Shown here one piece after another: positions 1 through 64,000 of a DNA stretch of 64,000 nt. Every line of letters starts with the position of its first letter. The first letter of the stretch is position 1. The position numbers and the translations under genes are program-made. Where the stretch lies: assembly GCF_030506305.1 (NCBI RefSeq), contig NZ_CP119421.1, forward strand, positions 2,147,501-2,211,500. Direction: 5' to 3'. The notes under the pieces were generated by a model, which made no database searches, was not told where the DNA came from, and worked only from the letters and a program-made list of their open reading frames with translations. This DNA is from Porifericola rhodea (lineage in GTDB: Bacteria > Bacteroidota > Bacteroidia > Cytophagales > Cyclobacteriaceae).

Positions 1-1
1 A

Positions 2-1045
2 TGGCTAGACTTGGTGGCTGTTGCCATAGCTGCTGATATTGTGCCTATTAATGGCGAAAACAGAATTCTTAGTTATTTTGGTTTGCAGAGGCTTAATGAG
101 GCGGCTCGTCCTGGTCTTAAAGCCCTGGCTCAGCTTGCAGGCCTACGCAATGATATCAATATCGAGAATATTGTTTTTGGTTTTGCTCCGCGTATTAATG
201 CTGCTGGACGTATGGAGCATGCAAAAGCTGCTGTACAACTGTTGCTTGCAGAAACGGATGAGCAGGCACTTAAAATGGCTAACGAGCTTAATGTGCAGAA
301 CACCGAAAGACGCGGATACGATACCCATATGACGCAGGAAGCTCTGGAGATGATAGAGCAGGAAGAAAAACTGCTTCAGGCTAAAACTACAGTGCTTTTT
401 AAAAATGACTGGCATAAAGGAGTTGTAGGAATTGTTGCGTCTCGTTGCATAGAAAAATACTACCGCCCTACCGTTATTCTTACAGAGTCACACGGTAAGG
501 CGTCGGGCTCTGCTCGCTCGGTAGATGGTTACGATGTATATGCCGCTATAGAAGCCTGTTCAGATTTGCTAGAGCAATTTGGGGGGCATAAATATGCGGC
601 GGGGCTTACCATGCCTGTAGAAAATGTGCCGCTGTTTCAGCAAAAATTTGAAGAGACAGTAGCCCAGTCAATTAGCGATGATCAGCTAATCCCTCTGGTA
701 AACATAGATACTAAAATTAATCTATCAGATATTACGCCTAAATTCTATAACGTAGTAAAGCAATTTGCACCATTTGGGCCAGGGAATATGCGGCCTATTT
801 TTATGAGCGACTATCTGATGGTATATGGGTACCCGCAAATATTAAAGGAGCAGCACCTGAAGTTTAGTGTTAGGCAGGAGGGTAGCCAGAAAGTGTATAA
901 TGCTATTGGCTTTGGAATGGCACATTACTATGAAATAGTGCTGGAAGGCAAGCCTTTTCAGATGGCTTATAATGTAGAAGAAAACCATTACAATGGTAAT
1001 ACCAGCCTTCAACTAATGATTAGGGACATCAAACCTATGGAATAA
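2..1045 (+). CDS. recJ: Single-stranded-DNA-specific exonuclease RecJ (C-terminal part)
   Basis: RecJ degrades single-stranded DNA 5'-3' in recombination and mismatch repair. The frame is open from base 2, so the start and the N-terminal DHH catalytic motifs lie outside the window. The visible part begins with the LDLVAVAIAADIVP signature (end of the DHH domain). It continues through NAAGRM and the DHHA1 domain with SGSARS and the GGHKYAAG motif, and ends with the OB-like C-terminal domain (PFGPGNMRPIF). About 347 residues of a protein that is usually 560-580 are present. It converges on murA, with a terminator hairpin between them. Identification is secure; only the 5' end is missing. Confidence 0.95.
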   Translation, partial: WLDLVAVAIAADIVPINGENRILSYFGLQRLNEAARPGLKALAQLAGLRNDINIENIVFGFAPRINAAGRMEHAKAAVQLLLAETDEQALKMANELNVQNTERRGYDTHMTQEALEMIEQEEKLLQAKTTVLFKNDWHKGVVGIVASRCIEKYYRPTVILTESHGKASGSARSVDGYDVYAAIEACSDLLEQFGGHKYAAGLTMPVENVPLFQQKFEETVAQSISDDQLIPLVNIDTKINLSDITPKFYNVVKQFAPFGPGNMRPIFMSDYLMVYGYPQILKEQHLKFSVRQEGSQKVYNAIGFGMAHYYEIVLEGKPFQMAYNVEENHYNGNTSLQLMIRDIKPME

Positions 1046-1065
1046 AAAAAGGAGCTTAATGCTCC
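1044..1065 (-). terminator. Rho-independent terminator of murA
   Basis: On the minus strand the hairpin GGAGC-ATTAA-GCTCC is followed by a run of seven T. It lies between the convergent recJ and murA stops. The plus-strand side has only a weak T stretch (TTCTT), so it serves murA best and perhaps both genes. Confidence 0.75.
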
Positions 1066-1072
1066 TTCTTAT

Positions 1073-2380
1073 CTAATCATTTCTTTCAATCTTAGCACCA
1101 AGTGCTCTTAATCTTTTGTCTATATACTGATAGCCTCTGTCTATCTGCTCTACATTAAAAATTGTACTTTTACCTTCGGCAGACATGGCAGCGATGAGCA
1201 AGGCTACGCCGGCACGTATATCGGGTGAAGTCATAGATATGCCTCTTAATGCCTGCTTTCTGTCCAGGCCAATTACTGTGGCACGATGCGGATCACATAA
1301 AATTACCTGCGCGCCCATATCTAAAAGCTTATCTACAAAGAAGAGACGGCTTTCAAACATTTTCTGGTGTATAAGAACTGTACCTTTTGCTTGTGTTGCT
1401 ACTACGAGTATGATACTCAACAAGTCAGGAGTAAGGCCGGGCCAGATGGCATCAGCTATTGTCATGATAGAGCCATCAATAAAAGTCTCTATCTCATAAG
1501 TTTCATTATCATATACGTGGATATCGTCACCCTCAATATCAAAATTGATTCCGAGCTTACGGAAGGTATCAGGGATAATGCCTAGCATATCTACCCGGGC
1601 ATCTTTAATTACGATATCAGAATTTGTCATGGCAGCCATTCCAATAAAGCTGCCAATTTCAATCATATCGGGCAACATCGTATGTTCAGTACCACCCAGG
1701 CTTTCTACTCCTTCTATGTGTAAAAGGTTAGAGCCTACTCCCGAAATCTTAGCTCCCATACGATTAAGCATGGCACAGAGTTGCTGTAGATAGGGTTCGC
1801 AGGCTGCATTGTATATGGTGGTTTTGCCTTTAGCCATAACTGCTGCCATTACAATATTGGCAGTGCCTGTTACGCTTGCCTCATCAAGCAGCATATATGC
1901 GCCTTGCAACTGCTTGGCTTCTACGCTATAATACTTATTAGCAGCATCGTACTGGAATTGAGCTCCAAGCTTTTGTAATCCGATGAAGTGAGTATCCAGC
2001 CGGCGGCGACCAATTTTGTCACCTCCAGGCATAGGAATTCTACCTTTGCCAAAACGTGCTAATAATGGCCCGAGTATCATAATAGAGCCTCGCAGTGCGG
2101 TAGCCTGCTTAGAAAACTCAGGAGTTTCCAGATAATCCAGATTAATATTGGCGGCTTTGAAGGAGTAAGACTCTTCACCGGCTTTTTCAACCTCCACACC
2201 CATGGAACGAAGCAGGTCAATCAGCTTCATCACATCGCGGATGTTGGGTATTTTGTGAATAGTTACCTGCTCGGGAGTAAGCAGGACGGCACATAAAATT
2301 TGTAGTGCTTCATTTTTGGCACCTTGTGGTATAATTTCTCCCTGGAGTTTGTGTCCTCCTTCAATCTTAAAACTCGCCAT
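1073..2380 (-). CDS. murA: UDP-N-acetylglucosamine 1-carboxyvinyltransferase (Asp-type MurA)
   Basis: First committed step of peptidoglycan synthesis in the cytoplasm: transfers enolpyruvate from PEP to UDP-GlcNAc. At 435 residues it has the family length, with the two-lobed EPSP-synthase fold. GAKNEAL near residue 20 carries the conserved Lys22. The active-site loop reads MPGGDKIGRRRL, so position 121, which is Cys115 in E. coli, is Asp (codon GAC, minus strand 2018-2020). Asp at this site is known to leave MurA active and insensitive to fosfomycin. The stop of the upstream DUF4290 gene is 3 bases away, so the two are probably cotranscribed. Only the phenotype is inferred. Confidence 0.97.
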   Translation of the reverse strand: MASFKIEGGHKLQGEIIPQGAKNEALQILCAVLLTPEQVTIHKIPNIRDVMKLIDLLRSMGVEVEKAGEESYSFKAANINLDYLETPEFSKQATALRGSIMILGPLLARFGKGRIPMPGGDKIGRRRLDTHFIGLQKLGAQFQYDAANKYYSVEAKQLQGAYMLLDEASVTGTANIVMAAVMAKGKTTIYNAACEPYLQQLCAMLNRMGAKISGVGSNLLHIEGVESLGGTEHTMLPDMIEIGSFIGMAAMTNSDIVIKDARVDMLGIIPDTFRKLGINFDIEGDDIHVYDNETYEIETFIDGSIMTIADAIWPGLTPDLLSIILVVATQAKGTVLIHQKMFESRLFFVDKLLDMGAQVILCDPHRATVIGLDRKQALRGISMTSPDIRAGVALLIAAMSAEGKSTIFNVEQIDRGYQYIDKRLRALGAKIERND

Positions 2381-2383
2381 TCT

Positions 2384-3001
2384 TTATTTTTTTCGTCTGT
2401 TGTTGCTTCCGGAGCTTCTTCTGCCTTTAGAACTGCGGTTTGGCTTCTGCGACTCAAAAAGATTATTGTTTTTAACATCTTCGGTAGATATATCTAGTTT
2501 ACCACCTGATATTTCCTTGATGTTTTTAATAATCACAGCATCATCTACATTTTCTTTATTCCAGGTTTGATAAAACCCTTTCATAAGCTTACCCAGATAG
2601 ATGATAGCTCCCTTACGCTCCTCCTCAGTTTCGGCAGCGATAGCTTTGTCTATCAGCTTTTCAATATTCTTGCCATAATGTTTATATGTAACAGGATCTG
2701 TATTATAAGATAGCCTTTTTGGTTTTTTGGTAAGAATATCTACTTCCGGCATGGGGAAGGGAGCGTCTACATCTAGCTCAAAATTCGTCATGATAAAGAG
2801 GTCATCCCAAAGCTTCTGGGTTGTCTCGTTGTTTTCTCTTACGCTAGGGTTAAGCTGGCGCATCAGTTCTATTAAAGTAGTAGCATAGCGAGTACGCTTA
2901 TCTTTGTCTTCAATCGTCATAATATGTTCCGCCAGCTTTTGTACGTTTCTGCCGTATTCTTTCAGAATGACGTTAGACTTACTCGTATTGTATTCAAACA
3001 T
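2384..3001 (-). CDS. DUF4290 domain-containing protein
   Basis: Uncharacterised 205-residue protein of a family found in Bacteroidota, often next to murA. It is mostly helical and charged with no signal peptide or membrane segment, so cytoplasmic. It starts MFEYNTSKSNVILKEYGRNVQKLAEHI and ends in a Lys/Arg/Ser-rich tail (RSSKGRRSSGSNNRRKK) that could bind nucleic acid. It sits 28 bases after uvrD and 3 bases before murA, so it is probably part of one transcript. Function unknown; family assignment is from the conserved start and the context. Confidence 0.85.
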   Translation of the reverse strand: MFEYNTSKSNVILKEYGRNVQKLAEHIMTIEDKDKRTRYATTLIELMRQLNPSVRENNETTQKLWDDLFIMTNFELDVDAPFPMPEVDILTKKPKRLSYNTDPVTYKHYGKNIEKLIDKAIAAETEEERKGAIIYLGKLMKGFYQTWNKENVDDAVIIKNIKEISGGKLDISTEDVKNNNLFESQKPNRSSKGRRSSGSNNRRKK

Positions 3002-3029
3002 CTTTTATTGGTTTTTTTGATAATATATG

Positions 3030-5288
3030 TTATTCATCGTGAATTTTAAGCTTGGCAAAGCTAAGCAATAGCGTTTTTTCTCCTACATCATTGAAATCTA
3101 CCTTGGCTTTTCGGTTTGAGCCTTCCTGATCCAGGTTTTTAACAATGCCAAAACCAAACTTGGGGTGTTCCACCTTCATTCCCGCAGCTAACTGACTGGT
3201 GTCGCTGGGAGCAAAGTCAGGAGAGGGCTTGTAAGAAGACTTGCTGGTATTTACCGTGGGCTTTCGGCTGCGATCTCTTTTAATACTTTTGAGTAATACT
3301 CTGGCATGATCGGTATCTCCTACTACTGAGCGTGTACCCATTGCTTTGTTAATCATTACATAAGTTGGGTCTATTTCTTCCAGAAAACGACTGGGCTCAC
3401 AATTTTTCAACCTACCAAAGCGGTAGCGAGAAAGTGCGTAAGAAAGCACCAATCTGTGCATAGATCGGGTAATTGCTACATAAAACAAGCGGCGCTCTTC
3501 TTCCAGATCTGTACGGCTGCTTAGCATCATTTGGGAGGGGAATAGGTCCTCTTCCATACCTACCACATATACATGAGGGAACTCAAGCCCTTTAGCCATG
3601 TGTATGGTCATCAGTGTTACCTGGTCTTCATCATCTTCTCCCGACTGATCTACAGAGGTAAGTAGCGCTACTTCCTGAAGAAATGCTCCCATACTTTTGT
3701 CTTCGGCTTCGGGGTTATCCACAAACTCCTTGATGGCGTTTAGCAACTCCTGTACGTTTTCATAGCGGTTAAGCCCTTCTATGGTTTTGTCTTCGTAAAG
3801 CTCTCTGAGCAAACCAGAACCTTTGGCAATATGCGAGGCTGCCTCAAAAGCATCTGTTTTTTCAGCCATAAGCATAAAGCCCTTCATCATATCTTTAAAA
3901 GAAACCAGCGCATTAGCAGTACGTCCACTAAAGAACTGATGGGCATTTTTAAGAACATCCCAGATGGGCATGTCATGCTCATAAGCAGTAACGACCACCT
4001 TGTCTACGGTAGCGGCTCCTATACCACGTTTGGGCAGATTGACTATTCTACGAAAAGCCTGCTCATCGCTCTGGTTAACCACAAAACGCATGTACGCAAT
4101 AATATCTTTGATCTCCCGGCGCTGGTAGAAGGAGAGGCCTCCAATAATTTTATATTTGATGTTTCGCTTTCTCAAAGCTTCTTCTATCGCTCGCGACTGG
4201 CTGTTGGTACGATACAAAATAGCAAAGTCGCTATAGCGGGCGTGTGTATTATTCTTTTCTTCAAAAATGGAGTAAGCTACCAGGCGTCCTTCTTCCTGGT
4301 CAGAGGTGGCTTTTATTACTTCTACTAGCTTTCCCTCATCGTTGGCCGTCCAGATATTTTTTTTGAGCTGTGATTTATTTTTACGAATGACGGAGTTAGC
4401 AGCCTCAATTATATTTTTAGTAGAGCGGTAATTTTGTTCCAGCTTAAATACATTTAGGTCAGGAAAGTCTTTCTCAAAGTTGAGGATGTTTTGAATATCT
4501 GCTCCTCTAAAAGCGTAAATACTTTGGGCGTCATCTCCTACTACACAAATATTACGACGCACCGCCGCCAGCTTTTTTGTAATAAGGTACTGAGAGAAGT
4601 TAGTATCCTGAAACTCATCTACCAACACATAGTGGAAGCGATGCTGGTACTTATTAAGTACATCAGGGTGTTCTCTAAATAGTACATTGGTATTAAAGAG
4701 AAGGTCGTCAAAGTCCATAGCATCGGACTTAAAACAGCGCTCTACATAAGTTTTGTAAATTTTACCCATATGAGGCTTGGCAGCGCTTTCGTCTTCTGAC
4801 TTAATCATAGGGTTGTTATTATATTCTTTCCAAGAGATTAGGCGGTTCTTGGAGCTCGAAATTCGGTTAAGCACCATTCCTGGCTTGTATACCTTGTCAT
4901 CTAGCTTCAGCTCTTTAAGTATATTTTTGATAAGAGACTTGGAGTCATCCGTATCATAAATAGTAAAGTTACTCTGATAGCCAATTTTGCTGGCTTCGGC
5001 TCTTAAGATACGGGCAAATATAGAGTGGAAAGTCCCCATCCACAGGTTTCGGGCTTCAGTGCCTACTACACTCTCTATACGATCGCGCATTTCTTTGGCC
5101 GCTTTATTGGTAAAGGTGAGCGCTAGAATATTAAAAGGATCTACGTTTTTTTCTTTGATAAGGTAGGCAATACGATAGGTAAGTACCCTAGTTTTACCGG
5201 AACCCGCACCGGCAATAATCATCGTTGGCCCTTCTGTATGGGTGACCCCATTCCGCTGCGGTTCGTTCAAGCTGTCCAGAAAATTCAT
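3030..5288 (-). CDS. UvrD/PcrA-type ATP-dependent DNA helicase
   Basis: Superfamily 1A 3'-5' helicase for repair and replication restart. At 752 residues all motifs are visible in order: Q motif near the N terminus (LNEPQRNGV), Walker A AGAGSGKT at about 26-33, Walker B DEFQDTN, motif III VGDDAQSIYAFRGA, motif IV LEQNYRST, motif V TIHMAKGLEFPHVYVVG and motif VI VAITRSMHRLVLSY. The C-terminal region ends in the PcrA-like GMKVEHPKFGFGIVKNL segment, known in PcrA as a RNA-polymerase-interacting domain. pcrA or uvrD is the likely symbol but I cannot choose between them. It is the first gene of the minus-strand group leading to murA. Confidence 0.95.
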   Translation of the reverse strand: MNFLDSLNEPQRNGVTHTEGPTMIIAGAGSGKTRVLTYRIAYLIKEKNVDPFNILALTFTNKAAKEMRDRIESVVGTEARNLWMGTFHSIFARILRAEASKIGYQSNFTIYDTDDSKSLIKNILKELKLDDKVYKPGMVLNRISSSKNRLISWKEYNNNPMIKSEDESAAKPHMGKIYKTYVERCFKSDAMDFDDLLFNTNVLFREHPDVLNKYQHRFHYVLVDEFQDTNFSQYLITKKLAAVRRNICVVGDDAQSIYAFRGADIQNILNFEKDFPDLNVFKLEQNYRSTKNIIEAANSVIRKNKSQLKKNIWTANDEGKLVEVIKATSDQEEGRLVAYSIFEEKNNTHARYSDFAILYRTNSQSRAIEEALRKRNIKYKIIGGLSFYQRREIKDIIAYMRFVVNQSDEQAFRRIVNLPKRGIGAATVDKVVVTAYEHDMPIWDVLKNAHQFFSGRTANALVSFKDMMKGFMLMAEKTDAFEAASHIAKGSGLLRELYEDKTIEGLNRYENVQELLNAIKEFVDNPEAEDKSMGAFLQEVALLTSVDQSGEDDEDQVTLMTIHMAKGLEFPHVYVVGMEEDLFPSQMMLSSRTDLEEERRLFYVAITRSMHRLVLSYALSRYRFGRLKNCEPSRFLEEIDPTYVMINKAMGTRSVVGDTDHARVLLKSIKRDRSRKPTVNTSKSSYKPSPDFAPSDTSQLAAGMKVEHPKFGFGIVKNLDQEGSNRKAKVDFNDVGEKTLLLSFAKLKIHDE

Positions 5289-5699
5289 AAAGTATCAGGT
5301 TTTCCCGTGCAATTTATCAATAAGTCTCTCTTAATCATAAAGAAAGGCAGGAACAAGCTTCAGAGATGAAGCTCTTAATTTAGTGCATAGTTGTAAAAAA
5401 ATCAGCATCTAATAAAGCCTCTGATCAGGCTTTCTGTTTTGCACTGCTAAATCAATCAGACTGCAAAGCTAATGATTTCTTTACAACTAATATGAATAAG
5501 CTTCTTGTTCATTTTTGCAGCAAAAAATCGTAAATATTAAAGCCGTGGCAAAAAACGCGCTTGTAGTTATGATGGGTGTTAAAAATTCTTTGAGTCTTTT
5601 ATGTTAATTTTTGATTTTCTGACAAATAGCTATATCTTTGCAGTTCTTTAAACCCAAGAGCGATAATTCCTGTTAGGACAGTAAAGAAATATTTTAGCG
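5289..5699. other. Divergent intergenic region between uvrD and rpsT
   Basis: 411 bases without a gene. It holds the divergent regulatory DNA of the helicase operon and rpsT. A hairpin AAAGCCT-CTGATC-AGGCTTT lies at about 5415-5434; its role is unclear because it is upstream of both predicted transcripts. The rpsT promoter is at 5609-5639, and the rpsT leader contains a small CCTGTTAGGACAG hairpin. Confidence 0.6.
5609..5639 (+). promoter_or_regulatory. rpsT promoter, Bacteroidota consensus
   Basis: A -33 element TTTG (5609-5612), a 19-base spacer and a -7 element TATCTTTG (5632-5639) match the known Bacteroidota housekeeping consensus TTTG-N19-TAnnTTTG exactly. The first codon of rpsT is 61 bases downstream, giving a leader of about 55 nt. 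Confidence 0.8.
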
Positions 5700-5954
5700 A
5701 TGGCAAATCATAAATCTGCATTAAAACGTATTCGTTCTACTGAAACTAGACGTGAGAGAAACCGTTATCAGTTGAAGACTACCCGTACTTTTGTTAAAAG
5801 GTTAAGAAATACCACGGACAAAGCTGAGGCAGAAGAGCTTTACAAAAAGGTATCTTCTATGCTGGACAAACTAGCGAAAAAGAACATTATTCATAAGAAC
5901 AACGCAGCTCACAAAAAAGCTAAGCTTGCTAAGCATGTGAATGAACTTGCGTAA
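5700..5954 (+). CDS. rpsT: 30S ribosomal protein S20
   Basis: 84-residue basic helical protein that binds 16S rRNA in the small subunit. It has the family start [21 protein letters not shown] and the conserved C-terminal [18 protein letters not shown]. Length and composition are standard. It is a single-gene unit with its own consensus promoter upstream and a strong terminator directly downstream. Confidence 0.98.
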
Positions 5955-5978
5955 ATTCTTACATCAATATATTACAAG

Positions 5979-6009
5979 GCCTTACGCTTTCTTAGTGTAA
6001 GGCTTTTTT
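5979..6009 (+). terminator. Rho-independent terminator of rpsT
   Basis: The stem GCCTTAC/GTAAGGC encloses a loop GCTTTCTTAGT and is followed by TTTTTTG. It is 25 bases after the rpsT stop and before radC. Confidence 0.85.
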
Positions 6010-6041
6010 GTTTGCTTTGGGCTCTCAAAATTGTGTAGCTT

Positions 6042-6746
6042 ATGGCAAACCGATACGCCTTCCGCGAAAAAGGAATACTGAGTTGGGCTGAGGAAGATCG
6101 TCCTCGCGAAAAGCTGCTCACCAGGGGCAGAACAGCTCTTACAGATGCTGAGCTAATTGCTATCCTGATTGGCTCAGGAACCCGCAACAAAAGCGCAGTA
6201 GACCTCAGCAAAGAAATTCTGGCCAGTGTAAACTATAACCTTCATGAGCTGGCAAAACTCACAGTGAGCGATTTGCAAAAATTTGATGGCATAGGCGAAG
6301 CTAAAGCCATTAGCATTGTGAGTGCCCTGGAACTAGGCCGCCGCCGCAAAGAAGTAGAACCACTCAAAAGAGAAAAAATTACCTGCTCCGAAGATGCTTA
6401 TCGGGTAGTGCAGCCTTATCTCATGGATCAGGCAGTAGAGCAGTTCTGGATCATTCTGCTGAATAGAGCCAATTTGGTTATTAAACCTGAGTTAATTAGC
6501 GAAGGTGGGGTTTCTGGTACTGTAGCAGACCCCAAAGTTATCTTTAAAAAAGCTCTGGACAAGCTGGCCAGTTCTATCATTCTGGTGCATAACCACCCTT
6601 CCGGAAATCTGACACCCAGCCAGGCAGATCTACAGCTTACCCGAAAGTTAAAAGAAGCGGGTAAAAGTCTGGACCTTCCGGTTTTAGATCATCTTATTTT
6701 TACAGACCATGCATATTACAGCTTTGCCGATGAAGGTATGTTATGA
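6042..6746 (+). CDS. radC: RadC family protein (JAB/MPN domain)
   Basis: 234 residues. An N-terminal UPF0758 helical part (SWAEEDRPREKLL) is followed by a helix-hairpin-helix (FDGIGEAKAISIVSALELGRR) and a C-terminal JAB metalloprotease-like domain with the zinc signature HNHPSGNLTPSQAD. The name RadC is historical: a role in repair is not established for the family, and the JAB motif suggests metal-dependent hydrolysis of an unknown substrate. It begins just after the rpsT terminator, so it needs its own promoter, which I could not place. Confidence 0.93.
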   Translation: MANRYAFREKGILSWAEEDRPREKLLTRGRTALTDAELIAILIGSGTRNKSAVDLSKEILASVNYNLHELAKLTVSDLQKFDGIGEAKAISIVSALELGRRRKEVEPLKREKITCSEDAYRVVQPYLMDQAVEQFWIILLNRANLVIKPELISEGGVSGTVADPKVIFKKALDKLASSIILVHNHPSGNLTPSQADLQLTRKLKEAGKSLDLPVLDHLIFTDHAYYSFADEGML

Positions 6747-6863
6747 TCGCTGAAGATTTCTGAGCCTGTGTATTGTCTTATCTTTTTTTGCTCCTAACTT
6801 TATCGCCCTTCATGTAGACAAAAAAGATTTTTGTTTAGTGGAAAATGATTACTAATGTGGGTT

Positions 6864-7475
6864 ATGAAAAAGATTATTCCAGTTATTGTTATTGTAGTTA
6901 TTGGCATTAGTGTGCTTTACACTTTGCAAGGGGGCGAAACGGAAGAAGAGTATATAGAACGGATAGTAGAAGAAAGAGAAAGAACAGAACGTTTTATGCA
7001 ATCTTCTGATGAGTCTCCTTTTGCTCCAGAAGATATCACGTATAAAGGGCTTCGTTTTTTTGAGCCAAAACCTGCGTACAAAGTAAGAGCTCGCCTTACA
7101 CCTATACAGAACAAAAAGCTGCTGAAAATGCCTACCTCTACTGGCGAGGAAGAGAAGTACATCCGTTATGCTTATGCGGATTTTGAAATAGAAGGGCAAC
7201 AGGCTCGCCTATTGGTATTGCAACCTTTTGATTCGCAAACTAAACTTTTTGTGCCTTTTGCTGATGCTACCAGTGGAGGTGAGACTTATGGTGGGGGTAG
7301 GTATATGGACATAGAAATGCCTGCGCGTACTGGTAGTAAAAGTATAAAGCTGGATTTTAACAAAGCTTATAACCCCTATTGCGCTTATAACCCCACTTAC
7401 AGTTGTCCGTTGCCGCCTAAAGAGAATATCTTAGCATTTCCTGTAGAGGCAGGCGAGAAGGCATATAAAGAGTAA
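6864..7475 (+). CDS. DUF1684 domain-containing protein, membrane-anchored
   Basis: About 203 residues with an N-terminal hydrophobic anchor (MKKIIPVIVIVVIGISVLY), so probably exported or periplasmic. The C-terminal signature FNKAYNPYCAYNPTYSCPLPP is diagnostic of DUF1684, whose function is unknown. An ATG nine bases upstream (6855) would add MWV; I chose MKK because it gives a standard signal anchor. The following kbl gene is convergent. Confidence 0.85.
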   Translation: MKKIIPVIVIVVIGISVLYTLQGGETEEEYIERIVEERERTERFMQSSDESPFAPEDITYKGLRFFEPKPAYKVRARLTPIQNKKLLKMPTSTGEEEKYIRYAYADFEIEGQQARLLVLQPFDSQTKLFVPFADATSGGETYGGGRYMDIEMPARTGSKSIKLDFNKAYNPYCAYNPTYSCPLPPKENILAFPVEAGEKAYKE

Positions 7476-7483
7476 ATTAAAAA

Positions 7484-7531
7484 CACCCCCTCATCGCTAT
7501 CATTTACATCAATGATTTTGAAGAGGAGGTG
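7484..7531 (-). terminator. Terminator hairpin of kbl
   Basis: On the minus strand CACCTCCTC pairs with GAGGGGGTG (one G-U pair), with an inner hairpin ATCATT/AATGAT. TTTTTAATTT follows the outer stem. The T-tract is on the minus strand, so it ends kbl; the plus side lacks one. Confidence 0.65.
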
Positions 7532-7551
7532 AAAAATATGTTTTGAGAGTA

Positions 7552-8742
7552 TTAAGATAATACGCCTAATTCTTGCCCAATTTCTTTGAAAGCAGCAATA
7601 GCGGTATCCAGATGCTCTTTTTCATGTACTGCGGATATCTGAACACGAATACGTGCCTGGCCTTTTGGGACTACCGGATAGTAAAAGCCAATAACATAAA
7701 TTCCTTTCTCTAGCAGGCGCTCGGCAAACTGTTGGGCTAAGGGTGCATCATAAAGCATAATTGGTACAATAGCATGGGTGCCTGGTTTAATATCAAACCC
7801 AGCAGCCGTCATGTGCTCGCGAAAATAGCTGGTATTTTCTTCTAGTTTATCTCTGAGCTCGGTAGTCTCAGAAAGCAGGTCAATCACAGCAATGGAAGCA
7901 CCAGTTATAGAAGGAGCCAGGGTATTTGAAAAAAGATAGGGGCGTGAGCGTTGGCGCAGTATATCTACAATTTCTTTGCGAGCGCTGGTAAAGCCTCCAC
8001 TTGCTCCTCCCAGAGCTTTGCCTAAAGTGCCGGTAATAATATCTACTCTACCCATAACATCATGATGCTCATGTACGCCTCTACCAGTTTTGCCCATAAA
8101 CCCGGTAGAGTGGCACTCGTCGGACATTACTAGAGCTTTATATTTATCGGCCAGGTCGCAGATTTTATCTAGCTGAGCAATGGTGCCATCCATAGAAAAC
8201 ACTCCATCGGTAACAATAATACGATGACGTGCTCCCTCCGCTTCTTTTAGCTTTTCTTCAAGATCCTGCATATCGTTATGCTTGTAGCGGTAGCGTTGCG
8301 CCTTGCATAGTCTTACTCCATCTATAATTGAAGCATGGTTAAGTGCATCGGAGATAATGGCATCTTCGGGGCCCAGTAATGGCTCAAATACGCCTCCGTT
8401 GGCGTCAAAAGCGGCCGCATAAAGAATGGTATCTTCCATTCCCAGAAAGTCAGAAATCTTTTGTTCAAGTGTTTTATGGATGTCTTGTGTTCCGCAAATA
8501 AATCTTACCGAAGACATACCATAACCGTGGGTATCAATACTTGCTTTGGCCGCTTCTATAACTTTAGGGTGAGCAGAAAGCCCCAGATAGTTGTTGGCGC
8601 AGAAGTTAATTACTTCTTTTCCGCTGGTAGTCTTAATTACAGCACCTTGAGGCGTAGTAATTACTCGCTCGTTTTTATATAGACCAGCCTCTTTTATCTC
8701 GGCCAGTTCTTTTTCTAAGGCAGGTTTTAGGGTTTCGTACAT
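7552..8742 (-). CDS. kbl: Glycine C-acetyltransferase (2-amino-3-ketobutyrate CoA ligase)
   Basis: PLP-dependent enzyme of the alpha-oxoamine synthase family. It converts 2-amino-3-oxobutyrate plus CoA to glycine and acetyl-CoA, the second step of threonine breakdown. 396 residues, normal length. The PLP lysine is Lys242 in [30 protein letters not shown] and the N-terminal [11 protein letters not shown] are characteristic. The divergent neighbour encodes the first step, threonine dehydrogenase, which supports kbl over the close relatives BioF and HemA. Confidence 0.95.
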
Positions 8743-8814
8743 AAGGTATGGTATTTGAATTATGCTTAACTAACTATATAGCTAAAGTATCGTTATGTTA
8801 TAAATATATTTTGT

Positions 8815-8828
8815 GAGTCTGTAGACTC
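8815..8828. promoter_or_regulatory. Perfect inverted repeat between kbl and threonine dehydrogenase
   Basis: GAGTCT-GT-AGACTC, six-base arms with a two-base centre, lies in the divergent intergenic region. It is a candidate operator for coordinated control of the threonine-degradation pair. A -7-like TATTTTTG lies just downstream at 8845-8852 for the plus gene, but no matching TTTG is found 19 bases before it. Confidence 0.35.
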
Positions 8829-8943
8829 AGGTTTTGCAAATTTCATATTTTTGCACTCAAAAATAAGTGGTTCATTAAATATTGTTTACAAAATCTCCAA
8901 TACTGAACCTTAAGTAAGAAAATGCCTGCGGGGCAAATGAAGA

Positions 8944-9915
8944 ATGACAGAGCAAACAAAAATTTTGGTGATCGGTGCAAATGGACAGCTAGGAACAGAG
9001 CTTACCCTGGCACTACAGGAGCAATACGGTTACGAACAGGTAATAACATCTGATATCCATCCTCCCAAACAGCAGCATGCCCTCTTTGAACCCCTCAATA
9101 TACTGGATAAAGAACGGCTTACGGCTTTAGTTGAAAAACACGAAATTACAGATGTCTATCTTTTGGCTGCCATACTTTCGGCAAAAGGAGAGCAGAACCC
9201 TATGCTAACCTGGCAAGTAAATATTGATGGGTTAATGCACGTGCTTGAACTCGCTCGTGATGGTAAGGTGAAAAAAATCTTTTGGCCCAGCTCTATTGCC
9301 GTATTTGGTACTACTACACCCAAACAAAACACCCCTCAGGAGACAATTACCTCTCCTACTACCATGTACGGCATTAGTAAGCTTTCCGGAGAAAGACTAT
9401 GTGCCTACTATGCGCAAAAATTTGGCGTTGACGTACGTAGCATTCGTTATCCGGGACTTATTGGTTACAAAGCGCTTCCGGGAGGTGGAACTACAGATTT
9501 TGCGGTAGAAATTTACCATAAGGCATTGGAAGGCGAAGTGTACCATTGTTTCTTAAAAGAAGATACGGTGCTGCCGCTGATGTATATGCCTGATGCTGTA
9601 CGCGCTACCATAGAGCTGATGCAGGCGGAAGAAGATGGTATAAGCGTGCGCTCAAGCTACAATCTGGCAGGTTTTAGCTGCTCTCCAAGAGATATTACTG
9701 AAGTCATCCAGAAAAGTATGTCTGACTTTGATGCAGTATATGAGCCTGATTTTCGTCAAAAAATCGCAGATAGCTGGCCTAATAGCATAGACGACCAGCA
9801 GGCTCAAGAGGACTGGGGCTGGAAGCCGGAGTTTGATCTGCAAGCTATGACTGAGGATATGCTGCTAAACCTGAAAAAGCAGAAAGAAGCGGTATCTGCA
9901 GCAAATATATCGTAG
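8944..9915 (+). CDS. L-threonine 3-dehydrogenase, SDR (epimerase-like) type
   Basis: 323-residue NAD-dependent short-chain dehydrogenase of the extended type. The Rossmann motif GANGQLGTE is at 11-19, the catalytic Ser116/Ser117 region is WPSSIAVFG, and Tyr142/Lys146 lie in MYGISKLSGE. The segment RYPGLIGYKALPGGGTTDFAVEIYHKAL is typical of bacterial SDR threonine dehydrogenases rather than UDP-glucose 4-epimerases. Divergent kbl encodes the next enzyme, so together they convert threonine to glycine and acetyl-CoA. Threonine specificity is inferred from the motif and the pairing. Confidence 0.88.
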   Translation: MTEQTKILVIGANGQLGTELTLALQEQYGYEQVITSDIHPPKQQHALFEPLNILDKERLTALVEKHEITDVYLLAAILSAKGEQNPMLTWQVNIDGLMHVLELARDGKVKKIFWPSSIAVFGTTTPKQNTPQETITSPTTMYGISKLSGERLCAYYAQKFGVDVRSIRYPGLIGYKALPGGGTTDFAVEIYHKALEGEVYHCFLKEDTVLPLMYMPDAVRATIELMQAEEDGISVRSSYNLAGFSCSPRDITEVIQKSMSDFDAVYEPDFRQKIADSWPNSIDDQQAQEDWGWKPEFDLQAMTEDMLLNLKKQKEAVSAANIS

Positions 9916-9924
9916 GCTATAAAA

Positions 9925-9978
9925 AAGTCCTTAGCAGAAACATCTTTTGAGGTTCTGATAAGGACTCAGTTTTTTTTC
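9925..9978 (+). terminator. Terminator of the threonine dehydrogenase gene
   Basis: AGTCCTTAGCAG pairs with CTGATAAGGACT (one mismatch), and eight T follow after a short CAG. It starts about 10 bases after the stop. Confidence 0.75.
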
Positions 9979-9984
9979 TTTAAT

Positions 9985-10489
9985 TTATCGTACGTTAAGT
10001 TTTTCGTTATTCCCCACAACTTCCCTAGCGGATTTTCCGGTTACCATAGCTTTGGCCAAAGCGTATAGCTGTACCATTTTGTTGGAAGTAACATCCTAAT
10101 ACTCTGCTTATTCAATAGTAATTTTTATCAGGCAGATGTCTGGATTTTCCAGGCCCTGAGCAAACCAGGCTTTCATAAAAGGGCTCCACAGATGGTGCAT
10201 TTTAGCTTTATCTTCTACTATTTCCGCTCTGCCCGACACTGAGACATAAGTGTCCTTTTCAGGGTTTGAATAAGATAAGTTTACTCTTCTGTTCTATAAC
10301 GTCTGGCTTATCAGACTGGTTGCTGGTAAAAAACCAAAGTATACCGCTGGAATCTACTTTAGTGGTATGCATGGGGCGAGAGCGTAAGCTGCCATCTTTT
10401 TCTTCGGTGGTGAGCATGGCAATATTTACTTTTTCTATCTTTTCTCTAAGCTTAATAGCTGCTTCTGCATTATTGGGTTGCTCGTGCAT
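9985..10489 (-). pseudogene. Pyridoxamine 5'-phosphate oxidase-like (general stress FMN-binding) protein, broken
   Basis: Minus-strand remnant of a split-barrel flavin-binding protein of the general-stress-protein-26 type. The intact start runs MHEQPNNAEAAIKLREKIE to DKPDVIEQKS. A frameshift near 10284-10288 then moves the reading to VNLSYSNPEKDTYVSVSGRAE and MHHLWSPFMKAWFAQGLENP. Two in-frame stops follow: TAA at 10108-10110 and TAG at 10096-10098, the latter where the family has Trp (AEYW). Homology resumes as NKMVQLYALAKAMVTGK and ends at 9985. Three separate lesions make a sequencing error unlikely. The front part alone lacks most of the barrel. Confidence 0.85.
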
Positions 10490-10594
10490 AACAATATATT
10501 TAGTGTCTGATTTTTAACAAGTTATACACAGGTGAACCAGAGTAGTCTAGCTATGATTGATAGGTTTCCAACTTTATTTTGTAGTTTAAACCAC

Positions 10595-10620
10595 AAAAAA
10601 AAGCCTACCAAAAGGCAGGC
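10595..10620 (-). terminator. Rho-independent terminator of htpG
   Basis: On the minus strand GCCTGCC-TTTT-GGTAGGC (one G-U pair) is followed by eight T. It lies about 26 bases after the htpG stop. Confidence 0.85.
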
Positions 10621-10645
10621 TTTTACATCTTAAAACTAAAGCAGT

Positions 10646-12469
10646 CTATTCAGCCATTACATTCAGGCTACGCTTGATAAAGTGGGTTAGCTCAGCCCCG
10701 CTCAGCATATTCTGCGAAAGCTTGGCCAGGTCAATGGCCTGCTTGGCAATTTCCTCCTGCTTAGCCTCATCTTCTGCTTTAAGTATTTTATTTACCAAGG
10801 GGTGGTTGCCATTTATAGCTACAGAGTACTGGTCTGGCATATTACCCATCATGGCCATGCTACCACCCATAGCAGCCATATCTTTCATTCGGCGCATAAA
10901 CTCAGGTAGTGTAATAACAACCGGCATCTCCTCAGGAGACATAGATTCTACTGTCACAGTCATTGCCTGATTATTAATGGCTTTTTCAAAAATCCCTTTT
11001 ACGGTCTCCTGATCTTTTTCAGAAAGTACGCTCTCAATCTTTTCATCCTTCTCTACCAACTTATCCGCAGTGTCTGCATCTACTCGTTTGAGTGTGGTTT
11101 TTTCCAGCTTCTGCTCCAGCATATTGATAAAGTGACTATCCAGGGGGCCATCAAGCTCCAGTACGTCGTAAGACTTATTTTTAGCCGACTCTATAAAAGC
11201 ATGCTGCTTATTTGTATCGTTGGTATATAAATAAGTCAAGCTACCGTTTTTATCAGTCTGGTTAGCTGCGATTTTCTCTTTGTACTCATCTAGAGTGTAG
11301 AACTCGCCTTCGGTATTTTTGAGGAGCGCAAACTTTACCGCTTTGTCATAGAACTTATCCTCGGAGATCATTCCGTATTTTACAAAGAGGCCGATGTTAT
11401 CAAATTTCTCTTCGTAAGCCTTACGGTCTTTCTTAAATAACTCTTGAAGCTTATCGGCTACCTTCTTGGTAATATGGTTGTTAATCTTTTTAACGTTACT
11501 ATCAGACTGGAGGTAGCTACGCGATACGTTAAGCGGAATATCGGGAGAGTCAATAACGCCGTGGAGCAACATCAAAAACTCAGGAACTACATCTTTAACT
11601 TCGTCGGTAATAAAAACCTGACGAGAGAATAGCTGAATTTTGTTGCGATTAAGCTCCAGTTCGTTTTTAACCTTGGGGAAGTATAGTATTCCTGTCAGGT
11701 TAAAAGGATAATCTACATTAAGGTGAATCCAGAATAAAGGATCTTCAGCGAAAGGATAAAGCTCTTTATAAAACTTCAGGTAATCTTCATCTGTAAGATC
11801 AGCTGGAGCTTTGGTCCAGAGAGGATTAGGGTTGTTGATTACTTTTTCATCAAACTCGATCTCTACCGGCAAAAACTTGCAGTATTTATCCAGAATACCC
11901 TGTAGACGAGCATTTTCTAAAAACTCTTCTGAGTCGCTATTGACATGCAGAATAATGTCAGTACCATTTTCTTTTTTGTCGGCGGTCTCTATCTGAAACT
12001 CGGTACTTCCATCGCAGGTCCAGTGTACGGCTTCAGTTTCTTCCTGATAAGATTTGGTGTAGATCTCTACCTGGTCAGAAACCATAAAAGCGGAGTAAAA
12101 CCCAAGGCCAAAGTGCCCGATGATCTGCTTATCTTCACCTTTATCTTTATACTTTTCTACAAATTCGGTAGCTCCGGAGAAAGCGATCTGGTTAATGTAT
12201 TTTTTTACCTCTTCGGCAGTCATACCAATACCTCTATCGCTTATGGTAATGGTTTTCTTGTCCTTATCAATAGAAACTTTAATCTTCTGGTCGTCCAGGT
12301 CTTGTTTGTACTCGCCCATGGCGGCCAGACTGCGAAGCTTCTGAGTAGCATCTACTGCATTAGAAACCAGCTCTCTTAAAAAAATCTCATGATCCGAGTA
12401 CAGATATTTCTTAATAATGGGAAATATATTCTCGGTATTAATCGATATCGTACCTTTTTCTTCTACCAT
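10646..12469 (-). CDS. htpG: Molecular chaperone HtpG (Hsp90)
   Basis: Cytoplasmic ATP-dependent chaperone, 607 residues from the chosen start. The GHKL ATPase motifs are visible: ELVSNAVDA (Asn that binds Mg-ATP), DRGIGM, and the lid GHFGLGFYSAFMVSD. Middle and C-terminal domains follow (NVSRSYLQSD, LSGAELTHFIKRSL). The frame opens 18 codons earlier at 12523, but MVEEKGTISINTENIFP matches the usual N terminus of Bacteroidota HtpG, so I start at 12469. An imperfect inverted repeat lies about 90 bases upstream. Confidence 0.95.
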   Translation of the reverse strand: MVEEKGTISINTENIFPIIKKYLYSDHEIFLRELVSNAVDATQKLRSLAAMGEYKQDLDDQKIKVSIDKDKKTITISDRGIGMTAEEVKKYINQIAFSGATEFVEKYKDKGEDKQIIGHFGLGFYSAFMVSDQVEIYTKSYQEETEAVHWTCDGSTEFQIETADKKENGTDIILHVNSDSEEFLENARLQGILDKYCKFLPVEIEFDEKVINNPNPLWTKAPADLTDEDYLKFYKELYPFAEDPLFWIHLNVDYPFNLTGILYFPKVKNELELNRNKIQLFSRQVFITDEVKDVVPEFLMLLHGVIDSPDIPLNVSRSYLQSDSNVKKINNHITKKVADKLQELFKKDRKAYEEKFDNIGLFVKYGMISEDKFYDKAVKFALLKNTEGEFYTLDEYKEKIAANQTDKNGSLTYLYTNDTNKQHAFIESAKNKSYDVLELDGPLDSHFINMLEQKLEKTTLKRVDADTADKLVEKDEKIESVLSEKDQETVKGIFEKAINNQAMTVTVESMSPEEMPVVITLPEFMRRMKDMAAMGGSMAMMGNMPDQYSVAINGNHPLVNKILKAEDEAKQEEIAKQAIDLAKLSQNMLSGAELTHFIKRSLNVMAE

Positions 12470-12554
12470 ATTGTTGTGGCTTTTATTAGTTATCTTTTTT
12501 GGAATGACCAAACTTTGTTCCATCCCTAAAATAGGCAGACATATCCCGCTTAGG

Positions 12555-12569
12555 CTGACAGCTTGGCAG
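12555..12569. promoter_or_regulatory. Imperfect inverted repeat upstream of htpG
   Basis: On the minus strand it reads CTGCCAAGCTGTCAG, arms CTGnCA/TGnCAG around a three-base centre, 86-100 bases before the htpG start. A stress-regulator site or promoter part is possible; this is inference only. Confidence 0.3.
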
Positions 12570-12623
12570 ACTAATCAAAGAAACTGGCATTCCAGCTTTA
12601 GTGGATTATGACAATTAGTAAGA

Positions 12624-13175
12624 CTAAAACCAGGCAGTAAAGAACTGAAATACTGCATGTATCCCTAAATTAAGTAGAGAAAAAAGCAGCCATAAGAGCA
12701 ATAGGGCAAACAACAGAAAGATATACTTGAGTTGAGGTAGGCTTCGCATGAGATCATTCCAGTAAATCCAGCCAAACCAACGGACTATCCTATAATAGAG
12801 TAGGCTCAAAGCGAACTTATTAAGCTGTAGCTCATCCAAAAAAATTAGGTCGGTGGTTTTGCGTGATACTTGACCCTTATACTCATGCCGGAACTGATAA
12901 AGGGCATCGTGGATAAGAGAGGCGTAATATGTTTTGGGTTTAGCGGAAAAGAGGTCTACAATGCCATCGGGTGTGCCTACATATATATCCCAGAAGAAAA
13001 ACTTGGGAGAGCACCCATCCCAGGCGTAGCCCTGGCATTTGGGGTTAGAGCCTAGTAGTGTAATTTGCCCATTTTCACGAATGTCAAGCCAGTCATTACT
13101 AAAGTCCAGCCCTTTTAATCGTGTGTGGTATATTATATCATTAGTTTCTACAAATACATAGGGTCTAGGCTCCAT
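12624..13175 (-). CDS. Uncharacterised protein with C-terminal membrane segments
   Basis: 183 residues, not recognised with certainty. The N-terminal two thirds is soluble, with aromatic- and Asp-rich motifs (YAWDGCSPKFFFWDIYVGTPDG and YASLIHDALYQF), somewhat reminiscent of DUF1353-type proteins with a conserved His-Asp. The last 60 residues are hydrophobic with one long membrane segment (YIFLLFALLLLWLLFSLL) and an amphipathic stretch before it. It lies 18 bases downstream of the DUF4293 gene on the same strand, suggesting cotranscription. Confidence 0.7.
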   Translation of the reverse strand: MEPRPYVFVETNDIIYHTRLKGLDFSNDWLDIRENGQITLLGSNPKCQGYAWDGCSPKFFFWDIYVGTPDGIVDLFSAKPKTYYASLIHDALYQFRHEYKGQVSRKTTDLIFLDELQLNKFALSLLYYRIVRWFGWIYWNDLMRSLPQLKYIFLLFALLLLWLLFSLLNLGIHAVFQFFTAWF

Positions 13176-13193
13176 GCCACAAGGATAAAAATT

Positions 13194-13682
13194 TTAACGA
13201 AGACGGTCTACCGAGCGAACTAGTTTTTCGTCGCGACGGATAAAGCGATTAGCCATTACATTAAGCAGTAATGCTACGCAGGGAAAAATAAAACCGATAT
13301 CGTAACTGCCTCTGGCTGTCTGATCTATAATTTTTTCACCCTCAAAACTGTACCAAACAGAAAGACCCAGAGCGGCTCCCATAAATAAACTATTAAGTGC
13401 GCCTAACTTAATTTGGGTGAGGCGGTTATCATATCTGAAAATTTCGTAGAAAGCAGTAATGGTGGCCAGAACGGCAAAGATAGCAATCACCCAGGTACCC
13501 TGCTCAGTAGTGGTTTGCGTGTTTTCTCCATCGGTAGCAGCAGTAACAGTCAAATAATAAGCATTTAAAACGGCTTGTTTGCCTTCTTCCAGGTCTGTTT
13601 CCTGCCATATATCAAATATGAGCATAAGCCCCATGCAAATACCTACTCCCAGAAGAAAGATTGATTGTACTCTTTGTAACAT
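13194..13682 (-). CDS. DUF4293 family integral membrane protein
   Basis: 162 residues with four predicted membrane segments: IFLLGVGICMGLMLIF, WVIAIFAVLATITAFYEIF, LNSLFMGAALGLSVWY and IGFIFPCVALLLNVMANRFI. The start MLQRVQSIFLL and the RFIRRDEKLVRS tail are typical of DUF4293, a Bacteroidota family of unknown function. It precedes the 183-residue membrane protein gene by 18 bases on the same strand and is divergent from the sigma factor gene. Confidence 0.85.
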   Translation of the reverse strand: MLQRVQSIFLLGVGICMGLMLIFDIWQETDLEEGKQAVLNAYYLTVTAATDGENTQTTTEQGTWVIAIFAVLATITAFYEIFRYDNRLTQIKLGALNSLFMGAALGLSVWYSFEGEKIIDQTARGSYDIGFIFPCVALLLNVMANRFIRRDEKLVRSVDRLR

Positions 13683-13873
13683 AAGTTCGATTATTCGATA
13701 TCTATACTGTTTTTTTTACGTAAATATATAGGTTACGCCAATTGGCACGAAGATATTAAGATTTGCTATAACTTTATTCATTTACAAAAGTTTAATGTTT
13801 ATCTGGTACTGTAAATGGATACTATAACTGCTTCGGTGCCCGTTGATTTTGAAAGAAAAAAACAATTAGCATT

Positions 13874-14536
13874 ATGGCTGATAATCAAGAATATAAAAAA
13901 GTTGACCAGGAAAATAATACACAAAACTCCAATGCTGACAACCAGCAGGAAGATGTGCAGAGTTCCGAAGAGCAACGCCCGCGCTATAGTGAGCGGGAGA
14001 AGGTAGAGATATTTGATAACGAATTTCTGCCCCAGATAGATTCAATGTATAACTTTGCTTACCGCCTTACTTACGATGAGGATGATGCCAAAGATTTAGT
14101 GCAGGAGACCTATCTGAAGGCGTTTCGCTTTATTGATTCGTTTCAGCGAGGAACTAACGCGAAAGCATGGTTGTTTCGGATTTTAAAAAACAGCTTCATT
14201 AACGATTTCAGAAAAAAGAGTAAGCAACCCTCTAAGGTAGATTATCAGGAGGTAGAAACTTACTATAATTCTGAAGGTGTTGATGAGAGCATCACTACAG
14301 ACCTGCGCGTAGAAACAGTGCAGGACATGATAGGTGATGAGGTATCTACGGCGCTTAACTCCCTTGCGGTAGATTTCAGAACAGTAATCATCCTTTGTGA
14401 CCTGGAAGGATTTACTTATGAGGAGATGGCCAAAATTTTAGATATACCCATAGGTACAGTAAGGTCTAGGTTGCACCGGGCTAGAAACCTTTTAAAAGAC
14501 AAGCTCAAGTCGTACGCTGATTCTATGGGCTATTAA
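13874..14536 (+). CDS. RNA polymerase sigma factor, ECF (sigma-70 family)
   Basis: 220 residues. After an acidic Gln/Asn-rich N-terminal extension of about 40 residues comes sigma region 2 (MYNFAYRLTYDEDDAKDLVQETYLKAFRFIDSF, AWLFRILKNSFINDFRKK). Region 4 has a helix-turn-helix (FTYEEMAKILDIPIGTVRSRLHRARNLLKDKL). This is the RpoE-like group that recurs in Bacteroidota. The next gene, 59 bases on, encodes a small anti-sigma-like protein, which suggests post-translational control of this factor. Confidence 0.95.
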   Translation: MADNQEYKKVDQENNTQNSNADNQQEDVQSSEEQRPRYSEREKVEIFDNEFLPQIDSMYNFAYRLTYDEDDAKDLVQETYLKAFRFIDSFQRGTNAKAWLFRILKNSFINDFRKKSKQPSKVDYQEVETYYNSEGVDESITTDLRVETVQDMIGDEVSTALNSLAVDFRTVIILCDLEGFTYEEMAKILDIPIGTVRSRLHRARNLLKDKLKSYADSMGY

Positions 14537-14595
14537 TTTTTTTATTTTTTAATCATATTCAACCGAATTTTGTAAAAATTTTTAACCTTGCTAAT

Positions 14596-14847
14596 ATGGA
14601 AACCTTATCTAGAGAAAGTCCACAGTACAAGCGTTGCATGGAGCTCTTGCCTCTGGTACTAGACCGTGAAGCTACGACAGAAGATGTGGATTTCTTTCAT
14701 AACCATGTGAAACACTGGCCGGAGGTGTTAGATTGCTATGAGAAAGAAACCGCTTTCCGATTGGCCATTAAACAGAAATTAGGTAGTTTGCCAGCTCCTG
14801 AAGAATTACTAACGAGCATAAGAGACCGAATAAAACAAGCTTCCTAA
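14596..14847 (+). CDS. Small anti-sigma-factor-like protein with degenerate zinc motif
   Basis: 83 residues, soluble, no membrane segment. Layout matches the short anti-sigma proteins that follow this ECF sigma gene in Bacteroidota: a Cys-rich N-terminal segment, a His/Cys helix and a C-terminal helix (LGSLPAPEELLTSIRDRIKQ). Here the usual Cys-x2-Cys and His-x3-Cys-x2-Cys ligands are reduced to single cysteines (YKRC, EVLDCYE), so it probably does not hold zinc. Its stop abuts the gmk start codon directly, so gmk is probably translated from the same transcript. Role inferred from position and pattern. Confidence 0.7.
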   Translation: METLSRESPQYKRCMELLPLVLDREATTEDVDFFHNHVKHWPEVLDCYEKETAFRLAIKQKLGSLPAPEELLTSIRDRIKQAS

Positions 14848-15432
14848 ATGCAAGAAGGAAAGGCCTTTATCTTTTCAGCCCCATCAGGTTCGGGCAAAAC
14901 TACTATCGTAAAACATTTATTAGCACTTAATCCGAGCCTGAGCTTTTCTATTTCAGCATGTACCCGATCACAGCGCCCTAACGAGGTCCATGGTCGGGAT
15001 TATTATTTTATGAGCCCTGCTGAATTTAAATCCAAAATTGAAGATAATGCTTTTGTAGAGTGGGAAGAGGTATACGAAGGCAAATATTATGGCACCCTAC
15101 TTTCTGAAGTAGAAAGAATCTGGCAACAGGGTAAGCATGTAGTTTTTGATGTAGATGTGCTGGGCGGTATAAACTTAAAGAAATTTTTTGGAGATCGTGC
15201 TCTGGCTATTTTTGTAAAGGTGCCTTCTATAGATATGCTGAGAGAGCGGCTAACTGCCAGAAATACTGAGTCAGCCGAGAGTTTGAATCAGAGGATAGCC
15301 AAAGCCGAAGAAGAGTTGCAGTACGAAAAAGACTTTGATATTACCCTGGTTAATGATCATCTGGAAGAAGCTTTAGCGCGTGCTCAGCAGTATTTTCATA
15401 ATTTTGTAGAAAAAGGTAAAGTAGCACTTTAG
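14848..15432 (+). CDS. gmk: Guanylate kinase
   Basis: Phosphorylates GMP to GDP in the cytoplasm. 194 residues, standard length. P-loop [10 protein letters not shown] at about 9-18, GMP-binding [18 protein letters not shown], and the [14 protein letters not shown] and [13 protein letters not shown] segments are all intact. It follows the anti-sigma-like gene without a gap. Confidence 0.96.
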
Positions 15433-15642
15433 CAAAAACTGGCTTTATTACTTTTATATTTACCTTTGACATTCAAATTTTCTTAACTTTTATATTGCAG
15501 ACCAGTTGCACTACTGTTTTTGTTATTGTAGCAATATGGAAATGGCTGTAGTCAAAATTTTTTATTCAAAGAAACGATCTGCACTTGACTAGCAGTTTTA
15601 AGCTAATCAAGAGATCAGATTATTACCTTATTATCATACTGT

Positions 15643-16521
15643 ATGATCAAGTCAATGACCGGCTATGGTAAAGCTTCTCAAGAGTCAGACTCTTTTGATA
15701 TTACCGTAGAGGTAAAAACCCTGAATTCTAAATATCTGGACATCAACCTTAAGCTTCCTCGCCTGTTTGGTGAGCGTGAGATAGAAGTAAGGCAGCTGAT
15801 TTCTGAAAAACTACAGAGAGGTAAAGTTTCGCTAGCTGTAGATTTCAGAGGAAAAGGACAGCTCGGTGGCGAACCTTCAGTTAATCAGGAGCTTTTAAAG
15901 GCTTACTATCAGCTGTATAAACAAACGGCAGGGGAATTAGATGCTCCACAACAGGATCTGTTTCGTTTGGCAGTACAGTCTCCAGATGTATTACAGCCTA
16001 TAGTGCAGGAAAGTGCCGACCAAGAGGTTTGGAAAGTAGTAAAACAGGTAATTGAAGAGGCTCTGCAGCAGTGCAACCAGTTTAGATCTCAGGAGGGCGA
16101 TGCATTAATGAAAGATTTTAGCCAATGTGCTACCAACATTAAAATAGCACTGGAAGAAGTCAAAAAACAGGCTCCTATACGAGATCAGCGGTTAAGGCAA
16201 AAGCTGCAAACACAAATGGAAGACTCTTTTGCCAAGGATATCGTAGACCAAAACCGATTTGAGCAGGAACTTATCTATTATATAGAAAAGCTGGACGTAA
16301 ACGAAGAAATTGTTCGCCTGAGCAACCATCTGGATTATTTTAAAGAGGTGTTACACAGCCCGGATGTACATGGCAAAAAGCTTGGGTTCATTTCTCAGGA
16401 GATGGGTAGAGAAATTAATACTATTGGCTCTAAGGCTAATGATGCCAGCATACAGCGTTCGGTAGTCGGCATGAAGGAAGAGTTAGAAAAAATAAAGGAA
16501 CAGGTATTGAATGTACTGTAG
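15643..16521 (+). CDS. YicC family protein (endoribonuclease)
   Basis: 292 residues, the family length. The N-terminal domain starts MIKSMTGYGKASQESDSFDITVEVKTLNSKYLDI, the YicC signature. The C-terminal DUF1732 part includes FISQEMGREINTIGSKANDA. In E. coli YicC acts as an endoribonuclease on small RNAs; that role here is inferred. It follows gmk at 210 bases and a -7-like TACCTTTG lies at 15461-15468, so it may have its own promoter. Confidence 0.92.
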   Translation: MIKSMTGYGKASQESDSFDITVEVKTLNSKYLDINLKLPRLFGEREIEVRQLISEKLQRGKVSLAVDFRGKGQLGGEPSVNQELLKAYYQLYKQTAGELDAPQQDLFRLAVQSPDVLQPIVQESADQEVWKVVKQVIEEALQQCNQFRSQEGDALMKDFSQCATNIKIALEEVKKQAPIRDQRLRQKLQTQMEDSFAKDIVDQNRFEQELIYYIEKLDVNEEIVRLSNHLDYFKEVLHSPDVHGKKLGFISQEMGREINTIGSKANDASIQRSVVGMKEELEKIKEQVLNVL

Positions 16522-16523
16522 TT

Positions 16524-17354
16524 TCACTCCTTGGGTTCATCGTAGATCATTCTTCCCCACTCTTCTATATCTACGAAGTCCATATCTTCTGAGGAGCTTT
16601 TATACAGTCGGTTAATTTCTGAAAGTAGCTCCTGTATAGCTGCCTGGTCTTCTATTCTTATTATAGATTCATAATTGCTGTTCAACGAAGAACAGGTAAA
16701 GTCTGCAGAACCCAGGTAGGCTATTTTTTGGTCTATGACAAAAGCCTTCGCATGAATGAAGTGCTTGCTGCTGTTCCGTATTTTCTGGTTTTGAGGGTCA
16801 ATAAAAATTTTTAAAGGAAAAGTAGTTTTGTAGGTGTAGCGATAAATAGATGTACGACTGAGCTCGGTAGCTGCTGCGTAAATAACCAGAGCCGCGATCA
16901 AAAAGAGCCCAATAAAACAAATAAGAGCATAGGTATAGTAATAGAAGTAAGTGTAAACACTAGCGACAATAAAACTTACCAGTGCAATGGCCAAAAACTT
17001 TATCAGGTCTTTGAGCGATTCTTTCTTCTGTTCTGCTTCACTATCTTTTCTTTTGTATTGCCTAATTAGTTCTACTCTGAAATCATAATCTTCCAGGTTG
17101 CCGATCATGTTCTGGCACAAGGTGGTCAGGAGGGTAACCTTAATATTTTGCTGGTGCAAATCCAGTAATAAGCGCATCTGTTCGGTATTAAGGTTAGGAG
17201 ATAATACGCTTACTTCATGCCGTGCCGAACGTATATCTTCCAGCAATTGTTTTCCGGCATTAGTACCCATATGTACGGTGGCTTCTTTAATAGCAGCTTG
17301 CATAGTATGTAGGAGGAGTTTGTAGAAAGTATAACGTTCTATATGGGCTTTCAT
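16524..17354 (-). CDS. Phospholipase D-like membrane protein with a single HKD motif
   Basis: 276 residues. The N-terminal half resembles the first PLD repeat (IRSARHEVSVLSPNLN) but has no HKD. Two central membrane segments follow (FLAIALVSFIVASVYTYFYYY and ALICFIGLFLIAALVIYAA). The C-terminal PLD repeat has one complete HxKx4D motif, HAKAFVIDQKIAYLGSADF. A single HKD means it would have to dimerise to be active, as in Nuc-type nucleases. Substrate unknown (DNA or lipid). Convergent with yicC, two bases between stops. Confidence 0.8.
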   Translation of the reverse strand: MKAHIERYTFYKLLLHTMQAAIKEATVHMGTNAGKQLLEDIRSARHEVSVLSPNLNTEQMRLLLDLHQQNIKVTLLTTLCQNMIGNLEDYDFRVELIRQYKRKDSEAEQKKESLKDLIKFLAIALVSFIVASVYTYFYYYTYALICFIGLFLIAALVIYAAATELSRTSIYRYTYKTTFPLKIFIDPQNQKIRNSSKHFIHAKAFVIDQKIAYLGSADFTCSSLNSNYESIIRIEDQAAIQELLSEINRLYKSSSEDMDFVDIEEWGRMIYDEPKE

Positions 17355-17437
17355 GATATAAAAGGCTCTTTTTACATTGTTTTTATGTTAGTTTTGTGAG
17401 CCTAAGCATTGTGATATTGAAACATTTACAACAGAGT

Positions 17438-17818
17438 ATGATAAAAAATCTGCTGTCTTGTTTACTAGCTTTACTAGTCTTATTTTCCTGCCAGCAGGAA
17501 GAAGCTATAGAAAAACCTAAAGGGCTGGTGTCCGAAGAAAAGATGATCTCATTTTTGATAGATATGCATATGGCAGAAGCCAAAGTAAGCTATGCCAAAG
17601 TGAAGGATAGAGATTCTTTGGAAATTATTTTTAGAAATTATGAGCAGGCGCTATTTGAGAAACACCAAATCCAGGACTCCGCATATTACCGCAGTTACGA
17701 GTATTATCTCTCCGATATGGAGAAGATGAATGAGATCTACAGTGCGGTGGTAGATAGCCTTAGTGTACTCAATAGTATAGAAAAGAAAAAAGACCAGGGT
17801 ATAAGCGAGGGTGAGTAG
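17438..17818 (+). CDS. DUF4296 lipoprotein
   Basis: 126 residues from MIKNLLSCLLALLVLFSCQQEEAIE, a lipoprotein signal peptide with the lipobox LVLFSC; the ATG at 17438 is preferred over 17396 because it opens this signal. The body (LVSEEKMISFLIDMHMAEAKV) is the DUF4296 pattern, a small Bacteroidota periplasmic or outer-membrane lipoprotein family of unknown function. Confidence 0.85.
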   Translation: MIKNLLSCLLALLVLFSCQQEEAIEKPKGLVSEEKMISFLIDMHMAEAKVSYAKVKDRDSLEIIFRNYEQALFEKHQIQDSAYYRSYEYYLSDMEKMNEIYSAVVDSLSVLNSIEKKKDQGISEGE

Positions 17819-18184
17819 CTGAAAATCATAGTTCTAGAAAGAAACCATGTGTGACCATTGCTAAGTCTTAAATGTAACTATTCTAAGATAATGTGCGGCT
17901 GCTCAGAGTTTAGCCATGATAAAAAAGTTTAGGCAAAGAGGCTGTGAAAACATCTTTAGCATGAAAGATGCTGAATAAAAAAAATCATTCTAATTTTGCT
18001 GAAATTACATATAGTTTATATAGCAAAGCGAGACGAATTTCTGTTTGATGAAGAATTTAAAAATATCTTACTTACAGTAAGGCATGACAAAATAAAGCTT
18101 TAAAAAAGCTTCTACTTAATACAAATTTGCATAATTTCAAATGCGTTTCATTAGTATAACTCAAACCACTTTATTTACTAAGAC
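17819..18184 (+). other. Intergenic region upstream of mreB
   Basis: 366 bases, A+T-rich, no coding sequence recognised. It holds a hairpin CATCTTT-AGCATG-AAAGATG at 17951-17970 and a palindromic AAGCTTT-AAA-AAAGCTT at about 18097-18111. It must contain the promoter of the mre operon, but no clean TTTG-N19-TAnnTTTG was found. Confidence 0.5.
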
Positions 18185-19210
18185 ATGGGATTGTTCGACT
18201 TTTTCTCCAGTGATATAGCGATTGACCTGGGCACAGCTAACACATTAATTATCAACAAGGAGAAGATAGTAGTAGACGAGCCTTCCATTATCGCCATTGA
18301 CCGTACTACCAACAAGGTGTTGGCGATTGGAAGACAGGCAATGCAGATGCATGAAAAAACCCATGAGAATATTAAAACGATCCGCCCCCTGAAGGATGGT
18401 GTAATTGCCGACTTCCACGCTGCCGAACATATGATTCGGGGAATGATCAAGATGATTGATATGGGCAATCGTTACATCCCTTCTTCTCATCGTATGATCA
18501 TCTGTATCCCTTCTGGCATTACCGAAGTTGAAAAAAGAGCAGTAAGAGACTCTGCTGAGCACGCCGGAGCCAAAGAAGTATATATGATTCATGAGCCTAT
18601 TGCTGCTGCTATTGGTATTGGTATAGATATTGACCAGCCTGTAGGGTCTATGGTCGTTGATATTGGAGGTGGTACAACCGAGATTGCAGTGATTGCGCTC
18701 TCTGGTATTGTATGTGATCAGTCAATTAGAACGGCTGGAGACACCTTTAACAAAGATATTCTGGATTATATGCGCCGTCAGCACAATCTGCTAATTGGTG
18801 AGCGTTCTGCAGAAAAGGTGAAAGTAGAAGTGGGTTCTGCCCTTACAGAATTGGATGATGAACCCGATGACTACGAAATCAGAGGACGAGATCTAATGAC
18901 GGGTATTCCTAAAGTGATAAAAGTTTCTTATTCTGAAATTGCTTTTGCGTTAGATAAGTCTATCTCAAAAATTGAAGAGGCAGTACTTAAAGCCTTGGAA
19001 ATTTCTCCACCAGAACTCTCTGCCGATATCTACGATAATGGTATTCACCTGACCGGAGGCGGAGCTTTACTACGAGGACTGGACAAGCGATTAGCTCTTA
19101 AAACCAAGCTTCCTGTACACGTAGCTGATGATCCTTTACGTGCAGTAGTAAGAGGAACCGGTGTAGCTCTTAAGAAATTTGATTCTTTCAAATCTGTATT
19201 GATGACCTAA
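18185..19210 (+). CDS. mreB: Rod shape-determining protein MreB
   Basis: Actin-like ATPase that forms membrane-bound filaments guiding cell-wall elongation. 341 residues. Actin-fold motifs: phosphate-1 IAIDLGTANTLI at about 11-22, phosphate-2 VVDIGGGTTEIAVI, and the adenosine site HLTGGGALLRGLDKRL. It is the first gene of mreB-mreC-mreD-mrdA-rodA, eight bases ahead of mreC. Confidence 0.98.
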   Translation: MGLFDFFSSDIAIDLGTANTLIINKEKIVVDEPSIIAIDRTTNKVLAIGRQAMQMHEKTHENIKTIRPLKDGVIADFHAAEHMIRGMIKMIDMGNRYIPSSHRMIICIPSGITEVEKRAVRDSAEHAGAKEVYMIHEPIAAAIGIGIDIDQPVGSMVVDIGGGTTEIAVIALSGIVCDQSIRTAGDTFNKDILDYMRRQHNLLIGERSAEKVKVEVGSALTELDDEPDDYEIRGRDLMTGIPKVIKVSYSEIAFALDKSISKIEEAVLKALEISPPELSADIYDNGIHLTGGGALLRGLDKRLALKTKLPVHVADDPLRAVVRGTGVALKKFDSFKSVLMT

Positions 19211-19218
19211 AAAAGTAG

Positions 19219-20118
19219 ATGCATAGTTTATTAACATTTCTGTACAATTACAGGTCTTCATTCTTATTCATTCTTCTTGAGGCATTAAGTGTCTTCTTTA
19301 TTGTAAATAACAATTACTATCATCAGGCAGCGGTGCTCAACTCATCCAACAGGTTGGTGGCTTCAGTTATGTCAACTACCAACTCTGTCTCTGAGTACTT
19401 CTCTCTTAAGGAAGTAAACCAACGCCTTGCGGCAGAGAATGCCCGTCTGCATGAGCTGATGATCAGTGGCGAGCCTAATAATGTTAATAGTTTTATGTTT
19501 AAAGACTCATTGGCGCTGGAAGCTCTGGCAGAAGATTCTGTGTTTATATTGCCCGATATAAGAAGCAAAAGTGATAGTGTAAGAATGAAGCAGTTTGCTT
19601 TTATTCCTGCCAAAGTGGTAGACAATACTGTACATCGTGCTAAAAACTATGTAACGATTAATAAAGGTCGTCTGGATGGAATAGAGCCAGATATGGGGGT
19701 AATTAGCCCAGATGGAGTGGTTGGAAAAGTAAAAGATGTCTCAGATCATTTTGCGGTTATTACTTCTGTGCTACATACCAATATGTTTGTCTCTGCCCTG
19801 GTTAAGAGGTCAAACACTTTAGGGTCAATTATTTGGGAGGGAACAAACCCAAATATTGCCGGGCTAGACAATATTCCTATTCATATCAACATTATTAATG
19901 GTGACACTATAGTAACTTCCGGCTATAGTGGCATATACCCGCCTAATACTATGATTGGTACCGTGGCGGAGGTAAGACCGGAAGAAGATGCTGCATTTTA
20001 CGACATTGACATTCAGCTTTCCAATGATTTCTATCGGTTGTCATATGTCTATGTAGTGAAGAACCTGCTAAGAAACGAACAGGACTCACTGGAAAACATC
20101 ATTACTGCTAATGAATAG
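19219..20118 (+). CDS. mreC: Rod shape-determining protein MreC
   Basis: 299 residues. One N-terminal membrane segment (SSFLFILLEALSVFFIVNN), a coiled coil (EYFSLKEVNQRLAAENARLHEL), then the periplasmic beta domain with NKGRLDGIEPDMGVISPDGVVGKV and the C-terminal TSGYSGIYPPNTMIGTV motif. MreC scaffolds PBP2 and RodA in the elongasome. Its end overlaps mreD by 8 bases, which suggests translational coupling. Confidence 0.95.
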   Translation: MHSLLTFLYNYRSSFLFILLEALSVFFIVNNNYYHQAAVLNSSNRLVASVMSTTNSVSEYFSLKEVNQRLAAENARLHELMISGEPNNVNSFMFKDSLALEALAEDSVFILPDIRSKSDSVRMKQFAFIPAKVVDNTVHRAKNYVTINKGRLDGIEPDMGVISPDGVVGKVKDVSDHFAVITSVLHTNMFVSALVKRSNTLGSIIWEGTNPNIAGLDNIPIHINIINGDTIVTSGYSGIYPPNTMIGTVAEVRPEEDAAFYDIDIQLSNDFYRLSYVYVVKNLLRNEQDSLENIITANE

Positions 20119-20635
20119 CCGCTACTTAATACCGCAGGCCGTCAATTTTGTAGTTTATATACTGCTACAGGTTTTTATCGTTAGAAACATGGTGCTTTTT
20201 GATGTAGCATTCTGTTTTGTATACGTTGCGTTTTTATTGCTTCTTCCAATAGAGGCAGCATCTATTACCTGCATGCTGCTTGGTTTTGCAACCGGACTGG
20301 TAGTTGATATTTTTTATAATACTTTTGGAATTCATGCTGCTGCCTGTGTGTTCATTATGTATATCAGGCGATACTGGATAGGTGCACTTACCCCACGGGG
20401 TGGATATGATATTGGCATGACGCCCAGCCCTCGTGCCATGGGCTTAAAATGGTTTTTTACCTACGCTGTTCCTTTAATTCTGCTGCACCATGCCATTGTG
20501 TTTTTTGTGGAAATAGGAGGCTTTAGCCTGTTCTCTTATACACTTATAAAAATACTGGCCAGTACCGCATTTACCTTTATCTTAGTTACGGTAATTCAGT
20601 ACATTATTCATACGCCCAGAAGAACTGTTCTATGA
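20111..20635 (+). CDS. mreD: Rod shape-determining protein MreD
   Basis: 174 residues, hydrophobic throughout with about five membrane segments (AVNFVVYILLQVFIVRNMVLF, VYVAFLLLLPI, LGFATGLVVDIFYN and others). Sequence is weakly conserved in this family; the call rests on topology, size, the GLVVDIFYNTFGIHAAACV motif and the position between mreC and mrdA, overlapping both. Confidence 0.9.
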   Translation: MNSRYLIPQAVNFVVYILLQVFIVRNMVLFDVAFCFVYVAFLLLLPIEAASITCMLLGFATGLVVDIFYNTFGIHAAACVFIMYIRRYWIGALTPRGGYDIGMTPSPRAMGLKWFFTYAVPLILLHHAIVFFVEIGGFSLFSYTLIKILASTAFTFILVTVIQYIIHTPRRTVL

Positions 20636-22440
20636 AGAATAGTAATAGAAAATACATTATCCGCGGGGCAGTGGTGCTTATCGCGGTAGTATTTATCATC
20701 AAATTATTTTCCATACAAGTCCTTAGCACCGATTATCGGGATAAAGCAGAAAGCAATATTGTAGAGCGCGAAATTCGCTATCCTTTTCGTGGTCTTATAT
20801 ACGACCGCAATGGTAAACTAATTGTATTTAATGCCCCTGTATATGACCTGGAGGTAATCCCTAAAGAAGTAGAACTAACAGACACTTTAGCTTTTTGCCA
20901 GCTTTTCGGTATAAGTAAAGAAGATTTTATAGAAAAGATAAGAAAAGCCAAAGCCTACTCCTACGTTAAGCCTTCTGTTTTTATCAAGCAGATTTCAAAT
21001 AAAACATTTGCTACTGTTCAGGATTACCTGATCAACTATCCCGGATTTAGGATACAGGCGCGTACCAATCGTGCTTATACACACCGTAGCCTTGCTAACG
21101 CGCTAGGCTATATTGGCGAAATTAGTAGGTACCAGCTTGAGAAAGATAGTATCAATTACTATCGGCAGGGCGACTATGTAGGCCTAAGTGGTATTGAGTC
21201 TATGTACGAAAAGCAATTGAGAGGTAAAAGAGGGGTTAAGTATAAGATGGTAAACGTACGGGGTATAGAGAAAGGCTCTTTTAAAGATGGAGCATTAGAC
21301 ACACTCTCAATTCCTGGAGAAAACCTGCAAAGTACTATTGACATAGATTTGCAGGAATATGCTGAAACCCTGATGATGGGTAAAAAAGGCAGTGTAGTAG
21401 CCATTGAGCCCAAAACAGGCGAAGTGCTCACTTTTGTGACTGCCCCATCTTATGATCCGAATATGCTTTCGGGTAGAGAGTATAGTAAGAATTATGCTAA
21501 ACTTTTAGGCGATACAGCTAAACCTCTTTTTAACCGCCCACTGATGGGTGCTTTCCCTCCTGGATCTATCTTTAAGACAGTGCAGGCGCTTATTGGTTTG
21601 CAGGAAGGAGTAATTACTCCTCAAACCCGGTTCTATTGCGATAGAAGCATCATTGCCTGCCACGGGCCGCACTCCAACGAAGATTTAAAGGGGGCTATAG
21701 AAGTATCTTGTAATCCTTATTTCTGGCATACTTACAGAAAAATATTGAACCAAAACGTATCGGATAATACGTTTATCGATACCGAGCTGGGACTAGAAAA
21801 CTGGCGTAAGCATGTAATGAGCTTTGGTATGGGGCGGTCGTTAGGCATTGATCTGCCTCATGAAAGAGGCGGGTATGTACCTGCTCCTTCTCTGTACGAC
21901 AAAATCTATGGCGACAATCGCTGGAAGTTTTCTACCATTTACTCCAATGCAATTGGGCAGGGAGAGCTTGAGATAGTGCCTGTACAAATGGCCAACCTGG
22001 CAGCTATTATTGCCAACCGGGGATATTACATTACACCTCACCTTATTAAGTCTATAGGTGAAGATGGGCGCCCCTTAGAGAAATATCGAGAGAAAAACTA
22101 CACTACCGTGGATGCCAAACATTTTGATGTAGTAGTAGAGGCAATGCATGATGTGGTTGAAAGAGGTACCGGATCGTACCGCGCTAAGCTCAAGGGTATT
22201 GAAGTTTGCGGTAAAACCGGAACTGTACAAAACAATAAGGGTGAAGACCACTCTGTATTTATTGCTTTTGCTCCAAAAGACGATCCACAAATTGCACTAG
22301 CTGTGTATGTGGAAAATGCAGGACAGGGAGCGCGTGCCGCGGCAGGTATTTCCGGCCTGATGATTGAAAAATACCTGAACGGTTGTACAGATCGTGCACA
22401 GATGGAAGATTATATTTTAAAAGGAGACTTTATATACTAA
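20632..22440 (+). CDS. mrdA: Penicillin-binding protein 2 (elongation transpeptidase)
   Basis: Class B PBP, 602 residues. It has an N-terminal membrane anchor (IIRGAVVLIAVVFIIKLFSI) and a dimerisation domain with RGLIYDRNGKLI. In the transpeptidase domain the catalytic Ser312-x-x-Lys315 lies in PPGSIFKT, and the KTG box is CGKTGTVQNN. Crosslinks peptidoglycan during side-wall growth with RodA. Overlaps the mreD stop by four bases; the rodA start codon follows its stop immediately. Confidence 0.96.
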   Translation: MKNSNRKYIIRGAVVLIAVVFIIKLFSIQVLSTDYRDKAESNIVEREIRYPFRGLIYDRNGKLIVFNAPVYDLEVIPKEVELTDTLAFCQLFGISKEDFIEKIRKAKAYSYVKPSVFIKQISNKTFATVQDYLINYPGFRIQARTNRAYTHRSLANALGYIGEISRYQLEKDSINYYRQGDYVGLSGIESMYEKQLRGKRGVKYKMVNVRGIEKGSFKDGALDTLSIPGENLQSTIDIDLQEYAETLMMGKKGSVVAIEPKTGEVLTFVTAPSYDPNMLSGREYSKNYAKLLGDTAKPLFNRPLMGAFPPGSIFKTVQALIGLQEGVITPQTRFYCDRSIIACHGPHSNEDLKGAIEVSCNPYFWHTYRKILNQNVSDNTFIDTELGLENWRKHVMSFGMGRSLGIDLPHERGGYVPAPSLYDKIYGDNRWKFSTIYSNAIGQGELEIVPVQMANLAAIIANRGYYITPHLIKSIGEDGRPLEKYREKNYTTVDAKHFDVVVEAMHDVVERGTGSYRAKLKGIEVCGKTGTVQNNKGEDHSVFIAFAPKDDPQIALAVYVENAGQGARAAAGISGLMIEKYLNGCTDRAQMEDYILKGDFIY

Positions 22441-23715
22441 GTGAGAGAGCATAATAATTTAGTAAATCGTATTGACTGGGGAGTCATCCTGTTGTACTTT
22501 TTATTGGTAGGACTGGGCTGGCTCAATATTTTTGCTGTAGTCTATGACGCGCAAAATCCAGACCTCAGTATTTTTGATACTTCAATCAATTCTGGAAGAC
22601 AGCTTATCTGGATAGGTACCTCTGCTGTGCTTTTCTTTATTATTATGCTGACCGACTTCAGGTTCTACGATTCATTTGCCTATTTTATTTACGGTGGTAT
22701 AATTCTGATACTCACCTTTGTACTGCTTTTTGGTACTGAAGTCGCGGGTTCTAAATCCTGGTTTTCTATTGGTAGTTTCAGGCTTCAACCCTCAGAGTTT
22801 GCCAAATTTGCTACTGCTTTAGCCGTGGCAAAATTCATCAGTTCTGATAATAAGGTATTCAGCAATATTAAGTCACAGCTTATTTTATTTGTGATAATAG
22901 GCCTGCCGGCAATACTAATTATTTTGCAGGGTGACACCGGTACGGCGATGGTATTCAGTGCCTTTCTGGTAGCTTTTTATCGCGAAGGTTTTTCTCCTCT
23001 TTTGTTAGGTGTAGGTATAGCAGCAGCTATCCTTTTTGTACTAACACTTTTTGTGCCTCAGCTCTATATGATGATCGCTGTGATCGTCACTGCTTTTCTA
23101 CTTATCGGGATCAATGCTCGGAAGACAAAGCGAATAATTATGATCGCTATTTCAGCAGCAGCTGTTATGCTTGTCATCTTCAGCGTTGACTTTATAATTA
23201 CAGATGTGCTAAAGCCTCACCAGCAAAACCGTATTAAGGCACTGATAAATCCGGAGGCAGATCCGTTGGGCTATGGGTGGAACGTTACCCAATCTAAAAT
23301 TGCAATTGGCTCCGGCGGTATGTGGGGCAAAGGATTTTTGGAGGGTACCCAAACCAAGTTTGATTTTGTACCCGAGCAAAGTACAGACTTTATCTTTTGT
23401 ACTATAGGTGAAGAGCATGGGTGGTTTGGCAGCCTTATCCTGATCGTGCTATTTGTTGCGTTACTCATTAAAGTTACAGCCATTGCCGAAAGACAAAAGG
23501 CTACCTTTGCCCGGGTTTACGGCTACAGTGTAGCAGGCATCCTCTTCTTCCATTTCTCTGTGAACATTGGTATGACCATTGGTCTGTTTCCGGTAATTGG
23601 TATTCCACTTCCTTTCTTTAGCTATGGAGGATCCTCACTGTGGGCATTTACCATACTACTGTTTATACTGGTCAAGCTGGATGCACACCGTATGCAAATA
23701 CTAACTCGCTCCTAA
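22441..23715 (+). CDS. rodA: Rod shape-determining protein RodA (SEDS glycosyltransferase)
   Basis: 424-residue SEDS-family peptidoglycan polymerase with about ten membrane segments. Signature segments: SWFSIGSFRLQPSEFAKFATALAVAKF, LQGDTGTAMVF (catalytic Asp), the extracellular GSGGMWGKGFLEGTQTKFDFVPEQSTDFIFCTIGEE, and PVIGIPLPFFSYGGSSLW. The start is GTG, placed directly after the mrdA TAA with no spacer, so reinitiation from mrdA is likely. Confidence 0.96.
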   Translation: MREHNNLVNRIDWGVILLYFLLVGLGWLNIFAVVYDAQNPDLSIFDTSINSGRQLIWIGTSAVLFFIIMLTDFRFYDSFAYFIYGGIILILTFVLLFGTEVAGSKSWFSIGSFRLQPSEFAKFATALAVAKFISSDNKVFSNIKSQLILFVIIGLPAILIILQGDTGTAMVFSAFLVAFYREGFSPLLLGVGIAAAILFVLTLFVPQLYMMIAVIVTAFLLIGINARKTKRIIMIAISAAAVMLVIFSVDFIITDVLKPHQQNRIKALINPEADPLGYGWNVTQSKIAIGSGGMWGKGFLEGTQTKFDFVPEQSTDFIFCTIGEEHGWFGSLILIVLFVALLIKVTAIAERQKATFARVYGYSVAGILFFHFSVNIGMTIGLFPVIGIPLPFFSYGGSSLWAFTILLFILVKLDAHRMQILTRS

Positions 23716-23716
23716 A

Positions 23717-24754
23717 TCAGAACCGTTTAGAAAGTAGCTCCATAAACTCCAGTACTTCCTCAGAATCCATTTTCCAGCGGTATTCCTGGGCAAAATTCTG
23801 ACGTACTAGTCCTATGGCTTCTGCATAAGAGTTTTGTGCTTCAATCTTTTCTATGGCTTCCTGAAACGCTTCGGGCCGGTTGTTAAAAAGCTCTCTTACG
23901 AACATAAACTTCTGATTAACACTTATGTGCTGAGAAAGGCTGTTAATCTTCTTTTGCTGATGTAAGTCAGCCAATGTGGAGCGCTCAGATTTGTTCAGAT
24001 AATCATTGAGTGTGCGGCGTGCTTCTTCCTTTTTTTCAGGTTTTTCTTCTAACTTTTCTTCTTGTATGGGAGTTGAAGGTGCTAAGGGTGCTTGAACCTG
24101 AGGAGATGCAGGTGGCAGTCTATCAGTAAATAAGTCATTGCTTTGGAGAGGAACTACATGACTAAACTTACTAATATAGGTATCAATATCTTCTGGCGGC
24201 TCCTGTAATTGTTCAAATGCCTGGCTAAATAATTCTATAATACGACTTATTTCAAACTCACGATAGGGCTCCTGGCGGCATCGTGCTACCAGTCTTTCAA
24301 AAAGTGTTTTGTTAATTTTGATGTACTTTAGTCTTTCTTCTAATTCTTCCAGGGTCCAGCTAGAGCGCCCTTCTGCGGTAAGAAGCAGGTAGTAATAGTC
24401 ATAAGGAGCTAAAATCAGGTAGAGCGTATCCTGAGTGGCTTTGTTAAGCAAAGGAGCAAGATGAGCGCTATCAATCCAGATATGCTGAGATACTGTGTCC
24501 ATAAACTGCCCAAGAGCTTGTTTTACCTCTGTCGCCTCATAGTTAAAGTATGGACTTCTAAGGTTTTCAACCTCTTTTTTCCAGTGTACAAAAAGCTCCT
24601 GAATTATAAAGAGGTTTACCTGTCTTATTTCTGTCAGGTTTAATATCTCCTGGCCATTTAATTTATGCTGATGCTGAAAAGCCCGAGCTCTAAGCTGCTC
24701 GCTAAAGAGGCTGCTATACTGTTTTACTGCTTCTTTTTTTAACTTGCTCTCCAT
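23717..24754 (-). CDS. Uncharacterised helical cytoplasmic protein
   Basis: 345 residues, no recognised domain. No signal peptide or membrane segment. It is strongly helical and acidic/Gln-rich. A Pro/Glu/Lys-rich linker (about residues 225-250, PLAPSTPIQEEKLEEKPEKKEE) separates an N-terminal part from a C-terminal helical module (LNDYLNKSERSTLADLHQQKKINSLSQHISVNQKFMFVRELFNNR). The C-terminal module resembles a helical repeat seen in many Bacteroidota hypothetical proteins. Convergent with rodA, one base between stops; divergent from tdk. Confidence 0.75.
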   Translation of the reverse strand: MESKLKKEAVKQYSSLFSEQLRARAFQHQHKLNGQEILNLTEIRQVNLFIIQELFVHWKKEVENLRSPYFNYEATEVKQALGQFMDTVSQHIWIDSAHLAPLLNKATQDTLYLILAPYDYYYLLLTAEGRSSWTLEELEERLKYIKINKTLFERLVARCRQEPYREFEISRIIELFSQAFEQLQEPPEDIDTYISKFSHVVPLQSNDLFTDRLPPASPQVQAPLAPSTPIQEEKLEEKPEKKEEARRTLNDYLNKSERSTLADLHQQKKINSLSQHISVNQKFMFVRELFNNRPEAFQEAIEKIEAQNSYAEAIGLVRQNFAQEYRWKMDSEEVLEFMELLSKRF

Positions 24755-24870
24755 AGGGATATTTATTTCTTTTGTACGTAAGCGCTATGTCTGTTTACTG
24801 CTAAAGTAAATCATATTATCTAAGCGTAGCAAGGCAAAGCTTTCACTTCAACTTTAATTCCTCAAAATTC

Positions 24871-25476
24871 ATGTTTGTAGAACCGCAGATGGGTGGCCTC
24901 CCCTACGAAAACATTCAGGCCGGTTGGATAGAAGTAATTTGTGGCTGTATGTTTTCAGGTAAGACAGAAGAGCTGATCAGAAGGCTGAACAGAGCAATAA
25001 TTGCACAGCAACATGTAGAGATATTTAAACCCTCGTTAGATACACGCTACCATACTGAGGAAGTAGTATCACATAATAAAACTCGTATAGCCTCTACTGT
25101 AGTTGATAGAGCCGAAGATATACTTGCAAAGTCAGGTAACTGCAAGGTTATTGGCATAGACGAAGCTCAGTTTTTTGATGACAAAATAGTAGAGGTGTGT
25201 AATAGCCTGGCCAATCAAGGAAAAAGAGTGATTATAGCTGGTCTGGATATGGATTATGAGGGCTTACCCTTTGGACCGATGCCGGCCTTGGTGGCAATAG
25301 CAGAGTATGTAACTAAAGTACATGCTATATGTACAGTCTGTGGTGCTCCTGCATCATTTTCTTATCGCTTGAGCCAGGAGAAAGAAAAAATGATGTTGGG
25401 TGCAAATGAACAATATGAGGCCAGGTGCAGGCTTCATTTTAATAAAGGAATGCAGGCCAGGTTACATGGTAAATAG
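24871..25476 (+). CDS. tdk: Thymidine kinase, type II
   Basis: Salvage enzyme, thymidine to dTMP. 201 residues. P-loop GCMFSGKTEELIRRL at about 29-43, Walker B/catalytic region IGIDEAQFFD, zinc ribbon with CTVCG and a late Cys in YEARCRLHF, and the lasso-loop SYRLSQEKE. Its end overlaps the porZ start by 11 bases. Confidence 0.96.
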   Translation: MFVEPQMGGLPYENIQAGWIEVICGCMFSGKTEELIRRLNRAIIAQQHVEIFKPSLDTRYHTEEVVSHNKTRIASTVVDRAEDILAKSGNCKVIGIDEAQFFDDKIVEVCNSLANQGKRVIIAGLDMDYEGLPFGPMPALVAIAEYVTKVHAICTVCGAPASFSYRLSQEKEKMMLGANEQYEARCRLHFNKGMQARLHGK

Positions 25477-27721
25477 TAGGTTCTATACATATCGTCTGGT
25501 TCTATGCGGCATAATGTACACCATAGCTCTGCCTGCCATCTCTCAGCTAAATACTGCTCAGTTGGACATACCAATAGGTAGTTGGCGTACTCACTTCTCC
25601 TATCGGGCCGGGCAAATTGTTAAAGTAGCAGAAGAGAAAGTGTATTGCGCGTCACAACAGGGGCTGTACTATTACGATAAGCAAGACCAAAGTCTCAATA
25701 TACTTTCTAAATTAGATGGCCTGAGCGATGCCGGAATATCTGCCCTGGATTATGATTCTGATAGCCAGGTTTTAGCAATAGGCTATAGCAGCGCAATTCT
25801 TGATTTTGTCTCTGGTGAGGTTATTTCCAGCTTTGAGCTACTCAGTACTACAGAAGCGGAAGAGCATATTCATAGAATTGAAATTAACGGCAGTTATGCT
25901 TACTTGGCCACATCAGAAGGGGTTAGAGTTGTCAAGTTTATATCAGAGGGTGAATTAGATCCTGAGATTAAAGAATCTTATACTCGTTTGAGTAAAGAAG
26001 GGGAAAAGTTAGCTGTATATGATATTGCCCTCACTCAGGATAGCATTTACCTAGCTACGGAAGAGGGTGTAATTTCAAATGCTCTTGCTTTAAGTGTAAA
26101 CAGGCAGGACTTTGCTACTTGGAAGAGATTTGATGAGGCAAGTGGGCTCCCTAATGCTCCTAGCCGTCATATAGAACAGCAAAACCAAAAAGTATATGCC
26201 GCTGTAGACAGTTATGGCGTGTATTCATTACAAGATGGAGTCTGGAAACCTAATAGTCTTACAAGCCAGAGTCAATTTACCGACCTACATGCTCAGTCTG
26301 ATGTATTAGTTGCTGCTACAAAAGCAAGTGTATTTATGCTTACAGATCAAGTTTATGAGCTCAGCATACGAGGCGTAAATTCAGTAGCAATAGATGAATC
26401 CGGCATTTTATGGGTAGCTAATGAAAATGAAGGGCTAATTAAAACAGACGGACAGCAGAAGGAAAGCCTGTATCCAAATGGGCCCTCTCTAAATACGATT
26501 AGTAGTTTACATTATGAGGGAGAGCAGATTTTTGCCCTGGCGGATACTTCAAAGGCCGCCTTTTCTACTTTTAAGGAAGGACGCTGGCATACATATTTAC
26601 CAGAGCAACTGAATAGTTTATGGAATGAAACGCAGACCTCTACTTTAACGGATGTCGCTTATCTGGAAGCTGAAAATACCTATTATTTTACAGCATCTGC
26701 AAATGGGATGTTAGGTTGGGATGCCGAGGGTAACTTTTCAAAAATTGCTTCTCCTTTTATAGAAGGTGAGCTTGTAAATAGCTTGCAGTCTGTGAAAAAT
26801 GGACTATGGGTAGCCTCTTATCGTGCTAACCCCTTGCTACGATACTATGAGGCCTTAGACAAAACATGGAAGGAGTATAGCCTTAATGAGTTTGCAAATA
26901 GCTACCCGAATGGACTTGTAGTGACCGAAAATGGTCTGGCCTGGATGCCAAGCAGTTTAAATGGTACTGATAAGCTAAGTAATGATATCATCATTTATGA
27001 TACGCAAGAGAACTCTTCCGCTAATCTTAAAGGGATTGCAGATCGCGCGAATTTGCCAGGTTCTTTATTTACAGGGCTAAGGCTTGACCTTGAAGAGGCA
27101 TTGTGGCTGAGTGGCAACGAAGGTATAAGCTTTATTTCTTATCCAAATACTATAGACGCAGTGGTAGATGTAACTAAGCCCATCTTTGAAAACCAGTATC
27201 TTCTTTTCGGAAAATATGTAAGCTCTATTGCAGTTGATGGGGGTAATCGTAAATGGGTGGGGACAAATAATGGGATATGGTTATTTGAAGATACTGGAGA
27301 AGACCTGCTTTATCATTTTACCATATCCAACAGCCCTTTGCCCTCAAATACTATTATAGATATTGCTATTGATAGTAGTAATGGAGAAGTGTTTATTCTA
27401 ACTGATAAAGGTTTGGTATCATTTAGGGGAACGGCAAGTCGTGGAGCGCCACTTCATCAGGAGGTGAAGATTTTTCCAAATCCGGTGCCGCCTGCATTTA
27501 ACGGTCATGTAGGAATTGAAGGACTGGTAAGTGATGCGGAACTAAAGTTAACTACCGCATCGGGTACCCTGGTACGTAGCCTTAGGGCAGAGGGAGGGAC
27601 CGCAGTCTGGGATATAAAAGATTACCAGGGGCAAAGAGTGGGTACCGGGGTGTATCTTTTATTTAGTGCATCAGAGGATGGTTCTCAAACTTTTATAGGC
27701 AAAATTGCTGTTATCAACTGA
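25466..27721 (+). CDS. porZ: Type IX secretion system protein PorZ
   Basis: 751 residues from MVNSRFYTYRLVLCGIMYTIALPAISQ, a signal peptide; the ATG at 25466 is chosen for it. The body is a two-component-regulator-type beta-propeller array (VWVASYRANPLLRYYE, KWVGTNNGIWLFED, SLPSNTIIDIAID-type repeats). It ends with a C-terminal Ig-like sorting-type domain (KIFPNPVPPAFNGHVGIEG). PorZ sits on the cell surface with PorU and delivers anionic LPS for T9SS cargo attachment. The signal sequence overlaps tdk, and recO follows 2 bases after the stop. Confidence 0.88.
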   Translation: MVNSRFYTYRLVLCGIMYTIALPAISQLNTAQLDIPIGSWRTHFSYRAGQIVKVAEEKVYCASQQGLYYYDKQDQSLNILSKLDGLSDAGISALDYDSDSQVLAIGYSSAILDFVSGEVISSFELLSTTEAEEHIHRIEINGSYAYLATSEGVRVVKFISEGELDPEIKESYTRLSKEGEKLAVYDIALTQDSIYLATEEGVISNALALSVNRQDFATWKRFDEASGLPNAPSRHIEQQNQKVYAAVDSYGVYSLQDGVWKPNSLTSQSQFTDLHAQSDVLVAATKASVFMLTDQVYELSIRGVNSVAIDESGILWVANENEGLIKTDGQQKESLYPNGPSLNTISSLHYEGEQIFALADTSKAAFSTFKEGRWHTYLPEQLNSLWNETQTSTLTDVAYLEAENTYYFTASANGMLGWDAEGNFSKIASPFIEGELVNSLQSVKNGLWVASYRANPLLRYYEALDKTWKEYSLNEFANSYPNGLVVTENGLAWMPSSLNGTDKLSNDIIIYDTQENSSANLKGIADRANLPGSLFTGLRLDLEEALWLSGNEGISFISYPNTIDAVVDVTKPIFENQYLLFGKYVSSIAVDGGNRKWVGTNNGIWLFEDTGEDLLYHFTISNSPLPSNTIIDIAIDSSNGEVFILTDKGLVSFRGTASRGAPLHQEVKIFPNPVPPAFNGHVGIEGLVSDAELKLTTASGTLVRSLRAEGGTAVWDIKDYQGQRVGTGVYLLFSASEDGSQTFIGKIAVIN

Positions 27722-27722
27722 G

Positions 27723-28418
27723 ATGCTACACAAAACCAGAGGTATAGTACTTAACTTCATCAAGTACAAAGAAACGTCTATAGTAACCAAAATCTACACC
27801 GAAGTATTTGGGGTACAGTCTTACATTGTAAATAGTGTAAGGGGTGGGGGCAAAAAGAGTAAAGGAAAGATATCGCTTTTTCAACCGCTTACTTTACTTG
27901 ATTTAGTGGTCTATCATAAAAAAGCAACAGGCCTTAACCGTATTTCTGAAATCAAATGTCTGGAGCCATACCAAAGTATACCTTATAACTTTAAAAAGTC
28001 TGGTATTGCTCTTTTCATTACCGAGGTGCTGAGTAAATGTCTGAAAGAAGAAGAGGGGAATGAGCCACTCTTTGAATTTCTGTATCATTCATTACTTGTA
28101 TTTGATCACCTTTCTGATAGCTACGAGAACTTCCACCTACAATTTTTACTAAAACTGAGCCGCTACCTTGGGTTTGAGCCGCGCTCTTCAGATGAGGTTT
28201 TTGATCAGGTACACGAGTACATTGGAAAGCCTCAGGGGGCAGGAGATGAAGGGCAAGTACTTAGCCAGCTCATTGAAGAACCTTTTACCCAATATGTAAA
28301 GAGTAATAATGCTACTCGACGCCTCTTGCTGGAAGAACTGATCAAGTTCTATCAACTACACGTAGAAGGTTTTACAGACCTGAAGTCCACAACTGTATTA
28401 CGTGAGTTGATGGAATAA
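27723..28418 (+). CDS. recO: DNA repair protein RecO
   Basis: 231 residues from MLHKTRGIVLNFIKYKETSIVTKIYTE, the RecO OB-fold start; the ATG at 27723 is preferred over an upstream TTG-type start because it matches the family N terminus. RecO loads RecA on SSB-coated single strands with RecR. The helical C-terminal part lacks the four-Cys zinc site of some RecO proteins, which is usual in this phylum. Directly after porZ, followed by a terminator. Confidence 0.93.
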   Translation: MLHKTRGIVLNFIKYKETSIVTKIYTEVFGVQSYIVNSVRGGGKKSKGKISLFQPLTLLDLVVYHKKATGLNRISEIKCLEPYQSIPYNFKKSGIALFITEVLSKCLKEEEGNEPLFEFLYHSLLVFDHLSDSYENFHLQFLLKLSRYLGFEPRSSDEVFDQVHEYIGKPQGAGDEGQVLSQLIEEPFTQYVKSNNATRRLLLEELIKFYQLHVEGFTDLKSTTVLRELME

Positions 28419-28451
28419 AAAAAGCGGAACTACTTGTCCCGCTTTAGTTTT
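28414..28451. terminator. Bidirectional terminator, recO and lipoprotein gene
   Basis: The stem AAAGCGG/CCGCTTT has a loop of about 11 bases. On the minus strand the stem runs into seven T; on the plus strand into AGTTTTAAT. It separates the convergent recO and lipoprotein genes. Confidence 0.75.
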
Positions 28452-28470
28452 AATAAAAAATACTTTTTAA

Positions 28471-29301
28471 TTAAGAGGCAGGTTGCTCACTTGCTTCTTC
28501 TAGTGTAAAGGTTCTTTCTTCGCTGTTGAAAGGGCTATCCACAAGCTTTCCTTCGCTATCTACAAGTTCAATTTTTACAGTATTTTCGCCCATAGGCAGA
28601 CCTTCAAGAATCATAGGAGCCCATTCATCTACCATAAACTCCTGCTCACCATTAACGGTTACTTTTACCTGATTGCCGTTTGAACCTATTTCAGTATTTA
28701 CCAGATAAAAATCAAATAAAACTTTTTCGGTGTCAGCGCCGGTATAAGTACCTTTAGGGCGGCTATAAAACAGCATGGGAGCTGAAAGGTCTACTTCTTC
28801 GCTTTCACCCTCTCCCACAGTAAATTGCGACACTGTAAAAGCTTCTGGCTGCTTTACACTTTCATGGTAAGACCTTGAAAGGAATGAAAGGGCAACATAA
28901 TGTCCGTTTTCCAGTTCCATTTCATAGTTAGGCTCGTATAAAGCATAATAAGGCCTATTGTTCAGAATTAGATGGATATGCTGTCCTTTACCTGAGTTAG
29001 CTAGTGGCTTGTCATTAGCATCTGAAGTTTGAGCACCTAGTTCATAGTTAGTTACTTCATAATTGAAGCTTACAGTATTTCCGCTGATGGTTTCTCCTTC
29101 AGCAGGAGCATTAATTTCTAAAATAGCATCAGGGTAATCTACTGATGCAGGAGCAGGTGAAAGCGATACTTCTGCTGCCTGAGTTTCCACATCGGTAGAT
29201 GTAGTATCGGTACTCTCTGCTTCTTGTGTACTTGACGAATCGCACGAGGCTACAGCAAGCAGAAAAAATAGAGAAACAAATGATAAAAATAAGTTTTTCA
29301 T
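28471..29301 (-). CDS. Uncharacterised lipoprotein
   Basis: 276 residues from MKNLFLSFVSLFFLLAVASCDSSST, a clear lipoprotein signal with lipobox AVASC; the longer frame from 29409 lacks a sensible N terminus and would run over the divergent gene. A Thr/Glu/Ser-rich linker follows, then beta-rich domains that contain HIHLILNNRPYYALYEPNYEMELENGHYVALSF and two copies of an Ig-like pattern. No enzymatic motif recognised. The His-x-His segment could bind metal but that is speculative. Confidence 0.8.
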   Translation of the reverse strand: MKNLFLSFVSLFFLLAVASCDSSSTQEAESTDTTSTDVETQAAEVSLSPAPASVDYPDAILEINAPAEGETISGNTVSFNYEVTNYELGAQTSDANDKPLANSGKGQHIHLILNNRPYYALYEPNYEMELENGHYVALSFLSRSYHESVKQPEAFTVSQFTVGEGESEEVDLSAPMLFYSRPKGTYTGADTEKVLFDFYLVNTEIGSNGNQVKVTVNGEQEFMVDEWAPMILEGLPMGENTVKIELVDSEGKLVDSPFNSEERTFTLEEASEQPAS

Positions 29302-29318
29302 AGCACAGTTTTTTTTAG

Positions 29319-29350
29319 TTTGATGAAGTGCAAAGTTATTATAAATTTTG
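29319..29350. promoter_or_regulatory. Overlapping divergent promoter candidates
   Basis: Plus strand: TTTG at 29319-29322 and TAAATTTTG at 29342-29350, a near match with a 19-base spacer, for the dioxygenase gene. Minus strand: TAACTTTG (complement of 29331-29338), an exact TAnnTTTG, for the lipoprotein gene; its TTTG lies 22 bases before. The two overlap. Confidence 0.4.
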
Positions 29351-29393
29351 CCTAATTGTCCAAAAAGAAAAGTATTAATAAATAAGTAAGACG

Positions 29394-30365
29394 ATGGCAG
29401 ACGCATCATTTGAAAATATACCTTCCCTGGATCTTGAAGACTTTAGGAGTGGTAACAAAGACAAAAGAACAAAGTTCGTTGCTGAACTAGGAAACGCATT
29501 TAACAATGTAGGCTTTGTAGCTATTAAAAATCATGGACTAAGCGATGAACTTCGCAATCAACTCTATGATTCTATCCAGAAGTTCTTTTCACTACCAGAA
29601 GAAATAAAAAAGCAGTATGATAAACCTGAACTTCATGGCCAGCGTGGATATACCAGCAAAGGTAAAGAACATGCAAAAGGGCGTACTACAGGTGATCTGA
29701 AAGAGTTTTTTCAGATAGGTCAGATAGTAGAAGATAATGACCCTATTAAGTCGAGGTATCCTGATAATTTATGGCCCTCAGAGGTTGAAGGTATGGAAAA
29801 ATATGCTTCTCAGACCTACAAAACTCTTGAAAGTGCCGGACAACAAATTCTGAAAGCTGTAGCACTTTATCTGGAGTTACCAGAAGACTATTTTGATGCT
29901 AAGGTGCATTATGGTAACAGTATCTTAAGAGCCATACATTATTTTCCAATAGAGAACCCAGATGCAATACCCTCAGATGCCGTACGAGCTGCAGAACATG
30001 GGGATATCAATCTTATTACTCTATTAATGGGAGCAAGTGCTGAAGGGCTTGAAATTAAAAGAAGAGATGGGAAATGGTTTCCTGTAACTGCTCTTCCTGA
30101 TCAGATTGTGGTTAACGTTGGAGATATGCTTGCTCGCCTTACCAACGACAAACTGAAGTCTACTATTCATCGTGTGGTAAATCCTCCCAAAGAAAAAATG
30201 AAAACTTCGCGTTATTCTATACCTTTTTTCCTTCATCCACGTTCAGAAATGGATCTTACCTGTCTGCAAACTTGTGTGAGTGAAGAAAATCCGAAAAAAT
30301 ATACAGATATGACAGCAGGAGAATTTTTGGATGAAAGGTTAGCAGAAATAGGATTAAAAAAATAG
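29394..30365 (+). CDS. Isopenicillin-N-synthase-like 2-oxoglutarate/Fe(II) dioxygenase
   Basis: 323 residues. N-terminal DIOX_N domain (FVAELGNAFNNVGFVAIKNHGL) and a catalytic double-stranded beta-helix with iron ligands His-x-Asp in EHGDINLITLL and the distal His in KSTIHRVV. The Arg-x-Ser of SRYSIPFF binds 2-oxoglutarate. The family includes plant-type oxidases and bacterial IPNS-like enzymes; substrate unknown here. No biosynthetic cluster surrounds it. Confidence 0.9.
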   Translation: MADASFENIPSLDLEDFRSGNKDKRTKFVAELGNAFNNVGFVAIKNHGLSDELRNQLYDSIQKFFSLPEEIKKQYDKPELHGQRGYTSKGKEHAKGRTTGDLKEFFQIGQIVEDNDPIKSRYPDNLWPSEVEGMEKYASQTYKTLESAGQQILKAVALYLELPEDYFDAKVHYGNSILRAIHYFPIENPDAIPSDAVRAAEHGDINLITLLMGASAEGLEIKRRDGKWFPVTALPDQIVVNVGDMLARLTNDKLKSTIHRVVNPPKEKMKTSRYSIPFFLHPRSEMDLTCLQTCVSEENPKKYTDMTAGEFLDERLAEIGLKK

Positions 30366-30402
30366 TTGAAGCTAAAGTAACAAGCTCTTAAATCAGACAT
30401 TA

Positions 30403-31578
30403 TTGGTCAGGCGCGTTCGCCATATTATTTTTTTGAAGGATGTGTTATTGCTAACCATAAGCGCCTTTGGGGGACCGCAGGCTCATATGACACTGCTTCT
30501 CCGAATGATGGTAGAAAAAAGGAGGTATCTGAGTGAGAAAGACCTTATAGAATTATATGCGCTCTGTCAGATACTTCCTGGCCCTACCTCTACACAAACA
30601 ATTACAGCAATAGGCTATAAAATAGGCGGTGCACGTCTTGCATTTTTAACGCTTTTGGTCTGGATGTTTCCTGCTGTCATGATTATGACAGGTTTGGCAG
30701 TAGTTGTATCTCACTTTCAGCGACAGGACTTATCTCTGGAGTTCACACGCTTCATACAGCCCATGGCAGTAGGCTTTGTTGCTTACGCAAGCTACACTAT
30801 TAGCCGAAGGGTAGTAAATACCAAAGCAGGCATAGCTATTATGTTGGTGGCCGCAGTCATATCATTCTTTATCAGAAAACCATTTATTTACCCTTTGTTG
30901 CTTCTGTTGGCTGGCCTCGCTACTGCTATCAAGTGGAAGAAGCATCCTCACGAACAAAAGCAGAAGATCTCTGTCAAATGGGGAAACCTTGTTTTGTGGA
31001 TAAGTATTTTGATAGTGGCTGCTATCGTAGGAGGGGTTACTCAAGCCTTACCGATACGCCTATTTGAGAATTTTTATAGAAATGGCAGTCTAATTTTTGG
31101 TGGAGGTCAGGTGCTTATCCCTTTGCTATATACAGAGTTTGTAGATTTTCTTAATTACCTGAGTTCCGAAGAGTTTCTTTCAGGCTATGCATTGGTACAG
31201 GCTGTACCAGGGCCTACCTTTTCGTTTAGTGCGTATATAGGAGCTCTTTCTATGAGAGCATATGGAGTGGGTGGAGAAATAATAGGAGGGATTATAGCCT
31301 CAGTAGGTATTTTTTTACCAGGGACGTTCCTTATCTTTTTTATGATCAGGTTTTGGGATGAACTCAAAAAGTATCGGGTAATAAAAGCTTCTTTAGAAGG
31401 CGTTACGGCAGCCAGCTCGGGGATGGTAATTGCGGCTACTTTTCTTCTATTAGAACCCATATCTAATACAGGGCTTAACTTCCTTTTTATAATAGGGACA
31501 TTTCTTTTACTAAAATTTACGCGTATTCCTGCCCCTTTGCTCATTCTCTCAGGTCTACTTGCTGGAGTGTTGTTATAA
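30403..31578 (+). CDS. chrA: Chromate transporter, two-domain type
   Basis: 391-residue membrane protein of the CHR family, predicted to export chromate. The two homologous halves each carry the CHR pattern: ISAFGGPQAHMTLL with LPGPTSTQTITAIG in the first, FGGGQVLIPLL with VPGPTFSFSAYIGA in the second. The frame starts with TTG at 30403 after an in-frame stop at 30373 with no ATG before the conserved region, so a TTG start is likely. Chromate as the real substrate is not proven by sequence. Confidence 0.88.
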   Translation: MVRRVRHIIFLKDVLLLTISAFGGPQAHMTLLLRMMVEKRRYLSEKDLIELYALCQILPGPTSTQTITAIGYKIGGARLAFLTLLVWMFPAVMIMTGLAVVVSHFQRQDLSLEFTRFIQPMAVGFVAYASYTISRRVVNTKAGIAIMLVAAVISFFIRKPFIYPLLLLLAGLATAIKWKKHPHEQKQKISVKWGNLVLWISILIVAAIVGGVTQALPIRLFENFYRNGSLIFGGGQVLIPLLYTEFVDFLNYLSSEEFLSGYALVQAVPGPTFSFSAYIGALSMRAYGVGGEIIGGIIASVGIFLPGTFLIFFMIRFWDELKKYRVIKASLEGVTAASSGMVIAATFLLLEPISNTGLNFLFIIGTFLLLKFTRIPAPLLILSGLLAGVLL

Positions 31579-31612
31579 AAAAAGAGCTACTTTTTACAGC
31601 AGCTCTTATTCT
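31576..31612. terminator. Bidirectional terminator, chrA and polysaccharide locus
   Basis: The stem AAGAGCT/AGCTCTT is followed on the minus strand by seven T (end of the glycosylphosphotransferase gene) and on the plus strand by ATTCTTGGTTTTT. It marks the border between the core chromosome and the polysaccharide region. Confidence 0.7.
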
Positions 31613-31633
31613 TGGTTTTTATTTTTTTTGATT

Positions 31634-33004
31634 TTATTTCCCTTCTGCTCTAAATACGACCATAATAGTCATAAGTATAATTTTCAAATCCAGAGAAAAT
31701 GAAACGTTCTTTAAATAAAGCAGGTCAAATCTCAATCTTTGTACCATCTCGTCTATGTTTTCTGCATACCCAAACTTAATCTGCCCTATAGATGTAATAC
31801 CTGGTTTAACATATTGAAGATATCTGTATTGGGGAGCGACTTCTATTATTTTGTCAATATAGTACTGTCTTTCTGGACGAGGACCTACTATAGACATATC
31901 ACCTTTTAGTACATTAAAAAACTGAGGTATTTCATCTAATCGTAGTTTTCTCATAAACCTACCCCAGGGTGTAATGCGAGGATCATTATCAGTAGCTAAG
32001 CAAGGTCCTTTGCATTCTGCATCTGTATACATACTACGAAATTTGTAGATCAAGAATGGTTTTCCTTCCTTACCAATCCTTTCCTGGGCAAATAGCACTG
32101 GTCCCTTAGAAGTAATTTTAGTTAAAAGTGCTACTATTAAAAATAATGGGGATCCCACTAAAACTACACTAAGAGAAAAAACGATGTCGAAAATTCTTTT
32201 AAATACTGCTGCTTTAACGTTTTCTACAGGAGTATTAGTAATATTCAATACTGGAATATTGTCATAGCGTTCCAGTGAAACTCCTTTATATGCGTAGCTT
32301 CTGTAATCGGTGATAACTTTAGTTTTTCTTTTAAACCTTTCACCAAATGAGAGAACATCCTGTAAAGAATCTGTTTCTAAGTATGGACTACAGCAGTATA
32401 TCTCATCTACTTCATTTTTAAGGACAAAATCTTTCAGGTTTTCAAGATTACCTACTACTTCTTTGCTAGTGCTCAATTCATCAAAATAACCCATAAACCT
32501 ATAACCATACTCACGGTGACGTTTGAAGAAACTTTTAAGCTCTTCCGCAATTTCTCCATAACCAACAATTACAATTTTTCTGTTATTATACCCTTGCAAG
32601 CGATACTGTCTCAGGAAATACGTGAAAACCGCTTTCCATAAGGATACCATAAAGAAGAGAAGCAAATATGAAATGATCAAATGCTCTCTGGAATAGTAAA
32701 ATGCTTTAAAAGCGATAAAGAATACTGCTACGATTAAAGCATGTAGTAAAATAGAGGTATAATGCTTTACTAAGATGTTAGGAATAGTAGAAGATACCCT
32801 AGATATTTTGTAAGGTTTTATGATTAAAATTGATAATACCCAAGAAATGTTAATGAAAAATAGTAATCCAGTATATGGAGAGTTATAAAGGGTGTTAATC
32901 CCTTCAAAGACAAAAAAATACGACGCCAGGAATGACAAGTTAAGTAACAACAAGTCTACTCCTACATGTATAGTTCTTATGTTTTTTGAGAAACGGTGGT
33001 TCAT
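31634..33004 (-). CDS. Exopolysaccharide priming polyprenyl glycosylphosphotransferase (WcaJ-like)
   Basis: 456 residues. Four N-terminal membrane segments and a CoA-binding-like domain (KIVIVGYGEIAEELKSFF) are followed by the catalytic sugar-transferase domain after a fifth segment. Motifs: RIFDIVFSLSVVLVGSPLF, GPVLFAQERIGKEGKPFLIYKFRSM, RITPWGRFMRKLRLDEIPQFFNVLKGDMSIVGPRPE. It starts polymer synthesis by moving sugar-1-phosphate to undecaprenyl phosphate at the inner membrane. It lies 386 bases from the wzi-like gene on the same strand, so it may have a separate promoter. Confidence 0.93.
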   Translation of the reverse strand: MNHRFSKNIRTIHVGVDLLLLNLSFLASYFFVFEGINTLYNSPYTGLLFFINISWVLSILIIKPYKISRVSSTIPNILVKHYTSILLHALIVAVFFIAFKAFYYSREHLIISYLLLFFMVSLWKAVFTYFLRQYRLQGYNNRKIVIVGYGEIAEELKSFFKRHREYGYRFMGYFDELSTSKEVVGNLENLKDFVLKNEVDEIYCCSPYLETDSLQDVLSFGERFKRKTKVITDYRSYAYKGVSLERYDNIPVLNITNTPVENVKAAVFKRIFDIVFSLSVVLVGSPLFLIVALLTKITSKGPVLFAQERIGKEGKPFLIYKFRSMYTDAECKGPCLATDNDPRITPWGRFMRKLRLDEIPQFFNVLKGDMSIVGPRPERQYYIDKIIEVAPQYRYLQYVKPGITSIGQIKFGYAENIDEMVQRLRFDLLYLKNVSFSLDLKIILMTIMVVFRAEGK

Positions 33005-33390
33005 GTGTTATGCTCTTAATCTACAGTCAACAACAAACGGTTACCTGATTGCTATTTAAACATTTATCATGCCAGACAATGGGTAACATACCTTTGACAC
33101 ATTAGAAAGGAAGATGGTTGTACGTTTGGGGCAAAACTTTGCAAAGTTTGAGGTTGTAAAAGAATATGCCAAGCCAATATTATTGAATCTTTGTATAATG
33201 TAATAAATGAATATTATTAGATTAAAATCATATAAATTTTTAGCGAGGGCTAAGCTAATTCATTAAAAATCTAAAAAAAAAGGTATGCCATTAAAAAATA
33301 TGAAATTTAGAGTAGTTTGCTTTAGAGTCATATTTAAGCCCTTCTATGTGCAATTATTTAGTTAAATAGCAATTCTAAAATGCTATGTAT
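33005..33390 (-). other. Intergenic region between the wzi-like and priming-transferase genes
   Basis: 386 A+T-rich bases with no gene recognised. It contains the 16-base perfect palindrome described separately and several short A/T tracts. Probably the promoter region of the priming glycosyltransferase; no exact TAnnTTTG/TTTG pair was found on the minus strand. Confidence 0.5.
33134..33149. promoter_or_regulatory. Perfect 16-base palindrome, candidate operator
   Basis: AAACTTTGCAAAGTTT reads the same on both strands. It lies about 130-145 bases upstream of the priming glycosyltransferase start on the minus strand. It could be a dimeric regulator site for capsule control; no regulator gene is nearby. 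Confidence 0.4.
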
Positions 33391-34953
33391 CTATTGCTGA
33401 TTATATGGATTGATGAAAGTACTACCTGACCACTTAATACCAAGCATAAGTCCTTTATTTTCTGAAAGTTCTCCAGTATCCATTGTGTAGATCATACTTA
33501 TTTTTAGAGTTTGGTTTACTTTAAAAGTTGTTTCTAACAGCAGATAATTTTGACGCAAAGGTGGAGAAAACTCATAAATATAATCTGGATTAGTTCTGCT
33601 CTCCCATTTTTGGATGCCCCCATTCTGTCCACCATATGTGCCATAATTAAGGGTTGTTGTTGCGAGCAATTTGTACTCAAGCTGTGGAATTAATCTACCA
33701 CCAAACCCAATATGATGAGCGACAACTCTATTATTTACTATGTTGAAGTCAAATTTATTACTATCAGGATCAGAGAAATCTTTTATATATGTCTGGGTTC
33801 TTTCTTTGGTGAAAAACAAAGGCGTTCCTAAAATGTGACTTTTATAGGTCCAACCACTACGGTATAGGTAGTTGTTGTAATAGTTATCTCTTCCCCCATA
33901 CTTATACCCAAAATTACCATAATCATTAGGTCGTGGATCTGTCAAACCTGGACCGCTTTGGTACAAAGTATTTACATACTCATAGTTTAATTTAGAGATA
34001 AATGCTGAGCCAGCATTATTATTATGAACTGAGAGACCTAAAAGACCATCTCTGTTTTTTAAAAAGCGAGTACCAGATCTATCTTCATAAGGCTTTTGGT
34101 AATAAAGTTGAAGTTTTAAGCTTTTAAGTGACAGGTTTGCTCCAACATCGAGAATACCAAGGTTATCACCTAATGCATTGAGCTGTTCGCCAAATATTGG
34201 GTTACCATTAGATGAAATCCCTTCTCCACTACTTGACGTTATGACACGCAAATAATCTCTGAAACTTGAAGGTACCTCCCCTGCTGTGGGATGTTGGCCT
34301 CCCCAAATAACAAAATGTACCAAACCTGCATAAGGCTTAAATTTAAATTTGCCTAAGCGTACATATAATGATTTCTCATGTAGAAAGGAGTCATCTATAA
34401 AACGTTGATCATTGAGCCAGGCATGAGCATAAGTTCCTTTAAATTGTAAATATCCTTTTGTAAATGGGACGCTGGTATACTGAGGGACCTCTAGTAGTAT
34501 TTGAGGAATCGGGGCTGCATTCTGACTAATTGCTAAAGACCCACTAGACAAATCATTTGCATGTGTACCCACTGTTCGCTCCTTCTTACCAATTATAAGT
34601 TTCAGGAAATCATACTGGAATGTAGCATAGCCCTGCTGAATAAATATTGATGAGGAGAGCTTATGTTGGTAGTTTGCCTTGTAAATAGCATCTGCTCCAA
34701 ATGAGAGATGTCCTTTTTTGAATAATTGATAACCAACTGATAAGTTGGCTCTTAGAAGTGTGGCACGGCTATCTTGTAAATTTAGTATACCATGTCTGTT
34801 GGATACCATGTAATGCGGCACATGATTTTTCTGCAAAAGCTGTAAGGCTGTTAAACTGTAAGTTATTGTGTCCTGATGATTCTGAGATAAAGCGGTTGTG
34901 GATTGACAATAGAACAGTATTGTCAATATAAAACTGAAAGTGGTTAATTTCAT
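33391..34953 (-). CDS. Wzi-like capsule assembly protein (outer-membrane beta-barrel)
   Basis: 520 residues with a signal peptide (MKLTTFSFILTILFYCQSTTALSQ). The body is rich in alternating aromatic beta strands (HLSFGADAIYKANYQHK, LQLYYQKPYEDRSGTRFLKNRDGLLGLS), matching the capsule-assembly Wzi family, an outer-membrane lectin barrel that anchors capsule polymer. The start overlaps the upstream glycosyltransferase stop by 4 bases (ATGA), so it is the last gene of a coupled run. Confidence 0.85.
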   Translation of the reverse strand: MKLTTFSFILTILFYCQSTTALSQNHQDTITYSLTALQLLQKNHVPHYMVSNRHGILNLQDSRATLLRANLSVGYQLFKKGHLSFGADAIYKANYQHKLSSSIFIQQGYATFQYDFLKLIIGKKERTVGTHANDLSSGSLAISQNAAPIPQILLEVPQYTSVPFTKGYLQFKGTYAHAWLNDQRFIDDSFLHEKSLYVRLGKFKFKPYAGLVHFVIWGGQHPTAGEVPSSFRDYLRVITSSSGEGISSNGNPIFGEQLNALGDNLGILDVGANLSLKSLKLQLYYQKPYEDRSGTRFLKNRDGLLGLSVHNNNAGSAFISKLNYEYVNTLYQSGPGLTDPRPNDYGNFGYKYGGRDNYYNNYLYRSGWTYKSHILGTPLFFTKERTQTYIKDFSDPDSNKFDFNIVNNRVVAHHIGFGGRLIPQLEYKLLATTTLNYGTYGGQNGGIQKWESRTNPDYIYEFSPPLRQNYLLLETTFKVNQTLKISMIYTMDTGELSENKGLMLGIKWSGSTFINPYNQQ

Positions 34954-36080
34954 TTTTTTTGATTGTGCACCAGTCTAGAGTTAATTAATTGCCTTATTTC
35001 TTCCTGGAATCTGATAACAGAAAAACTTTCTGCATGGGCTCTTATGGCTAAAGGGTCAAATTGACGATATTGATTTTTAAACCTATTAATAGTCTCCTGT
35101 ATAGATTGTACACTTTGCTGATCAAAAAAAAGACCGGTCACTCCATCTTTTACAGTTTCTAACGAACCTCCTCTACCATAGGCAATTACAGGAGTTCCAC
35201 AAGCCTGAGCTTCAACAGGAATGATTCCAAAATCTTCATCAGCAGCAAAAATAAATGCCTTAGCTCTTTGCATATAAGAGATTAAGCTTTGTTGATCTTG
35301 AAATCCCAGAAACTTAATGTTTTTACTATTAATAGCTTTTGCTCTTATTTTTTTATTATCTGGTCCATCTCCAATAACAATTAGTTTTTCCTCAGGCATA
35401 TTCGTAAAAGTCTCTACGATAAGGTCGATTTTCTTATAAGACACAAAACGAGAAGCGGTTAGAAAAAAATCTTCTTTCTGAGTATGTAGAGTAAAGTTTT
35501 CCACACGTACTGGAGGATATATAACTTCTGCCTTCCGTTTATAAACTTTGTGAATACGTGCCGCTATGTATTTAGAATTAGCTATAAAATGATCAATTCT
35601 GGGAATTGTATTAAGGTCCCACTGTCGGAGATAATGCAAAAATAGTTTGGCTAGTATGCCCTTAAAGCCATGATTTAACCCTGCTTCATTCAAATATTGA
35701 TGATACAGATCCCAGGCATAGCGCATTGGCGAATGACAATAGCAAATATGCACCTGATTACTATTAGTAATTACCCCTTTACTTACAGCATGACTGTTTG
35801 ATATGACCACATCATAGCTAGACACATTTAGCTGCTCTATGGCTAAGGGCATAAGAGGTAGATAGTTTCTATATTTTGTTTTGGCAAAAGGCAGCTTTTG
35901 AATAAAAGTAGTTTGTACTGGCTTGTGATGTATAAAAGAGCGAAGGTTACTAGGTAAAAAGTCAACCACGCTAAAGAGGTCTGCTTCAGGGAATACATTA
36001 AGGATTTGTTCCAGTACTTTTTCTGAACCAGAGTGATCCACAAACCATTCATGAACAATAGCAATTGAAGGCTTAGACAT
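34950..36080 (-). CDS. Glycosyltransferase, GT4 type (WbaZ-like)
   Basis: 376 residues from MSKPSIAIVHEWFVDHSGSEKVLEQIL; this start avoids overlap with the pectate-lyase-like gene (alternative ATG at 36104). GT-B fold, with nucleotide-sugar region FFLTASRFVSYKKIDLIVETF and the acceptor Glu motif EDFGIIPVEAQACGTPVIAYGRGG. The N terminus with HEWF and KYRNYLPLMPLAIEQLN resembles mannosyl/glycosyl transferases of O-antigen loci such as WbaZ. Coupled to the wzi-like gene by 4 bases. Confidence 0.9.
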   Translation of the reverse strand: MSKPSIAIVHEWFVDHSGSEKVLEQILNVFPEADLFSVVDFLPSNLRSFIHHKPVQTTFIQKLPFAKTKYRNYLPLMPLAIEQLNVSSYDVVISNSHAVSKGVITNSNQVHICYCHSPMRYAWDLYHQYLNEAGLNHGFKGILAKLFLHYLRQWDLNTIPRIDHFIANSKYIAARIHKVYKRKAEVIYPPVRVENFTLHTQKEDFFLTASRFVSYKKIDLIVETFTNMPEEKLIVIGDGPDNKKIRAKAINSKNIKFLGFQDQQSLISYMQRAKAFIFAADEDFGIIPVEAQACGTPVIAYGRGGSLETVKDGVTGLFFDQQSVQSIQETINRFKNQYRQFDPLAIRAHAESFSVIRFQEEIRQLINSRLVHNQKK

Positions 36081-36097
36081 AGACTTATATTTGCGAA

Positions 36098-37654
36098 TCA
36101 CCATACTACTCCATCAAAAAACCACTTTACAGTAGTCTCTTCTGAATAATTTGTTCCTAACTGAAGTATATTATCTTCCTTAGACTTGAATTGGATACTT
36201 ATATGTTCTAATCTTTTCTTATCCCTTTTAATAGACTCATTTAATATGTCTATGGATTTCTCTTTTTTATTCCACATAATGTTTGCTATTAAACATGTTG
36301 ACTCGCTTGCTTTTTCATCCACAGCAAAAAGTCTTCCTCCAATGAAAGTATTAAACTTCATAATATCCTTCCACTCATAAGTATTCTTGCTTCCACCAGA
36401 AGTACGGATAAAGCCTGATGTAATTTTAAAGCCAGTAGTAGATCCTGCAGTAATTGAAAGTCCCTTATTGCTTTCTATGTTTAAATAGTCACGATGGTAT
36501 GACTGAATCTTATCTCCCTGACCAGATAAGAATAGTCCTAGGTTAGCTTGATTTACTTCCTGCTTAAAGCGAGATCTTCCTAGGTAAAGGCCATTTTCTG
36601 ATGATCCCGCATACGTATTTAAGACCACTGATTCTACATTTTTTTTGGTAAGAGATTGAAAAAATCCGAAAGGGCCATTAAACGAACTATTTGGGGAGTT
36701 AATGGGCCCTGCAGACATTTCTGAATCAGCATACTTTTCTTTTTTCCAGTAATTATCACAAGCAAATACTTTCTCCCATGGACGAGGAGGTACTGTTTTG
36801 TCCACGAGTCCATTATTTGGAGTGCCTCTTCCTCTAATAAACCCATTAAACCAAAACCGTCCTTTACCTGTAATTTTACCAGGCTTAAAAGATTCATAGG
36901 TTATATCTCCTATATTATCAATTGCGTTTCCATTGGCATTGATATAAGTAGATTCAGTTGTATGTCCCCAAAAGAATAAACGAAAACGTGCGTTGTAAAA
37001 AAAACCAGAAGTATGATTAAACCCAATCTGCTTGGCCCCAACATTAAAATAACAATTATTAAAGTCATTTCCATGAAAACTGTGACTACCCTTCCCTTGC
37101 TCTATACGTATCCCATTTTCGCAGAATGAAAACTCTATCTGATGAAATTGATTCAGTTCGCTATATGCGCGAGCTGATTCATTATGTAACCATACACCAT
37201 ACTTCAATTTTTTGAACCTTATGTTCTCAAAGTTAGCAAAACATTGGCCGTCAATATAGATACCGACACAGTTACCTGGAGCATTATAATATTGATTTTC
37301 ACAACTAATAGTCATATTTTTAATCCCTACGTTACTAAATGCTCCTGAACCTCCCATAAAGACAAAAACTTTATTTAGATTACTCAGGTTGGATTTGGGA
37401 ACGATTTTAACACTCTCTGCATTTGCCCCCTCAATTCTACATCCATAATACTCATGGTTTGTGACTATAATTGGAGCACTTACTCTATATACTCCAGGAG
37501 GAAAATACACTACCCCCTGGCTACGGAAGTTTGAGCCAGTTATAGATGATTTTTTTTTGGCTTCTTCAATGGTATTAACAATACCTTGAGTATCATCATG
37601 TTCTCCATTACCTTTTGCTCCAAAGTCTTTTACATTATACCATCCTTCTAACAT
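36098..37654 (-). CDS. Pectate-lyase-3 fold protein (right-handed beta-helix) in polysaccharide operon
   Basis: 518 residues. N-terminal signature YNVKDFGAKGNGEHDDTQGIVN and GVVYFPPGVYRVSAPIIV identify the pectate-lyase superfamily (PF12708 type), followed by beta-helix rungs (IEGANAESVKIV, IKNMTISCENQYY, FHGNDFNNCYFN). The C-terminal 200 residues are of another kind and unrecognised. There is no signal peptide, unusual for a polysaccharide lyase and suggesting a cytoplasmic role or non-Sec export. It sits between glycosyltransferase genes. It could trim, epimerise or bind the polymer; function inferred only from fold and context. Confidence 0.8.
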   Translation of the reverse strand: MLEGWYNVKDFGAKGNGEHDDTQGIVNTIEEAKKKSSITGSNFRSQGVVYFPPGVYRVSAPIIVTNHEYYGCRIEGANAESVKIVPKSNLSNLNKVFVFMGGSGAFSNVGIKNMTISCENQYYNAPGNCVGIYIDGQCFANFENIRFKKLKYGVWLHNESARAYSELNQFHQIEFSFCENGIRIEQGKGSHSFHGNDFNNCYFNVGAKQIGFNHTSGFFYNARFRLFFWGHTTESTYINANGNAIDNIGDITYESFKPGKITGKGRFWFNGFIRGRGTPNNGLVDKTVPPRPWEKVFACDNYWKKEKYADSEMSAGPINSPNSSFNGPFGFFQSLTKKNVESVVLNTYAGSSENGLYLGRSRFKQEVNQANLGLFLSGQGDKIQSYHRDYLNIESNKGLSITAGSTTGFKITSGFIRTSGGSKNTYEWKDIMKFNTFIGGRLFAVDEKASESTCLIANIMWNKKEKSIDILNESIKRDKKRLEHISIQFKSKEDNILQLGTNYSEETTVKWFFDGVVW

Positions 37655-37673
37655 AGAAACGTATTAAAAAAAA

Positions 37674-38819
37674 TTATGAAATCTGATTTGAGAAGATATT
37701 GTCAAACTGGGTTTTAATTCTTTTGGAAAAAGAGGTGTAATCAAACTCTTTGACGTAAGCCAAAGCATTTTGTGAGAGCTCGGTATAAATGGTAGGGTTT
37801 TCAATAAGATAATCTATTTTCTCTGCTATGGCTTTGGGATCCATAATTGGAACATGGAATCCGTTAAAATTATCTTTGATTAACTCTTTTTGCCCTCCTA
37901 TGTTAGTGCTGATAGCTGGTATTCCAAACTTAAAGCCTTCAATTGAGACCCTACCAAAAGCTTCTTCTGAAATAGAAGGAACACAAATGATATTAACTTG
38001 TCCTTCCATAATCTCTTCTGTTTTATCTGTAAAGCCTTTCAGTAAAACTTGGTCATTGGTTAATTTAGACAAATACTTCTGCTCTTGACCTTTTCCATAA
38101 ATATGGTATTGAACATTGTTCTTGTTTCTTAAAAAGGAAAAGCTTTTCATAAAATATTCTAGTCCTTTCCAAGGTATCAGGGATGCAAAAGCGGCTACAA
38201 TTACTTTAGTTGGATCTATTTGCCTGGGAGAAGGTAAGGGGGTATTAAGTTTAATAGGGTTATAAATAACGATACTACGAGGGTGCCCCAAATTTTGTAA
38301 AACAGTATGAGATACACTTATTACCAGTGTTGCCTTTGACAATAAAAAAGTTAAGACCTTAAAGTAGAATGAATTACGGTCATAATAATTTCTGGCATGA
38401 TAGACATACTTGATTTTAAATATTTTATGGATAAATAAAGTAGGGGCCAGCATTTTTTTTGCAGAGGTATAAACAACAGTATTATGACGAGTGAGCTTTC
38501 TCTTTTTTAGAAAGAAAACAAGCTTGAGAATATTTAAAAAGGTAAAGATAGGATATAGCAAAACCTCGAGAATACCAATGCTAAAAGAAGCTTTTTTCCC
38601 TCCTACAATTTTGCCAAAAGAATATAATTGATAGACTTTATATTTTCTTTGAATTGCTTTTTGGTAGAAGCCAGATTGCTTTGTGGAGTCAAACAAGTAA
38701 ATATGGTAAGATGAACTTAGTGCCTCCATAACTTCAAGTGTGCCTTTTTGCCCTCCTCCGAAAGAAACTTTATGTGAATCTTCAAGAACAATTACATTTT
38801 TAGCTAGAGTTCTATGCAT
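37674..38819 (-). CDS. Glycosyltransferase, GT4 type
   Basis: 381 residues, GT-B fold. C-terminal motifs: IVAAFASLIPWKGLEYFMKSF, a YHIYGKGQEQKYL donor-site strand, and EEAFGRVSIEGFKFGIPAISTNIGG with the conserved Glu-x7-Glu. The N-terminal acceptor domain includes SHKVSFGGGQKGTLEVMEAL. The start overlaps the Wzy-like gene stop by 8 bases. Adds a sugar to the lipid-linked unit; donor and linkage cannot be read from sequence. Confidence 0.92.
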   Translation of the reverse strand: MHRTLAKNVIVLEDSHKVSFGGGQKGTLEVMEALSSSYHIYLFDSTKQSGFYQKAIQRKYKVYQLYSFGKIVGGKKASFSIGILEVLLYPIFTFLNILKLVFFLKKRKLTRHNTVVYTSAKKMLAPTLFIHKIFKIKYVYHARNYYDRNSFYFKVLTFLLSKATLVISVSHTVLQNLGHPRSIVIYNPIKLNTPLPSPRQIDPTKVIVAAFASLIPWKGLEYFMKSFSFLRNKNNVQYHIYGKGQEQKYLSKLTNDQVLLKGFTDKTEEIMEGQVNIICVPSISEEAFGRVSIEGFKFGIPAISTNIGGQKELIKDNFNGFHVPIMDPKAIAEKIDYLIENPTIYTELSQNALAYVKEFDYTSFSKRIKTQFDNIFSNQIS

Positions 38820-40170
38820 TTTCCAAGATTAAGCTGTTTGTCTTTTCTTTCATAAATTTTAACTCATTAAGAACAAGTGCTATATTAACCCAAAGAAATA
38901 TACTATATACTGGGTATAAAGAAGCTAACATTAAAAAGGTTGTACACCCTCCGATAAAACCTATTTTTATTAGAGGATTGTTTGTTAGGTGGCGCCTTAT
39001 TAGTATCTGAATAAAATAGTAGATATAAAAACCATAAAAGCACAGCGCTCCAAATATACCTGTTTCAGCGATTACCTTAACTAATCCACTTTTGACTCCA
39101 TCCTGCTGGGCACTTAATAGAGAATCATATTTCCATAAGTGAAAAACAGAGTTCCCCCCTCCTACTCCAAATAGTGGGTTATCTTTAAAGAGGTCTAGTC
39201 CCATATGGATATGGTAAGCACGCATGCTCCCTGTAGAAGATACCTGAGTTGGCTTTTCAAAAAGATGTACTAACTTTTGATAAAACACATACCTGAAAAG
39301 CTCATAATAGCCTGAGTTAAGTAATACTAAAAAGGCAGATAAGCCTAGGGAGATTAAAATGACTGAAACTTTTATTTTCTTACTCAGGCTGTCAAATACG
39401 AGTATACTGATTAACACGGCAAGGAAAAAAGCTAATAAATTTGAGGAAAAAGTTAGGAGCAAGGCTACACCATTAATTATCTGTAATGTTATAGTTTTTC
39501 GTTTGGAGAATAAATTTTTGTAGTATAAAAGGTAAATCATTACCCAGGATAGCATAAACGCCAAGTCTCCTGCTTCAGACGAGAAACCAGAAGTACGAAA
39601 TTCATAATCTGGTCGATGGTTTCGGTTATCAACCATATCAGGAACTAGGTCTGGAAATCCAAGAAGACGCACAAAGAAAAATCCATATAAAGCATAGATG
39701 GAAGTAAATGTGCCTACCATTACAAAAAGCCTGATAATCTTTTCTTTATTATCATAAACTTTTCTTGATCCATCAATAGTATTGATAACTAGCCAGCATA
39801 TGATATAGTAAAAATATACAATTACTGGGGCTATCATCATGTTAAAACGCAATGACCCTTTAGCCTCGGGAAAATGGTTATAAAAACCTTGCAGTTCTTC
39901 AAGCATTAGGTACTGTTTGAAGGTTCCAGGTAAAGTAGCTATGATAAAAAACAGAAATAGTAGGAGGGAAAATTTGGAGTATATATAAAAATTTTTGCCT
40001 CTTAATAAAAAGAAAAACAGTATGATTAATGCAAACAGCTCATAAAACTTAAAGCTTCCTCCTACATTTACTACTAGCACTTGTTGCAGAAAAATTACTG
40101 AAAATATGGCGATGACTAGATTATAGAAAAGCTTATTGAAGCTTATTTTAAGAGGGATTTTAAAATCCAT
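38812..40170 (-). CDS. O-antigen ligase/Wzy-type polymerase
   Basis: 452 residues with about eleven membrane segments and one large periplasmic loop. The segment HMGLDLFKDNPLFGVGGGNSVFHLW is the O-antigen-ligase/polymerase family motif. In a locus with a priming transferase and no other polymerase candidate in view, it is probably the Wzy polymerase rather than a WaaL ligase. Overlaps the upstream GT2 stop by 28 bases and the downstream GT4 start by 8. Confidence 0.88.
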   Translation of the reverse strand: MDFKIPLKISFNKLFYNLVIAIFSVIFLQQVLVVNVGGSFKFYELFALIILFFFLLRGKNFYIYSKFSLLLFLFFIIATLPGTFKQYLMLEELQGFYNHFPEAKGSLRFNMMIAPVIVYFYYIICWLVINTIDGSRKVYDNKEKIIRLFVMVGTFTSIYALYGFFFVRLLGFPDLVPDMVDNRNHRPDYEFRTSGFSSEAGDLAFMLSWVMIYLLYYKNLFSKRKTITLQIINGVALLLTFSSNLLAFFLAVLISILVFDSLSKKIKVSVILISLGLSAFLVLLNSGYYELFRYVFYQKLVHLFEKPTQVSSTGSMRAYHIHMGLDLFKDNPLFGVGGGNSVFHLWKYDSLLSAQQDGVKSGLVKVIAETGIFGALCFYGFYIYYFIQILIRRHLTNNPLIKIGFIGGCTTFLMLASLYPVYSIFLWVNIALVLNELKFMKEKTNSLILENA

Positions 40171-41051
40171 TTTACTTTTTGTTTGAACCAGCGGAATGAT
40201 GTAAATATTAAAGCATAAAACAAACCAATGTGCTTTCTCCTTATAATAAACCCTTCAAGAATGGTTTGGTGAATAGCTTTATCACTGATTCCCCCAAGGC
40301 GCATAACAGAAATAATTTGCTCATATGACTTAATCATGACATTAGCTACAGCTGCTCTAATTAACAACTCAGTATCCATTGTATTCTTTAACTTAATATC
40401 AAATAGGCCTATTTTATCAAAAACAGTGCTATGATATAGCATACTGGGCTGTGGATAGGTTCTTCGCAAGTACAGAGAATTTTTGTTAAAATGATAATTG
40501 AATGAATACAACTTATTACCGTTTTCTGTAATAAAACCTGTCCGAAACCAGTGCAAAAGATAACGATGGTCAATCTGAAGCATTGCAGTCTGAATGCTAT
40601 TTGTAGAGAGCAAAAAATCATCAGCGTTTAAAAACATTAGTAAATCCCCACTTGCTAATCTGATACCCTTATTAAAAGCATCACTTATGCCATTATCTGT
40701 CTCACTTATCCAAAAATCAATTTGCTCTTCATATTCTTGAATAATCTTAAGAGTCTTATCCGTGGACCCTCCATCGATAATAATATATTCTATGTTATCA
40801 TAATCCTGATTGATAATACTCAATATAGTAGAAGAAAGGTACTGCTCTCCGTTAAACACCACTGTAATGATACTTACTAACGGAGTACTTTTAGTTGTTC
40901 GTTTAAAATAACCCTTAGTTCTAAGACCTCCTTTATTTCTATGATGGTTATAAGATAAGTCAACATATTTAGGGTTCTTTAAAGGGGGGGCAGTGAAAAG
41001 ACGGCGGGTAGTAGAAAACCTTTTATCTAATATGATATAGTCAGAAGGCAT
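40143..41051 (-). CDS. Glycosyltransferase, GT2 type
   Basis: 302 residues, GT-A fold. After about 55 N-terminal residues comes VSIITVVFNGEQYLSSTILSIINQDYDNIEYIIIDGGSTDKTL, the WcaA/SpsA-like nucleotide-binding region. The metal-binding motif is LNADDFL, followed by YPQPSMLYHSTVFDKIGLFD. It is the first gene of the coupled minus-strand run ending at the wzi-like gene. Confidence 0.92.
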   Translation of the reverse strand: MPSDYIILDKRFSTTRRLFTAPPLKNPKYVDLSYNHHRNKGGLRTKGYFKRTTKSTPLVSIITVVFNGEQYLSSTILSIINQDYDNIEYIIIDGGSTDKTLKIIQEYEEQIDFWISETDNGISDAFNKGIRLASGDLLMFLNADDFLLSTNSIQTAMLQIDHRYLLHWFRTGFITENGNKLYSFNYHFNKNSLYLRRTYPQPSMLYHSTVFDKIGLFDIKLKNTMDTELLIRAAVANVMIKSYEQIISVMRLGGISDKAIHQTILEGFIIRRKHIGLFYALIFTSFRWFKQKVKWILKSLLK

Positions 41052-41643
41052 ATAGTTAAGTTAGGTTATGAAAGTGAAGCAGACCCATTTTATGAGTTAA
41101 GGGAGACAATTGTTTGATTTTTTTAAATTTCACTTTCGGTAGTATCTGAACATGGGTTTGCTGATATTGAATATGATATTGCTTGTAGTACTATATATAC
41201 ATATTTGAATTAGACTTGGCTGTTTGTCTAACTCTAAACATAAAACAAAGGTCTTTTAGTAATTTCACTTTTAAAGAGCATAAAGTAAGGAAGTAGTACT
41301 TTCCAAGACGACTTTTATTTAGATAAAAGTAATAAAATTAGGTGCAGTCATTTGCCAAACCTTTCTTTTGTCTAAGGAAATAAACTTATTGCTAATAAAT
41401 AAAACCTTAGTTTCTTGGATAGTAATACTATTTATGAAGCAAATATAAGGAGTTATTGTATTCTGAGAATATTTCTACTATAGATAAAGTTGTTTAGTAA
41501 CTATTTATTAGTTGAGTAACTCTTCATAATTTAGAGAGATTTTATACAGTGATATTACATGTGTTTGCTAAAAAAATGAGTTCGCTAGTATATTTGTGAT
41601 TATTTAGAAGGACGTATGTGGCCTTTGTTTACTGAATTTGCCG
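41052..41643. other. Divergent intergenic region, polysaccharide operon and T9SS dehydrogenase
   Basis: 592 A+T-rich bases without a gene. It should contain the promoter of the minus-strand polysaccharide operon, not located, and the plus-strand promoter listed at 41564-41596. No repeats or RNA genes were seen. Confidence 0.5.
41564..41596 (+). promoter_or_regulatory. Promoter candidate for the T9SS dehydrogenase-cytochrome gene
   Basis: TTTG at 41564-41567 and TATATTTG at 41589-41596, an exact TAnnTTTG, with a 21-base spacer (consensus 19). The start codon is 48 bases downstream. Confidence 0.55.
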
Positions 41644-44574
41644 ATGAACGGAAAAATACAAAAAGCTTCTCTTTTATCTTTAGCTTTATTAATTTATTCA
41701 TTTATACTGTTCTCTCCCCTAGATTATGGGTTAGATCAAGTCTCTTTGAAAGAGGAGTTTTTAGATGGAGTCTTCCCAAGATTGGGCTCTACTACTACTA
41801 CTTGGACTCTAGAGCAAGTTTTTCCTAATTTTTCACATTTTCCAATAAATGATTTAGTTGAGGTGCCAGGCTCTAACAAGTTATTAGCATTAGGAAAGGC
41901 AGGTAAAATATGGATTTTTGATAACGATGAAAGTAATGGAGAACCTAGGTTAGTACTCAATATTAATAAAAAAGTAGAGGCAAGTGGAGACGATGGACTA
42001 TTAGGTATTGCTTTTCATCCAAAGTTTAATGATACCTCCAGTATACATGCTAGAGAAATTTATATATTTTATACATATAAGTATAAAAACTATGAAGAAC
42101 CATTGTATGATCGTTTATCAAGGTTTAAATTTTCAGAAAATTTGGATTCTATTATTTCATCTTCAGAAGAAATATTGATTCAGCAATATGATAGAAGCTA
42201 TATACATAATGGAGGAGACATGTTCTTTGATAACGAAGGCTACCTATATGTATCACTAGGAGATGAAGGTGAACCTAACGATCATTTTGGAAACTCTCAG
42301 AAAATTAATTCGGCACTATTTGGTGGAATTATTAGAATTGATGTAGACATGGATTCATCTAGAAGCCATCCTATAAGGAGGTACCCTCAAACTCCCTACA
42401 AGCCAGAAAGTTTTCCAGATAACATTAACGATCATTATATGATTCCAAATGATAATCCTTGGTTGAGTGAAGAAGGGGACTATTTGGAAGAGTTTTTTGC
42501 AATTGGATTTAGAAGTCCTCACAAAATGTACTATGATACATTAACTGAAAATATTTGGGTAGCAGATGTAGGGCAAGCAGCGAGGGAAGAAATTAGCTTG
42601 ATCAAAAAGGGAAGCAATGCTCAATGGGCATATAAAGAAGGGACAAAAAATTTCTTAAAAAGTAAACCGAAAGTACTTATAGGAACTGAAACTCCGCCAA
42701 TATTTGACTATGGAAGAGACCTGGGAGGCGCAATAATTGGAGGTTTTGTATATAGAGGAGATAAATATCCTTCACTGAATAATAAGTATATCTTTGCAGA
42801 TTTTGTAAGCAGAAATATATGGGCTTTAGACCCTGAAAATGGAAATACCGTAACACAGCTTAGTAATTCAGGAGGTAAAGGAGGAGGAATAGTTTCTCTT
42901 TTAAATGACTCGAGTGGAAACATATACATTTTAACTCTTCGTGGGGTAATTTTTAAATTAATTGCACCCACAACTAATAAAATCCCTAAACTTTTGTCCG
43001 AGACTAAAGCTTTTAGTGATATGGGGAAATTAACGCCTTCTCCAGGAATTATTCCATATGAAGTAAACTCTCCCTTATGGTCAGATGGAGCACATAAAAA
43101 GCGATGGATTTCTATTCCAAATAAATCAAAAGGTATTAGCTATTCACAAGATTCTACATGGGAGTTTCCTGTAGGGACAGTTTTTATTAAGCATTTCGAG
43201 TTACCAGTAAAAAAAGATTCAGCCATCAGGTTGGAAACCAGATTCTTCATCATAGATGAAGAAGGAAAAGGGTATGGGCTAACTTACAAATGGAATCAAG
43301 AAGGAACAGATGCAGAATTGATTGATAATGGTGAATTGATAAGTAAAGAGTTCACTCTCATAAAAGAAGGAGTTAAAATATCTCAAACATGGAATTTCCC
43401 TTCCAGAGATCAATGTATAACCTGTCATAATGGTAATGCAGGACAAGTTTTAGGAGTTAAGACCTCTCAGCTTAACAAAGAAAAACTATATGAAAGCACT
43501 GGAATACGAGATAATCAGTTAAGAACCTGGAATCATTTAGAGTTGTTTTCTGAAAATTTAGATAGTGTTGAATTTTCCACATTACCTGCATTAGCAAGCA
43601 TTCATGATACAACTGCTACATTAGAAGTTAGGGTTAAGTCATATTTAGATGCTAATTGTTCTTATTGTCATAGGCCAGAAGGAGTAGAGGCTGCATTTGA
43701 TGCCAGAAGTAGTACACCATTAAGTTTGCAAGGACTGATAAATCAAGATATTGTAGGACGAAACTCTTTGACAGGAAACAAAGTTGTTAAGCCGCATGAT
43801 TTGGATTCATCGGAGCTTTGGCTAAGAGACAATAGTTTAAGTGAAAACAAAATGCCTCCGATAGGAAGAAATACTTTAGATGTAGGTTATCTGAAAGTTC
43901 TAAAAAGTTGGATTATGAGCCTTCAACCTTATACTACTGAAGAAGAAGTAGTTGTATGTGAGGGCGATAGTTATATTTTTCCAGATGGAACCTCTCTTAC
44001 AAACATAGATTCTTCTATGACTCATTCAAGCCAGTTTATTGCTTCTAATACTCTTGATAGTACCATTATTACGCACATAGTAGTAAATAAAATAGATACT
44101 ACGATATCTGTTATTGACTCTGTTTTAATAGCAAATGAAGATGAAGCAGCAACTTATCAATGGCTAGTCCATGAGCAGGGTAGTTCTATTATTGAAGGAG
44201 AAACAAGTCAGTCATATATTCCTAAAGAAGCAGGTACATATAGCGTAATAATTACGAAAAACAATTGCTCAGTGAGGTCTGAGGTGAAAGTTGTTGAGCC
44301 TGAAATAATTACTGGTATTGAGAAGAATGACTTTGGAAGTGAGCTAAACATCTATCCTAATCCTACAGAAGGGCATTTAACAATTAGTATTGGTGACAAG
44401 CAATCCGATGGTCTCATTAGAATTACTGATGTTTCAGGGAAAACGACTTTAGAGAAACCTTTTGAAAATCAGAAAAAGATTGAACTGTATATAGACGGAG
44501 AAAGTGGTAGCTATATTCTTAATATAACGGGTGAAACGGGTAAGGCTGCAGTTGTTAAAATACTGAAAAAATGA
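41644..44574 (+). CDS. Secreted PQQ-type sugar dehydrogenase fused to SO2930-like di-haem cytochrome, T9SS sorting domain
   Basis: 976 residues from ATG 41644, two codons after a TTG that also opens the frame. Signal-like start KIQKASLLSLALLIYSFILF. Residues about 60-430 are a glucose/sorbosone-dehydrogenase propeller (GDDGLLGIAFHPKFN, FAIGFRSPHKMYYD, WVADVGQAAREEISLI). About 440-760 match SO2930-type di-haem cytochromes (YEVNSPLWSDGAHKKRWISIP), with two CxxCH sites, CITCH near 591 and CSYCH near 672. An Ig-like region and a T9SS type A domain (LNIYPNPTEGHLTISIGD) end it. Probably an exported, cell-surface sugar oxidase passing electrons to its own haems; substrate unknown. Confidence 0.88.
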   Translation: MNGKIQKASLLSLALLIYSFILFSPLDYGLDQVSLKEEFLDGVFPRLGSTTTTWTLEQVFPNFSHFPINDLVEVPGSNKLLALGKAGKIWIFDNDESNGEPRLVLNINKKVEASGDDGLLGIAFHPKFNDTSSIHAREIYIFYTYKYKNYEEPLYDRLSRFKFSENLDSIISSSEEILIQQYDRSYIHNGGDMFFDNEGYLYVSLGDEGEPNDHFGNSQKINSALFGGIIRIDVDMDSSRSHPIRRYPQTPYKPESFPDNINDHYMIPNDNPWLSEEGDYLEEFFAIGFRSPHKMYYDTLTENIWVADVGQAAREEISLIKKGSNAQWAYKEGTKNFLKSKPKVLIGTETPPIFDYGRDLGGAIIGGFVYRGDKYPSLNNKYIFADFVSRNIWALDPENGNTVTQLSNSGGKGGGIVSLLNDSSGNIYILTLRGVIFKLIAPTTNKIPKLLSETKAFSDMGKLTPSPGIIPYEVNSPLWSDGAHKKRWISIPNKSKGISYSQDSTWEFPVGTVFIKHFELPVKKDSAIRLETRFFIIDEEGKGYGLTYKWNQEGTDAELIDNGELISKEFTLIKEGVKISQTWNFPSRDQCITCHNGNAGQVLGVKTSQLNKEKLYESTGIRDNQLRTWNHLELFSENLDSVEFSTLPALASIHDTTATLEVRVKSYLDANCSYCHRPEGVEAAFDARSSTPLSLQGLINQDIVGRNSLTGNKVVKPHDLDSSELWLRDNSLSENKMPPIGRNTLDVGYLKVLKSWIMSLQPYTTEEEVVVCEGDSYIFPDGTSLTNIDSSMTHSSQFIASNTLDSTIITHIVVNKIDTTISVIDSVLIANEDEAATYQWLVHEQGSSIIEGETSQSYIPKEAGTYSVIITKNNCSVRSEVKVVEPEIITGIEKNDFGSELNIYPNPTEGHLTISIGDKQSDGLIRITDVSGKTTLEKPFENQKKIELYIDGESGSYILNITGETGKAAVVKILKK

Positions 44575-44911
44575 TAAAACAAGTTAATATAACATATTGG
44601 AAGATCTAGGTGATAAACTCACGTTTATTGTTTTTATTCGTAAATCTCGGTAATACCTATGCTTCATTGTTGATTGAGTATAAACTTTAGAAACGGCGCT
44701 TGCATCAACCCGATATGCATCTAATGTCAACAATTGCATGGGAAGAGGGACTGGTATTAGGTGAGGCTAATATTAGCGTCAACAATTTAAGAATAAAGAT
44801 AAAATGTCAATTTACAGCAGAATCTGCTTTATTTGCCAGACTCCTGATAAGTTGCCGAAAGTTGTGTTGGACTCAGTATGACTAAAAAGTACTTAGACAA
44901 TGCTTTAACCA
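44575..44911. other. Gene-free region with insertion-sequence debris
   Basis: Left flank of the IS1182-family element. It contains a remnant resembling an ISAs1-type transposase (listed separately) and a short frame (from 44878) that reads into the IS1182 target site. No intact gene. No terminator was seen after the dehydrogenase gene. Confidence 0.6.
44700..44800 (+). pseudogene. Possible ISAs1-family transposase fragment
   Basis: The frame reads LHQPDMHLMSTIAWEEGLV and LGEANISVNN, resembling the ISAs1/H-repeat transposase segment around lHlVSAwa.e..LvLGq..v..KSN. Only about 30 residues are recognisable; the DDE residues that should follow are gone. Could be chance similarity. Confidence 0.4.
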
Positions 44912-44915
44912 AAAG
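44912..44915. repeat. Target-site duplication AAAG, left copy (IS1182 element)
   Basis: AAAG directly before the left inverted repeat; the identical AAAG follows the right inverted repeat at 47990-47993. Four-base duplications are typical of IS1182-family insertion. Confidence 0.7.
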
Positions 44916-44932
44916 TGATACTGCTGGCGAAT
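44916..44932 (+). repeat. Left terminal inverted repeat of the IS1182-family element
   Basis: TGATACTGCTGGCGAAT, identical to the complement of 47973-47989. It lies 23 bases beyond the transposase stop codon. Confidence 0.85.
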
Positions 44933-46086
44933 TACTCAAAAAGCTATTGATGGCTTCATAAGCTTTTCAAAAGTAGATAAACGGTTTTTAACGGTATACC
45001 TAACAACCAATTGTTGATAAGGGTAAAGTTAATAGCCTTTTTTAGCCAAGCCTACATATTTAGCACGTCGTAAACTATAGGTACGCACTTCCTGTGAGAT
45101 AGTGCTTCAATACCGGCACGCCTTACATATTCTGCTTTATATTTTTCTGTTTTTTCTCTTTTCCGGTGTGGAGCACCCTTGCTCTCAGTAATGCTTAATG
45201 CTGAGGAGGCTCTCGGAAAGTAATAGTTCTTCGCCTTGCAGTGGTACACTTAGACCAGCTAGGACAGATGAGACAGTCTTTTGAGCAAACTTGATCTTAA
45301 CCGTCTCCTGGCCATGGGTATCCATGACTTCAGAACAACTCGCACTAATTTTTCCTTCAGGACAGGTATCCTGCTGTTTCTGCCACAGCGTCGGCTGCCG
45401 ATCCACATGAAAATCTGCTGCCGCAAAGCCTTCTTTTGCGCGAGCTTGCCACCTGTAATCAGGCCTGGTATGTCCCAGTAAATCTATATTATAATTCTGC
45501 CTATTGGTAAGCAATAGTTTAGCATCCAAATAACCTGTATCTACAATATGAGTAGCTGGTCTGGCGAGACCCGGTAATAAATTTTTATTTTGTAATGATT
45601 TATGAATCTGGTCTGTAGTATCTCCATCGGCAATGGGGCCGGCACTTATAGCAACATGAGTAATGAGATAAGGCTGATCATCTTCACAAGTTTCAGTAAG
45701 GTAGACTTTATAGCCTATTGCGCGGCAACCGCCCATGAAGTGGTATATTTGCGGGCATAGCAAGCTTCAATATCATAAGGAGAGCTGATAAAATGAGCAG
45801 CCGTTGGTATGCCTTCTTTTTCACCACGCCAGCATAGTTTTCCTATATGAATATAATATTGTTGTAGCCAAACTTGCCGTAGGGTATTAATGGCAGGTAT
45901 TTGCACTAACCACTCGGATACCTCTCCTTCATATAAGGGTGTTAGCAACTGATATCCATCTATTTCTACCTGCAGAGTATATTTATCTCTTTTTTCTGCC
46001 GATAGGCAGTTTGAAATCTTCTACTCTTCTTCCATACCTTTTTAACCATTCTGGTTGGCTATTCCTTTCCAACCAATCTGGAGCTA

Positions 46087-46090
46087 CTAT
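46087..46090. repeat. Target-site duplication CTAT, left copy (IS3 element)
   Basis: CTAT precedes the left end of the IS3-family element and CTAT follows its right end at 47333-47336. Joining the flanks across one copy restores the IS1182 transposase reading ALNSLAIV-APDWLERN, which confirms the duplication. Confidence 0.8.
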
Positions 46091-46129
46091 TGTGAGATTA
46101 CCCGAAAGTGGGCCATTTAAAAGTAGAGT
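46091..46129 (+). repeat. Left terminal inverted repeat of the IS3-family element
   Basis: Begins TGTGAGATTACCCG and continues through AAAGTGGGCCA to AAAAGTAGAGT. Pairs with 47293-47332 with several mismatches and a one-base gap. Confidence 0.75.
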
Positions 46130-46191
46130 CAGCAAGCCCTGATAAGGGCGCGGTAGCTGATCATTTTGTACTTTTAATACAACCTACGCTC

Positions 46192-46458
46192 ATGAAAAAA
46201 ACACGATTTACCGAGACTCAGATCATTGCGGCGATCAATCGCCAGGAAGCAGGTGCCAAAGTATCGGATATTAGCCGAGAAATGGGTATCAGTGAGGCTA
46301 CATTCTACAATTGGAAAGCTAAGTACGGTGGTATGGATGCTAGCCAGTTGAGAAAATTGAAGGAATTGGAGGCTGAGAACAGCAGGCTTAAAAGAATGTA
46401 TGCCGATCTAAGCCTGATCCATGAAGCCTTGAAGGATGCAGTAGAAAAAAAGCTGTAA
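46192..46458 (+). CDS. IS3-family transposase OrfA (helix-turn-helix)
   Basis: 88 residues from ATG 46192 (MKKTRFTETQ), matching IS407-type OrfA; longer readings from 46108 lie over the inverted repeat. Helix-turn-helix KVSDISREMGISEATFYNWKAKYGG, then a leucine-zipper-like coiled coil (LRKLKELEAENSRLKRMYADLSLI). The end GTAGAAAAAAAGCTG contains a slippery A7G at which a -1 shift enters the OrfB frame, reading KKAVRPERRREMVRH. Intact as a gene, but OrfB is broken. Confidence 0.88.
   Translation: MKKTRFTETQIIAAINRQEAGAKVSDISREMGISEATFYNWKAKYGGMDASQLRKLKELEAENSRLKRMYADLSLIHEALKDAVEKKL
46445..46452 (+). promoter_or_regulatory. A7G slippery site for programmed -1 frameshifting
   Basis: AAAAAAAG six bases before the orfA stop. 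The -1 frame is open from here into orfB, as expected for production of the IS3 OrfAB fusion transposase. Confidence 0.65.
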
Positions 46459-46478
46459 GGCCTGAGCGAAGAAGGGAG

Positions 46479-47290
46479 ATGGTTAGACATATGATACATC
46501 ACTATCATGTCAGCCAACGACAGGCCTGTCAAGTTGTATCGCTCCCTCGCAGTAGTTTCGCTTATCAAGCAAAAGAAAAAAATGATGACGAAATTATTGA
46601 GCAGCTTTCTATTCTTACTAAGAAACATCCTTCTATTGGTTTTTGGAAGTGCTACTATCGGCTTCGGAAACAGGCGTTCCTCTGGAACCATAAGCGAGTA
46701 TACCGAATCTATAAGCAAATGAAATTGAACATTCGTCGGAGAGCCAAAAAGCGGCTACCTGCTAGAGTAAAGCAACCGCTATATCAGCCTGCCGCTATCA
46801 ATGAAATGTGGTCGCTGGACTACCTGAGCGATACGCTCTGGGATGGCCGTAAATTTCGAGTGCTCAACATTATGGATGATTGTAGTAGGGAGGTGTTAGC
46901 TACGGAGGTGGATACCTCACTTCCAGCCCAGCGGTTAGTTCGCGTGCTCGAGCAACTACGAAAAACTCGAGGCCTGCCACAAGCACTTCGAGTAGATAAT
47001 GGGCGCCATGCAATGGTCCGGAATTTATTAGCCAAAGAGTAGCCGACTGGTGCGAACGATGGCAAATAACACTAATGTTCATTCAACCTGGGAAACCTAC
47101 CCAAAATGGATATGTAGAACGGCTCAACGGCAGTCTAAGAAAAGAACTTTTAGATGTTTACATCTTTCGCTCGCTTGATGAGGTCAGAAAGATGATAGAG
47201 GAATGGAGAACGGATTTTAATCATGAACGACCTCATCAGTCGCTTAACCATCAAACTCCTGTAGAATATGCCTTAGCGAATACAGGATAA
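46479..47290 (+). pseudogene. IS3-family transposase OrfB, broken by a 14-base insertion
   Basis: HTH_21 region (SIGFWKCYYRLRKQAFLWNHKRVYRIYK) and rve/DDE integrase core. The first Asp is in MWSLDYLSDTL and the second in LRVDNG. The third catalytic residue, Glu, is in NGYVERLNGSLRKELLD. Just after the second Asp codon the sequence reads AATGG-GCGCCATGC-AATGG where AATGGTCCGG is expected. This 14-base insertion with an AATGG direct repeat shifts the frame to a stop at 47040-47042. Beyond it the original frame continues PEFISQRVADWCERWQ to the natural end at 47290. Confidence 0.88.
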
Positions 47291-47292
47291 AA

Positions 47293-47332
47293 ACTCTACT
47301 TTTAGGTGGACCACTTTTACGGGAAGCTTACA
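47293..47332 (-). repeat. Right terminal inverted repeat of the IS3-family element
   Basis: Complement begins TGTAAGCTTCCCGT and continues AAAAGTGGTCCA to AAAAGTAGAGT; partner of 46091-46129. Confidence 0.75.
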
Positions 47333-47972
47333 CTATGGCTAAGCTATTTAATGCAGTTCTTAGAGTTTCAGCTACACACACCAAGCGGTTTACTGCAAAC
47401 TCATAAGTAGAATCGGTTCGTTCTCGTCCTTGGGCTTTTACCCATTTTTGCTCCCGACATTTTTCCAGCAAAATATTTAGCTACATTTCTTCAGCGCCAC
47501 CCTTTACCAACCTGCTCCGGAATTCACTTAATACACTGCTGGGCGGCATCCTGCTATCAAAGCCTGCATCAGTGAGTTCCAGGCTTAAGGCATATTTCCA
47601 ACCGTCGTGGAACGATCGATGCGACTCCTTACAGAATCAGTGGCTTGCCGCTCCGATAGGCCTTGTATTGCATTAAGGTAACTAAAGCTAAGCGCCAGGG
47701 GTATTCTGCAGGTTGACCTTGTCTGGGAAACAGATCTGTGAAACAAATATCCTCATATATTGCTCCCAACTCATCTTTAAGGTGCATGTATATATTACCC
47801 TGTAGAAATACAGCACGACCTACACGGGGTGTCTCATTGGGTATTTCAGGAATCGTGTGTGGGTGTAGTGACATAGTATTGCTATTAAGGATGAAAGAAG
47901 GATAAAACTTCATTCTTAATAAACCAACAGGCTCATAAAGTGTATTAATCATCTAAAATTAATATTTCCCCT

Positions 47973-47989
47973 ATTCGCCAGCAGTATCA
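47973..47989 (-). repeat. Right terminal inverted repeat of the IS1182-family element
   Basis: ATTCGCCAGCAGTATCA, the exact complement of the left repeat at 44916-44932, followed by the AAAG duplication at 47990-47993. Confidence 0.85.
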
Positions 47990-47993
47990 AAAG

Positions 47994-48367
47994 TGAAGAA
48001 GAACCCTATTTCGCCCGTTTTGTCCACATATCAAAAGTACTGAATAAGTAGCCTATGATAATAGACTTACGTTAGACTTCTCCGAATCAAGAAAAACTAT
48101 CTATAATCAGTATAGTGAGAAGTCTGCCACCGCGGGTATTCAATGGAAGCTTTCGGACCGCCATGCAATAGAGGAGTATTTGAATGCCAATTGGTTTTAT
48201 CCATGAAAGACAAAGGCCTTAGCGAAAAATAAAAGGTTGGCGGCAGGAATATAACCAGTACAGATCGCATAGCTCTATTAGATAGAAAACACCCTAAGAA
48301 GTACATTACAAAGAAGAATCTAATGGATAATTTTCCGCTTTATAGCGGTCCGTAATTTAGTGAAGGG
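47994..48367. other. Gene-free flank between the IS scar and the glycosyltransferase genes
   Basis: 374 bases. The first 58 continue a short frame from the left side of the IS1182 insertion (EEEPYFARFVHISKVLNK, stop at 48049-48051). The rest has no recognised gene; a minus-strand frame at 48097-48306 shows no family features. Confidence 0.5.
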
Positions 48368-49405
48368 TCAGCGGGAATATGTGTTCTTACAAGTATTTTT
48401 CAAAACTTGTATCTGAACTTTCATACCGTCAAGTAATTTAGCATAATTAGAAAAATTAAAGGATTTAATAATTCCCCATCTTCTAACGAGCCGGATATGA
48501 TATAAATTCTTCTTAGTATTATTAAATGTATTGAGTTTGCGGATTAGTATTATAGGTATAGATAATAGGTTATATGAAAAGTAAAACAATAAGTATAAAT
48601 TTCTGTTTTTTTCAATAAAATTAGCTTTCCTATAAAAATAATCATAAGAGGTAAGGGTAAATCTGGCTTTAGAAAATCCGGTCGCCAATTTCTGCACATA
48701 AGACCAGTTTAATCTTTCTTGAGGCATATAATGATATAGATACAAAGCAGGGTTGTAATAGAGCTTATACCCTAAAATTTTGATTAAAAAGCAGAGCTCT
48801 GCATCTCCTCCAGAGCTTAAATCTTGTCCTGTGCGGTCAGATAATAATGACCGGAAGTTACTTTTTTTAATACACTCCATTATTGATTTTCTCACTGTAA
48901 GCCCTGCTCCCCATAATTCATACTTTGTCTCAGGTATTACTCCTTTCTCTGCTGCTTGCTCTCCTACCGCGTATAGATTCTGAAAGGTATCAAACCAATC
49001 TGGTGGATCTGCGTCAAAAGCAGCAATGTTTTTGCTTCCACAAGCGCCTCTTGTGGGGTCAGCATTCATGGTTTCAAATACATCTTCTACCCAGTTTTTA
49101 CATATCCAGTTATCATCATCAATAAAACTTATATATTCATAACGGGCAGCATGAATACCTGCGTTACGAGCATTACTAAGGCCTGGAGAAGCTTCATGAA
49201 TAATATTGATTTCTTTATTATCACAGTGTTTTTTCCAAATTTCCTCTGCTACTTTTTGTGTGTTGTCGGAAGAAGCATTATCTACGAGTATAACTTCCCA
49301 CGCTATATCTTTTTTAACTTCTTGTTGTGCTATGTGCTCTAATGTTTTAGGCAAACGAGAGGCACTATTATAACAGCAAACAACAATACTTACACCTGAT
49401 GACAT
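48368..49405 (-). CDS. Glycosyltransferase, GT2 type
   Basis: 345 residues, GT-A fold. VSIVVCCYNSASRLPKTLEHIAQQ and VILVDNASSDNTQKV are the nucleotide-binding start, SFIDDDNWICKNWVEDV holds the metal-binding Asp triad, and YELWGAGLTVRKSIM a later motif. A hydrophobic stretch near residue 280 (LLFYFSYNLLSIPIILI) may attach it to the membrane. It follows the upstream GT4 gene by 4 bases. Confidence 0.92.
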   Translation of the reverse strand: MSSGVSIVVCCYNSASRLPKTLEHIAQQEVKKDIAWEVILVDNASSDNTQKVAEEIWKKHCDNKEINIIHEASPGLSNARNAGIHAARYEYISFIDDDNWICKNWVEDVFETMNADPTRGACGSKNIAAFDADPPDWFDTFQNLYAVGEQAAEKGVIPETKYELWGAGLTVRKSIMECIKKSNFRSLLSDRTGQDLSSGGDAELCFLIKILGYKLYYNPALYLYHYMPQERLNWSYVQKLATGFSKARFTLTSYDYFYRKANFIEKNRNLYLLFYFSYNLLSIPIILIRKLNTFNNTKKNLYHIRLVRRWGIIKSFNFSNYAKLLDGMKVQIQVLKNTCKNTYSR

Positions 49406-49409
49406 GAGT

Positions 49410-50552
49410 TTAGTTTTGTGTAATGTAATCTAATAATTGGCTGCCTGGGTTAGGATGTATTTTTTTAATTGCTAGCTGATAAGCATTGTTGCCCATTAAT
49501 TGCCAGTTCTCTCTTTGATCCCAGGCTTTGTCCAAAGCCTCTTCGAAATATTTAGGTGAAGGAGAAGCTGCCAAAAAACCTGTTTCTCCTTCTTTAACAA
49601 ACTCTGAGTTTCCTCCAACATCAGTAGCTACAGCAGAACGACCGCATAGCATTGCTTCCATCAGCGCACAGGGAGTTCCTTCTGCGATGGATGGCATCAC
49701 CATGATATGGTTCTCTGCCCAGATATCCCGGATGCTATTTACATGCCCTTTAAATGATACTTTCTGTTGTATGGAAAAGAACTTTGCAAGTTCTTCTAAA
49801 TACTTTTTGTCATCTCCTTTACCATAAAGGTTTAGTCTCCAGTTTCTTTGATACCACTTTTCGTTTCCTAATATTTGAAATAGAATATCTTGTCCCTTAA
49901 AATTACAGTCAAGCCGAGATACACAGGCTAAATGATAAGTTTGGTCCGTTTTAGGGTAATCCACAGGCTTATCCTTGGAAACGTTAAGAGGAGCAAATAT
50001 GACATTAGAGTTTTTTAATGATAAAGCTAGCTGTCGTTTACTTACTTCACGGTTTCTATCAGATACGAAGCATACCCCCTTTGCTCTAGAAAAAATTTTT
50101 CTCGCTTCTTGAAAGCTTTTGTAGGGCAAAGTATAGTGTTCTTGATTAAACTGTGGAACTATATAATAGGGAATATCACTATGCTGCACCGCTTTATATA
50201 CTGCCTTTTCCTGTACTATATCATAATTACCTCCTTGACTAATACAGATTACATCAGGCTGGAACTTGTTAAGAGCTTTTTTAAAAGAAGAAAAATTTAA
50301 ATATTCTTTCTGTACTTTGTTAAGAGCTTTAGAAATGATGGCAGAATCCAGATCATACCTTTTTCTAAAATGAATAATTGCACCTGAGTCCTGAAGTTTT
50401 TGTAAAAGAGGGTGACGTTGCTTCCAGGTATATACGGAAATAAACACTGTGTAACCTTGTTGAAGCGCTTCTAAAGCTGATTTTGCCCAAAAGTTTTCGC
50501 TTCCTCCCCACGAAAAACCGGCCATAGTAGATACAAACGCGATCCTTTTCAT
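49410..50552 (-). CDS. Glycosyltransferase, GT4 type
   Basis: 380 residues, GT-B fold. The N-terminal MKRIAFVSTMAGFSWGGSENFWAKSALE with the glycine-rich loop and the C-terminal HLACVSRLDCNFKGQDILFQILG, LYGKGDDKKYLEELA and PSIAEGTPCALMEAMLCGRSAVATDVGGN identify the family. First gene of a two-gene unit with the GT2 after it; upstream lies only decayed DNA, so the promoter should be just before it. Confidence 0.92.
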   Translation of the reverse strand: MKRIAFVSTMAGFSWGGSENFWAKSALEALQQGYTVFISVYTWKQRHPLLQKLQDSGAIIHFRKRYDLDSAIISKALNKVQKEYLNFSSFKKALNKFQPDVICISQGGNYDIVQEKAVYKAVQHSDIPYYIVPQFNQEHYTLPYKSFQEARKIFSRAKGVCFVSDRNREVSKRQLALSLKNSNVIFAPLNVSKDKPVDYPKTDQTYHLACVSRLDCNFKGQDILFQILGNEKWYQRNWRLNLYGKGDDKKYLEELAKFFSIQQKVSFKGHVNSIRDIWAENHIMVMPSIAEGTPCALMEAMLCGRSAVATDVGGNSEFVKEGETGFLAASPSPKYFEEALDKAWDQRENWQLMGNNAYQLAIKKIHPNPGSQLLDYITQN

Positions 50553-51264
50553 TATAAAAATAAGTTCTTATAAGAATTATAACTTCTTAGCTGAAAATAG
50601 CTGCCCCTCAAAAATTTTATCAAATATAGCTTGTCATTTAGTAAAGAATCTAATTTTAGTCTGGCTTTACCTGGAGACAATGGCAATAACTTGTAATGAG
50701 TGATTTGTGGAATTTGAAGTGATGTTTCATTGTTGCCACGAATCACTTACATCATAAATATGCGATCTTTTTATTTTGCAAAAATGGGAGTTGATTTAAT
50801 AAATTAAAACTTATATCAAAATTAGTTCTATGCAGTGAGCTACGATTAGCTATCATAATATTTGCCTCATTATCAAAGAAATTTGCCATTAAAAAGATAA
50901 AAGTATCTGAAGTTAAACTTTATAATCTATTGACATAATATCTATATGTCAATCATCTTGTATCAGATATATAGATTGTCCATTTAACAAGTCGGAAAAG
51001 CCTTTGTTCCTGTAGACAGTATAAGCTCCACGTTTGGTAAACTACATCTAATTTACCTCTTTCAGGGAGGTAGCAAAGGTATGAATGCGTAACCGAATGC
51101 TTCTAATTGTCTAGTACACTTTTTTAGCACATATTAGTTAATTTGAAGTTCCTTAATATGTAAGACATTTTAAGCTGCCTGCTTTCCATAAAAAAAGCTT
51201 ATATACTTCTATGCTATCATCAGGTATATACTCGTGCCTGCTACTATATTTATACTATAAGTCC
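50553..51264. other. Gene-free A+T-rich region
   Basis: No gene recognised in 712 bases. Short open frames (for example minus 50552-50746) have no family features. Upstream regulatory DNA for the GT4 gene at 50552 must lie here. Confidence 0.5.
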
Positions 51265-51653
51265 CTAATTGTTAGGAGAGGCTTTGCGTTTAGGTTTCTC
51301 TTTATTTATATAATGAAAAAGCATTTCCTCTTCTTCACAATTTAGAGTAGAGGCTAATGCATCACCAACACTTTTTACTATACCATGTAGAAAACTACTC
51401 AAATGAAATGTTGCAGAAGATCGTGTTTTTTTTAGGTTACCGCACTTCAAAATTGCTAAATCTATATTCAACGAGAATACTAGTACAATATAAGTGATTC
51501 TGGATAACTTTTTTCATAGTATTGGACATCGTGAGGATACTCAACACAAAGTAAATAATGCTCTGCTTCTAACTACTCCACTAATTGTAGCTTGATATTT
51601 CTGAAGTACTTGGACCATAGCCTTGCGATATATGCAGGCCTATCACTGCTCAT
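51265..51653 (-). pseudogene. Decayed small gene of unknown family
   Basis: Coding-like reading on the minus strand: MSSDRPAYIARLWSKYFRNI, KLQLVE, an in-frame TAG, then LEAEHYLLCVEYPHDVQYY and EKSYPESLILY. A one-frame shift near 51475 continues as VLVFSLNIDLAILKCGNLKK, FLHGIVKSVGDALASTLNCE and KPKRKASPNN. It has a coherent amino-acid composition over about 129 codons with one stop and one shift. I do not recognise the family, and it may be chance. Confidence 0.35.
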
Positions 51654-52923
51654 ATAGGTTATGCTCTTCTTGTTTCAATTGACGCTTACATAGTATTACA
51701 CTAGTGTCAGCATACTGCTTTCGCTTGCTAGTATGATATATTTTTATGCAGCTAATTTTAGATAACGCTACCCATTAAACGCTTTTCTTATATGAGTATA
51801 CCACAATATACGCATTGTAAGTTGGCGGTTATTGCAAGAAGAAAATTGTCGCGGGAAGAATACATTTATAGGTACAAAATAGCTTTGGTGCTTAGTGAGA
51901 ACGATTTACCTATAGGGTTAGCCTTTTACCAAGTGCTTATAGTAACCATTTTGCCTTAGTTCGCTTAGGTTTTGACCGTTTTTACGGTAGTATTGTTTGG
52001 CAAGATGCTGGATTTGCTAATTATGTATGGTCGGCGTTCCGGTAGTAAAATTTTTACAAACAAGAAAAGCAAACATTGAGTTTGCTCCGCAGCATAAAAA
52101 AAACTCTCAATGAGGGGGGGTGGATACTATTGCTAAAAAATACAACCGAAAAAAACTAGAAAATACCTTCAGTGAAATGAGGGCTAATTTGCTAAGCAAA
52201 TACATGCAGTAACGTTAGAAAGCTGTCAGTATAACATCTATTTAACAATCATGGAATATAGCTCAGTCAAATATATTCAATTTTAAGTAGCAACTTAGAT
52301 TAATTAGTTCAAGAATTGATAAAAGAGTTTATTACATGTCTATAACGGTATCAATTACTTCTTTGGCTTAGGAGAAGTTTTTAAATTAGTTAGAATATAT
52401 ATGGTAATATAATAACCTATACGAGATATCATGTAACCTTTTCAATAAGGTTTATGGGCTTTACAGATGTATTTGACAGTAAGGAAGTGTATCATACTTA
52501 AAATGACCTGAATCTCAATGTCGGAAGTATAAATAATAAGCCCAATACAGAAATAGAAAAGTAGTTATAGACCTCTTGTATGATATCGAGCTTGAAAATA
52601 TCTGAAAATTATTTATACGAATCAGCTTATTTATAGACTTTTGCAAATTATAGATATTGTCACCTACTTACTTTAGTAAGTATCAATTTTGCTAAAAATT
52701 ACGGTATTTAGTCTACGGTTTTCTTTTTATTTCACTATGGCCATTGCTTTCACTTTTTGCTTGTAGAAATTTTAATAGGTGGTAAATAGAAAGCCTAAGA
52801 AGGAATATCGATCACATTTTAAATTAAGAGCTAAGATTTCTGTAGGAACAACTTTTTACAGTAATTTTGAGAGGAGGTTTTTTTGTGAACAAGTCTGCAT
52901 AAACATATTTATTTCATACTTAA
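51654..52923. other. Decayed region upstream of the sulfotransferase gene
   Basis: 1,270 bases without an intact gene; holds the transposase-like remnant listed at 51790-52260. The 660 bases before the sulfotransferase show nothing beyond A/T-rich DNA and its presumed promoter. Confidence 0.5.
51790..52260 (+). pseudogene. Possible DDE transposase remnant (IS982-like?)
   Basis: Frames on the plus strand give LSENDLPIGLAFYQVLIV, then WQDAGFANYVW, VVKFLQTRKANIEFAPQH and KKYNRKKLENTFSEMRANLL with an adjacent-frame KQIHAVTLESCQYNIYL. The RKKxExxFSxxxxxxxKxIHAVT layout resembles the end of IS982-type transposases. Many stops and shifts. Weak evidence; the family is uncertain and I found no inverted repeats. 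Confidence 0.3.
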
Positions 52924-53760
52924 ATGATATCAACCATAAAAGAGAATCTTTTTTTGCTGCCTAAGTTTTGGATTGAGTATCGGCTTAATAAAGGCAAAGT
53001 TAAGAGTTTCAGGCACGGTAATGTTGCCATGTTCCATTTTGGCAGATGTGGGAGTACCATTCTAGCTAATATGCTTAGTCAGCATCCAGATATATATTGG
53101 GACGGAGAAGTATTTGAACAGATGAGGGTAGGGAGCCTAATTGAACTTAAAATTACTAAAGATCCCATAAAGCTGCTTGATATAAAGCTGCATGCAAAAA
53201 AGTGTAAATTTTATGGGTTTGAGACCAAAGCTTTTAAGGAAGAACATTTAAGGAAAGATCTTCTTAATATGAGATTTGAACAATACTTTCAGGAATTGCT
53301 AAAACTTGGTTTCGGGAAGTTCATTTTGTTAAAAAGAAATAACTATTTACGACAAATGTTGTCTCTATATATGGGTTGGAAGGCTAAAGTCTGGCATATA
53401 AAGCAGAATGAGCGTTTTAAGGAGCAGAAGGTAATATTGGATGTAAAGGATACTAAAATAGGTAATACAACAAAGCCAACTTTACTTCATTTGTTTGAAG
53501 ATTTTGATAATTATTATGCAATTATTGAGTCATCAGTGAAAGGCTATGATAATTTGATTTTAAGCTATGAAGATGATGTACTACCAGATCCTATGATTGG
53601 CTATTCAAAAATATGTTCCTTTTTAGGTGCAGGTTCATTTCCCGCAGAGATTAACCTGAAGAAAACAAATACACAAGCACTTTCTGAGGCAATTGAAAAT
53701 TTTGATGAAATTAAGGAAATTTTAATAGGAACTAAATATGAGTGGATGTTAACTGATTGA
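52924..53760 (+). CDS. Sulfotransferase-like protein
   Basis: 278 residues, the only plus-strand gene in this half of the polysaccharide region. VAMFHFGRCGSTILANMLSQHPDIYWDGEVFE contains the 5'-phosphosulfate-binding loop of PAPS-dependent sulfotransferases (FxRxGST), followed by an acceptor-side Glu. The C-terminal LILSYEDDVLPDPMIGYSKICSFLG matches the usual late segment. Transfers sulfate from PAPS; the acceptor is probably the polymer or its precursors, inferred from the neighbours. No signal peptide, so cytoplasmic or membrane-associated. Confidence 0.82.
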   Translation: MISTIKENLFLLPKFWIEYRLNKGKVKSFRHGNVAMFHFGRCGSTILANMLSQHPDIYWDGEVFEQMRVGSLIELKITKDPIKLLDIKLHAKKCKFYGFETKAFKEEHLRKDLLNMRFEQYFQELLKLGFGKFILLKRNNYLRQMLSLYMGWKAKVWHIKQNERFKEQKVILDVKDTKIGNTTKPTLLHLFEDFDNYYAIIESSVKGYDNLILSYEDDVLPDPMIGYSKICSFLGAGSFPAEINLKKTNTQALSEAIENFDEIKEILIGTKYEWMLTD

Positions 53761-53785
53761 TTAGCCTAGCAATTTTCTGTTGTTT

Positions 53786-53823
53786 AAGCTATTGTTTTTA
53801 TCACTAAGACAATAGCTTTTTTT
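53786..53823 (+). terminator. Terminator of the sulfotransferase gene
   Basis: Perfect ten-base stem AAGCTATTGT/ACAATAGCTT followed by T7. The stop codon of the convergent GT2 gene lies in the hairpin loop, so the two genes share this stretch. Confidence 0.85.
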
Positions 53824-54778
53824 GAATATGTCTCTTAAAACGGCTATATATAGACTTATCTATCTTCTGAGCAAATTTTATGAATTTGATAAAAGATACT
53901 GAGACCTTTTGAGAGTTTGAGAATAATCGCATTGAGCGCTCAAAATAAATATCAAAGACTTTATCTAATTCACTATCTGTCGGTTCAACAATTTTCTTGT
54001 CTAACACATAATTAAGAAGGTAATATTCTTCTGCTACCCTATTATAAACCTCCTGGGGACTTTGAAATGCCCTGGTAGATTTTTCATGATGCCGGAAATA
54101 GTTTAGATGATTTGCTGAAAAATATATATTTGAGATTGACAGTATTTTAATCCACATTAACCAATCTCCACAGCGTTTAAATTCTGTATTGGCCATATTG
54201 GCTTGTTCAAATAGTTCTTTTTTAAAGAGTACTGCGCTTGCATTTGGAATAGTATTCTTTTTAAGAAGAAAGTTTCTACATTCATCATGCCCATTACTGT
54301 AAAAATCATGATTCCATCGTTCCGTATCTAGTTCGTCGGTCCAGCTTTGCAAAGATTTACGAAATTTACCATTCTGATCGACACTAATTGATTGGCAGTA
54401 AGCAAGTCCGATTTCTAAGTTAGAATCTTGTAGTTTTGGCAGAAGGGTAGCAAGTAAGGCTTCATCCGCATAGTCATCACTTTCTGCAATCCAGATATAC
54501 TTTCCTGAGGCCAGGCTTACTCCTTTATTCCACTGAGCAAATGGACTTCCACTATTTGTTCTATTGAAATAAACCTTGATTCTGGAGTCCGTTGAAGCAA
54601 GCTGCTGAATGACTTCCTGACTATTATCTTTAGAAGCATCATCAAGGATAATAACTTCAAAGTTTTGAAAAGTTTGATTTAGGATCGTTTCTAAACGTAA
54701 AGGTAAGTACTGAGCATGGTTATAATTGGGAACAATAACTGATACAATGGGAGAAGGGCTTTCATTCATTATGTTCAA
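53804..54778 (-). CDS. Glycosyltransferase, GT2 type
   Basis: 324 residues (MNIMNESPSPIVSV; a second ATG three codons on is equally possible). GT-A motifs VIVPNYNHAQYLPLRLETILNQ, VIILDDASKDNSQ, and WIAESDDYAD as metal-binding site, then KKNTIPNASAVLFKKELF and CGDWLMWIKIL. Strongly similar throughout to the GT2 at 59384-60346, so the two are paralogues. Its end lies inside the terminator of the convergent sulfotransferase. Confidence 0.92.
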   Translation of the reverse strand: MNIMNESPSPIVSVIVPNYNHAQYLPLRLETILNQTFQNFEVIILDDASKDNSQEVIQQLASTDSRIKVYFNRTNSGSPFAQWNKGVSLASGKYIWIAESDDYADEALLATLLPKLQDSNLEIGLAYCQSISVDQNGKFRKSLQSWTDELDTERWNHDFYSNGHDECRNFLLKKNTIPNASAVLFKKELFEQANMANTEFKRCGDWLMWIKILSISNIYFSANHLNYFRHHEKSTRAFQSPQEVYNRVAEEYYLLNYVLDKKIVEPTDSELDKVFDIYFERSMRLFSNSQKVSVSFIKFIKFAQKIDKSIYSRFKRHIQKKLLS

Positions 54779-54829
54779 AGAGAAAATGAATCGTTGAGCT
54801 ATAATTGCAACAAATTCATTTTGTTTAAC

Positions 54830-56107
54830 TTAGTTTTTATACAGCTCTATAATATAAGCGTCATTATTAGTCAAGACATTAAGGTTGATCCTTGCCTTAC
54901 CATCAGAGACAGGTATAGTTTGATCAGTTATCAATTCTGACTCTAATGAAGAAAGTGGTATTATTGAACTTTGGCTATCTGGTATCTTGATAATACTGAC
55001 TCTAATCTGATCAAGGTCTGGGAAAACTACGTCAATATTATTTAGATTAATAATGATATCATTTACACTAGATGTATAATGGTTACCTACTAAAATTTCC
55101 GCAAAAGTAGCTTCGCCAGGAGTTAGGTAAGCAAAAGGAGTAATATATTTATTCGAAGTTGAGCTAACCAGGCGATGGTCTATACTTCTGGCATAAGCCC
55201 TATACACCCACCAAAGGGGGGTAGGAATATTATCACTGGTGATGAGTCCACTAAGGGTATTGTTCCAGCATCCTCGCGACCAACAAGTTCTACAGGCTGC
55301 ATCAGCTCCTCCCCGTTCAAGGTAATATAAATAGCCAAGCATGGAGGCTGGTACTTGATAAACATCATGAAATCCGTACTCATTAATTTGAATTTCACGT
55401 ATGTTTAAGCTTGCGTACTTTGAATTTATTATATAGGTATTGCGAGCATAATTTAAATTAGCTTTTACTTTTGAAAGGTCGTTTCCTGATTGAAATTCAT
55501 GCCATGATAAAATATCTAGTTTAACACCTCTATTCAAACAATAATCAAGAAATGCTTGAATAAATTCGGGTTTCCAATGAGAACTGGGGCCTGTTATAAC
55601 CGCATCATCACCATATTTTTCTCTAATCACATCATGTGCTACTGCAAAAGTCTCATAAAATTGCTCTGGAGTACCAATCCAGAAATTACCTTCATCAGGC
55701 TCGTTCCAGATATCAAAAATAATTTCAGGGTCATCAATTTTGTCCAATTCATTTTTCAAAAAACTTCTATAGCGATCGTAGTCTTCATATGGCATGAAAG
55801 AATTACCATTACTATATGCATGCCATAAATCACTTAGTACAACAATAACCTGAGAGCCAAACTTCTTCTTTCTTTCTTTCAAGCTATGAATTCTACTTCC
55901 TGTTCTGAGCAAACGAGGTTGAAGCTTCTCTATGATAGAATCTGATGGTTTAGACTCACCTACACCATGTAGGAAGCCACTCATGGATTTTACATTAGGG
56001 CTTAACTTTGCAAGGTCAATAGATATATTTGGGGTGTCAAATATATCTTCATCGGTACAACTTACAAATAAGCATATTAGTAGAAATAATAGTAATTGTT
56101 GCTTCAT
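54830..56107 (-). CDS. GH39-like glycoside hydrolase, lipoprotein
   Basis: 425 residues from MKQQLLLFLLICLFVSCTDED, a lipoprotein signal with Cys after LFVS; the frame opens 8 codons earlier. A TIM-barrel catalytic domain follows (LLRTGSRIHSL, EIIFDIWNEPDEGNFW, ILSWHEFQSGNDL, IREIQINEYGFHD). WNEP carries the likely acid/base Glu and QINEYGF the likely nucleophile Glu. The layout resembles GH39 xylosidase-type and related clan-A hydrolases. A C-terminal beta domain ends it. A surface hydrolase encoded among capsule glycosyltransferases could trim or release the polymer; substrate unknown. Confidence 0.82.
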   Translation of the reverse strand: MKQQLLLFLLICLFVSCTDEDIFDTPNISIDLAKLSPNVKSMSGFLHGVGESKPSDSIIEKLQPRLLRTGSRIHSLKERKKKFGSQVIVVLSDLWHAYSNGNSFMPYEDYDRYRSFLKNELDKIDDPEIIFDIWNEPDEGNFWIGTPEQFYETFAVAHDVIREKYGDDAVITGPSSHWKPEFIQAFLDYCLNRGVKLDILSWHEFQSGNDLSKVKANLNYARNTYIINSKYASLNIREIQINEYGFHDVYQVPASMLGYLYYLERGGADAACRTCWSRGCWNNTLSGLITSDNIPTPLWWVYRAYARSIDHRLVSSTSNKYITPFAYLTPGEATFAEILVGNHYTSSVNDIIINLNNIDVVFPDLDQIRVSIIKIPDSQSSIIPLSSLESELITDQTIPVSDGKARINLNVLTNNDAYIIELYKN

Positions 56108-56209
56108 TTTATCGCTTATTGGAGAATGCATTAATATTGCTTCAATACGTACTAATATGGCATAGATCTAATAGCATACCCCTTCTAAAATCCTTGATTA
56201 GACATAGAC

Positions 56210-57268
56210 TTATACCTTAGAGATTGATTTGTATGTTATCTGGCACAGCTTACTTGGAATCACCTTGTGCTTTTTTAAGATTAACATCGAAATCATTTTG
56301 TAACCAAGCAAATATATAGAGACTTTTTTGTTTGAACGGCAGTGTAAATATAAGTAATTTAAAAAGTAGACACCAAGTTTATAGTGCATAGTGGTAATTA
56401 GATGATGTGCTTTAAGAAACCCCCAACATTGAATAGCACTCACTTTGTCTCGTTGTTGTATAATTAACTGTCTGGAGAAATTAAACATGACTGCAATAAT
56501 TGCGTTCTGTCTCGAGGGAGTAAGCTTATTCTCATGAATTATGTCAAGTACAATTTTTTTATATATGTTTACTTTGATGGAGAGTTGCTTTTTGAAAGCA
56601 AACCCTTGTTGGCTAATTGAAGCCTGATCATGTTTGCGATAATAACAGTCAGGTACAATATGAAGTAGTTTCTTATAACGAGGAGTCCGAAGCAATATTT
56701 GGCAATGGAACTCAACGTCTTGCCAAAAAGGAAGCCCCTCTCTGAAGCCTATGGTATTTCTTAAAAATGCAGTTTTATACATTGGGCAAGCTGTCTGCCA
56801 AACAGTATCTAGTCTGAGAAAACGTGTAAGATCGTCTTCACCAGTATCAATATTCCATAAAATATTTGAATCCTTTGGTTGACGATGGAATAGTAGCATT
56901 GAGAAAACCAAAAAATCGTTTTTTGGATAATTTGTGAATTCTTCTACTCTTTTTTGTATACAGTGAGGAGCTAATAAATCATCAGAATCTAAAAAGATAA
57001 CATATTCACCACTTGCTTCTTCTACTCCAATATTCCTACATGTGGGAGCCCCATCAGGGGCTCTGTTTCTTCGGTACAATTTAATTCGGGAGTCTTTATA
57101 GGCCATAGACTGAACAATCTCAAATGAGCCATCCTGTGAACCATCATCAATTACTATTACTTCCCAATGAACGTATGTTTGTTGGATAATAGAGTATAGA
57201 GTAGCCTCTACCAGATCAGCTCTATTATATAAAGGAAGTACAATTGATACGTATGGTTTTACAGACAT
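56210..57268 (-). CDS. Glycosyltransferase, GT2 type
   Basis: 352 residues. VSIVLPLYNRADLVEATLYSIIQQTY, VIVIDDGSQDGSFEIV and FLDSDDLLAPHCIQ (metal site) mark a GT-A glycosyltransferase; FWQDVEFHCQILL is the acceptor-side Asp motif. The last 100 residues are basic and aromatic, possibly membrane-peripheral. Same orientation as the surrounding polysaccharide genes. Confidence 0.92.
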   Translation of the reverse strand: MSVKPYVSIVLPLYNRADLVEATLYSIIQQTYVHWEVIVIDDGSQDGSFEIVQSMAYKDSRIKLYRRNRAPDGAPTCRNIGVEEASGEYVIFLDSDDLLAPHCIQKRVEEFTNYPKNDFLVFSMLLFHRQPKDSNILWNIDTGEDDLTRFLRLDTVWQTACPMYKTAFLRNTIGFREGLPFWQDVEFHCQILLRTPRYKKLLHIVPDCYYRKHDQASISQQGFAFKKQLSIKVNIYKKIVLDIIHENKLTPSRQNAIIAVMFNFSRQLIIQQRDKVSAIQCWGFLKAHHLITTMHYKLGVYFLNYLYLHCRSNKKVSIYLLGYKMISMLILKKHKVIPSKLCQITYKSISKV

Positions 57269-57388
57269 AAATTTTATCCCCTGTCGCTTTATTGATTAAT
57301 AATTAGTAAACGATATTTTTCTAATGTGATAAGTCTTTATTCAGTAGTAATTGTAAGTTATCAATTTATAGTTTCAGCATATTAATAA

Positions 57389-58126
57389 CTATCTATTGGA
57401 GCTCCGTTTTAATATTGGTTTGCTATCAAATGCACGGGTTCTTCTTTTGATCATTCCTGATAGAACTATGGAGAGATTTTTTTTTCTTCACGGAAATAAG
57501 CTAGGGTTATTAAACATATAGTGCTGATTATTTCCTCCTATCGACTTATTAGATTGTTGTATTTCAATGTTTGGCAAGAACTTAATATTAATATTTAAGG
57601 AATTTAATTCCTTTTTTTTTAGTAGACTACGTGTATTTTATCAGCTCGTCAAAATCTAATAGTAAAACATTATTTTTCCCAACCTTTTTAATACAAGGAG
57701 CGATTTGAGTATAGTAGCGAGTAATATCTATATAAAGGCGGTCCTGCATAAGAGCCTCTTCTAAAGGTAAATCTGTATAACTCCTTTCGTAAGTATGCAT
57801 ATAACTTAATATGATATGGTCAATAGGGTTACGGACTATATAAATAAATTTTGCTTTGAGTTATATTCATATAGATCGTTCCAAATATTTAAATTTCTGA
57901 GAGGATAAAAAGTATAGCTTGTAGAAGTTTCCATAAACAGTGTATCAGCTTGCTCAGTGAATAATCTTTCATAAGTGCGCAAATCTTTTTTCCAGTCTGG
58001 TGTTGTACTAAAAAAATGTGCCTCTTTGTTATTAGACCCTACTATTGATGGGTGCCTATTAAGCATATCAAATAATATGGTAGTACCAGATTTGTGGGCC
58101 TCTAATATGATAAAATCTACTTTCAT
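57389..58126 (-). pseudogene. Sulfotransferase, broken by frameshifts and a stop
   Basis: Minus-strand remnant of a PAPS sulfotransferase (heparan N-sulfotransferase-like). It begins intact with MKVDFIILEAHKSGTTILFD (PAPS loop), then NKEAHFFSTTPDW and ETSTSYTFYP. A one-base shift near 57850-57858 precedes AKFIYIVRNPIDHIILSYMH and LEEALMQDRLYIDITRYYT. A second shift in an A9 run near 57612-57625 precedes LNINIKFLPNIEIQQSNKS. An in-frame TGA at 57488-57490 follows, and the last homologous piece ends at 57389. About 246 codons, close to full length. Upstream and downstream neighbours are intact. Confidence 0.82.
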
Positions 58127-58224
58127 AGTATTAAGTGATTCCTAAATAAGTAGACGCAGTTAGGCTAGGTCTTTTTAAGATGCCATTACATACTGTGCCC
58201 TTATTACAAATTACTTAAAAAAAG

Positions 58225-59340
58225 TTAGTCATTTGTAAGTGAATCATATATTGCCTGATCAATAATAGTAATGTGTTTTTGCATGGTATAGTGTTGTTTC
58301 ACTCTTTGTCTCCCTTTTTCTCCCATCATTTTTGCTAGAGATCTATCTTGGGCGAGTTTAAGCATCGCATTAGCCATTGCGTCTACGTCTTGTTCTTCTA
58401 CCAATAAGCCAGTCTCTCCATGAACTATTACATCTTGTATACCTGCATGCTTGGTAGATACCACTGGCAATTTAGCTGCATTGGCTTCTAGAATGGCTAC
58501 AGGCGTACCTTCGGAATCCCCATCAGGAGCAATAATAGAATGTTGCACAAAGCAAAAAGCATTTTGATAAGCTTCCACAATCTTTTGATGAGAGACTGCT
58601 CCTAAAAAATTAATTGAATTCTGTATTCCAAGTTTTTCTACTAATTCTTTACATTTTTCAAACAAGGGGCCATCTCCAGCCATGGTAAGAGTGGCTTCAG
58701 GAATCTTTTGAACAACTTTATAGAAAGCCTCAATAGTTAGATGAGGAGCCTTTTTATTTACAAATCGGCCTACTGCAAGAAAGTTAATCTGTGTGAGAGG
58801 AGGGTTGAGTGTAAAAAATACATCGTTTGGAGCACATGGATTTACTATTAACTTTTCAGTTGGTGCACCAAGCTTGATCAGCCTTTGTTTCATTTCTTCA
58901 GAAACAACAATCAGGTGGCAGGCGTACCTGAACATATTTGCATACTCTTTCTTATACTGCTTCATAAGATGATACAGGTATGCGTCGTATCCATGAAAGT
59001 ATACGATCAAAGGAATTCCTAATCTTTCACAGACTGCATAAACCTCAGCTCCTACAGGTCCAAATTCCGCAAGAACAATCTCTATCTTTTTTTTCTTAAA
59101 AAACCTAATTAATGATGGCTCTAAAAATAGGTTTCTGTAAGTTCTTACTAATTTGAGCTTATAGAATAGTTTCTTTACTTTCAGGTTCTCATTAATATGG
59201 TATTGACAATTAGAAGATTCCATAGGAAAAAAAATGCCATGTAAATGGCAGATATCAGCATTTAAAAGATCAATATGAGCCTTTATAAATGTGGCTGAAT
59301 AAGGAGCTTCTTCCGGAGAAATCAGAGCGAGTTTAGTCAT
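58225..59340 (-). CDS. Glycosyltransferase, GT4 type
   Basis: 371 residues, GT-B fold. PLIVYFHGYDAYLYHLMKQYKKEYANMF is the mid-protein segment common to colanic-acid-type GT4 enzymes. The C-terminal part has INFLAVGRFVNKKAPHLTIEAF, LTMAGDGPLFEKCKELV and DSEGTPVAILEANAAKLPVVSTKHAG. Follows the GT2 gene at 59384 by 43 bases in the same orientation. Confidence 0.92.
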   Translation of the reverse strand: MTKLALISPEEAPYSATFIKAHIDLLNADICHLHGIFFPMESSNCQYHINENLKVKKLFYKLKLVRTYRNLFLEPSLIRFFKKKKIEIVLAEFGPVGAEVYAVCERLGIPLIVYFHGYDAYLYHLMKQYKKEYANMFRYACHLIVVSEEMKQRLIKLGAPTEKLIVNPCAPNDVFFTLNPPLTQINFLAVGRFVNKKAPHLTIEAFYKVVQKIPEATLTMAGDGPLFEKCKELVEKLGIQNSINFLGAVSHQKIVEAYQNAFCFVQHSIIAPDGDSEGTPVAILEANAAKLPVVSTKHAGIQDVIVHGETGLLVEEQDVDAMANAMLKLAQDRSLAKMMGEKGRQRVKQHYTMQKHITIIDQAIYDSLTND

Positions 59341-59383
59341 AAAATGATAACGGCATAGTACTACATTTGAGTCTGAAAAGCCT

Positions 59384-60346
59384 TTATTTTTTATATCTTA
59401 ATCTTTTAACAATAAGTGAGAGCGGACTTAAATTTTTTTGTCTGCATATATTGTAGTAGTCTTTTCTAAACATATTTTTATAATAAGGAAAAAGTATAAA
59501 CCAGTTGTTTAAGGTTGCTTTATATCGATTTTGAATGATCTGCTGATTTATGCCAGCATACGCTGAGGCGGCATTAATCACCTCTACTTCTTCTTCAATA
59601 CGCCTCCTTTTTTTTTCATGTGTATTGTGCACTCTTGTCGTAGCTTCATGTTTTCTGAATTTGTTCAGTGGAGATGAGACGAAGGCTACTTTATGTCCTG
59701 CTATCATGGATAACCATAATAACCAATCTCCAGCCATTTTCATATGAGCAACTATAGGATTGTACCTATCTATGAAGACATCTTTTCGAAATATGACGGC
59801 ACTTGCATTTGGAATAACATTTTTATAAAGCATGAACTGATTGATAAAATCATTCCCTTCAATAACAAAGTCATTTCTCCAAATATTAGGCGTAAAGTCT
59901 TCTGTCCAGAATATTCTGTTTCTGATATAGTTACCATGGGTATCTACATCATCTGATTGAGCATATACAAGAGCAATCTTTTTGTCTCTTTCAATGAAGG
60001 GGAGCAAGGTTTCTAAAAAAGTATTTTCAGAAAAGTCATCACTTTCTGCAATCCAAATATATTTACCCTTAGCCATATGTACACCTTTTTTCCATTGTAA
60101 AAAGGTACTGCCACTATTATGCTTATTAGCAATAACATGGCTTACTTTCGGATGGTGTTCATATTGCTGAATAACATGCAAGCTTTGATCTGTAGACTTG
60201 TCATCAAGTATGATAAGCTCAAAATCTTGATATGTTTGCTGAAGTATACTATCTATTCTCTTAGCTAAGAAGGGGGCGTGGTTATAATTTGGTAGTATGA
60301 CTGTCAGTGGAGGAGTATAGCCTATTTGTTCAGTAATATTTGACAT
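59384..60346 (-). CDS. Glycosyltransferase, GT2 type
   Basis: 320 residues. TVILPNYNHAPFLAKRIDSILQQTY, LIILDDKSTDQSLHV and WIAESDDFSENTFLETLLPF mark the GT-A fold; YKNVIPNASAVIFRKDVF and AGDWLLWLSMI follow. Paralogue of 53804-54778. The start overlaps the upstream GT2 by 25 bases, indicating translational coupling. Confidence 0.92.
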   Translation of the reverse strand: MSNITEQIGYTPPLTVILPNYNHAPFLAKRIDSILQQTYQDFELIILDDKSTDQSLHVIQQYEHHPKVSHVIANKHNSGSTFLQWKKGVHMAKGKYIWIAESDDFSENTFLETLLPFIERDKKIALVYAQSDDVDTHGNYIRNRIFWTEDFTPNIWRNDFVIEGNDFINQFMLYKNVIPNASAVIFRKDVFIDRYNPIVAHMKMAGDWLLWLSMIAGHKVAFVSSPLNKFRKHEATTRVHNTHEKKRRRIEEEVEVINAASAYAGINQQIIQNRYKATLNNWFILFPYYKNMFRKDYYNICRQKNLSPLSLIVKRLRYKK

Positions 60347-61131
60347 TTATTTTTCAGATAGAAATATACGTATTCAATAAAAAAAATAAGCTTTTTATGC
60401 TTGAGTGATTCTCTGGCAAAATGTTTAGCCCAATGTGCTTTCCATTGAGAAGAAAGTTGCTCATGCTCGTATCTTAAAATAAGCAAAGGTTTGATTTCCT
60501 GAAATTTTTCATCTTTAACACTAGAGCTTAAACCTCCATCTGAATAATTGGAGATAATATGTGGTACATATTTCTTTTTGTATTTCTTATTTAAAAACCA
60601 TTTAAGGTTATGTGCCCAATCCGCGTGAGCTATGTATGCTTGATTGAACACGCCTGTATTGATAAAGAGCGATTTTTTAAAAAAAATCGCTTGATGACAA
60701 ATGTTTTGATCAATAAGCTTTAGGGCATCATATTCACCCGCATAAGGGCCATTAAATCGTGAGCTCAGAACATTTCCATAAATAACATCAAGTGTTAAGT
60801 TGTTTGGGTTAGAGAAGATTTTCTCTAAAATATCATGACTATACAAGCTATCATCGCTACCTAAAAAAAAGACCCACTCACCGGCCGCAATGGATATGCC
60901 TTTATTCATGGCATCATATACTCCCTTATCTTTTTCGCACAGGTATTTTATGTGTGGGTATTTTAATTTATACTGTTTAATAATTCTAAGAGTATGATCT
61001 GTTGATAACCCATCAATGATAAGGTGCTCTATATTAGTATATGATTGTGATATCACACTTTCTAAACATGCAATAATAGTATCTGCCGAATTATAGGTTG
61101 GAGTAATGATACTTACTTTGGGCTGTGACAT
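60322..61131 (-). CDS. Glycosyltransferase, GT2 type (WcaE-like)
   Basis: 269 residues. KVSIITPTYNSADTIIACLESVISQSY, LIIDGLSTDHTLRIIKQYK and DKGVYDAMNKGISIAAGEWVFFLGSDDSLY are the WcaE/colanic-acid-type GT2 pattern, with NICHQAIFFKKSLF after it. Overlaps the next GT2 by 25 bases and lies 48 bases after the sulfotransferase gene. Confidence 0.92.
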   Translation of the reverse strand: MSQPKVSIITPTYNSADTIIACLESVISQSYTNIEHLIIDGLSTDHTLRIIKQYKLKYPHIKYLCEKDKGVYDAMNKGISIAAGEWVFFLGSDDSLYSHDILEKIFSNPNNLTLDVIYGNVLSSRFNGPYAGEYDALKLIDQNICHQAIFFKKSLFINTGVFNQAYIAHADWAHNLKWFLNKKYKKKYVPHIISNYSDGGLSSSVKDEKFQEIKPLLILRYEHEQLSSQWKAHWAKHFARESLKHKKLIFFIEYVYFYLKNKCQILLNK

Positions 61132-61179
61132 GATTAAAAAATTGCTTATTTTTCTACAGACTTTGTAGACATCTCTATG

Positions 61180-62001
61180 CTAAGTCTTGAGAAGTCTTTT
61201 TATACGTTTTAATGCGCCCATACTTTTGTCAAAAAGAGGAGAGTTGTATACCTGATTCGCTAAACGAAGTTTGTTTAATTCCAAATTTACTTTATTCTCT
61301 CCCATTTGTTTGAGTTGAGCATTGAAGCGCTTTTCCATTTCATGATATAATAAAGTTTCTTCCTTATTCATCTCCTGTATCAATTCTATAGTTTCCTTAC
61401 TTATCTCTTCAGAAGTTTTTCGTTTTTTTGTTTTATTACGAACTCTATAATAAGGTAAATGGAATTGATAGTGATGTTTAAGTAATACCAGGGATTTATC
61501 ATATTGCTCTAAAAAGCCGACTACCGGAAAATGCTTCTCTATATTCTCTAAGGCTCTTTCTAACATTAATTCTGGTTTATCCCTTATGCCACTTATATAC
61601 CTTATCTGGCCATTATTTACATCTCCTTGGTTGATATTTAGTACAAAATCATAAAGGGACATATTATTTTTCGTAATGGTATCATACAGTCTATGCTCAG
61701 GGAGTGAGAGTACATAATAGTAAAAAGAAATAATCCTATCTACCGGTTTTCTCAGAAAGGCGATATAGTCAGTTTTGCCATTCATATATTCGTGCAAGCC
61801 ATAATTTGTATGGCCTAATAAACAATGAATTTGATCTCTTTCATGCTGAGGCATATTTACAAACTTATCAATATTAAGTTTATCATTACCTATTAGCTGC
61901 ACTGTAAATGTGCTTTCTGGCCTAAAATGTCTAAGCAAAATTGGACGAAAAGAGGATCCTCCATTTTTGGGAATGTGCATGAAAATAATATTATGCTTCA
62001 T
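61180..62001 (-). CDS. Sulfotransferase (Sulfotransfer_2-like)
   Basis: 273 residues. The N-terminal IIFMHIPKNGGSSFRPILLRHF is the PAPS 5'-phosphosulfate loop of the heparan-sulfate-2-O type (HIPKxGGSSF). YIAFLRKPVDRIISFYYYVLSL is the 3'-phosphate motif, R-x-P-x-x-R-x-x-S. A basic C-terminal region follows. Predicted to sulfate a sugar of the polysaccharide. It lies within the run of glycosyltransferase genes, 57 bases after the GT4. Confidence 0.87.
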   Translation of the reverse strand: MKHNIIFMHIPKNGGSSFRPILLRHFRPESTFTVQLIGNDKLNIDKFVNMPQHERDQIHCLLGHTNYGLHEYMNGKTDYIAFLRKPVDRIISFYYYVLSLPEHRLYDTITKNNMSLYDFVLNINQGDVNNGQIRYISGIRDKPELMLERALENIEKHFPVVGFLEQYDKSLVLLKHHYQFHLPYYRVRNKTKKRKTSEEISKETIELIQEMNKEETLLYHEMEKRFNAQLKQMGENKVNLELNKLRLANQVYNSPLFDKSMGALKRIKRLLKT

Positions 62002-62058
62002 ATGTTCTTAAGTGTATTAATCTTAGCTGAAAATGAGCAATATACATGTCAACATTAG

Positions 62059-63297
62059 CTAATGGTTATAGGATACTATTTTGTAAAGAGCCAAATATTT
62101 GTCAGCTTGCTTAACAATATTGAAATGGCGTTGAGCATAATCTATAATATCTCTTTTGCTAAAAATATATTTATCGCTTATGGCTTCTTCAATTGCTATT
62201 TTTAGAGCATCAGCAGATAAATTTTTTGCAAGAATTCCGTTAAAACCTGTTTGTATAATTTCTTTCATTCCTCCAATAGGAAAAGATATAATAGGTGTAC
62301 CACAAGCCATCGCCTCTATCATAACATTTGGTAAATTATCTTCTCTAGAAGGTATTATTACATAATCTACAGCTGCATATAGTAGGCTAATTAAGCGTTC
62401 ATCATTAATGCTGTGTAATGGAAGCGGTTGAATATTATTTTTGTTTATAGAAAAGTTTCCTTCTCCTAGCGTACAAATTACTATCTCTTCTTTTAAAGTT
62501 ATGCTATCAATGGCTCCCTTAAGCAAGTCCATCCCTTTACGGTAATTACCAAGCCGATCACTTACAAAAAGGAATATTTTTTTATCGGTAGGTATATTAA
62601 AAACTGAGCGAGCAAATGTTGGATCATAATATTTAAATATTTGAGTATCCAAGCCATTTGCAATGTGGTAATGTGGGTAGTTTTTAAAGATCTCACTCTC
62701 TTGCGATGCCTTTTTTAACCACTCTGAGGGAGTGATCACTGTCAGTGCTTTAAAATGACTAAGAGCTTTTGCTTTGATATCTAACTCTTTTTGGTTCAAA
62801 GCAATTAACTCAGCATTGTCCCTATTTCTATTTAAGTCCCCCTGATAATGTAAGCCTCCCAGAAAAGGATTCATATCATGAAAAGTCCAGAAGACGGGCT
62901 TGTTTAAATTTTTAAAAACAGATGAAAAATCAACCAAATTACCTGCCCAGTGCAAGTGAATGATATCAGCTTGCTGAAAAACTTTACTGGCTCTAATATT
63001 TATAGAAGAGGTAGAAAAGCTAAACCCTTCAAAAGAGCTGTCCCCTTTTATTCGTAAAAGCCTTTTTTTTTGCCTTTCTTCCTTACTATGTTTAAGCTTA
63101 AGCTTCTTTAGCAGAGTATAAATTTTACTTTTATTTGAGCCCTCATAAACGTAGTGACTATTCGGCACCTCTTTTGTAGAAGGTCCCAAAAAGAGAAATT
63201 CGGAAGTAACCCCTCTTCGTAAATACTCTTTATGAAATCTAATAGCTGCCTGGGCAGCTCCTCCTCGATCTCTATAACAAATGTGAAGGACTATCAA
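62059..63297 (-). CDS. Glycosyltransferase, GT4 type
   Basis: 412 residues. GT-B start VLHICYRDRGGAAQAAIRFHKEYLRRG with the glycine loop; ADIIHLHWAGNLVDF and PVFWTFHDMNPFLGGLHY are typical of capsule GT4 enzymes. C-terminal donor region KKIFLFVSDRLGNYRKGMDLL and SREDNLPNVMIEAMACGTPIISFPIGGMKEI. One base separates it from the pyruvyl transferase gene upstream. Confidence 0.93.
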   Translation of the reverse strand: MIVLHICYRDRGGAAQAAIRFHKEYLRRGVTSEFLFLGPSTKEVPNSHYVYEGSNKSKIYTLLKKLKLKHSKEERQKKRLLRIKGDSSFEGFSFSTSSINIRASKVFQQADIIHLHWAGNLVDFSSVFKNLNKPVFWTFHDMNPFLGGLHYQGDLNRNRDNAELIALNQKELDIKAKALSHFKALTVITPSEWLKKASQESEIFKNYPHYHIANGLDTQIFKYYDPTFARSVFNIPTDKKIFLFVSDRLGNYRKGMDLLKGAIDSITLKEEIVICTLGEGNFSINKNNIQPLPLHSINDERLISLLYAAVDYVIIPSREDNLPNVMIEAMACGTPIISFPIGGMKEIIQTGFNGILAKNLSADALKIAIEEAISDKYIFSKRDIIDYAQRHFNIVKQADKYLALYKIVSYNH

Positions 63298-63298
63298 A

Positions 63299-64000
63299 TT
63301 AGACCGGGGAGTTTAAATTGAAACCTTCTGCAAGATCATGAAGAGAAATCATTTTATCCAATGCGTTATGATCAGTTAGGTAGCCTGTAATTTTTCCACC
63401 ATTGGTATAGTCAATCGCAATAAAATCAGTCTCAAGAGTATGAGCAAATAACACAGAATGGAATCTCATGCAGAGATTGATTTTCGAAGCTTGCATAGCT
63501 TTCACAGTAAAATCAACAGAAGTGTTATATTTATGGATCACATGTTCAAAATCTTGAAAATATTTTTTTGCAAATTTTCTGTTAAAATCCCTATCATCAT
63601 TACCAACTACAAATGTATGCATAGGGTAGAAAACAGGAGTTAAATCATGCTTAAGACAGGTCTCCTGGATATATTTAGCTAAATTTGCTTCAAATGCTTC
63701 CTTGGTTTTCAAAAACTCATCATGGTTTTTATCTCCCATATATTCGGAGGTCCATTCTCTTAGGAAACATGCTAATATGTTCTTTTTACTCTCAGTTTTA
63801 ATTTTAGTACTTACTTTTCTAATATACTCACGCGCAGGGTCTCCAATATTTTCAATATCAGTGCGATTTGAAAGTTTTTTGGCATATTCAAAAGATGCAT
63901 TATCACGTACTTTAATAGTAGTCGCGATTTGGAACATCTTCTTTACAGCATTAATATGTTGCTGTTCTTTTAAAGGTCCTACACCACACCCAAATATGAT
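63299..64000 (-). CDS. Polysaccharide pyruvyl transferase family protein (5' end beyond window)
   Basis: The minus-strand frame is open to the end of the window, so the start is missing. Visible part about 233 residues: IIFGCGVGPLKEQQHINAVKKMF, ATTIKVRDNASFEYAKKLS, ILACFLREWTSEYM, SKINLCMRFHSVLFAHTLETDFIAIDYTNGGKITGYL. GxGxGP and the CMRFHSxxFA motif with its His are the CsaB/WcaK-type pattern. It would move pyruvate from PEP to a sugar, forming a ketal on the polymer. One base before the GT4 gene. Confidence 0.87.
   Translation of the reverse strand: MIFGCGVGPLKEQQHINAVKKMFQIATTIKVRDNASFEYAKKLSNRTDIENIGDPAREYIRKVSTKIKTESKKNILACFLREWTSEYMGDKNHDEFLKTKEAFEANLAKYIQETCLKHDLTPVFYPMHTFVVGNDDRDFNRKFAKKYFQDFEHVIHKYNTSVDFTVKAMQASKINLCMRFHSVLFAHTLETDFIAIDYTNGGKITGYLTDHNALDKMISLHDLAEGFNLNSPV

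Follow-up and report, generated by a model that had tools for sequence, protein, structure and literature searches.

The window is the whole stretch of 64,000 nucleotides of Porifericola rhodea DNA that was analysed, and positions prefixed C1 are those of the contig that holds it. The polysaccharide locus that the first-pass annotation had bounded at 48368-64000 is part of a larger one. The left end of the latter is a phosphoglycosyltransferase gene at window 31634; on the right the last gene, for a Wza-like SLBB protein, stops at C1:2222263, 10.8 kb beyond the window end. Beyond that end lie a fourth sulfotransferase (SULT-like), Wzt, Wzm, sugar-nucleotide enzymes, Wzz and the Wza-like protein. 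Eight glycosyltransferases had been counted from the letters, and Pfam finds the same eight, with GT2 type genes starting at 48368, 53804, 56210, 59384 and 60322 and GT4 type genes at 49410, 58225 and 62059. The features are as follows.

31634..33004, minus strand: initiating polyprenyl glycosylphosphotransferase, left locus end (TIGR03025, 401.7 bits, cut-off 295.55)
33391..34953, minus strand: Wzi-like capsule assembly protein, left locus end (PF14052, 79.4 bits)
34950..41051, minus strand: left locus part with GT4, pectate-lyase-like protein, GT4, Wzy_C-type polymerase/ligase and GT2
46479-47042: integrase-core fragment
48368..49405, minus strand: GT2 glycosyltransferase (PF00535, 102 bits)
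49410..50552, minus strand: GT4 glycosyltransferase (PF13692, 98.6 bits)
52924..53760, plus strand: probable sulfotransferase, PF13469 type (26.4 bits, cut-off 27)
53804..54778, minus strand: GT2 glycosyltransferase (PF00535, 102 bits)
54830..56131, minus strand: GH39-like glycoside hydrolase (PF01229, 37.9 bits)
56210..57268, minus strand: GT2 glycosyltransferase (PF00535, 104 bits)
57627..58126, minus strand: broken sulfotransferase remnant with frameshift and internal stops (halves match PF13469/PF00685 in two frames)
58225..59340, minus strand: GT4 glycosyltransferase (PF00534, 136 bits)
59384..60346, minus strand: GT2 glycosyltransferase (PF00535, 90 bits)
60322..61131, minus strand: GT2 glycosyltransferase (PF00535, 89.4 bits)
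61180..62001, minus strand: sulfotransferase, heparan sulfate 2-O/6-O sulfotransferase type (PF03567, 41.1 bits; PF06990, 39 bits)
62059..63297, minus strand: GT4 glycosyltransferase, the usual follower of the fusion gene (PF00534, 75 bits)
63299..64000, minus strand: C-terminal 233 aa of a radical-SAM/PF04230 fusion (whole gene C1:2210799-2213039)
C1:2213056-2213823, outside the window: intact SULT-like sulfotransferase (PF00685, 144 bits)

The N-terminus of the GH39-like protein resembles, when judged by eye, a lipoprotein signal.

In two congeners the same chromosomal site holds this locus with shared ends and a different centre. There the phosphoglycosyltransferase has homologs of 85% and 40% identity and the Wzi-like protein homologs of 68% and 39%. 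Shared ends and a swapped centre point to a capsule or O-antigen locus with ABC export that is exchangeable in the manner of serotypes, and the stretch is on balance likely to be the variable centre of one such locus, its polymer being assembled in the cytoplasm, given sulfate from PAPS and exported by Wzm/Wzt.

Sulfotransferases are crowded at this site. Three Pfam families searched across the 5.49-Mb genome give 10 places, four of them within 13.4 kb, and this clustering is not chance (p ~1.5e-5 under uniform positions). The first-pass annotation had counted three such genes and so missed the intact fourth at C1:2213056-2213823, which is next to the exporter and which SULT chains in the PDB match at 1.5e-26. 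The profile searches it had proposed place 61180-62001 above both Pfam cut-offs (22 bits for PF03567, 27 for PF06990), and an alignment profile of 7 sequences matches HS6ST3 (6.5e-17) and HS2ST (6.9e-17) in the PDB, where a single-sequence phmmer search gave nothing better than E 0.13. Residues R84, P86, R89 and S92 are invariant in all seven aligned sequences and fit the 5'-phosphosulfate and 3'-phosphate motifs, with R84 and S92 as the putative 3'-phosphate site. The other gene claimed as intact, 52924-53760, is an open 278-aa frame on the strand opposite to its neighbours and scores barely below the PF13469 gathering cut-off, and so is called a probable sulfotransferase only, although its homologs match: all six aligned sequences, the protein among them, reach E <=0.01 with PF13469 (best 6.7e-9), and R41, G43, T45, R138 and S147 are invariant in all six. 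With this protein phmmer found no PDB match at E <=1, single-sequence structure prediction gave no usable model (pLDDT 34.7), and a search of viral contigs found no relatives. The dead copy is real, as had been proposed, with halves (57836-58126 and 57627-57860) in different minus-strand frames which both match PF13469 (E 0.0018 and 5e-6) and with stops inside the matched stretch.

PAPS-synthesis genes, suggested earlier as a check, are present elsewhere in the genome, where an APS kinase by Pfam lies directly before a PF01507 protein reading as cysD and a frame that by eye reads as cysN, with cysC about 0.4 Mb from the locus. Two further PF01507 proteins carry CC and CxxC cysteine pairs, presumably typical of APS-using reductases, and if so cysC would stay free for sulfation. 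Sulfotransferase family membership, the clustering and the PAPS-synthesis genes together support the sulfated polymer that had been proposed, and the product very probably carries sulfate. A published precedent with a similar set of genes is the sulfated capsule of Vibrio sp. KMM 8419, whose polymer structure is known (PMC11641403), and the two loci have in common an ABC-exported capsule, glycosyltransferase genes and a strain-variable region. The Vibrio cluster has three sulfotransferase genes, one of them beside O-antigen genes, and holds second copies of cysC, cysN and cysD, whereas here the PAPS genes are elsewhere; the available parts of that paper (PMC11641403) do not mention the radical-SAM/PF04230 fusion, which is present here together with a SULT-like gene after Wzt. 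The Synechan cluster of Synechocystis also makes a bacterial sulfated exopolysaccharide, but is cyanobacterial (PMC8205485).

What had been read as a polysaccharide pyruvyl transferase does have the PF04230 domain, but as the C-terminal part of a 746-aa radical-SAM fusion running beyond the window end and not as a stand-alone gene. Its N-terminal part matches PF04055 at 63.5 bits (cut-off 29.5) and bears a CX3CX2C cluster motif, Cys 49, 53 and 56, in 39/39 homologs; its C-terminal part matches PF04230 at 86.1 bits (cut-off 25.3). All 39 aligned homologs share seven cysteines and four counterparts of PEP-site residues, R528, R675, H677 and K699 for CsaB R148, R306, H308 and K328, a correspondence set by motif and spacing and not by superposition. 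The fusion is below the CsaB NCBIfam equivalog cut-off (102.1 vs 213.1 bits), and in place of the N-x-G-D Asn the homologs have Thr (34) or His (5). In a structure model of one homolog (pLDDT 88.5, pTM 0.89) the N-terminal domain is closest in fold to BlsE, a cytosylglucuronate decarboxylase, at Z 22.4 and SkfB at Z 22.2, 19% identity, the matched chains spanning only the radical-SAM part, while the PF04230 part gives GT-B-like fold matches; two solved pyruvyltransferases, 5ax7 and 6x1l, do not appear in the 50 fold matches listed, which does not exclude them as matches. As far as the available parts of the sources go, the fusion has the PF04230 domain and GT-B-like fold matches in common with CsaB, Pvg1p and WbbZ and differs from them in that the PF04230 part sits behind a radical-SAM domain (PMC10435577, PMC10629545). 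The invariant PEP-site counterparts leave the pyruvylated polymer of the first-pass annotation possible only, and that the fusion transfers pyruvyl seems an even chance. Since the gene is a radical-SAM fusion, and a literature search for radical-SAM/PF04230 fusions found no paper on the family, the product should not be called a pyruvyl ketal.

The fusion recurs as a family spanning eight NCBI phylum-level groups, one homolog being that of Reichenbachiella agariperforans DSM 26134 (L070), with at least three full-length homologs in the phylum search, in which at most two candidates were scored per genome; in viral contigs there is one weak relative, of the radical-SAM part only. Forty loci were counted, 16 of 56 being omitted as matching the radical-SAM part only; L077, with a frame split in two, is in the gene-order count and out of the alignment and tree. 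A GT4 homolog of the 62059..63297 type directly follows the fusion in 27 of the 40 named loci and is at most three genes away in 30, and the listed neighbourhood of the fusion includes Wzm or Wzt homologs in 20, these being counts of loci and not of events, as L061/L090 and L062/L095 appear to be duplicate records and near copies occur (five Algibacter loci, all of one type, and L065/L066). As a marker of sulfated polymers the fusion was rejected: a sulfotransferase is found in the flanks of 4/40 named loci by our own profiles, which other types may escape. Twenty of the 39 fusion-bearing genomes have no PF00685 match at E <=0.001. The family points to a so far unassigned radical step in the making of surface polysaccharides.

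The Wzt of the locus is 72 and 76% identical to those of the two congeners in the N-domain and 20 and 18% in the C-domain; against a Phycisphaeraceae locus, where Wzt and fusion are likewise separated by a SULT-like gene, the values are 63% and 33-35%. The nearer relatives of the C-domain are in distant phyla (32-37%), those within its own genus reaching about 20%, and the other close ones, both found later, are in a genome from the phylum of the Phycisphaeraceae locus (37%) and on Bradyrhizobium plasmids (32%), with a SULT-like sulfotransferase as the next gene in each. A SULT-like gene directly follows Wzt in 3/3 loci with a close C-domain vs 1/43 comparison Wzts, where the close set is three loci besides that of the window, one of which prompted the idea, and the identity threshold was set post hoc. 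For the 20 distant Wzt loci the next frame was checked by Pfam in 13, two frames being without a family and perhaps not real genes, and the remaining 7 (L184, L185, L190, L194, L196, L197 and L199) were judged by our own sulfotransferase profiles on the surrounding frames, the contig ending near Wzt in L194, L196 and L197. In two loci an APH-like kinase comes after Wzt, a hint that types of Wzt C-domain may go with families of cap enzyme. An Acuticoccus plasmid Wzt with a 29% C-domain has no sulfotransferase in the 18.5 kb searched around it, and a nitroreductase and a pyruvyl transferase are present. The reverse pairing fails, as four same-group SULT-like genes (L090, L109 and the plasmids L155 of Dinoroseobacter and L156 of Sinorhizobium) are without a Wzt in the surrounding stretch. 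With PF14524 (cut-off 30.4) the C-domain of the locus scores 30.2 bits alone and 28 in the whole protein, and that of the Phycisphaeraceae Wzt 30.8; a profile search of the PDB with the two C-domains gave one chance-like match (E 0.14).

In cap-dependent Wzm/Wzt O-antigen export an enzyme modifies the non-reducing end and the Wzt C-terminal carbohydrate-binding domain reads it, the caps named being methyl, (methyl)phosphate and Kdo (PMC9445017, PMC11231755); neither paper has a word beginning with "sulf" in its main text. The pairing seen in the present locus suggests sulfate instead, and with a sulfate-adding gene next to the exporter gene, sulfate may mark finished chains for export. The polymer would be made in the cytoplasm, undergo PAPS-dependent sulfation by the two or three intact sulfotransferases of the locus, and leave via Wzm/Wzt and a Wzz/Wza-like envelope channel, with the SULT-like enzyme encoded directly after Wzt most likely sulfating the chain at or close to its growing end, which the Wzt C-domain most likely reads as the export signal. 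The fusion and its GT4 partner would modify the polymer further, probably in a PEP-dependent manner. Gene content, synteny, active-site residue invariance and the C-domain/sulfotransferase pairing are the evidence base of this scheme. That sulfate acts as an export cap is put forward tentatively, and to the joint reading we give a probability of roughly one in three: a non-reducing-end sulfate ester would be the chain-termination and export cap, the cassette of SULT-like gene and Wzt C-domain would move among Bacteroidota, Planctomycetota and Alphaproteobacteria, and the fusion would add a second, new modification to the same polymer.

Not far short of an even bet is an ordinary sulfated capsule, in which the sulfotransferases act on repeat units all along the polymer, the gene adjoining Wzt being there by operon habit and the C-domain reading, for example, a terminal sugar. 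Sulfate in the repeat has a precedent (PMC11641403), at least one other intact sulfotransferase is among the glycosyltransferase genes, Wzt C-domains are highly variable between loci, and same-group SULT-like genes are also found apart from Wzt; the pairing with the C-domain in three other loci, however, would then be a coincidence. It seems unlikely that Wzt reads a terminal epitope made by the fusion instead of the sulfotransferase, in which case the chain end would be pyruvylated or radical-modified. Such an epitope would fit the Wzm/Wzt homologs near the fusion in half of its named loci and the terminal pyruvate known on a Klebsiella O antigen (WbbZ, PMC10629545), but among 20 Wzts from other fusion loci the C-domain resembles that of the window locus by just 11-22% over the alignment, and no fusion homolog was found in the 15.0 and 18.4 kb searched around the close C-domains of 37% and 32%. 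C-domain type thus tracks the sulfotransferase and not the fusion, and a tie to the fusion was rejected. A locus in decay, without a sulfated product, is very unlikely, for although one sulfotransferase is dead, another stands alone on the opposite strand beside an AT-rich gap (50553-52923) in which a broken-gene search against the proteins gathered here found no convincing homolog, and an IS remnant, the integrase-core fragment, is nearby, the glycosyltransferase and export frames are open and two above-cut-off sulfotransferases are intact.

If sulfate is the export cap, it would be a new chemistry beside the caps already named, and the pairing with Wzt would be a simple genomic sign of polymers capped that way. 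An O-antigen cluster of Aeromonas salmonicida has ORF19, a hypothetical protein with a sulfotransferase domain, directly after the Wzt ORF18, a likeness by gene description, and there, unlike here, a WbbB homolog follows (PMC4483657). The polymer shows no sulfate in the available part of that paper, and the cap reading, if true, would be a possible reason for a sulfotransferase gene after Wzt where the O antigen shows none (PMC4483657).

By Pfam, the stretch from 48368 to 64000, read in the first-pass annotation as a sulfated, possibly pyruvylated polysaccharide locus, does hold the genes attributed to it: eight glycosyltransferases, two sulfotransferases as open frames, of which one scores slightly below the cut-off, a third that is broken, and a PF04230 domain. 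A GH39-like hydrolase lies among them. The polysaccharide pyruvyl transferase proposed there stands in part, as the PF04230 domain is present but is not a stand-alone protein: its frame passes the window end, and the complete gene, recovered from the single 5.49 Mb contig (C1, with the window at C1:2147501-2211500), encodes a 746-aa fusion with a radical-SAM domain N-terminal to PF04230. Beyond the window end, upstream of the fusion and sharing its strand, lie a SULT-like sulfotransferase, Wzt, Wzm and an NDP-sugar epimerase, and further upstream, again on that strand, a TviB-like dehydrogenase (588.3 bits against a cut-off of 592), Wzz and a protein carrying both SLBB and Poly_export domains. 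PorZ and a Por secretion tail are also encoded in the window, which suggests that the DNA comes from the Bacteroidota. The genes on which the argument turns are:

52924-53760, plus strand, probable sulfotransferase, judged by sequence
61180-62001, member of the heparan-sulfate 2-O/6-O sulfotransferase family
62059-63297, GT4 glycosyltransferase
C1:2210799-2213039, radical-SAM/PF04230 fusion
C1:2213056-2213823, same strand as the fusion, SULT-like gene, an unambiguous sulfotransferase

Comparison with two congeners sets the extent of the locus. In both congener genomes the SLBB protein (76 and 73% identical) is a neighbour of polA (86% in each); the opposite locus end adjoins the same chromate-transporter and dioxygenase genes in both (84-91%). 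At the left end the congeners share the initiating transferase (85% identical in one, 40% in the other) and Wzi (68 and 39%, respectively); at the right end they share SLBB, Wzz, dehydrogenase, epimerase and Wzm, the last three being 74-87% identical. The centres differ: the fusion is absent from both congeners, and sulfotransferase profiles find a single sulfotransferase of a different type in one and none in the second. Shared ends around a differing centre thus make window 31634 to C1:2222263, about 43 kb, a single locus whose centre is serotype-like. The swapped centre of one congener (G002, locus L150, 6006-13746) resembles by eye nonulosonic-acid synthesis genes and reads like another capsule type. 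Between the two halves of the window's locus lie an integrase-core fragment (46479-47042, whose domains mark it as an IS remnant) and a short frame lacking a Pfam match (47629-47952), and an AT-rich stretch of about 2.4 kb with no recognisable genes (50553-52923) adjoins the lone plus-strand sulfotransferase. A pectate-lyase-like protein (36098-37654) and the GH39-like one (54830-56131) are also encoded within this biosynthesis locus and may serve trimming or release of the polymer.

A search with three Pfam families places sulfotransferases at ten sites genome-wide, four of them within 13.4 kb (p ~1.5e-5 against uniform positions), as expected of a dedicated locus. PAPS-synthesis genes elsewhere in the genome, named by the first-pass annotation as support for sulfation, are present: about 0.4 Mb from the locus an APS kinase gene immediately precedes cysD-like and cysN-like genes. 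Two more PF01507 proteins have CC and CxxC pairs, which would mark them as APS-using reductases. A sulfated surface polymer exported by the ABC transporter is the probable product of the locus, with a probability of about 0.8. Sulfated-capsule loci are a known kind, and it is the exporter pairing and the fusion that make this one a variant worth bench testing.

Searches for full-length homologs of the fusion gave none in 38 relatives and at least three in 394 other genomes of the same phylum, the second search scoring at most two candidates per genome. Across the genome collection 56 loci were detected, 40 of them covering both domains, and the 39 homologs with a single open frame were aligned. 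Invariant in all 39 are the three SAM-cluster cysteines, four more cysteines, and four residues that match by motif and spacing R148, R306, H308 and K328 of CsaB (PMC10435577); because of these conserved residues the fusion likely uses PEP, and the chances that it transfers pyruvyl are about even. The predicted structure of the Reichenbachiella agariperforans homolog (pLDDT 88.5, pTM 0.89) matches radical-SAM enzymes in one half, BlsE first, and UDP-GlcNAc 2-epimerase-kind proteins in the other, the same sort of fold match as is described for a pyruvyltransferase (PMC10629545). The 40-row tree spans eight NCBI groups, with two rows in none, and the Bacteroidota label alone requires at least four changes, which is compatible with spread by transfer and no proof of it. 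The gene after the fusion is homologous to the GT4 62059-63297 in 27/40 loci (such a gene lies within three genes in 30/40), and Wzm or Wzt lies near in 20/40, several loci ending at contig ends. In L059 (G302, 7267-14139) the radical-SAM domain, PF04230 and partner GT4 are joined with further stretches in one 2290-aa frame, which by eye appears to include a second radical-SAM domain. On an Acuticoccus plasmid (L154, NZ_CP094831.1, 9744-12299) a stand-alone pyruvyl transferase gene neighbours a nitroreductase gene, and on a Dinoroseobacter plasmid (L155, NZ_CP097551.1, 10305-12705) another neighbours an F420 hydrogenase beta-subunit-like gene; these pairs perhaps parallel the fusion, with PEP-derived transfer and then a redox step.

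Sulfotransferases and fusion are separable, since the profiles used find a sulfotransferase in the flanks of 4/40 fusion loci and 20/39 fusion-bearing genomes have no PF00685 match. In locus L061 (4579-14335), which seems to duplicate the L090 record, a single fusion gene is surrounded by five sulfotransferase-like genes; three match PF00685 by place and two (11722-12384 and 13451-14335) are named by eye.

In cap-dependent systems the C-terminal part of Wzt reads the chain end (PMC9445017, PMC11231755). Against the congeners, the ATPase part of this Wzt is 72 and 76% identical and the C-terminal part 20 and 18%, whereas a Phycisphaeraceae locus with the same gene order (Wzm, Wzt, SULT-like sulfotransferase, fusion, GT4) has a Wzt whose C-terminal part is 33-35% identical to this one. 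This likeness and order suggested a link between C-domain and sulfotransferase, which was then tested. In 72,556 plasmids, C-domain tblastn gave five records, four being Bradyrhizobium plasmids of nearly equal length; a separate sulfotransferase tblastn gave eight, including the same four, and the coordinates of the two sets of matches place them side by side in 4/4. The one examined in detail reads Wzm, Wzt, then two sulfotransferase genes. A two-sequence C-domain profile hit 22/392 genomes of the Phycisphaeraceae locus's phylum, its own genome among them, and in the sole strong new match (7.7e-41) Wzt is again immediately followed by a SULT-like gene. Three loci with close C-domains (37, 35 and 32% identity) thus all have the pair, against 1/21 distant loci (with no match, or at most 29% identity across 70 columns or more; 20 from the phylum search plus the Acuticoccus plasmid), where the sulfotransferase is of another type, and 0/22 additional Wzts (20 from other fusion loci and those of the two congeners). 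Fisher tests give 0.002 for 3/3 against 1/21, 0.0003 against 1/43 and 0.003 when the two loci that turned up once the idea had been formed are set against 1/43, values that are indications because the identity threshold was drawn post hoc, lineages are non-independent and the gene after Wzt could not always be assessed. Four same-group SULT-like genes (in L090, L109, L155 and the Sinorhizobium plasmid locus L156) have no Wzt in the stretch examined around them, so this enzyme type serves elsewhere too, which counts against strict pairing.

The boldest reading the data support, a tentative one that we rate clearly below even odds, is that one sulfate of the polymer is the export cap. At some other distant Wzts the next gene encodes an aminotransferase, a PGA_cap protein or a transketolase, which does not fit the notion of a cap enzyme next to Wzt. 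Two distant loci of the Phycisphaeraceae locus's phylum (L182, 6458-7702, and L188, 6226-7392) do fit the idea that the cap enzyme is often encoded just downstream of Wzt: there an APH-like kinase, possibly a phosphate-cap enzyme, immediately follows Wzt.
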